From: Astropecten irregularis
Lineage: Eukaryota > Echinodermata > Asteroidea > Paxillosida > Astropectinidae
Length of the DNA: 64,000 nucleotides
Reading direction: 5' to 3'
Assembly (NCBI GenBank): GCA_963971285.1
Contig: OZ020244.1
Coordinates: 3,286,001 to 3,350,000 of the forward strand
Shown one piece after another: positions 1 through 64,000 of the stretch. Both the position numbers and the translations under genes were made by a program. The notes beneath the pieces are model-generated. The model ran no database searches. It had not been told where the DNA came from and saw nothing but the letters and a program-made list of their open reading frames with translations. How positions within the stretch are numbered: the first letter of the stretch is position 1; every line of letters begins with the position of its first letter.

Positions 1-257
1 TTTCTTAAAACCGTTTTTCACACCTGTGATTTGATTATTTGCCATATTCTATGCCCTATAAAAAATCTTGACAAAAGGTATTCTGTTTTTATAAACGAAG
101 AATTGGAGGCTCAAATTACTAGCCATTAGACCTACACGCCCCTTGATAGGTTTTTTACCTTCTTTATGATTCCGACTCAGTTTAGGACTTGATTTCATCG
201 AAATAGCACTCTTCAATTTTCAACCCCCTTGTTTTCTACAAGATAGATCCACACTAC

Positions 258-505
258 GGGGCCAATTTCATAGAGCTGCTTAAGCAAAAAATGTGCTTAA
301 GCATAAAAAGTCTTCCTACATCAAACAGGATTACCAACCAAATTTCCATGTGATGTTTACTGCTTTCGACTCATATTCGGCCATTGTTTGCTGAGCATAA
401 CATTCACAAGGAGTTTTGGCTGGCATACTGATTTTATTTACCAAGGTTTTTGGTGCTTAAGCAAATATTGGTGCTGCTTAAAAGCAGCTCTATGAAATTG
501 GCCCC
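258..505. mobile_element. Family C palindromic element, complete copy
   Basis: The termini read GGGGCCAATTTCATAGAGC on the left and the reverse complement on the right, enclosing about 210 bp with repeated GCTTAAGC motifs. No coding capacity is present, so this is a MITE-type element. Related copies lie at 11663, 18235, 37287 and 47672. The superfamily cannot be decided because no transposase is visible. Confidence 0.75.
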
Positions 506-1353
506 AGTTGGTTTGAATTAAATCTATGAGTTACATGATGTATGGGAATTGTTTTATTCGTAGAGCATTGAGTGAAACGACTACATGTGCATATACCAAA
601 TCAGACTGTTGATAACGAAGAGACCTCAGCTTCGTTATCCTTGAAGTGGCCGTGGATAATTGTCCTCAGAATTATAATAATATGGAAAACAATTGAAGCA
701 TGTTGAAGCGTGTCGCCACTTGAGAATTGCCCGACAGCCACGGCATAGGTACAGGTACCAGTCCTCGCCCGCTAGCCTACTCATGCATAAGCTCGTCATT
801 ACCGAGTCGACAGCATGGGTCTAACACCAGCAATTACCACCAGTGCTTAATGGCGTACTGGGCTGGATATAGCGGCGTGGAAATGCACAATTCCACATGA
901 TTCCCCAACTATTTACCAGCATTCAGAAAGAGACATACCCGTTCATGTAGGAGGGTAACATTATACTTAAAGGCAGCGTACAGGATTTTCAAGGCCTCCA
1001 AAACAATTTTTTATTGAGTTTGAAACAGAAAATGGACTCAACATTTCGTAAACAGAGCAAACAGTCACCATGGGAAATCTTGGTTCATCAAATGCTGGGT
1101 TTTTCAAGGAAATCAAGATTTAGTGTCTTTTAAAAAAGATCGTTCGTCCGAACGATTTAGTAGCATTTCGAAAGCGTGGTGTAACCGTGAAGGATTGGGG
1201 GGATTATATCAGCCGTATTTCTGCTATCCAGATGAACAAAGCATAAAAAGATAAATGACACAACGTCTGTAAAGGAAGTTTAAGACCTTCACTTCTGTTA
1301 AAGTACCAAATTCAGCCAAAACGCTCATCTTTGCAAATCATATATGCCCCCTT
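506..1353. other. Unassigned stretch
   Basis: I see no recognisable gene, RNA or repeat member in this interval between a family C and a family B element. Confidence 0.5.
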
Positions 1354-1710
1354 TTAAAGGCACATTACAGAATTAGTAACATACCCAAACAGAAATATTC
1401 ACAGATTTGAGTTTGGGTATGAAGACTGTGCTGGTGAAAACATACCGTTAAAATATTTCCGCCTGAAATTGTGTATTTATCCAGAAATTAGTCAAACAAA
1501 GACCGAAAACAGTTTTGATCTCGGGGTAAGATCAAAACCATTCTTTTTGTTTTATAAGAAAAACTGAGTTGGGTTTTCGCTATTTTCTCGTGACTCAGAT
1601 GTCCGATTGAGCTCAAATTGCCACAGGTTTATTATTTCATGCACGTATCGGATCAGACAAAGTGTGAGTGCTGTTCTGTGACCTTTACCAATCATGTATT
1701 ATACCTTTAA
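1354..1710 (+). mobile_element. Family B TTAA element, copy 1
   Basis: The element is flanked by TTAA at 1354-1357 and 1707-1710. Its left end is a diverged form of AGGTACAGTACAGGATTGGT and its right end reads CCAATCATGTATTATACCT. A short central hairpin of the form TTTTGATCTC...GATCAAAA is present. It shares the right-hand TTAA with the next element. Confidence 0.8.
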
Positions 1711-2078
1711 GGCATAATACAGGGTTGGTAAAGGTGACAGAACAGCTGCAGACTGTTCATAATTTAATTTGTCATAGAATAAAAATACACCTGTGAAATT
1801 TTCAGCTCATGTCATCACGGGAAACTGTAGAAAACAGTGAAAAGCATTCACGGCATTTTTACATCTACATGTAATTCACAGGAGTTTTGATCCCACCTCA
1901 AGATCAAAACTGTTTTCGGTCGTTGTTTTAATCATTTCTGGATAAGTACAGCATTTCAGCCGGAAATATTTTAACGGTATGTTTCCACCAGCACCATCTT
2001 CATATCCTGAAAGTTATACGTAAATCTGTGAACATTTCTGTTTGGGTATGTTACCAATCCTGCACTGTGCACCTTTAA
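1707..2078 (-). mobile_element. Family B TTAA element, copy 2 (inverted, abutting)
   Basis: This is a second B element in opposite orientation. It begins at the same TTAA that closes the first and ends with CCAATCCTGCACTGTGCACC followed by TTAA at 2075-2078. The two form a tail-to-tail pair with one shared target tetranucleotide. Confidence 0.8.
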
Positions 2079-2859
2079 ACGAAAACATCGTTTGCCTTAG
2101 GTCTTCAGGCAATAATGCAAAAAAGAAGAAGAAATTTCCATTAAGTTTGGATTAGATGTAAAAAAAAAAACCTGCATGTTGTAAAGGTCTTCAATTCAAC
2201 TGACTGACTGACTGAATTGGTACATTTTGAAGGCCTTTTCATTCGTCACAAAATGTGAACTCACTACAAATTCAATTTGCATACGAACTCGTCAATGCGA
2301 GTCGATACCACGTGTATGTAGAATAACCAAGGGAGATATAAGACGAACTGTGACGCACCAAAAATCAAGGTTGGAAAGTCACACACAACAGCCAATACAT
2401 GTATACAGTTAGTATACAAAAACTGCCATGGAATCTTCAACCATGTTTATCACGGACATAGTACATGATCGTCACCACAACACACACATTCTTTGACAAA
2501 AACCAAAGTATGAAATTGCCTTCAATATACCCATACCAGCTTTTTTCCAGTGCGATGAGGATTATTAAGTTTCTTCCCCACGCACTACGAGCACATTTTG
2601 AAATCATTCGTTTGATGATTAAAACCCAAAAAATGATTCATTCAAAATTTCTTTTTTTTCTGTACATGTCAGAAAAATCAATTTTGAATGTGAATTATTT
2701 TGTGTATGGCAATCAATTATTTTTTATCTTCAAGGATGCTTATATTCTTGGAAAATTGGTAATAAATTATAAATAAAATGAATTTATTTTTAATAATCTT
2801 GCAGTGTGGACTATGTTAGCAGTTTGCCTTTCTGATTGTGTGCTCTTATCGTTTTGATT

Positions 2860-3183
2860 TGAAGATTCATGGGAAAATATATCGAGAAAGATACAGTAAC
2901 AATCATATTTGAAATTCCCTGTCCCAAACGGTGCCCACTTGTTGAGAAAACAGTGGAAACGCCCACGGTAATTTTCAAAGGCACAAGAGTTTAAATCACC
3001 CGAAGATCAAAATTGTTTTCTGGTCAATTGGTTTTTACTCTTTTCTGGATAAATACAGCATTTTAGGCAGAATATTTTTAACGGTATATTTCTACCATCA
3101 CCATCTTTATACCCAGTAAGTTATAGGCAAATCTGTGCAGGTTTCTTTTTCGGTATGCTACCAAAGTATGATAGTACCTTTAA
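2860..3183 (-). mobile_element. Family A TTAA element, left part decayed
   Basis: The sequence matches the reverse orientation of family A from the block GATTCATGGG onward and ends with ACCAAAGTATGATAGTACC and TTAA (3180-3183). The other terminus is not recognisable. It abuts the next copy through that TTAA. Confidence 0.7.
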
Positions 3184-3514
3184 AGGTAATATCATACTTT
3201 GGTTTTTATCAAAGAAATACAGATTCATGGGCAAAAAAAACATTCAGTCCCATACGGTGCCCGCCACTTTTTGAGAAAATAGTGAAAAACGGCAACAGTA
3301 TTTCTTAAGTCTTTTCTCTTTTATTTTTGATCTTTTAAAAGGTCAAAAAGATTTTCTGTCGTTGTTTTACTAATTTCTGGGTAAATACAGCATTGCATGC
3401 GGAAACATTTAACGGTATGCTTCTACCACCACCATTTTCATACCCTGTAAGTTATACGTAAATCTGTGAGGATTTCTGTTTCAGCATGCTACCAAAGTAT
3501 GATAGTACCTTTAA
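3180..3514 (-). mobile_element. Family A TTAA element
   Basis: Terminal inverted repeats of the type AGGTAGTATCATACTTTGGT are present (slightly diverged), with TTAA at both borders. It has the central palindrome of GATC...GATC type and no coding capacity. It is in tandem with the preceding copy. Confidence 0.8.
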
Positions 3515-3897
3515 AAGAGCAAAATTACATTCCATCGGTTCGGTTATAATGGATGAAAATTTTTAAAGAAAAAGATGAAAACAGACCACAGGGCAATGGC
3601 AATTCGTGCGTACTGATTTTAGACCATCATTTCAATTTATATAATGAAAAAGCTCCGCATTTAGATCTCTTCCAAGAATTCATTAATGTATTTAAACACG
3701 AAGGGTTCGTTTCTCTATGTACTGCAATTGAACAAAGTGGTGTGGATTTGATAGCAATCTCCCATACACCATTTCAATGTGAAAGCTCTCAGTGCATGAG
3801 AAATGAAAACATGTTCAACCTTATGGGGACAATAATAAGGGGCATATCCACTTAAATATCTAATATTTTATACAGGTGCCAATAGGCACATTTAAAC

Positions 3898-4030
3898 ACA
3901 CCAAGTTATTGCGATGATTTGGGTCGCGATTTGAATCGCGATTCAAAAACCGGTGTGTGGACATAATAATCGCGATTAATCGCGATTTGCGAATCACTTA
4001 GACTGTGTGTCTTTGTAAGTAATCGCTATT
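3898..4030. repeat. Short inverted repeat rich in ATCGCGATT
   Basis: The block contains several copies of the palindromic word AATCGCGATT or close variants between CACACCAA and GGTGTGTGGA. It looks like another small foldback element. The exact borders are not clear. Confidence 0.4.
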
Positions 4031-4150
4031 ATTCGCCGTTGAACGTAAACTGTACCCTATCGATACAGATATTATATATGTCATATAATATAGAAAAATC
4101 TTTGATGAGCTTAACATGCAAAGAGTTAAAACTGATGACGGAGTTCAATA

Positions 4151-4578
4151 GTACGGAGCTCCACTAGTGCCATTCCACTTATCCAGATAACAACATAATT
4201 TATCTCGCCAAGTCAACTTATTAAGCCCAAAAAGTCGACTTATAGAGATGATTTATTTGTACAAGATGACGTAGTGAAAACTAAGTCGACATTTCATGTT
4301 TATTTATCTCGTCAAGACGACTTACTGAAAGAAGGAAGTCGACTTGTCCTGATGGTTTACCTTGTACAGACAACTTGATAAAACTGATGTTATTTATCAG
4401 GATAAGAATACTTTTTAGATGCACTTCGTTGACTTGGCCAGATAAAATTATCAGGGTAAGTCGACTTCTCGTTTTCCCTTATAGTCATCTTGTTAAGATA
4501 ATTAAGTCGACTTGGGGAGATACATTATGTGGTTATTTGGATACCGGTAAGTGGAATGGCACCTATTGAGCTCCGTAC
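4151..4578. mobile_element. Family N inverted-repeat element, complete
   Basis: Perfect 11-bp ends GTACGGAGCTC and GAGCTCCGTAC are flanked by AATA on both sides, which may be the target duplication. Inside the ends, the arms share TGCCATTCCACTTATCCAGA and repeated AAGTCGACTT words. A fragment of the same family is at 7226-7322. Confidence 0.75.
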
Positions 4579-5481
4579 AATAGCATCAAACGGTTGTCCA
4601 CTGGCTAGTGACTACGGCTTCGAATGACAAGCCAGCCTATGAAAGATAGCGTCATCCATACCGAAGTGTGCTTATTCTATATAGCCTTAGCCTTATCGCA
4701 AGAACGTGACGTCCTTGCAGAAACTTCTGCAAAAAAGCTAGCAAAACCGAAATGTAATTATGTTGCTTTCTGCTCATCATTATTTCAAAGTGGTACATTT
4801 AACACGCCCAACCACCCACAAACACGCAACGTGGAACAACACCAAGCGCCAGTCGCCTGACCAGACACCATATCATTCCACAGTAAGGTGTCCAGTTACC
4901 AGACTAAAACGTGCCTGGACAAACTGGCGCAATTATATTTTGCCCCCACGAAACCGTCAGGACATTATTGACAGCAGTTGCCATTATAAAGGCTTGGCAA
5001 ACAGGATCGGTCGAGTTTGTCGATTCAAACTGTTTGGAAGAGTCACGCAGGCGATAGATTCCGAGGACAAATCGCTTATGATTTATCCAAATTCAAGGTT
5101 CTTTTACAAATTGGCAGAGAAAAACAAATAGCAAATACAGGTCTACGATATCATTGTTGACTCGAATACGCGTAATGGCCACGGAATGTGTTTTTACTTG
5201 GTATTGGTGAGAGTAACTGTACACAGTATACAGAAGGAGATTGATATACATGTTTAATTCATGCAGTCTAGTTGACTAACGATCGCTAGGCTTTTTGACC
5301 ACGGCTATTTAATTCTGGGTGTTTAACGAACCCTGATAAACGTGGCTTTCATCATAAAAGCCAGTTGGAATGAATTCATAAAACGGGAGAAGAGAAATAT
5401 TGAGACCTTGATCAATACACGGCAATTGCCACATGCATGAATGTTACGGCATTTGGCTACAGTGTAGTTTAAAAAGGTTGA
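4579..5481. other. Unassigned stretch
   Basis: Two overlapping plus-strand open frames occur between 4624 and 5131. Neither resembles a known domain nor shows convincing splice sites. Nothing else is recognised. Confidence 0.4.
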
Positions 5482-6203
5482 AGTAAGAGTGAGAGGGCCT
5501 GACGTTTCGATCCTAGCAGAATCTTTCTCAAAGGCTAAATGGTCTGAGTTAGGAGGGCCTGATGTTTCAATCCTAGCAGGATCTTTCTCAAAGGCTATTA
5601 ATGGTCAGAGTTAGGAGGGCCTGACGTTTCCATCCTAGCAGAATCTTTCTCAAAGGCTAAATGATCAAAGTTAGGAGGGTCTGATGTTTCCATCCGAGCA
5701 GGATCTTTCTCAAAGGCTAAATGGTCAAAGTTAGGAGGGCCTGATGTTTCCATCCGAGCAGGATCTTTCTCAAAGGCTAAATGGTCAGAGTTAGGAGGGC
5801 CTGACGTTTCGATCCGAGCAGGATCTTTCTCAAAAGCTAAATGGTCAGAGTTAGGAGGGTCTGATGTTTCCATCCGAGCAGGATCTTTCTCAAAGGCTAA
5901 ATGGTCAGAGTTAGGAGGGCCTGATGTTTCAATCCTAGCAGGATCTTTCTCAAAGGCTAAATGGTCAGAGTTAGGAGGGCCTGATGTTTCAATCCTAGCA
6001 GGATCTTTCTCAAAGGCTAAATGGTCAGAGTTAGGAGGGCCTGATGTTTCAATCCTAGCAGGATCTTTCTCAAAGGCTAAATGGTCAGAGTTAGGAGGGC
6101 CTGACGTTTCGATCCTAGCAGGATCTTTCTCAAAGGCTAAATGGTCAGAGTTAGGAGGGCCTGACCTTTCGACCCTACCAGGATCTTTCTCAAAGGCTAA
6201 ATG
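5482..6203 (-). repeat. Tandem array 1 of ~60-bp hammerhead-like unit (12 copies)
   Basis: Twelve units repeat with a 60-bp period; one is 62 bp. Read on the minus strand, the unit has a helix I strand GCCU, a box UUGAGAA, one A, a helix II hairpin GAUCCU-GCU-AGGAUC, the box GAAAC, then GUC and the helix I partner AGGC. This order matches a type I hammerhead ribozyme except that core positions 3 and 8 are U and A instead of C and G. The best-preserved unit spans 6099-6137. The open frame across this array is a by-product of 60 being a multiple of three. The repeat is certain; a ribozyme function is inferred. Confidence 0.9.
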
Positions 6204-6253
6204 ATACACATACACTATTCATTATTAATGTCTTAATTAGCTCGAAAACAGTC

Positions 6254-6296
6254 AACAGTCGCCTGATGGTTGTTCAACCATCATCAGATGACTGTT
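6254..6296. repeat. Short imperfect hairpin
   Basis: AACAGTC and GACTGTT flank an inner palindrome around TGGTTG...CAACCA, just beyond the end of tandem array 1. Its minus strand contains CTGATGA but no GAAA box, so it is not a hammerhead. Confidence 0.5.
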
Positions 6297-6853
6297 AAAT
6301 TCACCAGTTGATCAAATGGGCTTTGACAGTGGAAATGCAGGATACCAGTCTAGCGTCAAGTAGAGGCCATTCAAATTTACTACCAAGTCAAGTGTATATT
6401 TAATTAAATTAACTTACAATATACTAATTGATTATTTTGCAATACAGAAAACAAAAAGCATGAACGCGGCTGTATCATTTCATCAAGCAATAAATAATGC
6501 ACGATAGAGGATTATAATTTTTTTAACCAAACACCTTCTTTGATGCGTGCTATACGCCGAATCGCTCAATTTTCCAAACATAATTTGGTTTTTTTCGCGC
6601 GGAAAATCCATTTCCATTAAAGCCGCGTAATTGAATTAACACTGAATTATTTCATTGAGGAAGTAATTCACACGCTACTGTAATGTACACAAAAGTCTTT
6701 TGTTCGACCGCGTTGTTAAGACGGGCATGTGATGATATGCATTGTATGTGCATTAAAGTTTCAAGTACATGTATTACAGTAGTGGCGTACCAATTTATTG
6801 ATCGTGATTTAAATATCGACACCAACGGGAATCCCCCGCATTATTTTAACAGA

Positions 6854-7225
6854 TTAAAGGTACTATCATACTTTGGTATCATACCGAAACAGAAATTGTC
6901 ACAGATTTACCTATAACTTAGAGGGTATAAAGATGGGGATGGTAGAAACATACTGTTAAAATTGTTCTGTCTGAAATGCTGTATTTATCCAGAAAAGAGT
7001 AAAACCAATGACCACTGAAAAACAATTTTGATCTTTCGAAGATCAAAAGTAACGGTGAAAAGACTTAAGAAATTCTGTGGAGGTCTTTCACTATTTCCTC
7101 ACAAAGTGGGCACCGTATGGGACTGAAATGTTCACAGATGACTGTTACTGTATCTTCCTTGATATTTTTGCCCAGGAATCTGCATTTTTTTTTAATAAAA
7201 ACCGAAAGTATGATACTACCTTTAA
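6854..7225 (+). mobile_element. Family A TTAA element
   Basis: TTAA occurs at both borders, with left end AGGTACTATCATACTTTGGT and right end ATGATACTACC. The internal family A block is complete. A family N fragment begins directly at its right border. Confidence 0.85.
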
Positions 7226-7322
7226 AACATGACGACTTTTACCACTCTAAAAGTCGACTTGGCGAGATAAATGATGTGGTTATCTGGAAAAGTGGGATGG
7301 CATTTTTGAAGCACCGTATAAT
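7226..7322 (+). mobile_element. Family N fragment
   Basis: The sequence matches the right arm of the element at 4151-4578 (AAGTCGACTTGGCGAGATAA, then GTGGTTATCTGG and GGGATGGCA). The remaining part is missing. Confidence 0.6.
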
Positions 7323-7660
7323 ACAGAGTGCATGGTTGGTAAAATCTCAACAGTGATTGTTTCTCTTCCAAGAATAAATATAATCCTTCACCTTCAAACC
7401 AACACAAAGACGATCCAAAGCGTCTAATGAAATACCCACGAATGAATATAAAAGAGACAATGTCAAGGACTACTGCTATGCATTGTCATTATACATCATG
7501 CAAAGCTTAAGAACGTACAGAGAAGATGTATGCACTTGTATGGGTTTTTACTCGACCGCTCGACGACCCCGTACCGAGGCCACGCTGATGATGCGCTTGA
7601 CCGGACTAAACTCAAGCACTGAACAGAGCAATCCCAACAGTTTCATTGAAGTCAACGTGG

Positions 7661-8025
7661 TTAAAGGTAGTATCATACTTTGGTAAGAAACCAAAACAGA
7701 AATGTTCACAGATTTACGTATAACTTACAGGGTATGAAGATGGTGGTGGTAGAAACATACCATGAAAATGTTTCCGCCAGAATTGATGTATTTATCCAGA
7801 AATTAGTAAAACAACGACCGAAAATCTTTTTGATCTTTTAAATGATCAAAAATAAAAGAGAAAAGACTTCAGAAATACTGTGGCCGTTTTTCACTGTTTT
7901 CTCAAAAAGTGGGCACCGCATGGGACTGAAATTTTCACAGATGACTGTTACTGTATCTTCCTTGATATTTTTGGCCATGAATCTGTATTTCTTTGATAAA
8001 AACCAAAGTATGATACTACCTTTAA
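7661..8025 (+). mobile_element. Family A TTAA element, near-consensus copy
   Basis: The perfect 20-bp inverted end AGGTAGTATCATACTTTGGT and its complement are each bordered by TTAA. This is one of the best copies for deriving a consensus. The open frames on both strands across it are shadows that recur in other copies. Confidence 0.9.
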
Positions 8026-9135
8026 AGGGTCTCTGCAATAGGAATATTATGACTTGAACATGTGCAAAAAAAGCAACTGTTTTATGTGCCCAGTGATTTT
8101 ACCCACTTTCTCACACTGTTTCAGGATTAACAACAGGTTTTTTGGTTTGAATGATAATTAGAATTTCCATATTCATGAGCAAAACTGTGATGTCATCGGG
8201 GTAATTGATTTGTGCACAAAAAGTTGGGGTTGTTCTATAGGTTTTCTGACAGACCCTTTTCTCCTCAATTGGTTTTATTGTGCTGAATATGTTCCTTTCA
8301 CTCAACTGGTGGTGTAAAAAAAATTTTTACCAACGATTTCTGTGGGTCATGTTTGCCTCTTCATTTGTTTATGTTTTTCCATTATATTTTTGCTGTTGGT
8401 TCCCCACATGAGCATGCATGAAAATCCCTCATTTTGCAAAGCCATTCAAATGAAAACCAGATGCAAGTTTGAAACCAAAATAAGACTTGCCATTCATTTT
8501 GTCAGTATATTCTCTGTATGAAGGCAATAAAATAACCTGACTGAAAAAAGCACCGCAGGAACCCTAAGGAAAGTAATGTAGCAGCACTCAAACAGTACAA
8601 CCAAAGGGACATATTGGAAAAGGTCTACGATTGATAAGCATGTACAAAACCAATGGAGCTGCTGCCAAAAAGTTATAGTAAGGGGCCTTTCCCATGCAGG
8701 GCTTCAGTGCATCAAAAGTCCTACGATTGATAGTAGTTACGAAGCCGAGTTTGGTGAAATCGACTCAGGATTGTAGGCACACATCTTGTGTGAGTTAGCA
8801 GACTGCACAGTGCATTCGGCAATGATACCTCACAACATAATACTGAGTGTATGATGTAGAACGGCGATTGTAAAGACCATGATTAAAATCGTAACAGAAA
8901 GGTGGTGGACCCGTAGAACGCAGTTTGTACGTTGCACTAGTTTCTCTGTATTTTTCCAGCCTCAATAAGTTACTTGCAGCTGCCCACACACTTCCTAGAT
9001 GATATCTCTTAGGTCATGCAACGAGATACCATCTCCACAATGCAGTTCAGTGCAGTTCACTTCTAAAGTGAACGATCCTATATAGCATGATATTACTTGG
9101 TCAATATCGTCTGTGAATATTGTTGGATAGGTAAA
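8026..9135. other. Unassigned stretch with one repeat fragment
   Basis: Apart from a family D remnant at about 8690-8769 (CCTACGATTGATAGTAGTTA followed by GTTTGGTGAAATCGAC), I recognise nothing here. Confidence 0.4.
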
Positions 9136-9317
9136 AAGGCCTTTTCACACTCGAGTTTTTCTCATGCTTGAAAATTTTCTCAAGGGTTTACAAGGGGCGT
9201 CGGTCACTTTCAAGCATTGCTGTCTTTTCACACGATGACACTTTCGTATGATTTCTCAAGCATGAGGAAAACTTGAGAGCCTTGTGAGTTTTTTTTTGCA
9301 TCGTGTGAAAAGGCCTT
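9136..9317. mobile_element. Family H palindromic element
   Basis: The ends AAGGCCTTTTCACAC and GTGTGAAAAGGCCTT are inverted repeats. The inner arms share CTCATGCTTGA / TCAAGCATGAG. It is about 180 bp, non-coding and present as a single copy in this window. Confidence 0.7.
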
Positions 9318-9517
9318 AAGCCTATACACGAGGACAGGTTGTTATGTACTAATATTAATAATTGATGGTAATTTAGGCATTTATATGGCGTTCTTACACG
9401 CAAAAAGGTATCACAACGATTTACACTATTATTATCCCTGGTCATCGGGCCCATTTACATTCCTGAAACAATTTCAGCTCCCTGGGGAGTATATGCCCCA
9501 GCTGCCTGCAAAGCGCG

Positions 9518-9718
9518 CAGGGCTAATCAAACACACAAAGCCATCTCTACCATTACGGGAAACCATTTACTCCTGGGTGAAGAGGAGCACTATGTGACAA
9601 AGCATCTTGCCCAAGGACGCAAGCACCATAAACCCATGGCTGGATTCGAACCCACACTCTGTAGATTGACCACAGGATCTTGAGTACGACACGCCAGACC
9701 ACTAGGCCACAGCACTCC
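9518..9718 (-). mobile_element. tRNA-derived SINE, group b
   Basis: On the minus strand the head starts near 9718 with an A-box-like TGGCCTAGTGGTCTGG and has a B box GGTTCGAATCC about 50 nt later. The sequence continues into a non-tRNA body. The stems do not pair well enough for a functional tRNA. A second copy is at 15428. Confidence 0.7.
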
Positions 9719-10448
9719 CGCAGTAGCCATGGGTGCGTAATTGAGTATATGATTTGAATAACGCCTATTGCACTATTGCCTTCATAGGCTTATCCATCCT
9801 GAGATGTATGTTATAGAAAGAGACTGACCTCCCTGATACGCCCACACACTGAACGAACCCCTACAGCTATCTGATACTGCATCTCCAATGGTTAGTATAG
9901 AAGAGGACACCAGCCTATCCTTAATGTCATTTGTACACAATTCATCTTCTTCCAATATAAAACGCTAATACGGTATTATTAGACAGTTCAGCGCGTATAC
10001 TAGCACAGGATTCAACTTTCTACAACGACCCTGAGTTATGATGATTGTAGCGGACTAAATGCCTGGAGCAACGGGATGTCCACGGTTGAATTCCACAGCC
10101 CCAGGCCGCTTTGACCATTCATACAAGAAAAGACACGGCTGAACCGGCCAATTGTCACGGAATTGACATCGGAAATTCAATCAAGGAGCGAGGGGCGACC
10201 GTTTGGTCGTTTAACCCAGGGATCGGCTCGCCAAGAAATGCCAATTGCCAAGCCCAAGCAAAGTTAATCGTATCTATATAGTGTGTATTAAGATACAGAC
10301 ATTGCTTGACTGGTTAAGAGTGCATACTGACTCGAACGAGGGTCATGGACATTTTTTAAAACACCAAACTGCAAATGGAGCCGTCAATTGTATCCATACT
10401 CCTTATACATGTACACAAAATTCGATGCTAAAATCTAAGAATCATTGA

Positions 10449-10902
10449 TGAGGTAGGAGGGTCTGATGTTTGGATCCTAGCAGGATCTTTCTCAAAGGCT
10501 AAATGGTCAGAGTTGGGAGGGCCCGACGTTTCGATCCTAGCAGGATCTTTCTCAAAGGCTAAATGGTCAGAGTTAGGAGGGCCTGACGTTTCGATCCTAG
10601 CAGGATCTTTCTCAAAGGCTAAAATAATGGTCAAAGGTAGGAGGGCCTGACGTTTCGATCCTAGCAGGATCTTTCTCAAAGGCTAAATGGTCAGAGTTAA
10701 TAGGAGGGCCTGACGTTTCGATCCTAGCAGGATCTTTCTCAAAGGCTAAATGGTCAAAGGTAGGAGGGCCTGACGTTTCGATCCTAGCAGGATCTTTCTC
10801 AAAGGCTAAATGGTCAGAGTTAGGAGGGCCTGACGTTTCAATCCTAGCATGATATTTCTCAAAGGCTAAATGGTCAGAGGTAGGAGGGCCTGACGTTTCA
10901 AA
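10449..10902 (-). repeat. Tandem array 2 of hammerhead-like unit (7 full copies plus a partial)
   Basis: This is the same unit and strand as array 1. Indels of 3-4 bp occur in two units (near 10621 and 10697). They break the apparent reading frame but fall in the linker, not in the helix I, box or helix II segments. Most units retain GAAACGUC and the TTTCTCAA box (plus-strand view). The first unit has CAAAC instead of GAAAC. Confidence 0.9.
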
Positions 10903-11662
10903 AAGAATTATTACTCAGCCATCCATGACCGTGTAAGAATAAAAAACATATCATTGTAAAGAGGATATATCTGACTTTAACGTGACACTTCTCACTTTGG
11001 TGTAAAGCTAACTCAATCTTCACAATATTGAGATAAATCTTGTTTAGGTTTTTTTGACACGCACTTTATAAAACAGCGTCTGAGATAATTATTCGAGTCG
11101 AGCTGAAACTTGAATCACAATGATACTTACATGGATGCTTGAGAGTAACTAAATGAAAATAAACTCAATAGGTTGGGCTTACAATTATGTACATGATTTC
11201 AAAAAAGGGTTTTAATCTCAAAAGTCAAGGAGATGTTTAAATATAAAGTGATACTTGGGATGAGTAAAGATATGCCGATATACCATGGAGCGGAGAAGGA
11301 ATTTCTGCTCAGTATATTGGCTGAAATTACAGACTAACAAGATAGACTAGTCCCAAAATTCACAGGAAAATGTCGACCATCCATATCATGTGGGTATTCA
11401 TATAGACATAATGTGTATATAACGATGACTTGGTGCGTTCACGTGCGGCTTTGTGAATATGATAATCAATGCCTATTATGAAATTAATATAATAAATAGC
11501 CCTTTGAATCAGCTAAGCGCTTTGTATTCCTCGCAGATGCTGTGTGGATTTATTCTGAAAACATTGCCAGGTAATAGCTCCGCAGGTTCAGTGTACGATA
11601 TGCACAGACACTTCCACACGTACGCACCTGACTCAACTAATAAACATTTCTTGCACAAACCA

Positions 11663-11889
11663 GGGGCCAATTTCATAGAGTTGCTTAAGCACCAAAATTT
11701 GCTTAAGCACCACAAACCTTAGCAAATAAAATCAGTATGCCAGTGAATGTTATGCTCAGCAAACAGTGGCCGAACACAAGTCAGAAACAGTAAACATTAC
11801 ATGAAAATTTGGTCAATCCTGTTTGATCAAGGAAGACTTTTCATGCTTAACCAATTTTTGTGCTTAAGCAGCTCTATGAAATTAGCCCT
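11663..11889. mobile_element. Family C palindromic element
   Basis: The left end GGGGCCAATTTCATAGAG and the right end CTCTATGAAATTAGCCC are inverted repeats around GCTTAAGC motifs. It is non-coding. Confidence 0.75.
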
Positions 11890-12118
11890 GGAGGGGATAA
11901 GTGTGCAGATGCAACCCAGGGACATATTTGGCGTTACGGAGACATCACGGTGTCCCGCTAGGGTCCGTTTTCTAGAAATTTGCAAGAAAAATGCGACGAT
12001 GCTGTCTCTATAGAGATGTAAAACATTCGTCTCGAAAATTTGGTTTGGAGAGCGCTTAGTGAACATGGAGAACAAAGTAGGAAAACTGTGTGCACGTACG
12101 TCCATGGGGAAAGTCTCC

Positions 12119-12822
12119 TGGGTTGATTTTACGAAGCCCTACGATCGATCGTAACTCCGGTTACGAAGGATAACCCATCTTAGGGGATTATTCCACGTGC
12201 AGGGCTGCAATGCATCATAAGTCCTACGATTGATAGTAAGTTACGATGAGTTTGATGAAATCGACCCCTGGAGTCGATTTCACGAAACCTTACAATCGTG
12301 CGTAACTCCAGTTACGAAGGATAACCCATCGTATCCTAAATAGGGCTGCGATGCATCATAAGCCCTACGAGGCTGATAGTAAGTTACGATGAGTTATAAA
12401 AGATAACCCATCGTACCCTAAGTAGGGCTGCAATGCATCATGATCTCTACGACTGATAGTAGGCCTAAGCTACGATGAGCCTTACGAAGGATATTATAAT
12501 GTGTCGTGTCCTAAGTAGGGCTGCGATGCATCATAATTGATAGTACGTTACGATGTGTTACGAAGGATAACCCATCGTTTCCTATGTAAGGCTGCAATGC
12601 ATCACAAGAACTACGAGGCTGATAGTAAGTTACGATGAGTTATAAAAGATAACCCATCGTACCCTAAGTAGGGCTGCAATGCATCATGATCTCTACGACT
12701 GATAGTAGGCCTAAGCTACGATGAGCCTTACGAAGGGTATTATAATGTGTCGTGTCCTAAGTAGGGCTGCGATGCATCATAATTGATAGTAAGTTACGAT
12801 GAGTTTGGTGAAATCGACCCTT
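12119..12822. mobile_element. Multimerised family D element
   Basis: The block opens with a family D end (GGTTGATTTTACGAAGCCC) and closes with GAAATCGACCC at 12822. A first complete D unit ends at 12267. Beyond it, the segment starting at 12369 is repeated almost exactly from 12615, a tandem duplication of 246 bp. Six copies of AGGGCTGC[AG]ATGCATCA-type sequence mark the internal sub-units. Confidence 0.8.
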
Positions 12823-13576
12823 GATCCGCCACCACACTAAGTTATTATCATAGTGAAAATTATGGAGAAAAGGGCCCACCGTAGAGGAACTGGATTCAAA
12901 ATGGTGCATTATCTACCCATGAATGGGCACTGCAGGGAAAGGAAACATACATCGATAGTAACAACATGTATTGTGTACTACATTAATGGCATGTTATTCT
13001 AGTAATTATCATGGAATATTTTCATTTCATTCACCATACGGCTAGGCATGGGGCTGACTTTTATGATAATAGTAATATAATATCTCCCATTGCATGCATT
13101 GATCAAGCTACATAATAAATGTCATATCTGTTCAATAAATGTTTGATGTTTTCACTAAACTTCTGAAAACAGCATTGGGCAAAATAAATAATGGTTCTGC
13201 GTGGGAAACTACTGGTTTATTGATGAAAAATTACATAAATGCCTTACAGAAAGAAACTCTTTAATAATTGTTCACAAAATACTCGCAAATGTAAGAACGT
13301 AATATACCGGTATATGCATTATATTGGCTTGCCCTTTGTTTAACATGCACCGTGTGAAAATAAAACGGTTTGAACAAATAATAATATGAGGCTATTTTAT
13401 AATTATACTGAGCCACAAAAGCAACGCAAATGATGGGTTTATTCAATTTATTCTCATGTTTTTGACATTTCATTGGAGTGTTTGCGACATTTGAAAATTT
13501 TTTGGTTATGACAACAAGAGCAACACTCAAGTCAGAAACTTTGTACCAAATTTTGTTGAATTTGATTATAAAATCT

Positions 13577-13896
13577 AACGGTAATCATACCGGCAATAAT
13601 ATCAAGGAAGATACAGTAACAATCATCTGTGAAAATTTCAGTCCTATACGGTGCCCATTTTTTGGAGAAAACATTGAAAAACGCCCACAGTATTTCTTAA
13701 GTCTTTTCACTTTTATTTTTGATTTTTAAAAGATTAAAATGGTCATTGGTTTAACAACTCTTTTCTCGATAAGTACAGCATTTCTGGCAGAAAAAAGTAT
13801 GTTTCTACCATCACCATCTTTATGCCTTCTAAGTTATAGGTAAATATGTGAAGATTTCGGTTTCGGTATGCTACCAAAGTATGATAATACCTTTAA
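13577..13896 (-). mobile_element. Family A TTAA element, one end eroded
   Basis: The right border ACCAAAGTATGATAATACC plus TTAA (13893-13896) is clear. The other end is recognisable only from ATATCAAGGAAGATACAG onward. Confidence 0.7.
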
Positions 13897-13980
13897 ACAA
13901 CCGCAATGAAAAGTGAAACACACGACAATATTAAATTGAATGAACCTATCGTTTGCATTTCGTTTGTGGCTCAGTATATA

Positions 13981-14283
13981 GCGTGTCCCAAAAAACGCAA
14001 CACCTTGTCGGGAACCATTATGTTAAAATTAAACTGTTTATCACTTCAAGATTCAGCTATATGATACAACCATGTCTTGGCTATCACCATATACAATTTA
14101 AGCAAAACCGGGCTGAAATTGGAGAAAATATGACCAATTGAAAGAGTTCCCTTTAATAACAAATTTGCAGTATTCCAGAATAAGTGGTCAATACACACAT
14201 AATGTGTATTAAAAGAAAGATGAAAATCGGGTTTTGAGGTTGGGTAATTCAGTCTTAGTTTTTTTTGGGGGGGACACCCTGTA
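13981..14283. mobile_element. Family I element with GTGTCCC ends
   Basis: The left end GTGTCCCAAAAAACGCAAC and the right end GGGGACACCCTGTA are roughly inverted. The internal sequence, with TCTTGGCTATCACCAT, matches copies at 46362 and 61127. CAGGGTGTCCC-type ends occur in many metazoan DNA transposons, but I cannot name the superfamily. Confidence 0.65.
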
Positions 14284-14939
14284 TACGCTTAAAATAACAT
14301 CATGTATTTGAACACGATAAGTTGTGCAATAGGGCATACGGCAACAAGTTTTTCGTGGGGAGTATATAAATTGTATATAGGCCTATGCCATTGAGCAGTA
14401 GGGTATTAGGCCTATTCTACTAAATCCACTTGATTTATATGCGCATTCTTTGAGTATACCGAGGCTTGTAATGCAGTTATTTATGTCCAGCAGGTTGGAC
14501 GAAATGCACTGGATCTTTTTTTTTTTATGTCTTTATTTATAGATGGGCAATATTTCACGAAAGAATGTTCGGATCATCAAGGGACGAGTGTGGAAATAGT
14601 CCCTAGCGGGGGCGACCTTGTTACATGCTGATTTCAACCAGCAATGCAGGTGAAATTAAATCGAGATGCAACCGCCCTCAACGTTCAAATCTTGCTCAAA
14701 AGCTACATACATAATTATTTTGTAATTGCATATGAATTCCACCACAACAGGTGTCGTTTTAGTTCATATCTTTGCACATTATACTTATATACTTTGATGC
14801 AACACCATGAATGTTTGACCATTTGTTTTAAAGTTATACCGCCCCCTTGTGCCCGGATAGAAAAAAAGGTCTGGTGCCCTTTCTGAAATTAGCCGTAGTC
14901 CCCAGACACTTTCAAAAGTTTACGGGTTTGCTGTAGACT

Positions 14940-15277
14940 GGGGCTTTACCAAAGCTCGGCTTGGGCTCAGGCTCCGGTTCCATTTCGTGAATCCATTTTA
15001 AAATTACGGGTATCAAAATAGAGGCTTTTGGCAGCGATTCGGAAGTAGATTATCTGGTTTGAAGAGGAAAACACAGCTTCAGCTTCAATGACAAACCACA
15101 GCCTAAATTTTCAGCATGAATGGAATACAGAGACGAAGTCGGAGCCTGAGCCAGAGCCAAGCTTTGAGAGAGGTCCCTGGTTCCCGCGTGTAAGATGCAC
15201 ACTAGACAAGCAACAACCTATAGTTGACAGTCCAGGATCCGGAGCCTGAGCCGGAGCCGAGGTTTGGAAAAGGGCCC
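14940..15277. mobile_element. Family F element with GGCTCA-rich ends
   Basis: A body with GTATCAAAATAGAGGCTTTT is homologous to 48534-48660. It is bounded by GGGGCTTTACCAAAGCTC plus GGCTCAGGCTCC on the left and CCAGAGCCAAGCTTTGAGAG on the right (to 15177). A further similar end lies at 15239-15277. This copy shows the ends without microsatellite expansion. Confidence 0.65.
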
Positions 15278-15427
15278 AGATAAGTGAAGCATACTTATTC
15301 GAATATCAAGGACTGAAAAAATGACTAATGTTGAAGTTGCACGAAGAGCTGCAGTTACAAATTCCATCATTTCAACTACGACTAGGCAAAGGAAATGTAT
15401 TACTCATGTATACAGGAAAAAAGTGCA

Positions 15428-15737
15428 CAGAGGCTAATCAAACCACAAAGCCATCTCTATCCTCGCAGGTACCCATTTACACCTGGGTGAAGAGGAGCAA
15501 CATGTGACAGAGCGTCTTGCCCAAGGACACAAGCAGTAGATTGACCACAGGATTTTGAGTTCAACACGCCAGCAGCCAATTTCACTAAACTTCAAAAGTT
15601 GCGTATACGCAACATCTTCCTGCCTTGCATGTTGCACAAGTTATGGCCGTTTCAAAAAACTTACGCAACATTTGTACGTTGCGTAAGTTACGCAACATTT
15701 CGTAAAATCGGCTGCTACCACTAGGCCACAGCACCCC
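15428..15737 (-). mobile_element. tRNA-derived SINE, group b, interrupted
   Basis: It matches the SINE at 9518 but has lost about 37 bp including the B box (after GGACACAAGC). It is split by a foldback element at 15573-15714, placed between ACACGCCAG and ACCACTAGGCCACAGCAC. Confidence 0.7.
15573..15714. mobile_element. Family K foldback element nested in a SINE
   Basis: The ends CAGCCAATTTCAC and GTAAAATCGGCTG are imperfect inverted repeats. The interior repeats TTGCGTA/TACGCAA words. The element disrupts a tRNA-derived SINE, which dates it as the younger of the two. Confidence 0.7.
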
Positions 15738-16476
15738 ACTTTATATACTCCTTTCAATGTGTAGGATGAAAATGACACCGCTAATCAGTGAATCGCTCTG
15801 TTAAAAAGGGCCATGAGCGCTAATCACATTAATCATGTTTAAAAAGTGCAATGACATGAGCAGATGTTTGATCAATCAACGAGTGTGGGTAGATTTCCAA
15901 ACAGTGTGAAGAATATCTCAAAACATTCAAAATGGCGCTCTTGAAAGGACTCTGTGCTTTTTATTCAAACAGCGAAGTACATCAGCACCAAGACAAAGAC
16001 AAATCTCAACAACAAATGACTGAATTTTCTCCATTCGTTTTAATTAACACCCACCAACATCGTCATGAATACTTCTAAAGCTGAACAAGAATAATTTAAA
16101 GGAATTGATAATTTAAAGCACGACATATAATAATAATAATAATAATGTACACCATAATTGAGCTATTATAAACTTCAGACAAAAATAAATATACATTCTC
16201 TTTGTTTTATACGGGTGAATTGTCGCACTGTCTTAAAGTGCAATACGCTTACGATGTTGTTGGGTCATTAGGCTACAAGCATTGATGCGATTCGGATTTA
16301 TTATGCATAAGGTGCGTCAAACACATATTTCATCTGTTACAATTCGGTGACTTATCGGTTGGACAGTCGCAACGAGTTGATGAAGAAATCAAAACTGCAG
16401 TTCTATTATAAGTTCATGGTTGTTCATACAAAACCACACAAAATGTAATACACTTGTACCAGGATTTTGTTGAGCC

Positions 16477-16845
16477 TTAAAGGTAGTATCATACTTTGGT
16501 AAGAAACCCAAACAGAAATGTTCACAGATTTACGTATAACTTACATGGTATGAAGATGGTGGTGGTAGAAACATACCGTTACAATTTTACCGCCTGGAAT
16601 GGTGTATTTATCCAGAAATTAGTCAAACAACGACCGAAAATCTTTTTTATAAAATTATTTTAAAAGATCAAATAAAAAGAGAAAAGACAAACGAAATACC
16701 GTGGCGGTTTTTCACTGTTTTCTCAGAAAGTGGGCAACGTATGGGACTGAAATTTTCACAGATGACTGTTACTGTATCTGTCTTGATAGTTTTGCCCATA
16801 TTCTGTATTTCTTTGATAAAAACCAAAGTATGATACTACCTTTAA
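16477..16845 (+). mobile_element. Family A TTAA element, near-consensus copy
   Basis: Perfect terminal AGGTAGTATCATACTTTGGT and complement, with TTAA on both sides. The central palindrome is slightly expanded. Confidence 0.9.
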
Positions 16846-18234
16846 ATTAAATAATAGTATATGGCATATAAAAGGGATTTTGCGAGTATTTATGAAATGG
16901 AACACTGTAGTTTTTATCATAATAACTTTCGCTTTTTGTGGACATTTACTTCTTGAATATTAAATGATTTTGGTGGGGAGAAAGATAATAATTATGCAAA
17001 TTAGGCTTGCCCTTCACCGACTTGGATGAGCACTGTGTACTCAGTGCTTGTGAGTGCACGTGAAAAAAGTCACGCACTGGCTCAGGTGGGATTTGAACCC
17101 ACCTTTTTACTTCATGAACTGACCAAAGGGGCCGAAAAGGCTTAAACAAAGCGATCAGGAAAACATTAGGCCACATATTTCAACTGGTTTTTTTTAACTA
17201 GACATTTTTTTTTTTTTTGGGGGGGGGAGCTCAAATTATGTTTTCTACAGCTTGCAACGAAACAGACTGTATATACATTATTCAGGGGATTTGAGCTTTT
17301 TATCACGTGTCTGGACATGCATGGGCTAGAATTCACTCATGTATTGCAAGATGCTGAGCGAATGTTAGTGACAGCCAAATCTTCCGTCTAATGTTGCTGG
17401 ATCTGGGCCTGTCATCGACACACGCCATGTACTGACCCGTACTCTAGTACACGACTTCCGGTCCCAGCGACACACGACTTACAGAGACCGTTTATACAGT
17501 CAAGGGCATTTTATTACAATGTGGACAAATTATGTGTGCTGTCATGTCAGGAAAAACACATGTTCCCGTCTACATATAAATAAGATGTTCTTTTTACATT
17601 TCAGCTTTTACAGAGAAAGGGTGGGGGACATAATGTGCCATTCTCTTGAATCTTTCTTAGGTGGGAATTTAATTCGCAAATTGTCCCTCATCGTAAACAT
17701 GCTTATAGGGTAAATGAGATATGAACATTATGTGAACTTGTATATTAAAATAAAGTCTTTTTCCTCTGATAACCGTTTGAATCTTAACAGATTTTTTGTA
17801 TTTACACGGACCGCTTATATTATCATCGTAAGTATTTCTGCTTAGCGCATTTGCTACCGATGTGCAACTTTAACTATATACTGGAATTGGAGCAGGTCAA
17901 TATATTTTGTCGGTAAAGAAGTTCTTGTCGCACATATGTACAGAAGTCGTTAAATATATACACGCAATTTTTTAAATATTCTCTAATTTGCGCAAAGCTA
18001 CTTTGTTCCGATTTAGAGTGCTCTTGAAATTCCATTTATATTTAAAGGCAAGTCATCATTAAAGGGTGCATTTTGTGAATAAATTATAAAAGTGCATCAT
18101 GCGGACTTTTGAATGGACCCTTCGCCAAATAGTTTATAATGATTTAACATACAATGTGGGTTTAGTAATATGCGAGCCATAGAGAAACATATAGGGTGTG
18201 ACGTCAGCACTATATGTAACGTGAATTTAGCACA
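16846..18234. other. Mostly unassigned, with a tRNA-like SINE head
   Basis: At about 17040-17178 the minus strand has TGGCCTAATG (A-box-like) and GGTTCAAATCCC (B box) separated by a long insertion. This is likely a degenerate SINE. A homopolymer T/G tract lies at 17205-17227. Nothing else is recognised. Confidence 0.45.
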
Positions 18235-18456
18235 GGGCCAATTTCACGGCCCTGCTTAGCATAAACATTTGCTAACCATGAAATGTCTGTCTTAATAAAA
18301 AACAGAACTAACAACCAAATTTCCATGTGTTTGTACCACTTGTGATCATTCTTTGGCTGTTTCAAATGGATTTTTAATGGGGGTTTGTTTTATTGGGCAA
18401 GACATTTTTGTGCTAAGTAATTTTGTTGTGCTTAGCAGCTCCATGAAATTGGCCCC
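18235..18456. mobile_element. Family C element, TTTCACGGCC subfamily
   Basis: It begins GGGCCAATTTCACGGCCCTG and ends CAGCTCCATGAAATTGGCCCC, with TGCTTAGC in place of the TGCTTAAGC of other copies. The truncated copy at 37287 belongs to the same subfamily. Confidence 0.7.
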
Positions 18457-18540
18457 AGGGCGATAGAAAATGACGCGCAATGGCATCAAGGACAACCTAA
18501 TGACAATAAGATGCTGGGGATGTGACATGAATTCAAGCAG

Positions 18541-18793
18541 AGTGTACACTGTCAACATTTTCGGTAACTATCTCGGTAACATATTGCTCAGGTACCCTGC
18601 TGCTGGAAATGTTGTCAGTGTACACAGAGCAAAACGAGTTGGGTAACATGTCGCATCGCAGCAACATCTTGGTAACATGTTGGCCAAATGTTGCTGTAGT
18701 GTACACAGGGCCCAAAGTCTTGTTGCCCAAGTGTGTTGCCCTAACTGGGCAACATGTTACCGAGATTGTTACCGAAATGTTTACAGTGTACAC
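18541..18793. mobile_element. Family J palindromic element
   Basis: The ends AGTGTACACTGT and ACAGTGTACACT are inverted, followed inward by TTTCGGTAAC and GTTACCGAAA. The interior carries many GTAACA/TGTTAC words and two inner GTGTACAC sites. It is non-coding, and its apparent open frames on both strands are palindrome shadows. Confidence 0.75.
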
Positions 18794-20002
18794 TATGTTT
18801 AAGTGTGATTGTTACCAAGTGATGATTCTGAGAAATAAGGCCAGCATGTCACCTCGTCTTTCTTCTTCTAAATGGTGCTTAGCACAGAAAGACTTGTTTT
18901 CGCTTAGTGAACAGTAAATATTGACCGCGTCGAGGCGCAAATACCAAGCTATAGCCTTGAGCACCAGAATGAACTAATTCAGCCTATTTCGAGTACTCTA
19001 GTTTAATTGTATAGACTAAGCCATATAGGGACAAGGTCAGCGAGCTTATGCCCTAAACAGCATTCTCTACTTGAATACAATTCCTTCCCTCTCCATTTTA
19101 ATAAAGTGAAAGCTCAGTTTAAACAAAAAAAGATAATGGCGGACGAATTATTCCGCTCTCTTAGATACCCGCTTCCAAACAAAGAGTCTAGGCCTATGAC
19201 AGCCAACAAAAAATAGATATAATAAATAGCAGTAGACAGCGGACTGTTTATATTATACGTTAGTCATTTCAGTTATTAGTGTCAAGGTTATGTGTATTGT
19301 AGAGTGAGTTGACGGTGGAGGGGCGGATCGATGGATCGTGTTGGAGTAAGTCTTCGCCGGGGTTTACAGCTGACTGACGGGCGGTGTTAATGAGAGAATT
19401 TGCCCCACTGATCTCAGTCGGTGACTCGCTGAGGCTGGTCACTGCGATCGGACTTCTGAGGCAGTTCTCTTCATGATATTCTCACTCTGTGTTCTTAGGG
19501 TCGTCTTGGGTCTGGTGTAGGCATTCTTAAGCTGCCACAGTCAAAATACCACATGCTCGGGGGATGAATTATGACCCAAGAAGCTCAAATGTCAAGGTTG
19601 TTGCAGAAACACAAAATCGTGTTTCAGGTCGGTGAAGGACACGGCGATTCTCACAAAAACATATATACCGCTGATTTCTATTATTTCTGTTCACGTTAGT
19701 CACTCTTTGTCCTTGTACTTGCGTGCAGCTAGCGCAGTTTATGACAGGTGTGCTGTTAGACAGGTGCGTGCTTGTGCAGAATTATGGGCCGAGTTATGTC
19801 GTCTATAGTCTTTTTCTTGCGTATTGACTTTAACATTCTCATCGGAAACGGACCCCCAGCGTACCCGGTCCACGAGTCGTCCAAGTTCCAGCTGTCATGC
19901 CGAAGCTGCAGTTGATATAAGTCTATATAATAGTCCTTGTTTTGTTGATTGATGGTGTTGGGGTAAAGTCGAACGGATCCTCAGCCGGGGGGGTGGATGG
20001 GT
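18794..20002. other. Region downstream of the Dickkopf-like gene
   Basis: This would hold the 3' untranslated region of the minus-strand gene ending at 20003. I could not identify a convincing polyadenylation signal close to the stop codon, and I see no other gene. Confidence 0.35.
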
Positions 20003-20245
20003 TTAGCTCGGGCTGCAGACTCCCATTCGGCCGCCGCCGCTCCCCGAGCGTTCACACGTTAACCCCTCGATGTGGTTGCATGGGCATTGGATGAAGAGGT
20101 GGTCGGTCGAGTAGGCCCTGCGGCCGTTCAACGCACACGTCCTGCCCTGGGATAGCCGAGGTAAGCAGACTCGACTCCCCAGCTTCTTGGCGCAACAGTG
20201 GTCCGCTGGGCAGTGACTGTCGGACGAGCATCGAGTCCCCATCGG
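20003..20245 (-). CDS. Dickkopf/prokineticin-like secreted protein, exon 2 (cysteine-rich domain)
   Basis: This exon encodes residues 80-159 and the stop codon TAA at 20003-20005. The acceptor is TTTGTTTCTTTGCAG immediately before 20245, in phase 0, matching exon 1. It carries ten cysteines at 85, 91, 96, 97, 106, 116, 133, 135, 143 and 156. The order C-x5-C-x4-CC-x8-C-x9-C-x16-C-x-C-x7-C-x12-C is the colipase-type disulphide fold shared by prokineticins and the second domain of Dickkopf proteins. The CC-x8-C-x9-C-x16-CxC spacing is closest to Dickkopf. By family, such proteins are extracellular signalling ligands or Wnt-pathway antagonists; which role this one has cannot be told. A prokineticin relative is the main alternative. 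Confidence 0.85.
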   Translation of the reverse strand, partial: PMGTRCSSDSHCPADHCCAKKLGSRVCLPRLSQGRTCALNGRRAYSTDHLFIQCPCNHIEGLTCERSGSGGGRMGVCSPS

Positions 20246-20339
20246 CTGCAAAGAAACAAACAACGAAATACAACTATTGAAATTCAATGTCAACATTTTC
20301 AATCGCGTTATAATCATCTAGTAACCATAAGAGAAACCA

Positions 20340-20426
20340 AGTCATTGAGAGGCGAATAGCTGACAGGAGCGGGATTCTAACCTGCGACCGCCGGAATACC
20401 GTACCGGTGTTCTACCATCTTATCGT
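20340..20426 (-). mobile_element. tRNA-derived SINE, group a, remnant
   Basis: GAGCGGGATTCTAACCTGCG is the complement of a decayed B box region, and TCATTGA is the body signature shared with copies at 20520, 25782, 29532 and 39895. Confidence 0.55.
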
Positions 20427-20519
20427 TTAATAGTTTTATAAATCTGGAATTTATCTTCAAAAATAACAACACCCCCCAAAAAATCTTCAAATGCCCACAA
20501 GGGAAACTGACTGAAGTTT

Positions 20520-20600
20520 AAGTCATTGAAGGTGAACAAATAACAATTGACCGAAGCGGGATTCAAACCAGCGACCAGGGAGTACCAGGGAGTGCTGTGC
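20520..20600 (-). mobile_element. tRNA-derived SINE, group a, remnant
   Basis: AGTCATTGAAGGTGAACAAA followed by AGCGGGATTCAAACCAGCGA matches the body and B box of the group a SINE. The A-box half is lost. Confidence 0.55.
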
Positions 20601-21518
20601 CGGCAAAAAAGTGACAAACACATACAACAAAAACAGACTTTTGCCGTTTTTTGACAATGAAAATACAGCAAAATTGCACACAAAAAATTCATAATAAAAT
20701 TCCTTTTTTGTTGTTGTAAGAACACGCATTTCTAGTCCAATAAACGAACGTTATAACGGCCCGGCCGTGAACTGCAAATAAACTCAATCAGTTTTGCGCG
20801 TCACTGATTCAAAATTAAAATCGAAAATTGATTGAAAATCTGATTGGAAATATTTGGAAATGTACAATGTACAACACGCTGTGCAGTTTCAGAATTTCTA
20901 TTCGGTGCATCAACGCGAGTTTTTCCTATTTCCATTTGGCTTCATTTGCATTTGTCATTAAAATCACAGACGAGTATGATAAGTCACGCGGGAATTATGG
21001 TTTACTGGAAAGGCCAAATGATCTTGATTTCACGAACACTGCAAGTTTTAGTCACTTTTGGAAACTTTACGAAGTATTTGCAGAACGGTACGCTCTAAGT
21101 TTGTGGACAAGTGGTCGCTATATGAAATGCATGGGGATCCTGAAGTTGTTGATGTCGCTATCATGACAAATTCATGGCCATCCACGCTCCGTAACGCCTA
21201 CTGACTCGGCCAAGCTGTGGGTATGAATTCGGACACACGCTCTAGGCTTGTCAAAATTATGCCGACACGGTAACAAACTAAGTGGGAAGCGTGTCTGAAA
21301 CGCAGCCACGATGCGACTTTCTCCCATTGCAATTTGTATGAGGGTGTCATCTTTGCAACTGGCGCCGTTTATTTATATACTTGGAAAGTCATCCTCGTAG
21401 CGAACCCGTTAAACCGTTTCCTTAGTTCGTGTGCGCGCAATGCTGGCCAAAGTAACGACATTATTTTGTGATGGGAAAGGGCCGCTTTTTTTTACCTATG
21501 AGTGGTTATAGACTTGGA

Positions 21519-21734
21519 GCCAAGTCTTTCGAAGTCGCGGTGATCGTCTCTGCTTTCACGCAACTCTCGCGAAACCGCAGTGCTTTCTCGCGAGACTCCT
21601 GGCTACGGCGAGATTTCGGTCCCGAAATCTCGCCGTAACCAGGAGTCTCGCGAGAAAGTAGAAGCAGTTACCGGTTTCGCGAGAGTTGCGTGAAAGAAGA
21701 GACGACTTGTCACCGCGACTTCGAACGACTTGGC
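21519..21734. repeat. Near-perfect 216-bp CpG-rich palindrome
   Basis: Two arms of about 107 bp are inverted around a 2-nt centre at 21620-21621. Each arm contains a TCTCGCGAGA-type word (TTTCTCGCGAGACTCC and complement) and a second CTCTCGCGAAA site, with GCCAAG/CTTGGC at the outer ends. It is the most GC- and CpG-rich block in the intron. It looks like a recent foldback element. Confidence 0.85.
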
Positions 21735-22220
21735 TACAAAGTACAAGACAGTCTACGATGGAACGGAATTTTAATATTTTTTCTGGATGCAGGCCAATTC
21801 ATTACTATGAATGATAAATACAGCAAGTCACAATTATACCAGTGATCGCACTATGCAATGTATCGTGCATTAGACATTCAAAATATTTGACCAAGGCGTA
21901 CGTTGCAAGATGTCGCGCAGAAGAATACACACATATTGCCGCCTTTGATATTTTGTCTGAGGTAAATTTTTCCTTTCTTTTTATTTGAGCAAAAATTAGA
22001 ACAGTGTCGGTCTTTGTTTGACTAATTTCTGGATAAATACACCACGGAAGAACCGATGCAACTTAATTTCATTATTTGAACAAAATTGAACATGTTTAAT
22101 ATTCTTTTTATAGAAGAGAAACGGCGATGATGAAAATTCTATTCTGAATAAGCGGTCGGTGTATGTGAGCCGCGGGAAAGATACAATATGCGATTGTACG
22201 TGGCCATAACGTCGAGTTCA

Positions 22221-22579
22221 TTAAAGGTACAGTACAGGATTGGTAGCTTAGATAAACAGAAATGTAAACAGGTTTACGTATAACTTTCAGGGTATGAAGA
22301 TGGTGCTAGTAGAATCATGGCGTTAAAATATTTCCGTCTGAAATGGTGTATTTATCCAGAAATTAGTCAAACAAAGACCGAACTAGTTTTGATCTCGGGG
22401 TAAGATCAAACCATTTTTTATATTTTATAAGAATTGAATCGCTTTTTGCTACTTTATCATGACTCAGATGTCCGATTGAGTTCAAATATTCACAGGTTTA
22501 CATTTCATGTATTATGCTGGATCGGACAAAGTTTGAGTACTGTTCTGTGACCTTAAACAATCATGTATTATACCTTTAA
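22221..22579 (+). mobile_element. Family B TTAA element
   Basis: Left end AGGTACAGTACAGGATTGGT and right end CCAATCATGTATTATACCT, with TTAA at both borders. It is non-coding. Confidence 0.85.
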
Positions 22580-22841
22580 AGATGCATGCCCATTTTCCGT
22601 CTTAGAATCATGAACTGATTCTAAGTTTAAATTGCTTATTTTCAAGTACTAAGATTAAAATTGGATCCTGTCATCTAAAGTTCCGTGCAGCAAATATCAG
22701 TTTCATATGAATTAAAATTAGTACATAATAGGCCTACATTATTTTTCTTGGGAAAATAATATCATTTTTCTGATCCTTTCGCCCAATAAGCAATGCCTCT
22801 AAAGGCCTATGCCTATAGTGACACAGAAAAACACCGTTTCT

Positions 22842-22961
22842 AGTCTCTTGATGACTAGAGAAAGCTAGTCGAAACGTTGAGACCTATCCAGAAGTGCGAC
22901 GAAAATAATAAGTGCGAAAGTACGAACGAATATTACATGGTGTTTCCGCAAACCGATCCAC
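22842..22961 (+). mobile_element. Hammerhead-bearing element fragment, decayed ribozyme
   Basis: The first 43 nt read AGTCTC, TTGATGA, CTAG-loop-CTAG, TCGAAACGTT, GAGACCT. Relative to the copy at 37633, three nucleotides are missing and the first box is TTGATGA, so helix II now overlaps the core. Downstream, TGGTGTTTCCGCAAACCGAT is the complement of the leader motif seen beside the other copies. Confidence 0.6.
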
Positions 22962-23038
22962 ATATGTCTTATCGTTGTAAATATGCGACTTTTCCTCAAC
23001 CCGAATTTTGTTAACCTTTCTAAGTGTTCATTGTAGTT

Positions 23039-23361
23039 TTAAAGGTATAATCCATGATTGGTAAAGGTCACAGAACAGCACTCACACTGTCTGATCCGAT
23101 ATGTGCATGTGTGAAAATTTGAGCTCAATCGGCCATCTGAGTCACGAGAAAATATAAAAAACCCGACTCATATTTTCTTGTAAACATAAAGAATGGGTTT
23201 GATCTTACCCCGAGATCAAAACTGTTTTTGGTCTTTGTTTGACTTATTTCTGGATAAAATATTTTAACGGTATGTTTCTACCAGCACCATCTTCATATCC
23301 TGAAAGTTATACGTAAACATTTCTGTTAGGGTGTGTTACCAATCCTGTACTGTACCTTTAA
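23039..23361 (-). mobile_element. Family B TTAA element
   Basis: It begins TTAA plus AGGTATAATCCATGATTGGT and ends CCAATCCTGTACTGTACCT plus TTAA. It is inverted relative to the copy at 22221. Confidence 0.85.
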
Positions 23362-24333
23362 CAGGTGTGTTTTGGTCTGGGGTGCATGCTATAGGCCTAC
23401 ATCGGGGTGTTCATGTTTAGACGGTTGCTAGGCGGAAGGATAATTGTCATTAAGGATGATTATGAGATGTAGTTCCGGGGATGTGAAGGTGCGCCACCGT
23501 CATGCTCGTCTATAATCCTAACACCATGCATTCCCGTGTTATCACCAGACAAACCCCGTAATAGAAAAAGCACACATACTTTTTATTATCTGTCCATTAG
23601 CATCGCGCGGTGCTTTTAACAGTCCGCGCCTATTTGCACAACGCGGGAGAAGTGACGCTACACGCGAACTGCGATACTGCTTGACGATTCGCGCCGAATA
23701 CGATCGCCATCGGCAAGATTCAATAAAGACAACTCCTTCAAAGATGTGGAATATTGAACTGACCGGAGCCCTTGAAACACGCGAATGTCAGGGTTATCAA
23801 AGCCTACCAATATTATCACTTTTGATTAAAAAGGCAGAACGGCGCATAAGAAACTATATCGAGTGCACGCGTGATTTCCGACCCAATTTAAACTGTAATT
23901 GGATCCCAACTTGATGAAAATGTTCCCAAGTCACCCGCGATGTCAATCGTAGGTTCCAACGCACGGACCGTCCCATACTAGCCTAGCGTCCTGATTAAGT
24001 TATCATTTCACACGTGCCAATCGCTTATTTCGCAAGTGCAGAAATACCACTGTTTGATTGCCACGGACGTATTATGCAGTTATGGTATGACAGTATCTGT
24101 CAGTGGGTTGTCGTGTGGCTGTTTCTACTGCCGATTGCGTGTACATTGAACGTGTCTGAACGATCTCACTGACAGACATGGTGAGAGAAACAAGATCAAA
24201 TTCACATCACAACCTGCTTCAATGTGTATGTTCAACCGACCACGATTATGTTGTCTGAATATCTGGCTCGGTGGACGTGCAATCATGTTCGGTCTGAATG
24301 AAGTCACGATGACATGGGAGTGTCTTTTTGCTA

Positions 24334-24689
24334 TTAAAGGTAGTATCATACTTTGGTAGCATACCGAAACAGAAATATTCACAGATTAAGCTATAACTTA
24401 CAGGGTATAAAGATGGTGATGGTAGAAACATAGCGTTAAAACATTTCTGCCTGAAATGCTGTATTTATCCAGAAAATGACCGAAAACAATTTTGATCTTT
24501 TAAAGATCGAAAATAACGGTGAAACGATAAAAGAAATTCCTTGGGCGTTTTTCACTGTTTCCTCAATATGCAGGCACCGTATCGGACTGACATTTTCACA
24601 GATTACTGTTACTGTATCGTCCTTAATATTTTTGCCCATAAATCTGTATTTCTTTGACAAAAACCAAAGTATGATGATATTACTTTTAG
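24334..24689 (+). mobile_element. Family A TTAA element, right end eroded
   Basis: The left TTAA and AGGTAGTATCATACTTTGGT are intact. The right terminus has diverged to ATGATGATATTACTTTTAG. Confidence 0.8.
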
Positions 24690-25012
24690 GCTTCCACTTC
24701 AAAGAACAAAATTTAAAATATTTTATATTCATCTAGAGCAGAATGAGTAGAACACGTTTCAGCTTATTGCAACATTAATCATGATCTTGATAATTAAACT
24801 GTCAGATATATCAGGTATTTTCTGTTCTGAAAATAGCAATTTCAAATCATCTCAAATATAGTAATAATTCTACAAGCAAACATTGCATGTAAAAGAAATT
24901 TATCTCATTTTTGAAGACTTTTATTGTTGGTCTGGCAGTGCTATATTACTGAAAGCTTTTTAAAACTTTGAAAATCGCCATAGAAGTAGAAAAGCACATT
25001 TTATTATATCTA

Positions 25013-25150
25013 GGGTCGATTTCACCAAACTCATCGTAACTTACTATCAATCGTAGGGCTTATGATGCATTTCAGCCCTACGTAGGATACGATGGGTTAT
25101 CCTTCGTAACTCGAGTTACGATCGATCGTCGAGCTTCGTGAAATCGACCC
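25013..25150. mobile_element. Family D palindromic element
   Basis: The ends GGGTCGATTTCACCAAAC and GAAATCGACCC are inverted. Inner arms have ATCGTAACTTACTATCAATC and GTAACTCGAGTTACGATCGA. The length of about 138 bp is typical of the family here (45580, 44119, 59912, 63136). Confidence 0.8.
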
Positions 25151-25651
25151 TTGGTGTTCTAAGTATTTAAGGTCGACGAATATACCAGAATCTGACTTGA
25201 TGCTCGATATCTTACGCTAACACAATCTCACGGTGTGATATTAAGTCATATTGTAAATTTTGATCAATAGAAAACAAGAATGTGCTGCTTTGAGGCGAAT
25301 GTGACCAAATCTGTCTCGAGCGAGCTATGTACGTTGCCACATTTGCAATATTAAACGGCAAAGAAACGTGCGACGATTTCCCGAGCCGTGCTGGGAGGGT
25401 TTTTTAGCCATTAGGGGATGCGGCCGTGGAGATATCGAAGATTAAAATCAGACAGGCCACAAATCGGTTTTACCCCCTCCTGGGACTACAAGAATTGATG
25501 TGAAATTTCATCCCAGGAAGAGAAAAATACTTATGGTGCTAAAAATAATATTTGATCGTCTTAGTATATACTAAGACTTGGCAACAAGCATGGTTACCGA
25601 TTATAATTAGTTATAAGACAGATTTGAGGCTTTGCATGGTGATAATTGGTA

Positions 25652-25764
25652 TGTGGATCGGTTTGCGGTAACACCATGTGATTTTAGCCGGTTCTATTTT
25701 CGGCGCACTTCTCGTTAGCTCTCAACATTTCGACTAGCTAGCTCTAGTCATCATCAGGAGATTA
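25652..25764 (-). mobile_element. Hammerhead-bearing element fragment
   Basis: On the minus strand (25764-25719), AATCTC, CTGATGA, T, GACTAG-loop-CTAGTC, GAAATGTT and GAGAGC follow the hammerhead order. GAAAT replaces GAAAC and helix I is shortened to UCUC/GAGA. The leader GATCGGTTTGCGGTAACACC lies at the left border. A SINE begins about 20 bp to the right. Confidence 0.6.
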
Positions 25765-25781
25765 TAAGGGCATTTTTTAAG

Positions 25782-25930
25782 AAGTCAATGAAAAGTGAAC
25801 AAAGAAAAATTGACTGGAGCGGGATTCGAACCGGCGACCTCCTGAATACTGTAAAAAGGCGCTCTACCGACTGAGCTATCCAGCTCACGGTGGTGTTCCC
25901 AATAGTCAGTTATCTTTGTTCGTTTGGAAG
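25782..25930 (-). mobile_element. tRNA-derived SINE, group a, best copy
   Basis: On the minus strand it has TAGCTCAGTCGGTAGAGC (A box and D arm) and GGTTCGAATCC (B box), then a body ending in TTCACTTTTCATTGACTT. The T and acceptor stems contain mismatches and the sequence extends well beyond a tRNA on both sides, so it is a SINE and not a tRNA gene. It ends 46 bp before the coding end of exon 1. Confidence 0.75.
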
Positions 25931-25975
25931 TCAGAAGCCATGACTTTAAGAAGGATAAAAATAGTGAGTACTCAC

Positions 25976-26212
25976 CACTCTTGGGAATCGCTTTTCTCGG
26001 TGATGAAGTTGCTCCAAGGCCCCCACGACAAAATCAGGCACAGTCCGGTCCCGTATCCACTCTTGGGCTCGTTGGTGGTAGCTTCTCCTTGAGTGGAGGG
26101 CTGCCCCGACTCCGTCAAAAGGTTTGGCGTGGACACCGTTAATGATAGCCAGTAGGAGGACTGCCCATCCGATGGCACTGACAACTAGCAAGCTGTCCAG
26201 CTTCATGTTCAT
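25976..26212 (-). CDS. Dickkopf/prokineticin-like secreted protein, exon 1 (signal peptide and propeptide)
   Basis: This exon encodes residues 1-79 from ATG at 26212. A second in-frame ATG two codons later is an equally possible start. Residues 1-29 form a signal peptide with a hydrophobic core (LLVVSAIGWAVLLLAIING) and probable cleavage after VHA. Residues 30-75 look like a propeptide, with RR at 42-43 and a furin-type REKR at 72-75. Cleavage there would release the 84-residue cysteine-rich part. The exon ends in phase 0 at the donor GTG|GTGAGTAC. Together the two exons give 159 residues, short for a Dickkopf because the first cysteine domain is absent. A missing middle exon inside the intron cannot be excluded. 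Confidence 0.85.
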
Positions 26213-26479
26213 GGATCAAATACTAAGACCAGTCCCTGATCAGCCGCACCAGCCCTGCCTCGACCGCACCTAACCGTCCGATCCTTTCCTTTGAAACACG
26301 TCCTTTCACCTTCAACTTGTCCTCAACTCAATTCTTCACAGAGAAAGAATCAGACAATCGGAACAGTGTGTCCTTGCAGGTGGCTTTCTGCAGATTTTTG
26401 CCTCGACTTCTAATTGTAATTTTCTTTGCGCGCTGAACTGTGAACCAAGGATTCTCGCAGACAAGTATCGAGTCCAGTG

Positions 26480-26760
26480 TTCGGTCATCAACTGCAGGCT
26501 GAGCCGTACACGCACTGGTTATTATAGCCCAGGCGCAACGTGCGCGGGCGTCCTTCCGACGGAAGTGTAGCTACCGTATCACCAACGGTGAGGAGATATT
26601 TGAACTCAACCGCATCACATGTGGTTGGTGTTTTTTTGGTCGGTAGGCGGTGCTTATGTCTGGAAAGCACACGCGGCAAGCCATCGGCGTTCACGCCACG
26701 AATACCTGCTACGCGTACGGCAACCGAGGCACTTCCACGCTCCACCCTATAGCAGCGAAA
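26480..26760 (-). promoter_or_regulatory. Probable promoter region of the Dickkopf-like gene
   Basis: On the minus strand a TATA-like TATAATAA lies at 26526-26519, about 300 bp upstream of the start codon, and the upstream 230 bp are richer in CpG than the surroundings. A start of transcription near 26490 is inferred. Open frames on both strands here match nothing I know. Confidence 0.35.
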
Positions 26761-27607
26761 GAGTGACAGGTTGTTAGCAGGGGAGGCGCAGACTAGTTGC
26801 AGCAGTGACTGATGCTGTGACTAGAGAAAGATCACACAGCTTTACTCTCCCCTCGTTGCGCCCAGAGCAGAATTACCGGAGGGAATAATGTAAAGGACAT
26901 TTCATACGCAAGGCGGATTAAGCAGCTCTCCAGCATGGAAATGAACCCACAATCTTGTCAGTCATTTCTTAAGTCATTTAGTCACGGGAGGCAGTCACAT
27001 AAAATAAACTGTTGGATGACTTTGCCTCGCTATGTTTGGAAAGAATAGGCATGTGCATTTCACTATCATGAATTCTCGATTTTAGCCTAAGTTGAGCTTA
27101 GGACTACGAGCCTATACCTGTGACATAATACATACAACGTGTACCTATAATTGTTTTGCAAAAAGTTGACTTTACGATAATTAAAAAGTCTTATTTTCGC
27201 TGTTTGATGGGGTCGGTATACAATGGTCATGCTCACATGCAAATCTATGATTGGACAATGATATAAGCTTACGTCATGTGTCAGGCGCGCTGCTAACCAA
27301 TAGGAATGGTCAAAAATGGAATATCTCACCTATAGGTAACAGCAAATCACAGTAAATGTTACCGGCACGCAACCGAATCCTAAAAATGGCTCACTGAGTC
27401 AAAAAGGCAAACATATCCCACTGTGTGACATGTGGGCGTGATGTGGGGTTTCTACCAAACACAATGAAAGAGTATTACTAACAACAACCTCCAAATCCAG
27501 ATATAGATGGGATGGGTATGATTATGGGTTGGGTCGACGATTATGCACATACCACTCCTAAGCCTTATTCCGTATCCCACGTATATCGTGCTCATTTCAC
27601 AATCAAA

Positions 27608-27960
27608 TTAAAGGTACTATCATACTTTGTACCATACCAACAACAGAAACCTGCACAAATGTACCTACATGATATAAAGATGGTGATGGTACAAACATAA
27701 ACTGTTAATTGTTTTCTGCCTGAAATGCTGTATTTATCCAACAGATGGTCCAACCAAAACAGTTTTGATCTTGGGGTGAGATCAAAACTCCTGTGAATAG
27801 ATTTGATAACACCGTGAGCGTTTTTCACTGTTTTCTCAAAACGTGGGCACCGTATGGGACTGGACATTTCACAGATGACTGTTACTGTATCTTTCTTGGT
27901 ATTTTTGCTCATGAATCTGCATTTCTTAGAAAAAAACCAAAGTATGGAGCTACTTTTATT
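27608..27960 (+). mobile_element. Family A TTAA element with family-B-like centre
   Basis: The left end is TTAA plus AGGTACTATCATACTTTG. The right end has eroded to ACCAAAGTATGGAGCTACTT. The centre reads TTTTGATCTTGGGGTGAGAT, the central hairpin otherwise seen in family B. Confidence 0.75.
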
Positions 27961-28485
27961 GATAGGGTCCACAATCTGAACACGTGAAAGTTCAAATACT
28001 ACGAACGCTTAAGGAGAGAGCCTGGATATTACAATGCAGTATACACAATTATCACACCATATGAAAGTGTAGACGCACGAACACAAAATGCTGTGTAGTT
28101 TTATGCAAAGTGTCCAATGCATTCACAAAGCACATTAGAACTTATCAATCCTTCGCGTATTGACAGTTAACCATGCATACTTAATTGAGACAGAATAGAT
28201 GAGATACGTAGGGCGGGACAAGAACCCACGACCTTGAAACTACAGCCCAGGCGCTCGACCTTCAGTCTGGTGGTGTTCGAATTGCCATTCACCTTTCTGA
28301 CAATTTGGGACATCACCAACAAAGATGAACATATGAGCGTTGGAATGACATCATAAACCGAAGGACACATTATTGGAATCACACTTCAACAATTACCCTA
28401 TTCTCCCATTCATCCAAAAATGACCTTCGTGTTCACTATGATAAGACTTGAAGCTATGCATGGTGGAAGTACTAATGTAAGGTAA

Positions 28486-28710
28486 GTTTGTGGTGACACC
28501 ATGTAATCTCTTCTGTGAGAGTGTGTCATTCTGAGAAGAACCGGTGGTATTATCTCGACGTTCCGAACAGTGTGCTCTGTTCGTCTTCATTCTCCCGAGG
28601 ACGAAAAGAGCACAATGTTCGGAACGTCGAGTTAGTACCACCGGTTCTACTCAGAACCACACACTCTCATAGAAGAGATAACATGATGTCCCTGCAAACC
28701 TACCTTACTT
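28486..28710. repeat. Inverted-repeat element related to the hammerhead-bearing family
   Basis: A leader GTTTGTGGTGACACCATGTA and its diverged complement bound arms that share GAGAGTGTGT, ACCGGTGGTA and CTCGACGTTCCGAACA. The leader resembles the GTTTGCGG[AT]AACACCATG motif beside the hammerhead copies at 25652 and 37556. No intact ribozyme core is seen. Confidence 0.6.
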
Positions 28711-29377
28711 TGTGTTCACTGTGACTAATGTACGTAGACCTACACATTGCAGACTAATTGTAACAATTGAGCATTATAACACAAACTACGACACGATTAA
28801 GACGTCTTGAAGTTTACTATAAAGCATTTTGAGTGGAAAAAAAAATCTGTAAAAATTGAGGCCTAGCAAACTCTTTTCAGACAACCCTGATTCGCCTGTA
28901 TGGAAACCTCTAGTCACAAATATACACTTCAGGGTGCTCTAAAAGTGTAATTATCCACATAAATCATTTACAAACCCTCGAAACAACTCTACAGCCATGA
29001 GCATTTATTTTTCATTAAATGGCCTACTGAAAGTCACAAATAGACACTTCTGGGTGATTAAAAGAGTAATTATCCACACATAATATTTACAAGCCCTCAA
29101 AACGACTTTACAATCATGAGTATTTCCATGAAAAAGCCGACATACTTTCCGTTTAGTGAGGCAAATGGGAAAAAAAAACCAAAATGAGGATGGGGCACTG
29201 GAAAACACCAATAAAAACATCAATATCATTATACCCATTTTCAGGTCCTTTGTGGGGAACTCCCTGGCTGCACATAACGGGAGTTAGTCGGCACTTGACA
29301 GACAACCATTTCTGTAGATACTAGGATGCTTCGACACTGAAATATTGGTACTTCGCCAATCTACCCAAAAGTACCTG

Positions 29378-29515
29378 GGGCTGATTTCACTAAAGTCGTA
29401 TTTTGCGATCATCGCTATCAGACATGATATGATATAGCTACTTTGCGATCGATTTTCCGTGTAGCGATGAATTTGGGTTTTTGCGATGATCGCAAAACGT
29501 TAGTGAAATCGGCCA
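29378..29515. mobile_element. Foldback element with TTTCACTAA ends
   Basis: The ends GGGGCTGATTTCACTAA and TTAGTGAAATCGGCC are inverted, and the inner arms share TTTTGCGATCATCGC and complement. The end sequence resembles family K at 15573. Confidence 0.7.
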
Positions 29516-29531
29516 CCTGACGGTCTAATAT

Positions 29532-29640
29532 AGGGCTAGATAGCTGAGTTGGTAAGACCACCGATACGGTATTCTGGTGGTCGCTGGTTCGAATCCCGCT
29601 ACACTCAATTTTCCTTTGTTCACTTTCCAATGAGAATGAT
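29532..29640 (+). mobile_element. tRNA-derived SINE, group a
   Basis: The plus-strand head has TAGCTGAGTTGGTAAGACCA (A box) and GGTTCGAATCC (B box), followed by the group body TCAATTTTCCTTTGTTCACT. The anticodon arm is intact-looking but the acceptor stem does not close. Confidence 0.7.
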
Positions 29641-29806
29641 TTTGTTGAGTTATTAAAAGGCTAGCTTATTGATATAACAGATGTCATTCTTGGAATGTAT
29701 AACCAATACATAGCGGTTTATACATGATGCTGGTCTCATGACCAAATAATTGGTTGGCTGTGGTCAGCTTTACTTTGGTTACTCAGCAGTTTACTTTGGT
29801 TTCTGC

Positions 29807-29975
29807 TTAAAGGTAGTATCATACTTTGGTAGTATACCGAAACAGAAATCTTCACAGATTTACCTATACCTTACAGGGTATAAAGATGGTGATGGTAGAA
29901 ACATAAAGTTAAAATTGCTCTGCCTGAAATGCTGTATTTATCCAAATAAGAAAACAACCAAAGACCACAAACAAC
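29807..29975 (+). mobile_element. Family A TTAA element, right half missing
   Basis: It starts with TTAA and the consensus left terminus. Homology stops just after the CTGTATTTATCC block. Confidence 0.75.
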
Positions 29976-30605
29976 CACTGGCTATTATTTTTTTTAATAA
30001 AAAAAATCCGCATGATGCTATGTAATCATTACTGTTACTTATGCACAAAAATCAATATCATCTCCACTAATAACATTATTCTCAGTTTGTTTTTATTTTG
30101 TCTTCAAGATGTATATTGGACTTCGAACTATGACAACTCCACATTAATGTTGTAAATTTACAACATGAACAACATATTTATTATATGTCATTGATTGACG
30201 GATTAGACCTATCTGTGTAAACTGAGTCCAGGCGATGTTTGTTTACACCATAACCATCCTTTTATTTCATGGTATCTTCCTGAGATGGCTGTGCTAAGAG
30301 AATTGCATCGAGTGGACATCACTCATACAGCGTTTAATGTGACAGATTCGCCAACGCCTCTGCTATCTAGCTCTAATGCCATGCCAGAATTGGCCTAGTG
30401 TTTTACTGCGGGACATAAACTTAATAATCTCAGAGATAAATAGCTTTCCGTTTTGGAGAAAGTAATTATTTCGTTTCGTGAGATATTATAATAATGATAA
30501 CAGGTGTCAGTGTAATGGTTTGCGTTGTAGTATAGCCTCATTAGCATGTACACAAACAAAATGATCCAAAATTATTACTCTGCCTGGGTATACTAATGTG
30601 TTTAC

Positions 30606-30975
30606 TTAAAGGTAGTATCATACTTTGGTAGTATACCGAAACAGAAATCTTCACAGATTTACTTAAACCTTATATTACAGGGTATAAAGATTGCGATGGT
30701 AGAAACATACCGTTAACATTTGTCTGCATGAAATGCTGTATTTATCTAGGAAAGAGTAAAACCAATGACCCAAAAAACCCAATTTTGATCTTTTAAAGAT
30801 CAAACATTACTGTGAAAAGACTTAAGAAATACTGTGGCTGTTTTTCACTGTTTTTTCAAAAAGTGGGCACCGCATGGGACGGGAAATTTTACAGATAACT
30901 GTAACTGTATCTTTCTTGATATTCATGCCCATGAATCTGTATTTTCTTTGACAAAAGCCAAAGCATGAAATTTAA
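30606..30975 (+). mobile_element. Family A TTAA element beside a candidate exon
   Basis: The left TTAA and terminus are consensus. The right side reads GCCAAAGCATGAAAT and then TTAA (30972-30975), so the outer 8 bp of the end are lost. Its right border lies about 10 bp inside the intron donor at 30992. Confidence 0.75.
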
Positions 30976-30992
30976 TTCAGACAATTACTCAC

Positions 30993-31330
30993 TGGTGTCT
31001 TCGTCAACACAAAACACAATTGATGATATAAACGAAGGGTCATGCTTCAAAACCCGTTCAAATTCGATTACGGACCAAATTTGGTCGGTAAATGGAATAT
31101 CAAGCTCGCACTGCCAATTGAGCAAGGCGTTATTGTTCCAATAACATTGGTTGTCATTCTGCCCACACTGCAAGCAGTTGTTGAAGTAAGGTGCATTTCG
31201 GTCAGTGTCACCAGCGTGAGTTAATTGACCATCGGGGCTGATGAAACGCGACCGGCAATATTTGTACCACTTCTTCGGTTCAATTTGATTCCAATAAACT
31301 GGCAGCTTCCGTTGGCTCAGGTATAGAAGA
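30993..31330 (-). CDS. Candidate internal exon of an unrecognised protein
   Basis: An open minus-strand frame of about 112 codons ends at a strong donor, CCA|GTGAGTAA, with the stop TAA immediately inside the intron, as expected for a real exon. The upstream acceptor is less certain (TTTGTATATAG near 31331 is one candidate), and no ATG precedes the frame. The peptide is rich in W, Y, N and C, with segments such as NNCLQCGQNDNQCYWNNN and PFTDQIWSVIEFERVL, and has six cysteines. I do not recognise the family and no further exon was found. A decayed mobile-element frame is the alternative. Confidence 0.45.
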
Positions 31331-31544
31331 CCTATATACAAACCTCCTACTCATACGCAGGTCAAGCTGTTCTCATCATGAAGAACTACCCAGGCGCACA
31401 GAGACGCAAATATATGATTATGACCACGAGGCACGCTATGTAAACAGCTCAATTGTAGAATTAACCCATATATTGACCAAAAAAAGGCAAAGAAAGGAAA
31501 ATAATTTATTTATAAAGGTCATTACTATTTCGAAATGCTTTTAG

Positions 31545-31843
31545 AATGCTTTGATAAAGATCATGCTAGGATTGAAACGCCAGGCCCTCCTAACTCTGAC
31601 CATTTAGCCTTTGAGAAAGATCCTGCTAGGATCGAAACGTCAGGCCCTCCTATTACTCAGACCATTTAGCCTTTGAGAAAGATCCTGCTAGGATTGAAAC
31701 GCCAGGCCCTCCTAACTTAAACCATTTAGCCTTTGAGAAAGATCCTGCTGGGATGGAAACGTCAGACCCTCCTAACTCATACCATTTAGCCTTTGAGAAA
31801 GATCCTGCTAGGACCGAAACGCGTCAGGCACTCCTAACTCCCA
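31545..31843 (+). repeat. Tandem array 3 of hammerhead-like unit (5 copies, plus strand)
   Basis: Five units lie in the opposite orientation to arrays 1 and 2. The first unit has the box UUGAUAA followed by A and helix II GAUCAU-GCU-AGGAUU. Later units have UUGAGAA. Helix III sequences vary (GAAACGCC, GAAACGUC, and GAAACGCGUC in the last). The right edge continues into the dispersed-element sequence AATTTCAGGCCATTATTTTT. Confidence 0.85.
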
Positions 31844-32584
31844 AGGATTTTATAAATTTCAGGCCATTATTTTTGGTTGGGAAGCAGGTTTTGTTTCATG
31901 TAGAGATATTAAAACGAGTCTTTGTTTCGTGACGGCAATTGTGTAATAGCTCAAACCACAGGTTGGTGAAGATGATAGCAATAACATCCGAGTATATGAA
32001 ACGTGCAAAGCAACGGATGTTTTTGTTTCATAGTCGACACTCGTTATACTCACACAGCATCCTGCGCTGCTTACAAGTGCAACAGACAAACCGATTACCA
32101 ACAGGTTGAACTCAAGACAAACAGGAAATGTGACAAGTTCAAGTTCTCTTGTGCAAAGTTATCAAGTTCCTTAACCCAATAGGGACAATGTGATGAAATG
32201 TCATATGATTCGCTTGCCTGGCGCTGTGAATGTGCAGGTATGCCATTTAAATTGAGCACAGGTAGTGGAGGACATGACGCAGGGAGACCAGTGCGCGTGC
32301 GCAGGTTCCCCAGGCGTCTTTCCTGAACGCGATGAGCTAGTTTTGCCTTTTAGAATCTGACATTCAAGCCTGGCTGAGTCCCATCATGTTACATGAATAC
32401 ACATTCATAGCAGGCGAATGCCAGCCTGTTGTACATTCATAAGATGTCAATAACCTTAACAAACCTCTTATCCATGCAAAATGCGACACGAAAGAATCCG
32501 ACCTTACAGAATAAACCTGTAAACAGTCTAAGGCAATACGATTTGTACAAAAGTGCAGAATCTATACCATGATCGGACTTTGTT

Positions 32585-32942
32585 TTAAAGGTATACTATC
32601 ATACTTTGGTAGCATACAGAAACAGAAATCTTCACTGATTCACCTATAACTTACAGGGTATAAAGATGGTGATGGTAGAAACATACCGTTAAATGTTTTC
32701 TGCCTGAAATGTTATATTTATCCAGAAAAGAGTCAAACCAGTGTCCAAAAATATGTTTGATCTTTTAAAGATAAAAAATAAAAGAGAAAAGACTAAAGAA
32801 ATACTGTGGCCGTTTTTCACTGTTTTCTCAAAAAGTGGGCACCGTATGGGACTGAAATTTTCACAGATGACTGTTACTGTATCTTCCTTGATATTTTTGC
32901 CCATGAATCTGCATTTCTATGACAAACACCAAAGTATATTAA
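32585..32942 (+). mobile_element. Family A TTAA element
   Basis: Left TTAA plus a terminus with a 2-bp insertion (AGGTATACTATCATACTTTG). The right end is shortened to ACCAAAGTATA followed by TTAA. Confidence 0.8.
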
Positions 32943-33240
32943 CTTTCAACCTATTTTGTGGTAATATTTCAGGAAGTTCTTGTATAACTGTGGTGAGCTG
33001 CGTTCCCACCTTTGAGTGGTTTCCCGTTGACCCTAATTGCCGTTCAACTGGTAACAAAAATGTCAAGTGCATGGTCTATTTATAGAGTTTGTTTTTGCTA
33101 CACCCAACTACTGCAGAGTGAATAATTGGTCAACGATGGTGTTCGTTGTCCTGTGCAAGATATTTAACACAAACTGGAAGCAATTCAGCGAATGTTCATG
33201 GGGATTACTGCTTTGAGAAAAATTCTCAAGGTGTACTTTG

Positions 33241-33620
33241 TTAAAGGTATAACATCACATTTTGGCAGAATACCAAAACAGAAATCTTCACGGAATAACA
33301 TATAACTTACAAGGTATGAAGATGGTAATGGAAGAAACATACCGTTAAAACCTATCTGCCTTAATGCTGTATTAAAAAAAAAAAGAAGTAAAACCAAAGG
33401 CCAAAAAAAACAAAAAACAAAAACAGTTTTGATCTCAGAAAAATCAAAACTCCCGTGAATAGATTTGAAAATACGGTGAGCGTTTTTACTGTTTTCTCAA
33501 AACGTGGGCACCGTATGAGACTTGAAATTTCACAGATGACTGTTGCTGTATCTTTATTGGTATTTCTGCCCATGAATCTGTATTTCTTTGGCAAAAAAAA
33601 AACAAGTATGAAATGATTTT
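33241..33620 (+). mobile_element. Family A TTAA element, diverged
   Basis: TTAA and a diverged left terminus (AGGTATAACATCACATTTTG) are followed by the full internal block with an A-rich expansion near 33373-33420. The right end is decayed. Confidence 0.7.
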
Positions 33621-33735
33621 CATTATCTTGAGGGTAAACAGTAAATTTATCTAGCACAGATTGTGTGGATAAGTAACCAAGCCCATACCTATATTGCATT
33701 CAGGATTATCGCTTCAAGTTCAAACAATACACTTA

Positions 33736-34083
33736 TTAAAGGTACAGTACAGGATTGGTAACATACCCAAACAGAAATGTTCACAGATTTACGTATAACT
33801 TTCAGGGTATGATGATGGTGCTGGTAGAATATTTCCACCCGAAATGGTGTATTTATGCAGAAATTAGTCAAACAAAGACCGAAAACAGTTTTGATCCCGG
33901 GATAAGATCAAAACCATTCTTCATGTTTTAAAAGAAAAATTGGGTAGGGTTTTTACTGTTTTCTCGTGACTCAGATGACCGATTGAGCTAAAATGTTCGC
34001 AGGTTTATTATGTCATGCACATATTGGATCAGACAAAGTGTGAGTGCTGCATGTTCTGTGACCTTTACCAATCATGTATTAGC
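33736..34083 (+). mobile_element. Family B TTAA element, right tip missing
   Basis: Left TTAA with the perfect AGGTACAGTACAGGATTGGT end. It ends within TTACCAATCATGTATTA without the last bases. Confidence 0.8.
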
Positions 34084-34660
34084 ATACATTTCTGAATAGC
34101 CGTATTATAGTACACGTATTTCAGCTTCAATTCAATGCCGAGTATAGTACTGAGTTACATTGGCTTTGATCTTCATTTCTATTCCCTACAAATTAAAAAC
34201 TGTGTTATTTTTGACAGATAGGTGATGTTATTTCACCTTCGCTTCATTATTATTTTTCATCTCTGTCTAAGTTATAATGAAATCTACTTCATTGTTGAAG
34301 GGGTATTTGTTCAGCGGCTAAGGTCAAGGATATCAGCTGATCGATATCTGCTTCTACAGGCATTGTAAAGATGTATTATAATATAACAATAGAATATTCA
34401 TTGTGTTAGGAACGCCTGGTTGGTTCACTATAAGCAACACAGACACACACGATCATATACGATGGTAGTGCATATTACCACTTAAAAATCAGCCATCATT
34501 ATTTCATTTCCATACAGAATGTTGCCACGTATATTTTAAGTATCAACATCGCAGATACTAATTGAATACCGTATTACATTATGGTGGATTTGACGCAGGG
34601 GAGTAAGCCATGCTTTTCATAAAATAAAATTGCGTGACGACCTTCAATAAATTTAACGAA

Positions 34661-34735
34661 AAAATATAAATTTCAGGTCATGTTTTGGCTGATGAGCAGT
34701 TTGCAGCAGGTTATTACTTATATTGGCATAGTTTA
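34661..34735 (+). mobile_element. Family E tail fragment
   Basis: AATTTCAGGTCATG, then TTTTGGCTGATGAGCAGTTT and GCAGCAGG match the conserved tail found next to dispersed hammerhead-like copies at 35222, 40798, 53632, 60431 and 62005. Confidence 0.6.
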
Positions 34736-34783
34736 TTACTTGTAAATATATCATTATTATGTATATCAGTGTAGGTTTCAGTG

Positions 34784-35105
34784 CTAAAGGATCATACTTT
34801 GGCAGCATACTGAATCAGAAATCTTCACAAATTTACCTATAATTTACAGGGTATAAAGGTAGTGATGGTAGAAACATACCGTTAAAATGTTTCTCCAACA
34901 ATTATGTATTTCTCCACAACCAAAGACCACCAGTTTTGATCTCGGGGTGAGATCAAAAGTCATGTGCATGAGGATTTGAAAATACCGTGAGCGTTTTTCA
35001 CTGTTTTCTCAAAATGTAGGCGCCATATGGGACTGGGAATTTCACAGATGACTGTTACTGTATCTCTCTGGATATCTTTGCCCACGATTCTTCATCCGGA
35101 TATGG
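34784..35105 (+). mobile_element. Family A element, diverged, TTAA lost
   Basis: The left end reads CTAAAGGATCATACTTTGG, the only copy without an upstream TT. The centre is of the TTTTGATCTCGGGGTGAGAT type, and the right end is decayed. Confidence 0.65.
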
Positions 35106-35221
35106 AATTCCCCGATTTTGCCCAGCACTACCCTATATTCAATTTACTGAATAAGTTGAAATCATTACTGACATCAGTGGGTTAAACACCAAGCATGAGT
35201 GTTTCTTATTTAGCGAAGGAT

Positions 35222-35440
35222 AGAATAAAGATCCTGCTATGATGGAAACGCGCCAGGCCCTCCAAACTCCAAGCATTTTTATGAATTTCAGGTCATTATT
35301 TTGGCTAATGACCAGCTTGCAGCAGTTTTTACTTGTACGCGTTTCGATCATAGCAGGATGTTTAATTTTGTTTATCGATACAGATCCTGCTAGGATCGAA
35401 ACGCGCCAGGCCCTCCTAACTCCAAGCACTTTGGAGTTCT
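35222..35440 (+). mobile_element. Dispersed family E element with two hammerhead-like cores
   Basis: A first core at about 35228-35265 (GATCCTGCTATGATGGAAAC, then GCGCCAGGCCCTCC) is followed by the conserved tail. A reversed core end comes next (CGCGTTTCGATCATAGCAGG), then a second core at 35380-35420 (CGATACAGATCCTGCTAGGA, TCGAAACGCGCC). Confidence 0.65.
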
Positions 35441-35972
35441 TAGATTGGTTCAGGAATTGGAGAGCCCAAACCGCATGGATGGAACTGCGTCCAGTTGGGA
35501 TTTGCGACCCGGAGCCCGATTATGCGGACAATTCCGCTGGGGTTACCCGTTATATTTCCCGATGACAGTTATACACTGATGGTATAATTGCCTGCAATCT
35601 GTAACAGGTTGCTATTACAGTCCGGATGCAAGGTGTGGTTTTCTCCATCTGTGAACTGAACTAGTGTCAAGCCATTGCAGAGAGTCAAGGTAAAACCCTA
35701 AACTTGGGAATTCTTATAGATTGCGGATTAAAGACACCCTGTCTCTCGAGAAAACCAATCGTTTCACTATTTCCTCATTAAGGATTTGTGACAAGTCTAA
35801 ATGCTTTAGACTTGAAACGCTTCCAGCTACTTACAAATACACTACACACGTGTATAGGCCCTATACATGTATTGTTCGTTTGGTGTTCAAGTTCAAGTGA
35901 ATTGGAGACACGAACACAGGCTGAAGGGTGGGTATAGCATAATAATGACGAAAGAATATGGTAGGCCTATAG

Positions 35973-36292
35973 GTTAAAGGTACCATGCTTTGGTAGAAAA
36001 CCAAAACAGACATGTTCACAGATTCAGGGTATAAAGATAGACCTGATACAAACATACCTTGAAAATTACCGCCTGAAATGCTGTATTTATCCAGAAATGA
36101 GTAAAACAAAAAGACAAAAACAGTTTTGGTCTGCGAGATCAAAACCTCACAATTACAATTACCTCGCGTAACAATTGCAACGGTTTTTCGTTTGTTCCTA
36201 CTGTTTGCAATGATCAATTAAGCTGACAAATCAAACTATGAACAGACCTCGGCTGTACTATCAGCTTTACCAAAGTATGATACTACCTTTAA
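35973..36292 (+). mobile_element. Family A TTAA element, first of an abutting pair
   Basis: TTAA lies at 35973-35976 and 36289-36292. The left terminus is AGGTACCATGCTTTGGT, and the right is ACCAAAGTATGATACTACCT. The interior is diverged. Confidence 0.75.
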
Positions 36293-36659
36293 AGGTATGT
36301 CATACTTTGGTTTTTGTCAAAGAAATGCAGGTTCATGGGCAAACATATCAAGGAAGGTACAGTAACAGCCATCTGTGAAATTCCCAGGCCCACACGGTGC
36401 CCATTTATTGAGAAAACAGTGAAAAACGCCCACAGTATATTTGTTAAATCTTTTCACCGTTATTTTCTATCTTTAAAAGATCAAAATTGTTTTTGGTCAT
36501 TGGTTTGGTTTGACTGTTTTCTGAATAAATACAGTATTCCAGGCAGAAAGATTTTAACAGTATGTTTCTACCATCTTCATCTTCATATCATGTAAGTTAT
36601 AGGTAAATTTGTGAACATTTCTGTTTCGGTATGCTACCAAAGTATGATAGTACCTTTAA
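36289..36659 (-). mobile_element. Family A TTAA element, second of an abutting pair
   Basis: It starts at the same TTAA that closes the previous element and ends with ACCAAAGTATGATAGTACCT and TTAA (36656-36659). The orientation is opposite, so the two are tail to tail. Confidence 0.85.
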
Positions 36660-37286
36660 AAATGGTTGCGACTGTAAATCTAATTTTGATTTTCATTTGT
36701 GCATACGAAGACCTTATAACCCGGTCTTTGAATAAGAAATATGATCTTTTGATTTCTTGCGTAAAAAGGATATCTAAAATAAATATTTAATTCCCTTGTT
36801 GATGCACTCACGGATACAGCAACACGATTTATTACGGACTATTTTATGATTTGTAAAATGAATAGTTAACTAAGCTACAACTCATCAAGTCGTTTTATAT
36901 GATGGGCAGTTTATAGCGATCACGGATATGCCATCGGTACAATGATTTAGTATCACACTCCAAACGAATTCCTCTCTCCGTATTGTGCCGCATATCACTC
37001 ATAATCATTGCGTAGCTGAATGTAAATACATTGGGAAAAAGCAATTCAAGCGGCGGTGCTATTTTTGGAAATTTATCTAAGAATTGGGTCATATCATTCG
37101 TCGCCCAAAACGTGGTTTTCTTTTTTCACTAAAACGCCAGGTACAGACCTTGGCTATATAATCACTATATGCAGAATTCACTTTGCAGGCAATATTATTA
37201 AAGAAATGCCACAGCATTCTTTAAGTATAAACTTGAAATGCCAATCTGTATGTCTTTCAGCATGCAATGCAGTACTGTGTACATCT

Positions 37287-37353
37287 GGGGCCAATTTCAC
37301 GGCCCTGCTTAGCACAAACATTTGCTAACCATGACATTTCTGTTTTAATAAAA
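37287..37353 (+). mobile_element. Family C fragment
   Basis: GGGGCCAATTTCACGGCCCT and TGCTTAGCACAAACATTTGC match the left end of the element at 18235. The rest is absent. Confidence 0.65.
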
Positions 37354-37406
37354 TCGTGGCCATGCAACGAGAATATACGTAAGCCTTTTCCATGGTACTT
37401 GGTGCA

Positions 37407-37530
37407 GGGGTCGATTTCACGAAGCCCTACGATCGATCGTATTTCGAGTTACAAAGGATAACCCATCGTTTCCTACGTAGGGCTGCAATGCATCACAAGT
37501 CCTACGATTAAGTTATGATGAGTTTGGTCC
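37407..37530. mobile_element. Family D element, right tip missing
   Basis: GGGGTCGATTTCACGAAGCC opens the element. The CATCACAAGTCCTACGATTA block and ATGAGTTTGGT follow, but the terminal GAAATCGACCC is missing. Confidence 0.7.
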
Positions 37531-37555
37531 CTTAAAAACAATGCATGTGGATTCA

Positions 37556-37678
37556 TGTCAATCGGTTTGCGGAAACACCATGGAAGAATCGCTCGTACTT
37601 TCGCACTTCTATTTCGTTCGCACTTCTCGTAAGGTCTCAACGTTTCGACTAGCCTGCTCTAGTCATCATCAGGAGACC
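37556..37678 (-). mobile_element. Hammerhead-bearing element fragment, best copy
   Basis: The left part has ATGTCAATCGGTTTGCGGAA and ACACCATGG, the leader common to the family. The right part (37633-37678) holds the ribozyme motif described separately. It fits a non-autonomous or truncated Penelope-like terminal sequence, a class known to carry hammerheads, but no reverse transcriptase is visible. Confidence 0.6.
37633..37678 (-). ncRNA. Type I hammerhead ribozyme motif, apparently complete
   Basis: Reading down the minus strand from 37678: helix I strand GGUCUC, core CUGAUGA, one extra U, helix II GACUAG / CUAGUC closing a 6-nt loop, core GAAAC, GUU before the expected cleavage site, then helix I strand GAGACC. 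Helices I and II are 6 bp each and fully complementary. Helix III is only A-U and C-G with no loop. That is too small to form alone, so activity may need a dimer. The motif is seen directly; activity is inferred. Confidence 0.65.
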
Positions 37679-39387
37679 AATTGTGTTGAATATACATGTA
37701 TACACAGTACGATATACATTACACTCTTCAGTAACTATACGCTTGTTTATACCCAATACAACAAGTATTATGTCTTCTTGAGAAAATCTACATTTTGATA
37801 GCTTACATTTGGCATTTGGCACTGCCCTACAAAACATTTACCCCAATCATGCCCCAATAAAGAAGTTGGAGTTGATTCTTTTATGGCATTCCGGTGGTGA
37901 CAGACTGCCTGAAAACGGATTTCCCTGTATGGGGTCTGGTAGGAAGTAAACAGCACTTGTTTTCAAGTACCACTCGGTGAGTGTAGGCCTATAATAGTGG
38001 GCCAAAAATCTCAGATATGCGATGTTTATTCATCATCCTAGTTTTTACAGGCACGATGGGGGAAGTACGGGTTGAATGTGGAAGCCAATGAATGGTTGAC
38101 CAATGACCTCGTATAATGCACCAAGGAGGAATCCATAAATCTTGTTCCAAATCAGACTTCGAAAAAGACAACCAACCATGTGTTCTTAGAAAGGTTTTCA
38201 ATGTGTAGGCCTACATGTACACACATGCCTTATTAACGGTGTATCCATCCTGCTTTCGAAGCAGTGCAATCAAACCGAGGCTTGGAATCAAAATAGTCTG
38301 GTACCCGTTTTCGTTTCAAAATTGGTGTTATCTTTTCCAACGGGTATACAGGGCAGATGACAAGATGGATGCGTCACGAATAAGGGTGCAGACGAGTAAA
38401 TAGGTCAAAATCAGTCCGCGAAGCTCATTAATGTTGTGTATACCCTCAAACAAATGTCTTATAAAATAATTTGCTGGGCCCTACATAGGAAGTCTTGTAA
38501 AGAAAATGGATGGAACCCAGTCACCAGAGTTTGTACTTTCAACTTTGAGTTGTTTGGATGAAATCAGGCCCTAAAGTCGCTCTACTTTAGCATGTAGTGG
38601 AGGGGTACTTTTTTTAGTCTGGTACCAGTCAATATGGCCGTTTTCAAGGTATTTTCCTTTGGGTGGACAATTTCTCAAAGTCATTGGTTACCCTATAGAA
38701 AATTGAAGTTTTCAGCTTCATTTTGGTGTATAGCTTGATTGCCTGTGAAACGTCTGAGTATTTTTTTTGTTATAATTGTTTGAAAATGGCCATTTAGCAT
38801 GGGAGTCTATGGGAACTTATTTACTAGTCTGCATCCATAAGGCGTATACAATATTACTACAAAACAAAATTACACAACATGCTTACACGTGGCCAAGTAT
38901 AGGGGCGTATCACCTGGAGCTTAGTTGTCTAATTAAACCTGTGTGGGACGGACACTAATATCCTTTTGAATTGAGAAGGCTAATTAATTCGAACTTGAAC
39001 AATATTTCGCGCATGCAACGGGCAATAAATTGGATTTTACTTTGATTATTAAAATGTCACTAAATATATAGCATTATATTGATGGTGAGTTGCTTAATGT
39101 GGAGCGTCAGCACAATTAAAACTCAGCCGTGGAGACTATTTTTTTTGTCCTTGGATATCATTTCCATACAAAAACAAAAGTAATTGCAGCGCTATTTATA
39201 CTAGCCAACGCAAAGACAATTGGTTTGATTTCGAAGTCGGTCTATGCAAAATATGAACTGCTATCACGCAATTGGCACACAGACAATCTTAAAAGACCAT
39301 AACGATTCAGTGTTGATTTTATGGGATGAACAGGCAGCAAATGAATGTGGCGGTCACAGACGAGACCCAATCTTCAAGTATAATATT
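37679..39387. other. Mostly unassigned
   Basis: The only recognised item is a repeat at 38237-38313 (GAGGCTTGGAATCAAAATAG, CTGGTACCCGTTTTC), which recurs at 40715-40790. Confidence 0.4.
38237..38313 (+). repeat. Dispersed repeat, copy 1 of 2
   Basis: About 77 bp including CAGTGCAATCAAACCGAGGC and TCTGGTACCCGTTTTCG is shared with 40715-40790. The identity of the family is unknown. Confidence 0.65.
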
Positions 39388-39723
39388 TTAAAGGTATAAT
39401 ACATGACTGGTAAAAGTCGCAGAACAGCACTCGCACTTTGTCTGATCCAGCATGTACATAACAAAACACACCTGTGAACAATTGAGCTCAATCGAAAATA
39501 GCGAAAAGCCGACTCGTTTTTGTTTGTATAAAACATAAAAAATGGTTTTGATTTTACCCCGAGATCAAAACTGTTTTCGGTCTTTGTTTGACTAATTTCT
39601 GGATAAATACACCATTTCAGTCGTAAATATTTAACAGCACCATCTCCATATCCTGAAAGTTGTACGTAAATCTGTGAACATTTCTGTTTGGGTATGTTAC
39701 CAATCCTGTATACTGTACCTTAA
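39388..39723 (-). mobile_element. Family B TTAA element
   Basis: It begins TTAA plus AGGTATAATACATGACTGGT and ends CCAATCCTGTATACTGTACC plus TTAA. It is inverted in orientation. Confidence 0.8.
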
Positions 39724-39894
39724 AGTCTAAAGTAAGGAGGTGCTTATTCTCATTGCAACTAAGCTTACTTTGAAATTGACATAATTTCTCTTGAACTAGG
39801 AGAACAGACTGATTCGAATATTATACTGAGCAAACCAAGTTTGAGCTCTGTTCGCACAAGTGAAAGTAATTTAGCTTATACTCATTACTGATTA

Positions 39895-40050
39895 AGTCAT
39901 TGAAACGTTAACCAAGAAAAATTGACTGGACGGGATTCGAACCAGCGACCACCGGAACACCGTACCGGCATTCTACAAACTGAGCTATCCAGTCCCATGT
40001 TGGCGGTATCCCTATTCACTTTATCTTCGTTCGTTTGGCATTTCGGATTT
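39895..40050 (-). mobile_element. tRNA-derived SINE, group a
   Basis: The minus strand has TAGCTCAGTTTGTAGAATGC (A box region) and GGTTCGAATCC (B box). The upstream leader CCAAACGAACGAAGATAA matches the one at 25930. The body ends with AACGTTTCAATGACTT. Confidence 0.7.
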
Positions 40051-40714
40051 ATTATTTAGTTTCATTTTTGTTTCCACATGGGCAGCACCCATCACTGTCA
40101 GTCTTAGCAACCCCAAGCAAAATCTGAAGTCCTGTGCAATTTCCCGGATATTTAGACAAACTGTTTACACTATTGCTCATTTCGTGTCGTCTTCATCCAG
40201 TGCTGTCAAGCGCACATGATCACAGACTCGACTCCCCAATAACACAGACAGTCTAATTTACAACGGCGACAGTTTTGGACGAACACTGTTGACTTAAAAC
40301 TCAAATATTGTTCATCTAATGAAGAAAAAAGGTCTGCAGTCCGCATGCATTTATATCAAATCGTAAAAAACTTAATCATTATGAACTCGTGTTCAAATGA
40401 AAACTATGCAGTCAAGCTGAAAGTAGTGATTCAAATTTTGGACGTCAACATGTTTTTGTGTTATCATGTTGTTTGTTCATCTCATTTATTGGTTTATTGG
40501 TTTTACTGGTTTATTCCTTCGTTGCACTGATAAAAATTAATCAATTAAACAGGATGATTCTGCATTCATATACACAACGCTATAAAGCCGATATTCCCTA
40601 TTCCATAACAAACTTTACACACACATAATCAGCAATGACATTGGGGGTAAACCTGAAATTTTCAAAACTAAGTACATCTCACTACTTTCAGAGTTTTTCA
40701 ATAAACCCTATTTA

Positions 40715-40790
40715 CGGTGCATCCATCCCACGTTCGAAGCAATGCAATCAAACCGAGGCTTGGATGCCAAGTAGTCTGGTACCCGTTCTC
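40715..40790 (+). repeat. Dispersed repeat, copy 2 of 2
   Basis: CGGTGCATCCATCCCACGTT and GAGGCTTGGATGCC match 38237-38313. This copy runs directly into a family E element. Confidence 0.65.
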
Positions 40791-40797
40791 TTTTTAA

Positions 40798-41082
40798 ATG
40801 CTTAGAGTAAGGAGGGCCCGACGTTTCAATCCTAGCACGATCTTTCTCAAAGGCTAAATGGTCAGAGTTAGGAGGGCCAAACAATTCGATCCCAGCAGGA
40901 TCTTTCCTCAAGGGTTAAATGGTCAGAGTTAGGGGGCCTGACGTTTCAATCCTAGCAGGATCGTTATCTTTACCTTTAGCCTTCGGTAAAGATCTAGCGT
41001 CAGGCCCTCCTAACTCCAAGCATTCGTTCAGGTCATTATTTTGGCTGACGGAGCAGTTTGCAGCAGTTTATTACTTGTATTG
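40798..41082 (-). mobile_element. Family E element with decayed hammerhead-like units and tail
   Basis: Three reversed core units (GACGTTTCAATCCTAGCACG, CAATTCGATCCCAGCAGG, GACGTTTCAATCCTAGCAGG) at about 60-bp spacing are followed by a forward AAGATCTAGCGTCAGGCCCT and the conserved tail GAGCAGTTTGCAGCAGTTTA. It links the tandem and dispersed forms. Confidence 0.7.
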
Positions 41083-42319
41083 AAACCTAACGTGTGAAAT
41101 CCCAGGATCATTAGATCAAAATTTACTTATAACTAAGAAAAGACGCAGTGCAGTAACGCATCATTAAAAGAAAATAACTCTACAAAAATATTTATTATGC
41201 CGTTCCTAAGTTTTAATATGGCATTGAATTGGATCTTTGTCATTGTCTTCCGTGCCATTGATCATATTGACTCATCAAAAAAAGATGTGCATATGTTATC
41301 ACATCATCTATACATTGAAAACTGCATATGAATATTCATATTAACATAAATATTCATGATCAGATTGCATTGATAAAAGTCTATGGTGATTTGGTATTAC
41401 GGTGTGTATACAAAGTGGGAGTACCATGTCCTTGCCTAAGAGCACCGACCGATGGGGCGTTTACCCCGGTAAAGTTATGCATCAGTTGCGTTGCTAATGT
41501 TTACTCCCAACTTCTATTCAAAGAAGTTCAATGTCATGATTAATTTGCATCACTATGTTACCGTGAAAACAACGACGCTCAAACTTAGCAGTGTAGCCAA
41601 ACAACGCAAGAGACCACATTGTTACGGATTCTCATGCAAACAGACTGAGACGGTTGTCAAATTAAACCAAGTGTTTGTTTTGGGCTGAAAATCATATAAA
41701 AATGTCGGGTATTTGCAACATACATTACGTCACTAGTTCAGACACCGCACATGAGTCCACAAAGAATTGGGCATACCATGCATAACGAGACGAACTTCAA
41801 GAAATGATTATATCTGCTGATCTGCGGCTTTGCCGGACAGAGAGAAGCCTGACTTTTCATTGGTTAAATAAATGACGATAATGGATAGAAAAACCAAACA
41901 GGTGCGTAGCAACGCGACAGCGAGCCCTTAGTCTCTTTACCAACCTGCCCACAGGTGTCCAATTAAATACATATCTCACAGCAAGGTATATACAGTATAA
42001 AGTATTTGCGTGTAGACCAGAATACCTGAGTCTCTGTATTGGTATTTGGTCTAATCTACTTTGGTTTGCAATACTGCCTGTGGCGTCTACATGTATATCG
42101 AACCAAGCTTTGCTACTATTCCAAGAATCAAATCGATGGCAATACATGCATGTCATCATTCGTCAATGACTGTACCTTGACTGTATAATAAGGGGGTCAT
42201 TTTTCAATACTATGTGCACAGGCATTGATTTCTACTATATGATACGGATCGGATGCAATTGAAATAGACATATCAGATTTTCTACCTCAAATGAAAAACA
42301 AGTTACTAGGTTATATAGC
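41083..42319. other. Unassigned stretch
   Basis: No gene, RNA or repeat member was recognised. Short open frames here have no family resemblance. Confidence 0.4.
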
Positions 42320-42691
42320 TTAAAGGTAGTATCATACTTTGGTAAGAAACCAAAACAGAAATGTTCACAGACTTCCTTTTAACTTACAGGGTATGAAGAT
42401 GGTGCTGGTAGAAACATACCGTTAAAATGTTTCAGCTTGAAATGGTGTATTAATCAAGAAATTAGTATAAAAAAAAACGACCGGAAATCTTTTTGATCTT
42501 TTTAAAGATAAAAAATTAAAGAGAAAAGACTTAAGAAATTCGGTTGCTCATGTTTTTCACTGTTTTCTCAAAAGGTGGGCCCTGTATGGGACTGAAATTT
42601 TAACAGATGACTGTTACTGTATCTGTATTGGTATTTTTGCCCATGAATCTGTATTTCTTTGACACAAACCAAAGTATGATATTACCTTTAA
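42320..42691 (+). mobile_element. Family A TTAA element
   Basis: Perfect left AGGTAGTATCATACTTTGGT and right ACCAAAGTATGATATTACCT, with TTAA at both borders. Confidence 0.88.
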
Positions 42692-42922
42692 GAACAAAAA
42701 TATGTTATGTCCTTAGGCATTCTGTCAAACTAGCATTGTCGTCAAACAACGCAAGAGACCACATTTCTACGGATTTTTAAGCAAACAGCAAACAGAAACT
42801 CCATTTTTATGAATAAGAGGCAAACAGGGTAATTATCAGAGGAGACGGTCTGGCCAGGACTCGTCCACAACTACTCAGTATAGCCGCAAGGCAAACCCTA
42901 GTAGCTTAGATGGGTATGTGGG

Positions 42923-43283
42923 TTAAGGGTACAGTACAGGATTGGTAACATACCCAAACAGAAATGTTCACAGATTTACATCTAACTTTCAGGGTATGAA
43001 GATGGTGCTGGTAGACACATACTGTTAAAATATTTCCGCCTGAAATGGTGTAAGTGTGTGAAACAAAGACCGAAAACAGTATTAATCTCAGGGTAAGATC
43101 AAAAACCATTCTTTATGTTTAATAAGTAAAGTAAAATTGAGTCGTTTTTTTGCTATTTCTTCGTGACTCAGATGTCCGATTGAGTTCAAAATTTCACAGG
43201 TTTATTATTTCATGCACATGTTTGATCAGGCAAAGTGTGAGTGCTGTTCTGTTACCTTTACCAATCATGTATTATACCTTTAC
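42923..43283 (+). mobile_element. Family B TTAA element
   Basis: TTAA plus GGGTACAGTACAGGATTGGT on the left. The right end CCAATCATGTATTATACCTT is followed by TACG, so the right TTAA has mutated. Confidence 0.8.
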
Positions 43284-44118
43284 GGGGGAGTGTATACCTG
43301 GTTCGTACTGTTGCAATGTGCACCACATTCCTTGCTTTACACACCTGATCCAGGACTAAGGCAAGTTGACAACTTAACATGGATTTCTTATACCTAGTTT
43401 CTTGCCATACTTTCACAAACCTATTTTAGAGTCATCGGGTGACGCGCCCGGCCCACGCACAAACTTCGTCAATAGAATTACACCGGGGGTATTCGTGGAA
43501 GGTATATTGGACAGTATTTTTGGTTTAGGACTTTCCACGAGTTCAATGTCAAGTGGGTTCGGACAGGGAACATCCCGTGCGTCTAAACATAGGACAGATC
43601 GGTTACTGTGTTCCGAGGTTTGACTCGCCACAAGCGGATCTTCGGATTGTCAAGACCAATACTCGGCACCATGTCAACATTTGGTTGATCGTTTCTGACA
43701 ACTGACGGCCATAAAAATACTCCAAAACAATGGGTGGTTGCATGACAGAGACCGGAATGGCGAATAACCACCGACCGGTCGGAAGGAAGACAACCTTGCC
43801 GTGCCTGGGCCTACATGTGTCGGCGTAAGATTCCCGGAGTACAGGTAGGTGGGTGGTTTACCGGTGTCGGACTTCGAACGCTGCTTCTATGGCAACGCAC
43901 CAAACAGTGAAAACATCTGACCAATGCGCCTGACTGTCAGGAAGTATAGACTGGCAGTAACATCGGTAAGAACAAGGGACATTGACATAGTAGACCTTGG
44001 TATATCTGTCACTGAGTAACCTACCCACAAGAGTTCATACACGGACCATTACAACGAAATCACACAAACTTTTCCATGAACTTCAGAGAGTGGACAGATG
44101 AAATTGTTACGAAAAGCA
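43284..44118. other. Unassigned, comparatively GC-rich stretch
   Basis: Both strands are open between 43413 and 43623. Neither peptide resembles a known family and no good splice sites were found. Confidence 0.35.
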
Positions 44119-44256
44119 TGGGTCGATTACACCAAGCCCTAGGATCGATCGTAACTCGAGTTACGAAGGTAACCCATCGTATCCTACGTAGGGTGCAATG
44201 CATCTTAAGTCCTCCAGTAGATAGTAAGTTACGATGAGTTTGGTGAAATAAACCCC
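44119..44256. mobile_element. Family D palindromic element
   Basis: The GGGTCGATTACACCAAGCCC end and the TTGGTGAAATAAACCCC end are slightly mutated. The internal CGATCGTAACTCGAGTTACG is intact. Confidence 0.75.
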
Positions 44257-44678
44257 ACAGGTATCAAATCTACCGACGTGGCAGGAACTTCAACAGCTGG
44301 GGACGAACAATTACTAAACGTTTGAATCATACCCTGTTTGTACAAGAAAGAGACAAATCCGTCTCTTGAAATGCCCTTGACGGATTCCGTCCCAACATGG
44401 GTTTAATCAAGACAGGCTTACCAAAGGAAAGACTTTGCGTACACGGATGCAACGTCAATTAGATTGCCTGGTTGGCGAGAGAGACAAGTGGGATCGGCAA
44501 CTGACAAGAAAGTTGTCAGATTTGCACGCTGGACTATTCCCAATTTCAAATTTGCTACCGAACAAAAACCAGGGATAAAGAAGGGGATTGAGGGTCGCTC
44601 ACAGTGGTTTACAGTTTTACACTCAGAAGCCTGAGCACCGTAAAGGTGTTCGTGACAACCGGGCTGTCTCTTTTAAGT

Positions 44679-45101
44679 CCCTTTCACGCCGGGCCTTGCA
44701 TACAGTTGCGTAGCGACTACGCTGCCTTTCGCTGTTCCTTCGCTAGTCTACGCTGGCTTACGTAACAATACGCCGAGGGCGCAGGAGTACGTGAGATGTA
44801 CGCAAAAAGTTAAACACGTTTAATTTGTTTGCGTACTCTTTGCGTAGAGCACTGGACACCGGACGCACGCCATGCCTACGCAATAGTACGCTACCCTACG
44901 TCTGTTATACGCAATCCTACGCGCCTGTACGCGAATTATATTATGCTGGTAGGTACGCGGTGCCAACGCACAGGGTATGCAACCATACGCCATCGCACAA
45001 GGCGCATTTAAATAAGGCCCACATTGAGTACGCAGTCTTATTTCGGTGTCTAGACGATACGCAACACTACGCAACTCTACGTAGGCCCGGTGTAAAAGGG
45101 G
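44679..45101. mobile_element. Family G element rich in TACGC words
   Basis: The left CCCTTTCACGCCGGGCCT... and right ...AGGCCCGGTGTAAAAGGGG are inverted, each followed inward by AGTTGCGTAG. About fifteen TACGC words, in addition to GCGTA complements, are scattered over 420 bp. Open frames on both strands are by-products. Arrays of short subterminal motifs are typical of transposase-bound ends in some DNA transposons. Confidence 0.75.
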
Positions 45102-45579
45102 ATTTACCCCTTACTTGGAAATATCACCCGCTGACAATGATGTGGTTAACGTATTATCTGCCTCCGAGTCCCTAATAAATTTTGAAGGAGAATCCTTTTC
45201 TTAATAGTCCCTAGCTTTCAATGTTTCCGACGGCGAGGTCGGTGTTTATTTAAGGGTTTCAGTTAGTGAAACCCTACTGTGTTTCTGAAAATGTTTAATT
45301 ACTGGCGGATGCACTGGGAGTACGTGGGTCTTTCCCGCTCCCTTAAGATTATATTTTTTAGAGGAAAATTGGTTTAACTTCGAATTAATTTCAGATGATT
45401 TTTAACCCTGAAATGTCATTTTAAATGACGACGCCCCCTCAGTTTGATTGCTTCACCGATGACCTCAAAGATATTATTAGGCAGCATCAGCCTTCACTGC
45501 AAGGCAACGCATTTCACGATTGCGACATTGACTGATAATTAATTGAGATCGGATCTTTTGGGAAGATCCAAACCTTCTT

Positions 45580-45719
45580 GGGGTCGATTTCACCAAACTC
45601 ATCGTAACTTACTATCAATCGTAGGACTTATGACACATTGCAGTCCTACGTAGGACACGATGGATTATCCTTCGTAACTCGAGTTACTACCGATCGTAGG
45701 GCTTTGTGAAATCGACCCC
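45580..45719. mobile_element. Family D palindromic element, near-consensus
   Basis: GGGTCGATTTCACCAAACTC and GTGAAATCGACCCC ends, 140 bp. This is the best copy for a consensus. Confidence 0.85.
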
Positions 45720-45826
45720 TGGAGTAATTTCTTCAAGCCAAGACAAGGAAGGGATAAACTCTTTTTTTTAATCAGACGCATTAACAATGACCTCTTGACA
45801 TTGGTCAGATGTCTTTACAGCTTCCC

Positions 45827-46117
45827 TTAAAGGTAGTATCATACTTTGGTAACTAACCAAAACAGAAATGTTCACAGAATTACGTATAACTTTCAGGGTA
45901 TGAAGATGGTGGTGGTAGAAACAAACCGTTAAAATATTTCCGCCTGAAATGGTTGATCTTTTAAAAGATCCAAAATAACAGAGAAAAGACTTAAGAAATA
46001 CGTGGCCGTTTTTCACGATTTTCTCAAAAAGTTGGCACCGTATGGGACTGACATTTTCACAGATGACTGTCACTCTATCTTCCTTGGTATTTCTGCCCAG
46101 TATGATATCACCTTTAA
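45827..46117 (+). mobile_element. Family A TTAA element, internally deleted
   Basis: Both termini and TTAA borders are present, but about 70 bp is missing, mostly in the middle between GCCTGAAATGG and GATCTTTTAAAAGATC. Confidence 0.85.
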
Positions 46118-46361
46118 ATAAGTGAGATCTCTACGGGGACAGCAGGGATGTAGTTGAGACACTCTTCACGGCTTAACCTGTCTGTCACGGGGATCATGCA
46201 ATTGCCACGTGCTCTCCAATCAAACACGGTATTACAAACACCGCACTGCAGCTAGCATAAGCCTAGCAAGTTGGGATTTGTCGCATAAAACCATGCATGC
46301 ATGTTTAACGGCGTAAATTAAATGTATAAAAATGTATGTCAATTTCAATTGAAAACAATAC

Positions 46362-46690
46362 ACAGGCTGTCCCAGAAAAACCGCAACACTGTATCGGGAA
46401 CCTAAGTCTACCACTTTAAGATTCAGTTATATGATACAACAATGTCTTGGCTATCACCATGTAAAATTGAAGCAAAATTGGGCAGAAATTTGCGAAAATA
46501 TGACAAATTGAAAGAGTACTCTTTAAAAACAAATTTGCAGTATTCCAGAATAAGTGTGTACACAATGTGTATTGAAAGAAAGATGAAAATTGGGTTTTGA
46601 GGTTTGGTGATTCAGTCTTAGTTTTTTCTCTCAATTTCAGTTCAATTTTGCTCAAATTCTACATGATGATGATGATGATGACCCTGTACA
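46362..46690. mobile_element. Family I element
   Basis: It starts ACAGGCTGTCCCAGAAAAAC and contains TCTTGGCTATCACCATGTAA. It ends near a (GAT)n run followed by ACCCTGTAC. It is homologous to 13981 and 61127. Confidence 0.65.
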
Positions 46691-46749
46691 AGGTGGGAAA
46701 TCTTGAACCACTTCCGGAAACCATTCCAGTTATTAAATTTCTTTGGATT

Positions 46750-46828
46750 CTCTTAACTCCAAGCATTTCATTATTTTAAGGTCATAATTTTGACTGATGA
46801 GCAGTTTGCAGCAGTTTTATGACTGGTA
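46750..46828 (+). mobile_element. Family E tail fragment
   Basis: CTCTTAACTCCAAGCATTTC and TGATGAGCAGTTTGCAGCAG match the tail of dispersed family E elements. No core remains. Confidence 0.6.
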
Positions 46829-47671
46829 CAAAGACTTTCATTTTATGTCCATGTACGGAAACTGAACGGAAAGAATCACCCTCAATAGTAATGAATACAT
46901 TTCAAAATATTTTCTAGATCTTACGAAACCCAAACCCCAACCACTAACTACCCCTGAAAGGGGGTAGTGTTATAGGCACACGGCTCATTGCTAAGAGATT
47001 TTGCTCCCAACGATGAGCCCATTAATTTCACGACACGGCAGGTGATGATACATTGATGAGTTCATCTAATAAATTGGTTATGAGCAGGAAATAGTACATG
47101 CCCACGGATAATCTTCTCATGAATGAAATTAATTTCGTACCCAGCGAAAGTGCAGTTTGCATGCTTGCTTATATAGGCCCTATCACTGGCAGCCCCAGCC
47201 CGGCCGAGATGTGCAGTGTGGTATAAATAACGGCTCGTCCTTAGGGACAACTCGTCTTCCGATTAATTTATGCGCGTATTGCCCAATCTTAGGCATGCAG
47301 ACCTAACCTTGAACGAAATATTACATTTTTAATTTCCGAATGAATTTTCATTAATAGGAAGAGCTTCCACTTGCTGGCTTAGCTGGAAATAATCAGTCAA
47401 GCATTTTGTGGCAGTTAATTTTTTATCAGAAAAACACAAGTGATGACCTAGTCTTTTGAATGTTTATTAATCAAACGTTAACACTGATGTTCTTACTGAA
47501 ATCAGAAATCTTACGTTTGAGCAGTTTTTCGTCACATTAACGTCTATCCAACCTATACAAATTTGTTCCCTTGCTTTTCCTTTTAAAATCCCCCAGCAAA
47601 ACACGGGTGTTAGTTTCATCTTCCACATTTTTGGAAATCAAGTCATTGAAACTTATTTTACTTTAACATAT

Positions 47672-47856
47672 GGGGCCAATTTCATAGAGCTTCTTAAGCA
47701 CCAAAATTTTAAGTACCAAAAACCTTGATGAATAAAATTTGTATGCTAGCACAATACCTTTGTGAATGTTATGCGTCTCAAACAATGGCAGAATACGAGT
47801 CAAAGGCAGTAAACATCACATGAAAATTTGGTTGGCAATCCTGTTTGATCAATTTT
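47672..47856 (+). mobile_element. Family C element, right end missing
   Basis: GGGGCCAATTTCATAGAGC opens the copy. The internal GCAGTAAACATCACATGAAA block is present, but homology stops after CAATCCTGTTTGATCAA. Confidence 0.65.
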
Positions 47857-48112
47857 TTGGCAATTTTCTTTAATTGCAAAACAAAATGTGTGTGTTTGGG
47901 CATGTGGTTTATCCTCTTCGCCGACAATGCATCGGACGTAAAACGCTTGAAAACTTGGCTTAACTCTATACGGTGTTATAAGTTTAGCCTTAAGTTTAAC
48001 TTGCTTTTCTTTCAAAATTCAAAACTGAGGAATGGATTCTTGTCAAAATATTGGCTAAAAAGCCCGATTGATGTGGACTTGGAATCGCCACGCCGTTATT
48101 CGGCTGACTATA

Positions 48113-48704
<592 letters not shown>

Positions 48705-49400
48705 AGGGCCTAGCCAGGAGTCCTGAACCAGGGGGCCCTGATGCTACAAGGAAACATTCTTGCGGCATGACCCCGAAGCCCGATGTGAGGGCCGGGCCAG
48801 GCAGGGTGAAAACTCCGAGATGAAATTCATCGCGTGTCACCTCTCGTCTCGTCAACATCACCCCGAGATTCCACGTATTAATACCCCATGTCGCACTCAA
48901 TCACGTTGTTTTCCTATCTCCCCTCTCAACTCAATTCCTTCATTCCCTCTGTGCTAGCTATTCACCACTTAGTTTAATATTGCCACGAGAATGCAATGAT
49001 TATACGTATTTCCCTTGAATACACCAAACTAAACCAAGCCAAATCTCGTGGGTGTTGCTAGACCTTTTGGGGGAGATGAGGTTACGAATTCGCAGAACAG
49101 TGTGTATTTATTATTGTCCTTACAACAAATAAAGAAGTCCGAGAGCCCAGGAGGTTTTAATCATAAAATCGAGTGCAACAGGTCTAAATTTGGGGATATG
49201 TAGAACGCACTTTAACAAATACATCTGGGATTTCTTAATTCCAATGGTGCACTAGGAAGGGAGCCCCTTACAGTTACAATCACCCACATAATCATGATAT
49301 CAATAAGGACTGCAAGGATGAAACGGGATTCTTTATTCGCCTCAAGCGAAGCTAGATTGAATTTTTCCTGTTGAGAAAGTGTCTAATGATGCTTTCCCTG

Positions 49401-49735
49401 TTAAAGGTAATATCATACTTATGTTTTTTATCAAACAAATACAGATTTATGGGCACAAATATCAACTAAGATACAGTTACAGTCATCTGTGAAAATTTCA
49501 GTCCCATACGGTGGCCACATTTTGAGAAAACAGTGAAAAACGGCCACAGTATTTTGATCTTTAACAGATCATTTTGGTCATTGGTTTTACTCTTTTCTGG
49601 ATAAATACAGCATTTCAGACACAACCATTTTAACGGTATGTTTCTACCATCACCATCTTTATACCCTGTAAGTTATAGGTAAATCTGTGGAGATTTCTGT
49701 TTCGGTATGCTACCAAAGTATGATACTACCTTTAA
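49401..49735 (-). mobile_element. Family A TTAA element
   Basis: TTAA borders, left AGGTAATATCATACTTATG, right ACCAAAGTATGATACTACCT, inverted orientation. Confidence 0.85.
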
Positions 49736-50252
49736 TGCGTACTAATTGGTTTTGTAATCATAATTTAAAATGCAATATAACACTATATGCTAAAGCAAGA
49801 TTTATCTTGAATACAGATCAACCAACATCGTAAGACATCGCGTATCATTTTTCACGACGAACAGCATGTTGTTCCTTGTGTGTGATACATCAATAACGTG
49901 TTTATTGATGCCTTAAAATCTACGCAAACCGCCGAGGGAATGAAATAAATGAAGACGAAATCAGAGTCGATTCTGCCTCCCAAGACCATGCAAACACGGG
50001 CACGTATTGAGACCGCTAAGATATCGGTACATGGAGAGCTATTGTCCATACTTCCTCAATGTTTCGCAAATTGGAGGGAAGCCGCGCTATCGTGAGTGCT
50101 TCCGTGGGACGTGCAGATTATTCCAAACGCACATCTCAAAAAGGCCTACTTCCGAATGGAATATGTCAGAAATAAGAGGTTTGCGTGCCAACAGCATTTG
50201 GGTCTTCTTTCAGGCAACGCAGGCATGAGTAGGATGTGGAGGGACTATTGTG

Positions 50253-50420
50253 TAAGACTTGCGGAGACGCCATGTTATACAGTCTTTTTGGAAGGTGTGT
50301 GGTCCTGAGAATGACCGGTGAGAGGAAGTATCTCGACGTTTCGACCAGTGTGATCTGACTGTCCTCTCTTTCCTGAGGACGGCATGAACACACTGGTCGA
50401 AACGTTGGCATGCTTGACGT
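50253..50420. repeat. Inverted-repeat element related to 28486
   Basis: The leader ACTTGCGGAGACGCCATGTT is followed by arms sharing AACGTTTCGACCAGTGTG and complement. One strand contains CCTGAGGACGG...GGTCGAAACGTTGG, which recalls a hammerhead but lacks a matching helix I. Confidence 0.55.
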
Positions 50421-52722
50421 ATGCCAGCCCCATTGTTCATTTTAGGAGAAAGTTGACGAAACTTCACTTATTAATATAATTTTCCATTTGTTTCTTTTTT
50501 TTTATCCAGCCAATGCAACACCTCACATTTCCTCTATGGACCCAGCTTACCAGACAATATGCATACATGGCCTGTCTGCTCGATGATGTGACATTAAAAA
50601 ATTATCTGACACTAAAAAAATTAATGATCGATTCTCTTTTCCGATAATAAAGAGAACAACATGACTTGGAGCATCATTATTTCCTACAAAGCCGCTATAC
50701 CGCTCGGACCATCTGGTGCTTGCACCACTTTCACTGTGACGCAATTGCCGACACACCAGAAGTACCCATCAATTGTGACAGATAATTTCTAAAGATGGGT
50801 TTAAAATTATTCACATTAGGTTTGGTTTTTAATGTATTTTTTGCAGGTGTATCAATTTCCTGAGCAGACGAGTTATGGTTTACGATGTTTAAAGCCGAGT
50901 TTTCTCTTTGAAGTTAAGAGGTGCTAGACACAATTGACCAATGGGGTCTTGCTTCATTTAAGAGCGATCTTTTCGTCAACAGCCCGTCTGTTTCCGACAC
51001 CTGTATTAGACATTTTAGGGTAGGCGTTTTAACCGTGTTTGCTCATTCTCAAACGTCTCGTTTAGAGGCGTAACAGAGGTCAATTTTCTGAAGTTGTGGG
51101 AACGTTCACTTATCCATATGCATATTATGCTAATTGACCTCGGTAACCTTTGACCTTCTTTACGCATTGATATCACCGCAAGGAACATTTGTAAGAGGCC
51201 AGTTAAATCCAGCATGGTGTGGGGCACACCAAGTACTCTGCTTCATACTTGCACTCGTTACTATGATTAAAGATAATTCTGGAGGGCGGTTTTAATGAGA
51301 TCCCCTCCTATATTATACGCGCCACTCAACTTAACAAATTCCATTGTGTACATTTTAATTTTGCACTCGATCTTATCGTTAAAACCTGCATGGGTTCCCG
51401 GACTAGAAGTAAACTGCGACAGGTCCACTGCAAGAATTGTCATGGCATTGCCTTCACAGCAATTCTTAGTCAAGGGTATATAACACAGTTTGGAACTGAC
51501 ATGTTGTACAATCGGCCAATAGTATTCTTCATGGCTCGACGTTATTGAATACAGTTGACAGACTGTATTTGTATTCTAGGTCTACATTATTCCGGGCCGT
51601 TGACGTGTACTTTTTCTTGAAAAACGGTAAAAGCTATTCGAACGGACTGAATTTCAGAAAATCCTAAGCAAACCTTAAAGCAAAATGACTTCAAAGATTG
51701 TCTTATAGAAAGAATTTGTCCACTTTTCAACAGTATTGAAACACCAATCTTACTGCGCCGAAAATGTAGTACAGGCAAGCCTACACGAAAGATGAGAGAG
51801 CAATCAAAAGTAGACAGAAAGCCAGTTGGTGATACAAAGTGATGATGACTCTGTCATTTGTATTACAACACAATAAACAAAGCACAAGAGACCATTCGAT
51901 TTCATGAAAACTCGTGGCATGGACTATTATTATGAGGCGGGAATTCCCCTAGTAATTCACGGGGAAGTCCCGCATGCCGGTCGATTGGACATCTTCACGA
52001 CAAAAAGCAAGAGATCACGAGTTCCAACCAATCCCATTGCATCACTTCAATCACACACACAGAAAATCTCACGAGAACTGAAAACACACAAACAATAATT
52101 ATGTGAATGAAATCGATTGACACAAATTGTCCAAACTTTGCCCAAATTTTCACCGCAAAATTCTTTCCTCTGCACATCCTAAAAAGCGACAGTGACACCC
52201 GAATGAAGCAACGTACGCATCCCCTGCGGACACGGTAACACCCTCTCTCGCGCGGAAAGCGAATATTAATCGAAAAATTACGCCCGTTGCGTTCATGGGC
52301 AACGACAGTTTCCATGACGAATTCCGCAAGTTTACAGTTCGCCAGAAAATGTGACTTTATTACACAAGACCAGCGCAACGATCTGGTACAAATTCGACGC
52401 AAGGGGCAATTGTACTTTGTGTGTGTGTACAGCTTTGCATAATACATATTAAAATGGTTGTTTTGCCGGAAACTGTGGCATTTTTTTCTGTGATATGCGG
52501 TCTATTGACTCAAGCATCAATTTCTGCGGCTGACAAAATTTTACGATTATATTTCCATTCTAGAGCCACAATATTTTGAATAGTTCCCTTTAAAAGGAAG
52601 ACCATTTACCGCCAAGTGTTTGGTTTGAATGACGGACGCTTTATTCCTACAATAAATATATTTACGTTGGTTTACAATGAAACATCTTACTGTATTTCAC
52701 TAAACAGAATTTGATTTGTTCA
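50421..52722. other. Unassigned stretch
   Basis: The longest open frame (51995-52447, minus) has no recognisable domain. Nothing else was identified in 2.3 kb. Confidence 0.35.
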
Positions 52723-53086
52723 TTAAAGGTAGTATCATACTTTGGTAGCATACCGAAACAGAAATCTTCACAGATTTACCTATAACCTACAGGGTGTAAA
52801 GATGGCGATGGTAGAATCAAACCGTTAAAATTGTTCTGCCTGAAATGCTGTATTTATCCAGAAAAGAGTAAAACCAATGACCAAAGACAATTTTGATCTT
52901 TTAAAGATCAAAAATAACGGTGAAAAGACTTCAGAAATACCGTGGGCGTTTTCACTGTTTTCTCAAAATGTGGGCACCGTATGGGACTGACATTTTCACA
53001 GATGACTGTTACTGTATCTTCCTTTATATTTTTGCACATGAATCTGCATTTCTTGGACAAAAACCAAAGTATGATATTACCTTCAA
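52723..53086 (+). mobile_element. Family A TTAA element
   Basis: Consensus left end with TTAA. The right end ACCAAAGTATGATATTACCT is followed by TCAA, a one-base change in the duplicated target. Confidence 0.85.
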
Positions 53087-53631
53087 TCAAGGTAGCAGAC
53101 AACTTAAAGCACTGAAAGATTATACAGACCAACCACCAACCAAACAGAACAACCAACTAACGGACGGATCAATGTGCCCGTGTCTGGCATTAGAATATTA
53201 TTTCGGCTTGAACCTTGCCCAGAGATCGAGCCGATGTTGTTTCCCTTTGCGAGAGAGAGAGAGAGTCGCGACCGTGATTGCTGGCCTATTCACCCAGGAG
53301 CAATCACTAACCTTTCCGTGGAAAAATTGGTAACAGCGAGAAAAAAGGTCGATTACGGGCAAGAGCGAAGCAGCAGCGGCAACTGCCTGTGGAACCGACC
53401 GGCTCCAGGCTCCCTAAGGCTGCTTCGGTTTCATCTGCATTTGGGAAATTGATTTATACCACGACTAAAACAAACACATTTCTGGAACTAGCACAGTGTT
53501 TAGGATCTAATATAAATATCGAGATGTATAACTGTCCGGATCTGTGTAAATTTTGAGGTTCAAATTAATTGAAAGCGTTTTGTATTGGGGTTCCTATATG
53601 CCTAAATTGCCAAATCTCAATATTGTGATAC

Positions 53632-53796
53632 AAATAATAAACTGCTGCAAACTGCTCATCGGCCAAAATAATGACCTAAAATCTATAAAATGCCTGGCGA
53701 TCCTAGCAGGATGGATCTTTATCGAAGGCTAAATGTCTTCGATAAAGATCGTGCGAGGATCGAAACGCGTCAGGCCTTCCAAACTCCAAGCACTTA
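53632..53796 (-). mobile_element. Dispersed family E element, inverted pair of cores
   Basis: The reversed tail (AAACTGCTGCAAACTGCTCA) is followed by a reversed partial core (GATCCTAGCAGGAT), then GATCTTTATCGAAG and its complement, then a forward core (TTCGATAAAGATCGTGCGAG, GATCGAAACGCGTCAGGCC). The forward and reverse cores form a hairpin. Confidence 0.65.
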
Positions 53797-56284
53797 ATAT
53801 TTTAATTGAGATAATGGTGCCTCAAATTAAAACTACAGTGGCTGACGAGCATTAAGGATCATTCAGGAGATCAAAAATGGGAATAATCAGAGTTGAAAAT
53901 TTTAGGATCGTCCATGATGTTTCTTTTCGGGCACAACTGCAAACTACACCGATAACATGAGGTAGAAATGTTTCTCCAAAACAGTAATTCGAAATTGATT
54001 TAATGAAAAATAAATGATGCTGACATGAATACAGGGTTTCGCCAAATAAAAAAGGGAAAGAGTTCTTCATTACAGGATTTCTAAGAAAGTCTGTAATGGA
54101 CATGAACAATCTGATAGTATTGATATCACTGTGTACATAGGTCCACAGTCATGTATACACGCTAGCTCTATTGAAAATATTACGTCTTGGGTTCCAACTT
54201 GGTCAAATACTGCATTCCTCTAAGTGCTCAGCAACGACGTGTCTCATTGCTACATCTCCGTACTGAAAGACACCCAGCCATGTTCCCCCTGACATTTCCC
54301 ACCTTCCACGGTAAAAGAACCTCACGGGCAAACACCCATCGTCCACGGTATACATCTCACTACACGAACAAGCGTCAATTTGTCACCTAGACCACGAAGG
54401 AAGGGAGTCGGTTTACGACATGCTGGCATCAAGCAACATCCAAGCAAGAACGGCATGAATCGTTCCAAGCCTGGCCTATGCAAAGCAACGGACGGACACA
54501 CCGCAGGGTATAGTATGTGGAGGCGGTATTAATGACATCTTATTCAATGTGATGTTTGAGGACCGTAACCCAAGCTGCCGTCGAAAGGTAGGGTAAAAGG
54601 GTGGCAAAATGAGACCAAGCCTTACTCCGATCAAGACAGGTGTATTATCATTCAATCGATCAATAGAAAACAGTCAATATTCCTGAATCAACTTCAGGAA
54701 GGCCTTCTTTGCTTTTTCATGGATAATATTTCACATTGCCTATCACGCAAGGCCGCAACAATTTAGCTCATCTACAATATTCGACATAATGGGTTCATAG
54801 TTTCATATGATAACGTTCATCCACGGAAGTAAATAAACAATTTAATCGACAGAATCGTAAAATGTTGAAGGTTTTAAAAATAAAAGAACCGTAATTCTTG
54901 TTTAGTCATGTGAACCATGAAAATAATGTCTACTGTGAATGCAGGTGGACTGGCGGGAAATGAACATGGCCTTTAGACCTATATAAATCAACCTATTACC
55001 TTTATATGGCGTCACTTAGTCTGGGAGCGCATTGTGCTTTCCTTCAATTTTTTTTATTGAAACAAAATTAATTTTTTTTTATAAAAAATCGCAATGAATA
55101 AGTCGTCTATCTATGATTCAAATGCATCATTCATTCTACTTGACGGTCCTATGGAATACGAATGTTTAGTGTTGGTTGTACATTTTATACAATTCACAAC
55201 AAAATCAACGAAAAATGCTTGCATCTTCACAAATGACTAAACACGAAACCGAGTAGATCAAAATCAGCTCTTCTTAATAATTAAGAAGCTATTTTTGCTC
55301 TACGAACAGACATGAAACAGTTAGAGGTTTAGTGTTATGGTCAGCATTTTGCAAATTAGAATATTGACACAAATGCTGAAAACCGCTTTGATCAACGACG
55401 TATAATATGTTAATGTCGACAGCTGTTTACTGTCGACTCCGTATGCATAATTATGATTAATTTAACTGGCAAACAATTGTCCAGACAGTTTGTTCTTTAC
55501 TGGGTCTTTTTAGAATCAAACATTTATTCAGGAAACACATAAAGGCTTTCTGAGCTATGCATCTCTGGATATGGCAAATTTGATGTACAGTTGCATTTTG
55601 AATGATACACTGAGCAAGCTAATAATAGGTCGAGAGCTTAAGGTCAGTTTATTATTGTATCTGAATGAAAGGCAACACCTGAGAACAGCCCATGAGGAAC
55701 CTCCTACAATTACCACAAGTGCCACTTGGCTAGTTAGCCTAGTTCGCCGTGACGTTATAACAGCCATTTTAATTTACCATCGCGAGAGATTGACAAGATA
55801 TGTCAAATCTGCCATATATTGTCTCTAGTCGCTTCGACTTTGATCACAGAGTCATCCTAATAGTTCAAGTTCGTCACAAATCAATTAAATCGGTGCACAG
55901 ACGGCACAAAGTCCTCACCACGGTATATGAATTACCGTGCAGATGTAGACTCCGTGGGGAGCTGAAATCATGAAATATGACGTGCGAGCCCGTATGCCCT
56001 GTGCCGTTAAAATGACATTTTTAATCTGAGCTATTATTCTATATGGCGCGGAGCTCGGAAGTATGATAGTATGCGACATTGGTAAACATGTGCTGTGTAG
56101 CCCATAGAGACAGGCGTTGATTAATTAATACTGGTAAGAACAATGGATTGGCTGCAGACTTGGTAAATACCCTACGTATCATGCGTCCAACCAGTACTGG
56201 CTCCATACATATACAATGTACGAAGTACGATGAAAGCTCATTAACAATTATGTTTCCCCCCAGATAGATATTTTGTCTAAACAC
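53797..56284. other. Unassigned stretch
   Basis: No gene or repeat family member was recognised in about 2.5 kb. Short open frames on both strands look random. Confidence 0.35.
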
Positions 56285-56650
56285 TTAAAGGTAGTATCAT
56301 ACTTTGGTAGGAAACCAAAACAGACATGTTCACAGATTTACGTATAACTTACAGGGTATGAAGATGGTGGTGGTAGAAACATACCGTTAAGATTGTTCAG
56401 CCTGAAATGCTGTATTTATCAAGAAATTCGTTAAAGCAACGATTGCAATTATTTTTGATATTTAAAAGATCAAAAATAATGGTGAACAGATTAAAAATAT
56501 TCAGTGGGCGTTTTTCACTGTTTTCTCAAAAAAATCGGCACCGTATGGGACTGAAATTTTCACAGATGACTGTTACTGTATCTGTCTTGATATTTTTGCC
56601 CATGAATCTGCATGTCTTTGACAAAAACCAAAGTATGATATTACCTTTAA
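56285..56650 (+). mobile_element. Family A TTAA element
   Basis: Perfect left AGGTAGTATCATACTTTGGT, right ACCAAAGTATGATATTACCT, TTAA on both sides. Confidence 0.88.
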
Positions 56651-57755
56651 CCTAGAAGATACGAAAAATCAGTGTGCCGTGATCAACCCCATAGCCACTG
56701 TACATTTTTCTCAGTGGTATATGAGATCAGTCACCCAAATGACAGTGTTCTCCAAACACGAAGGTAAAACTACACAAATCGAGCACGCTAGAAGGTTTAC
56801 CTGCTCAGTTTTAAAAACATCATCACATATTATACTACAACCCAAAACTGATCCGGGTATTTTTCATACAGCTTGAGCTATGCTCGACTACCAAGCCCTA
56901 TCAAATACCCGGAACCAAGTAAATTTATGATCAGTGTTCCATGAACACTTCAGCCAAACTCGGATATCTGACGTCATACCGATTAAACAAATAAAACAAA
57001 CAACAGACAAACAAACAAACACACAAAAACAAGCACCTTAGACTACTAGAAACATGCATGAACCAATTTCTACAAACAGTTTGTTTTCCTGTGAGAAGAA
57101 GTCCTGTTGTGTGGACCTCTTGTAAAATGTCCGTTATGCAAATATTTAGATCATAAATTCCTGTTTTCGTTCACAATGATTCATCTTGACTTTTGGACCT
57201 AAATACGTCAAGTTGAATGCCAGTTTGTAATACAGAAACGTTCATTCATAATACATCCCATTTTATTGTCGTGGGCACAATGAAATAGAAAGAAGTTCAT
57301 TGGAACAAAGTAATACTAGTCGTCAGACTGTCCCCTTACAAAAATAAAGAGAAAATTGTGTTATTTTATCAAATACTGGTAATCTATAAGTTTTGCAACG
57401 ACCCAATCGTTGCAAAACTTCCCATTATAAAACATTTTTATAGCTATAGTTCATGCGCCGAGTTTGATTCTTATTTTATACATTTTTATCATTCCTTATA
57501 TATGCAGTGCGTTGGATCATTTGATAATTTATAAGCCCATAACACAGAGGAATTATTTAAAAGCATTCGGGCAGGAATTTAGTATTCCTCGCTTGATATC
57601 CTGCCTTAAAATAAACCGGAACTATCCATTCTTATGTGTATAGGCCTACAACAACAAATATTTAATTTGGCCCAATGCGAGTACTGGTATTTATGAAAAT
57701 GCACACAAGGGTTTAAACCAATGTGACAATGTATGCTTGTATAGCATATATACAA
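56651..57755. other. Unassigned stretch
   Basis: Only a short hairpin is noted at about 57393-57421 (AGTTTTGCAACGA / TCGTTGCAAAACT). No gene recognised. Confidence 0.35.
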
Positions 57756-58073
57756 TTAAAGGTAATATCATACTTTTTTGTCACAGAAATGCAGATTTAT
57801 TAGTCAAAATATCAAGGAGGATACAGTAACAGTCATCTGTGAAATGTCCAGTCACATACGGTGCCCACTTTTTGAGAAAACAGTGAAAAACGCTCACTGT
57901 TTTTATTTTTGGTCTTTGATTTGACACTTTGATATTAAAATACAACATTTCAGGCAGAAAACGTTTAACGGTATGTTTCTACCATCACCATCGTTGTACC
58001 CTGTAAATTATAGGTAAATCTGTGAAGATTTCTGTTTTGGTATGTTACCAAACTATGATAGTACCTCCTTTAA
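57756..58073 (-). mobile_element. Family A TTAA element
   Basis: TTAA plus AGGTAATATCATACTTTTTT on the left. The right end ACCAAACTATGATAGTACCT carries a 2-bp insertion before TTAA. Confidence 0.75.
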
Positions 58074-59911
58074 GTATTTCTTCAATGGAAACTAAAACTC
58101 TAGGCTCGCATCATTAACCGTACGCACAAGAAGATGCCTTTAACGCACGCAATATGTCGGTTTATTGCAACCATGCAACCATCGTAAAAATCCACGCTAA
58201 ATTTGAAATGTTCGCTCTGCAATCAAGCCAGCCTTGAAAATATCAATTGACTGTACATAAAAATAGAAAATGAAATGACAGCACAGTAAATTACATTGCC
58301 ATTCTGGTCGTCAACACAGATGCATGAACACAGCATTTTGAAACTACAGGCCTTTGTTTATTATATTATTCACACTGATCAGACGGCAGGAGGGAAAGTC
58401 AACCAGTGGGGAAGATGCAGGCTGATTGGTCACAAACAAACTGCCGTACGATAAAATATCAAAGACAAATCTGATATTGGTTGACGTATGTTTTTATCGA
58501 GTAAAAGCTTGCAGCCTTTTCTGACCTTATGGTATTTCCGTTTCTCTTTTAATTAGAAATAAATTATACATTTAAAACAACACCCCAACATCCACTGGAG
58601 TTGTTTGTATAAACAACTGCGTCAGAATGAATGGCAAAGAGCTATATCTGTGTATGTAACTGTTCCAAATTCATTTATTTGACTGTTTGGGCGGATGCGC
58701 TATTCCATAAACAATTTCGTTTGCCATTCAGTTTCAACAGTTTGAATAGGTAAAGGACGTTTCAAATAGCCCCAATGGCCTTGGTAGCAATCAAGTATTG
58801 TTTGTGCATGGAAAAACGTTAAATCAAATCGATGACAGTAAAAAGATGGGTAAATATTTTACGACCACGAACTAAAAAATCTCAAAGTCAAACTCGTTCA
58901 TTTAAAAAATATTGGAGTTTTTTTTCACAGGCAGCTCAATAATATTTCCTTCCCTCGACATTTTTTGTTGGGCATGAAAGTATAATGGAAGTCAATAACG
59001 CAACCTTTTCTTGGATTTCTCCTTTTTGCTTTTCTTTCAAACTGAAAAAACAAACGAAATGAAAACGGATATGGAATCTCTACTAATAGAAATTACAAAG
59101 CACGCTACACTTTGTATCCACAAAATAAAAGCTCTTGCAATTATGCTACCACCTTGCTCATTGAGCCTATAAGTATAAGACTTAGACCATCTCATCAGCT
59201 CCCATTATGGAGTATACTCCATACTCCTATACAAATAATTTTGCTCAGACAGAAGAACCAAGCCTATACACTGACATTATTCAATTCTTACTGGTGCTTG
59301 GTGCGCACAAGCAATTTGTTGCTCATGGACGCAAGTACCACGTTCCCGCGTGTGGAACTAATAATCATATCGAGGGAATAATAGCAGCACTTTGTTTTTA
59401 ACATACCGAAACCCACAGACTACAAGTCCTGTAATGTTTTCAAGGTTACCGGACATGCGGCTAGCCTGAACCGCTAGTTATTAGCGCAACGTCAAGTTAT
59501 AAATCTGGAATTCTGACGAGTTTCGACGACTGTCTCCGTCGGTTAAACTCGCCGGTAAAAGTCACTTTTGTCCCGCCAGTTGCACTTGCTTGCCGGGGGG
59601 CTCGGAAGTGATCGCTTTTAATATTCTACCCTATGTGAACCCTGGTGGAATTTGTACAATGCAGGAGCGCGGTTGACTGCCCCCTGCTGACAGCCAAAAA
59701 AAAGAAACCTTGTGTGATTTCCAGAATTAAGTGTGATGGGGGAAATATTGCTCTGTTTTTATTTTGTCTGGAATGATTGACGAAAACAAAGAGTGAAATA
59801 TGACATATCTATAATAGCTTTTTAGCGCCTGGTTTATGAATGCTGTTCGAGGGACCGGGGCCTACTCCAAGGGGGCTGGACCGGCCTGAGATGGTGGTGA
59901 TTTGGGGAGCT
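58074..59911. other. Unassigned stretch
   Basis: No gene, RNA or repeat family member was recognised. A GC-richer patch lies at 59505-59620. Confidence 0.35.
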
Positions 59912-60057
59912 GGGGTCGGTTTCACCAAGTCATCGTAACTTACTATCAATCGTGGCACTTATGATGCATTGCTTCCATACGTGGGATAGGCCCCCTACAA
60001 TGGGTTATCCTTCGTAACTCGACTTACGATAGATCGCAGGGCTTCGTGAATTCGATC
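59912..60057. mobile_element. Family D palindromic element
   Basis: GGGGTCGGTTTCACCAAG and GCTTCGTGAATTCGATCA ends, both slightly mutated, around the usual ATCGTAACTTACTATCAATC. Confidence 0.75.
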
Positions 60058-60430
60058 ACAGGAGTTTGAGGACTTAGGATGGGTGTTGCTAACACTACAT
60101 TAAGCCAATACTCCTGGGGCGTGGTCTCGGCCCGTTTGGTATCCCCATTACAAAACTCAAGACGGTCATTGAAACCCTTGAACGTTAGAAAAGACAGCTT
60201 CAAGATGTTTATTGGTTTTTCAGTTCTTGGGGATTTGACTTGAATTATTGAAAGTGCTTTTTGATTATGAAATGTACGCAAGTCAAAATCAAAATGAGGT
60301 ATCAAGAGCCAAAACAAAGCAAAACACTCAATAAACACACAAACAAGCAACACCTGACGAGTGGAGCTAAAGAACAAGTTGGTTCGTTGACAGCTGACAA
60401 TCAATTCAAAGTAAACCATCACTGTCATTA

Positions 60431-60538
60431 CAAGTAATAAACTGCTGCAAACTGCTCATCAACCAAAATAATGACCTGATATTTTCGATCATAGGATTCT
60501 GCTAGGATCAAAACGCGTCAGGCCCTCCTAACTTAAAA
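60431..60538 (+). mobile_element. Dispersed family E element
   Basis: The reversed tail (AAACTGCTGCAAACTGCTCA) is joined to a core GATTCTGCTAGGATCAAAAC followed by GCGTCAGGCCCTCC. The first core box is too decayed to read. Confidence 0.6.
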
Positions 60539-61126
60539 CAATACTGCCAATATCGTTCTGTATTCTTCGCCGCATGCACCATTCTAATAATTTATTTGGT
60601 GCAAAATCCTATTTGAAAGAAAGCATGATTGTAAGCAATTTATCAATAAATCAAGAACTATTAACCTTAAAATACAAAAGTCCCATGACAACGACGAACC
60701 TTTAAGTGGGTTACTAAAGGTCGCAAAACATTTTGTCACCATTCTTAACAATGCCACGCTCTCTATTCATTCCAGCAAGCAATAACAAAAAATGTTGACG
60801 TGGAATTTATTTGGACTTTTGGAATTTATTCATTTGACTGGTGTCATTTGGCTTGGGGAATCCCATGCGATCGCGTTTATTAGTCCCCGCAGGCATTTCG
60901 ATTGTATTCGGCCAATATCAGTCAATATCTATTAACTCGTTCTGTGTCAATTAGCGTCCCAGGGAAGCAGGTTGGGGCCCTGGTAATTGAGGGACCTGTT
61001 ACTGACCGAAAAGTTTCCCTGATCGTTCCCAGTCTTCAAAAGACACAACACAGGCACTCTTCGGTCTTTATGGTTGCATTATGGTTTTCATTCCCTCTCG
61101 TATGAATTTTCATAAAACATGGCCTA

Positions 61127-61405
61127 TACAGGGTGTCCCCCCAAAAAACGCAGCACTTTTTGTCGAGAACTAATAATGGAAATCAAACTGTTCATCACTT
61201 CAAGATTCAGATATGTGATACAACCATGTCTTGGCTATCACCATGTAGAATTTGAGCAAAATTGGTTTGAAATTGAGAGAAACAACCCAGACTGAATCAT
61301 CCAACCTTTAAACCCGAATTTCATCTTTCTTTCAATACACATTATGTGTGTATACTGCAAATTTGTTTTCAAAGAGTTTTCTTTCAATTGGTAATATTTT
61401 CGCTA
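61127..61405. mobile_element. Family I element, truncated
   Basis: It begins ACAGGGTGTCCCCCCAAAAA and includes TCTTGGCTATCACCATGTAG. The internal part is rearranged (the TTTCATCTTTCTTTCAATAC segment is inverted relative to the other copies). Confidence 0.6.
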
Positions 61406-61408
61406 ACT

Positions 61409-61467
61409 TAAACGTAAATCTTTGAACATTTCTGTTTTGGTTTGTTACCAATCCTGTACTGTACCAA
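61409..61467 (-). mobile_element. Family B end fragment
   Basis: Only the outer 60 bp remain: GTAAATCTTTGAACATTTCT and TTACCAATCCTGTACTGTAC. It is joined directly to the truncated family I element. Confidence 0.7.
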
Positions 61468-61491
61468 TAAACATCTTGCTTTTAAGGCCTA

Positions 61492-61673
61492 TGTCACACG
61501 AAGTAATTTACAGGCAATCCGTTATACAAGCAATGTTCAAGAAATAACATTCGTGTTGTTCATCGTTTACTCGGGGAAAGTGAGAAACGTGCCAGAAAAA
61601 AATACTTCTGTGCTACCGAAACGTTCCTGTAATTGCATGCGGTGTAGTTGGCTTAAAGTTGCCTCGTGTGACA
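61492..61673. mobile_element. Short inverted-repeat element
   Basis: GTCACACGA on the left and TCGTGTGAC on the right, followed inward by TTTACAGGCAA and TTGCC, bound about 180 bp of non-coding DNA. Single copy here. Confidence 0.4.
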
Positions 61674-62004
61674 CGACCTCCTTTTACAGTATCGATACTC
61701 GCGCTAAATACCCCTGGTTTTTTCATCAATGACAGAATCGATATAAAAACAGGATACAAGCGCATTACCTAGGGGCTTAAAATCTGCCACAGAAATAGCT
61801 GAACGATACCCTGGCATTTCGGGAAACGATAACAATTTCATCAGTTACCTCAAATGTCAGCAATTCTCTATCGGGTTTTGCTGTTTTCAATCCCTTTCCT
61901 TTCTAATCTATACTGTAAGATGCCCGCAATCCTAGGTATAGGGAGGTTAGGTTGGTACAGTCTGGTACTGCGTTTTCGACAAAATTTATATTAAAAACTA
62001 CAAA

Positions 62005-62120
62005 TTAACTGCTGCAAACTGCTCGTCAGCCAATATGATGACCTGAATCCAATGCTTGGAGTTAGGAGGGCCTGACGCGTTTCGATCATTTATCGAAGTC
62101 TTTTATCGGTATTTATCGAA
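62005..62120 (-). mobile_element. Dispersed family E element with collapsed helix II
   Basis: The reversed tail (TAACTGCTGCAAACTGCTCG) and TTGGAGTTAGGAGGGCCTGA are followed by CGCGTTTCGATCATTTATCG. On the minus strand this reads UUCGAUAAAUGAUCGAAACG, so the helix II hairpin has been deleted. Confidence 0.6.
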
Positions 62121-63135
62121 AACTTTAGAAAAACAAAACAGATAGGTAAATATCTTGTTTCCCTTGAACAATACTTTGGACGATTTTAGGCTTACATGGA
62201 TCAGAGAAAAGAGCTGAATTATTGACAAGATGACATATGCTTTCAGTTCATACTTTATCTATAATGCACTATGCATTTCAACATGTTTACAATTAACCAT
62301 GGAATAAACACCTATCCCGTGTGATGATTGCTTGACAGGTATCATCGCGTACATTGACATTTAAAGCCATGGCAGCAATTTCATATCCTCTCTCATATTT
62401 CATCAATTTGGTATCAGCTTTTGACTCAAAGATAATCCCCTTTCCCAACCCAGTGAGAAGAACACCCTTTCCCACCCAATATTTACAATCCCCTGGAGGT
62501 AGAAATTGTACACCATTCCCGAACCCTCAGGGTGCCGCGTCTCCCCCGCAATCATATACATTCTGTAACAACTCTCAATAATCTTCTAGAAAAATAACCG
62601 TTAGATAAATAAGATAAAGACACCGTGTTTATATTTCATAATAATATACACGAGGGCGTGCATGCCTGCACGACAGCCAGAGAAAAAGTGACATTTTGGC
62701 GTCAATATTTGAGGCACCGAGGAGGTCTCCAAACCAGTCATAATATTTGCAGTGCGGCAATTATTTTGATTAAATTAAAATGTTTGTAGGCTGTCGGGTC
62801 TAGAACTCAAAATACATAATTTCCACGAATTCGTAACATCTTGGCAAGAACGATAAGGAGTAGACAGAACCATTTGCGTCGCCGTAGTGATTTTATATCA
62901 TGGCTTTGTGTGTTCACGTAAGGCTAGTGTGCCAAAACACACGTCGTGTCTTACACAAAATGGTTGACGTCATGAATAACGTCAACCAATCACAATCGAT
63001 TTTGCAACTGACGCGCTATACTTTAGACCAATAGGGGCACGTTAACAGTTGAAGCTTCACTACACGATGTGTAATTGTGTATCATTGAACAGGGAATGTA
63101 ACTTTCGATTCTCTTCGATCTAAATCACAACTGTG
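62121..63135. other. Unassigned stretch
   Basis: Nothing recognised. Two CCAAT words lie at 62980-63040 with no associated gene. Confidence 0.35.
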
Positions 63136-63260
63136 AATGATTTCACCAAACTCGTCGTAACAGTCGTAGGACTTATGATGTATTGCAGCCCCACGTAGGA
63201 TACGATTATCCTTTGTAACTGAGTTACGATCGATCGTAGGGCTTCGTGAAATCGACCCCT
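63136..63260. mobile_element. Family D palindromic element
   Basis: TGATTTCACCAAACTCGTCG and GCTTCGTGAAATCGACCCC. The left tip is mutated and about 15 bp of the interior are missing. Confidence 0.75.
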
Positions 63261-64000
63261 GGTATAACATGTGATTAGCAACGAAGATATGGCAAGTATT
63301 AATAGTTATCACTGGCAGACTGTGTGTATAAAGAGAAAAAGTATAAATTGTGAAAACGCTGTAAACATACAGCGTGTGTTACTTTTTACACAGAAAAGCT
63401 TGTCACTTTAGACGTGCGTGTGAAACTGTGCACATGACGTGACTTGGCAATAAATGACACCGTACAATGAACATTGAACAATGCTCATTCTCAAACCACC
63501 AGGGAACAAGAAGGAAATAACGTTACCATATGCGGGGAATGAAAAACACTTATGATAATTGACATGTACCCTAAATACTTGAACATAAATGTTAAGTGCG
63601 GAGATTATGATAGCAGTGTTCAAGGGCAAAGTACTACATAATAATCCCACACGACACCACAAGAGAATTGCAAAAAAGTGCAAAACTGACAGACACGGAG
63701 ACAGTTTGATCTCATTCCCGTCTACTTAATGCTGAAACTATTTCAGGAATGCCAGCCAAAAAATTACAGTTCAATGCCAAACGGATATTATCAAGGTTTG
63801 CACTTCATACAGCGAATTATGATCCAACCTGGAATGTTCTGCGGTCGGACTATAAGGTTGATCCACGTGTCACAGACAGTGATTCTCACGACGTGGTTCC
63901 ACTTGTTTGTGGTTATTTTCAGCCGCAACAATAATTTCACAAACACTTCAAAAATCAATAGACTGGCCGTGTACGTTTGGGCGAACCGCAAAGTTCAGGC
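63261..64000. other. Unassigned window end
   Basis: A plus-strand open frame follows a possible acceptor (CTATTTCAG at 63739-63747). It codes for about 60 residues, unlike any family I know, and no donor or partner exon is visible. Confidence 0.3.

Follow-up and report, generated by a model that had tools for sequence, protein, structure and literature searches.

Hammerhead-like 60-bp repeats in Astropecten irregularis: a possible inner part of a Penelope-type terminal repeat

A tandem array in Astropecten irregularis (contig OZ020244.1, assembly GCA_963971285.1) has a 60-bp unit that, read on the minus strand, resembles a hammerhead ribozyme with U3 and A8 in its core. The question it raises is whether so short a unit is a self-cleaving system in its own right, as the initial annotation supposed in describing a minimal retrozyme or satellite, or a fragment of something longer. 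It was addressed in the 64,000-nt stretch surrounding the array, referred to here as the window. Features of the family to which the unit belongs (S) and of two other families (H and K) are listed in Table 1.

Table 1. Coordinates of S, H and K features, numbered from the first letter of the window
Feature	Position	Strand	Description
Array A1 (S)	5486..6203	-	12 hammerhead-like 60-bp units
A1 best unit	6099..6137	-	helix I 6137-6134/6102-6099; box UUGAGAA 6133-6127; extra A 6126; helix II 6125-6120/6116-6111; GAAAC 6110-6106; GUC 6105-6103
A1 best unit, proposed cleavage	6103/6102	-	
Array A2 (S)	10428..10901	-	7 full units and a partial first unit starting at GAAAC
Array A3 (S)	31549..31888	+	5 units (31549-31840), the last with the dispersed form GAAACGCGTC
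Array A4 (S)	40795..41079	-	3 direct units, the first degenerate, and one inverted
A4 inverted unit	40975-41079	+	full tail; head to head with direct units
S element B1	53629..53799	.	inverted tail and unit 53629-53735 abutting direct unit 53737-53799
S copies B2	35218..35432	.	B2a unit and tail 35218-35337 (+); inverted part-unit 35338-35364
S copy B2b	35371-35432		direct unit
S element B3	60429..60533	.	inverted tail 60429-60482, then part direct unit 60495-60533
S copy B4	61999..62100	-	unit and tail; box TCGATAA; helix II mostly lost
S copy, tail only	34665..34722	+	5'-truncated
S copy, with tail	46750..46828	+	5'-truncated; starts CTCTTAACTCC
H element 1	25651..25761	-	perfect core 25761-25720; GAAAUGUU
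H element 2	37555..37676	-	perfect core 37676-37635; extra nt before helix II; GAAACGUU; AC-rich 3' end
H element 3	22844..22963	+	box with 3-nt deletion
K element 1	28474..28711	.	238-nt palindrome, 83% identity
K element 1 motifs	28553-28589 (-), 28591-28632 (+)		hammerhead-like, outward-facing
K element 2	50236..50410	.	related inverted arm and direct motif 50369-50410 (CUGAGGA)

The 60-bp unit and its core

Tandem Repeats Finder called a 60-bp array at 5486-6203 (11.9 copies, 94% matches), bearing out the one annotated at 5482-6203, and three further arrays of the same unit at 10450-10899, 31549-31840, and 40795-40962. The best unit of the first array, at 6137-6099 on the minus strand, reads GCCT-TTGAGAA-A-GATCCT-GCT-AGGATC-GAAAC-GTC-AGGC. 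The hammerhead order annotated for this strand is present and the cleavage position was correctly placed on this unit, but one A had been missed: the parts listed earlier add up to 38 nt and the stretch to 39, so there is an extra A between box position 9 and helix II. The statement that every unit is hammerhead-like was too strong. In A1, the cleavage triplet is GUC in 5 of 12 units and AUC in 7; helix I is intact in 10 and helix II in 7 (G-U allowed), and 7 units combine both helices with the box, GAAA, and UH. Among the 27 units taken from all four arrays, with degenerate units at the edges counted in, helix I is intact in 20 and helix II in 17 (broken in 10), and A is found at 16.2 in 8. 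The consensus and 13 of the 27 units have helices I and II in the right order with a UH triplet, and the motif is complete in the same number, 13. UH itself was scored in 24 of 27 by a script that miscounted one CGCG unit. Unit 31789-31829, which has two surplus bases at this point, was scored as lacking UH; its helix II is also broken, so that the figure of 13 is unaffected.

The arrays do not have the canonical core (C3 U4 G5 A6 N7 G8 A9; G12 A13 A14 A15.1). Their consensus has the box UUGAGAA followed by the extra A, with four of the six fixed box positions matching and GAAA present. The annotated claim that only positions 3 and 8 differ is right for the box and overlooks the extra A, which is also in the core. 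In the plus hammerhead of chrysanthemum chlorotic mottle viroid, an extra A lies between A9 and helix II. An extra core A is known from this hammerhead (PMC3705267). U3/A8 is not new as a hammerhead variant. It was sound to read it as a pair-preserving change. U3/A8 was published in 2011 as a natural covariant that is active in vitro (Perreault et al., PMC3088659). In those natural variants, as in S, U3-A8 takes the place of C3-G8; the S family differs in having no clear C3-G8 copy beside it. C3 or G8 is clear in no S copy (one unit with a box insertion, 40875-40914, can be read either way), so covariation of positions 3 and 8 cannot be shown inside the family. Tolerance of U3/A8 may also be context-dependent, because in a 2023 pairwise scan of a type III hammerhead the C3G/G8C swap alone rescued activity, the remaining single and double mutants of the C3/G8 region having low activity (PMC9901934).

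The box is TTGAGAA in 24 of the 27 array units. The end unit at 31547 has TTGATAA, and the unit adjoining the A3 tail keeps GAAACGCGTC, like the dispersed copies. Six boxes outside the tandem runs are readable by eye, including that of the inverted unit beside A4; four are TCG(A/G)TAA, one is TCGATAC, and one AGAATAA. The UCG(A/G)UAA boxes of the dispersed copies have three or four core mismatches. U4C is reported to lower hammerhead activity and yet to be tolerated in a viroid (PMC3088659). The simplest path between these forms would lead from UCGAUAA to UUGAUAA by a CpG C-to-T change and from there to UUGAGAA; we infer the direction from this path, by which the U4 of the arrays looks derived.

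A strict descriptor was defined by a 4-bp helix I, a box with mismatches at no more than two of its six fixed positions, zero or one extra nt, a helix II of 5 bp or longer, and then GAAA, a pair, and UH. It found 11 loci in the window, nine within arrays and two elsewhere; 200 first-order Markov sequences of 64 kb, simulated for comparison, contained none. When 2 or 4 nt were allowed before UH, 60 simulations yielded one locus, an expectation of 0.017 per 64 kb; for the layout with any box the expectation was 0.28 (60 simulations). The any-box scan of the window also picked 40692-40652, where all six box positions are wrong. Chance is an unlikely source of the complete motif, but the bare layout, box aside, is no rarity and would not settle the matter by itself. 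All of the array units are copies of one ancestor and so amount to one independent observation.

An Rfam search of the whole window at gathering score gave no hammerhead match, only a tRNA, and the hammerhead models at E up to 10 had no match in the stretch 5000-11400. The gathering-score scan also missed the perfect-core motifs of the H family (below), so the Rfam negative counts for little. Weak matches to CRISPR-repeat models (E 3 and above) were read as chance, these sharing a hairpin followed by GAAAC. The exact pattern of the unit had no match in viral contigs, in collections mainly of prokaryotes and their viruses; four loci matching a degenerate pattern there proved to be unrelated sequence over the matched stretches. 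A text search of published papers with six short stretches of the unit gave no match, and a non-exhaustive literature search found no report of a hammerhead array with a period as short as 60 bp.

A minus-strand frame is open over most of A1. A protein-coding minisatellite was nevertheless rejected: unit lengths of 62 and 64 nt, not divisible by three, occur, and a protein search yielded no candidate. By eye, positions 6250-6300 contain an imperfect inverted repeat, AACAGTC..GACTGTT, which on the ribozyme-like strand lies some 50 bp upstream of A1.

Folding, unit variation and array growth

The minimum-energy fold of the best-unit 39-mer is the two-helix fold, at -11.5 kcal/mol, and a whole single unit takes the same fold at -12.5 kcal/mol. 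In multi-unit transcripts, the near-palindromic hairpin is predicted to favor pairing between units over the cis fold. The predicted probability of cis helix II is 0.02 in a two-unit transcript and 0.11 to 0.73 in a three-unit one; for cis helix I in the natural A1 transcript, it ranges from 0 to 0.48. A dimeric double hammerhead, in which the ACGU palindrome would serve as helix III, evaluates at -21.3 kcal/mol and is not the predicted structure. The best two-strand fold, at -30.8 kcal/mol, is an extended helix II duplex in which a box still lies opposite GAAACGUC. Judged from the sequence, weak, pair-dependent cleavage is possible.

The 27 units give 18 distinct rows, among which there are no compensatory pair changes with both sides changed; paired cells make up 88.3%, compared with 88.9% in shuffles. 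There is no sign of selection on the helix pairs. Two CpG-step positions, the closing C of helix II and the G of GAAACG, account for 22 of the 67 differences in the 39-nt core, and 17 of these 22 are C-to-T or G-to-A. Departures from the majority occur in 4% of cells in the box, 2% in GAAA, and 1% in the loop, as against about 10% in the spacer, where edge units and indels inflate the counts. The GGCCCTCC block, which is mostly outside the motif, differs in 8 of 216 cells (hand count) and is about as conserved as the box. Given this similar conservation and the inflated spacer counts, the low variation of the core was not taken to show a catalytic constraint.

The mean distance between units is 0.101 within arrays and 0.142 between them (permutation p 0.0005), and neighbors in A1 resemble each other more than they do when its units are placed in random order (p 0.0025). 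This extra similarity of neighboring units points to local duplication or conversion at the DNA level. The arrays would then have grown by local DNA duplication and conversion, not by reinsertion of 60-nt RNA circles; seeding of each array by a short RNA-derived concatemer would be compatible with the same data. A plain minisatellite without any RNA role, produced by replication slippage of a palindromic 60-bp unit, would be in keeping with the local similarity of neighbors and with the concentration of core differences at the two CpG-step positions. It leaves the dispersed single and inverted copies with one common 3' end (below) unexplained, and we regard it as extremely unlikely.

On the minimal-retrozyme reading, multimers would self-cleave into 60-nt monomers, which would circularize and be reinserted by a Penelope-type reverse transcriptase, each array being a reverse-transcribed concatemer. 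Metazoan non-LTR retrozymes are likewise tandem repeats with a type I hammerhead in each; they are described, however, with repeats of 150-450 bp, a canonical core, and loop-loop contacts (PMC7229834), whereas S has a 60-bp unit, a variant core, and no helix III and belongs to a longer, tail-bearing element. Known metazoan type I hammerhead repeats are in this same 150-450 bp range (PMC7229834), and the S arrays contain no tandem repeats of such length with a canonical type I hammerhead. The geometry and U3/A8 are compatible with activity (PMC3088659), and an isolated unit is predicted to take the two-helix fold, but position 16.2 is A in 8 of the 27 units, and helix II is disrupted in 10. In a tandem array, neighboring units would be available as pairs in cis, and hammerheads with little stem III are able to work as dimers (PMC7229834, PMC7761336); in transcripts of two or three units, however, the cis fold has a competitor in the duplex between units. 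The arrays are also locally homogenized, and three of them pass into a longer element, A3 into its tail and A1 and A4 into the first part. Altogether, a minimal retrozyme seems distinctly unlikely. The further proposal that intact U3-A8 units without stem III are active through inter-unit duplexes, giving monomers of ~60 nt that would be the smallest natural ones and reinsertable by a Penelope-type enzyme, is very unlikely.

Dispersed copies and the layout of the longer element

A sensitive self-comparison of the window located copies of the unit outside the arrays at 35.2-35.4, 53.7, 60.5, and 62.1 kb. With a composite query, the dispersed S element reads as the unit, then CCAAGCAYTT, then an optional tail of ~60 nt. 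The seven tailed copies all end in TTTATTACTTGTA or a near variant by eye, the exact form being found in A4 and B3 and changed forms in B1, B2a, B4, and the copies at 34665 and 46750. The arrays join the same element. A1 and A4 run into the first part of its 3' flank, as A2 does less clearly, and the last unit of A3 runs into a degenerate S tail (its end at 31888 was set by eye). In A4, B1, and B2b an inverted copy faces a direct one head to head, and by eye B3 is similar; both boxes of the B1 pair are TCGATAA. The tail is at one end only in A4, B1, and B3, while the B2b pair lacks one and lies against the tail of B2a. No target-site duplication was demonstrated at the seven boundary pairs compared: B1 scored highest but did no more than match the 95% level of 300 random pairs, as one pair in that many tries might do anyway, and the other six are lower. 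The 60-bp unit is the interior of a longer dispersed element whose 3' end hardly varies and whose inverted layout resembles that of Penelope, and the minimal-retrozyme annotation finds no support here.

Minimal type I hammerheads in Penelope-like elements were reportedly described by Cervera and de la Pena in 2014 and by Lunse, Weinberg and Breaker in 2017. Such hammerheads without helix III are given as typical of these elements (PMC7761336, PMC6155905). The likeness to S extends to helix I, the box, helix II, GAAA, and UH, to an essentially absent helix III, and to location in a terminal repeat and a tandem or dimer arrangement; S differs by U3/A8, the extra A, the 60-bp period, and the lack of any reverse transcriptase found in the window (PMC7761336, PMC6155905, PMC11167929). 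Within the window, two more families share the minimal type I geometry without helix III. The Penelope layout as described has adjacent inverted pseudo-LTRs (pLTRs) and palindromes at the inverted junctions, and one inverted pLTR may carry a 31-bp tail at its 3' end (PMC3846280). In an Anolis element, both target strands are reported to be cut and extended, a 30-40 bp optional tail corresponds to two reverse transcriptase start sites, and RNA with a dead hammerhead inserts in vitro all the same (PMC11167929).

S copies vary little at their 3' ends, may or may not have a tail, are in some cases truncated at the 5' end, and repeatedly occur as inverted pairs set head to head. As in Penelope pLTR inserts, inverted copies lie head to head with a tail at one 3' end only, palindromic junctions, and 5' truncation, but the arms are ~70-125 nt, compared with ~200 bp, the tail is ~60 nt, longer than the published ~31 bp (PMC3846280), and there is no ORF between the S arms. 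Of 130 open stretches of at least 75 aa, 120 were scanned against Pfam; no Penelope reverse transcriptase or GIY-YIG domain was found in these, only two weak, unrelated matches. It is therefore the layout, and no enzyme, that supports the Penelope assignment; a reverse transcriptase ORF would in any case be missing from a short non-autonomous insert.

Related families in the window and the origin of S

The strict descriptor also found perfect CUGAUGA cores at 37676-37635 and 25761-25720 on the minus strand. Both have GAAAYGUU and one extra nt between A9 and helix II. They belong to H, a family of three copies of ~110-120 bp with an AC-rich 3' end in common. A covariance model of the three H hammerheads (R1) retrieved new motifs at 50369-50410 (E 0.0012), 28553-28589 (E 0.0085), and 28591-28632 (E 0.048), all in the K elements. 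By eye, the 3' ends of K element 1 resemble those of H; the AC-rich end is found in H and K, not in S. On the six best S units R1 scored 12.4 bits (E 0.24), with chance-like places close below at 11.5 and 10.7 bits. A second model, R2, built from 27 S units, retrieved S copies and, in part, one K arm at E 6; in a search of the window with E up to 10, it found no H element. The sequence comparison alone gives no tie between S and H. Because the two models barely cross-recognize the families, descent of S is inferred from the layout.

About 50 bp upstream of the H1 hammerhead is a tRNA-like sequence, 25885-25811 on the minus strand (Rfam, 41 bits), where ARAGORN called no tRNA. It has partly similar copies at 39894-40038, 29535-29633, and 20520-20576 and is perhaps a tRNA-derived SINE head beside a minimal hammerhead.

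The window also holds other repeats. One, very dense, is an interspersed repeat of ~340-380 bp with ~79-90% identity and at least 11 copies (6853-7225, 7661-8025, 16477-16846, 24333-24675, 30596-30972, 32585-32937, 36283-36659, 42320-42691, 49401-49737, 52722-53086, 56285-56650). A second, of ~330-360 bp, has at least six (1354-1710, 22221-22579, 23039-23371, 33736-34081, 39397-39724, 42923-43285); the stretch 1353-2079, of this family, is 73% identical to its own reverse complement. At 12310-12805 there is a 246-bp tandem duplication, for which an 82-bp period was also called, with related pieces at ~25.0, 37.5, 44.2, 45.6, 59.9, and 63.2 kb. Finally, 48141-48514 consists of 63 copies of (TCAGGC)n, with several frames open on both strands.

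The inverted arms of A4, B1, and B2b could have arisen in another way, and this counts against a Penelope origin. In a foldback DNA transposon or MITE with subterminal tandem repeats, the unit would be a structural repeat belonging to inverted termini that a transposase moves, and its likeness to a hammerhead would be due to chance. Mobile elements with satellite-like repeats are known, for example oyster Helentrons (PMC7492417). The any-box layout is expected ~0.28 times per 64 kb by chance, UCGAUAA, the box of dispersed copies, departs from the core at three positions, and none of the H hammerheads is retrieved by the S model. A Penelope origin is further weakened by the S tail, ~60 nt where 30-40 bp is published, by the S 3' end, which is not AC-rich, by the E of 0.24 for R1 on S units, by the scan of open stretches that gave no Penelope reverse transcriptase or GIY-YIG domain, and, if only slightly, by the missing Rfam hammerhead match. 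The tail at one end only in A4, B1, and B3, together with 5'-truncated copies sharing a 3' end, nevertheless fits Penelope-type insertion better than a foldback transposon, and the head-to-head layout recurs in K, a family with motifs that the H hammerhead model picks up. A foldback element is on these grounds rather unlikely.

The reading preferred here, to which we give slightly better than even confidence, is that the S arrays are the tandemly multiplied, decaying inner part of a non-autonomous Penelope-type terminal repeat with a minimal hammerhead. Other families in the same window lend it support, H with its perfect core and single extra nt like that of S, and K with its palindrome and two outward motifs. 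The 60-bp unit would be the hammerhead-bearing inner part of a short, probably non-autonomous terminal repeat of this type. Its motif may descend from a Penelope-type hammerhead, and the inserts may be the work of a Penelope-like element that reverse-transcribed RNA beginning at the hammerhead region. At four places in the window the unit would then have been multiplied in tandem. With its U3/A8 and extra A, the S hammerhead would be at best a weak putative ribozyme needing two neighboring units or a protein, and it does not seem to be maintained within the arrays.

The role of the hammerhead in Penelope-like elements has been described as a mystery (PMC7761336). In this one 64-kb window of A. 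irregularis, the S, H, and K families stand side by side, with cores ranging from perfect to degraded. S suggests how a Penelope-type terminal repeat may seed a satellite of very short period. Its spread with U3/A8, and in most of the readable dispersed copies with C4 as well, would offer a natural experiment on whether such a family must be catalytic in order to spread.
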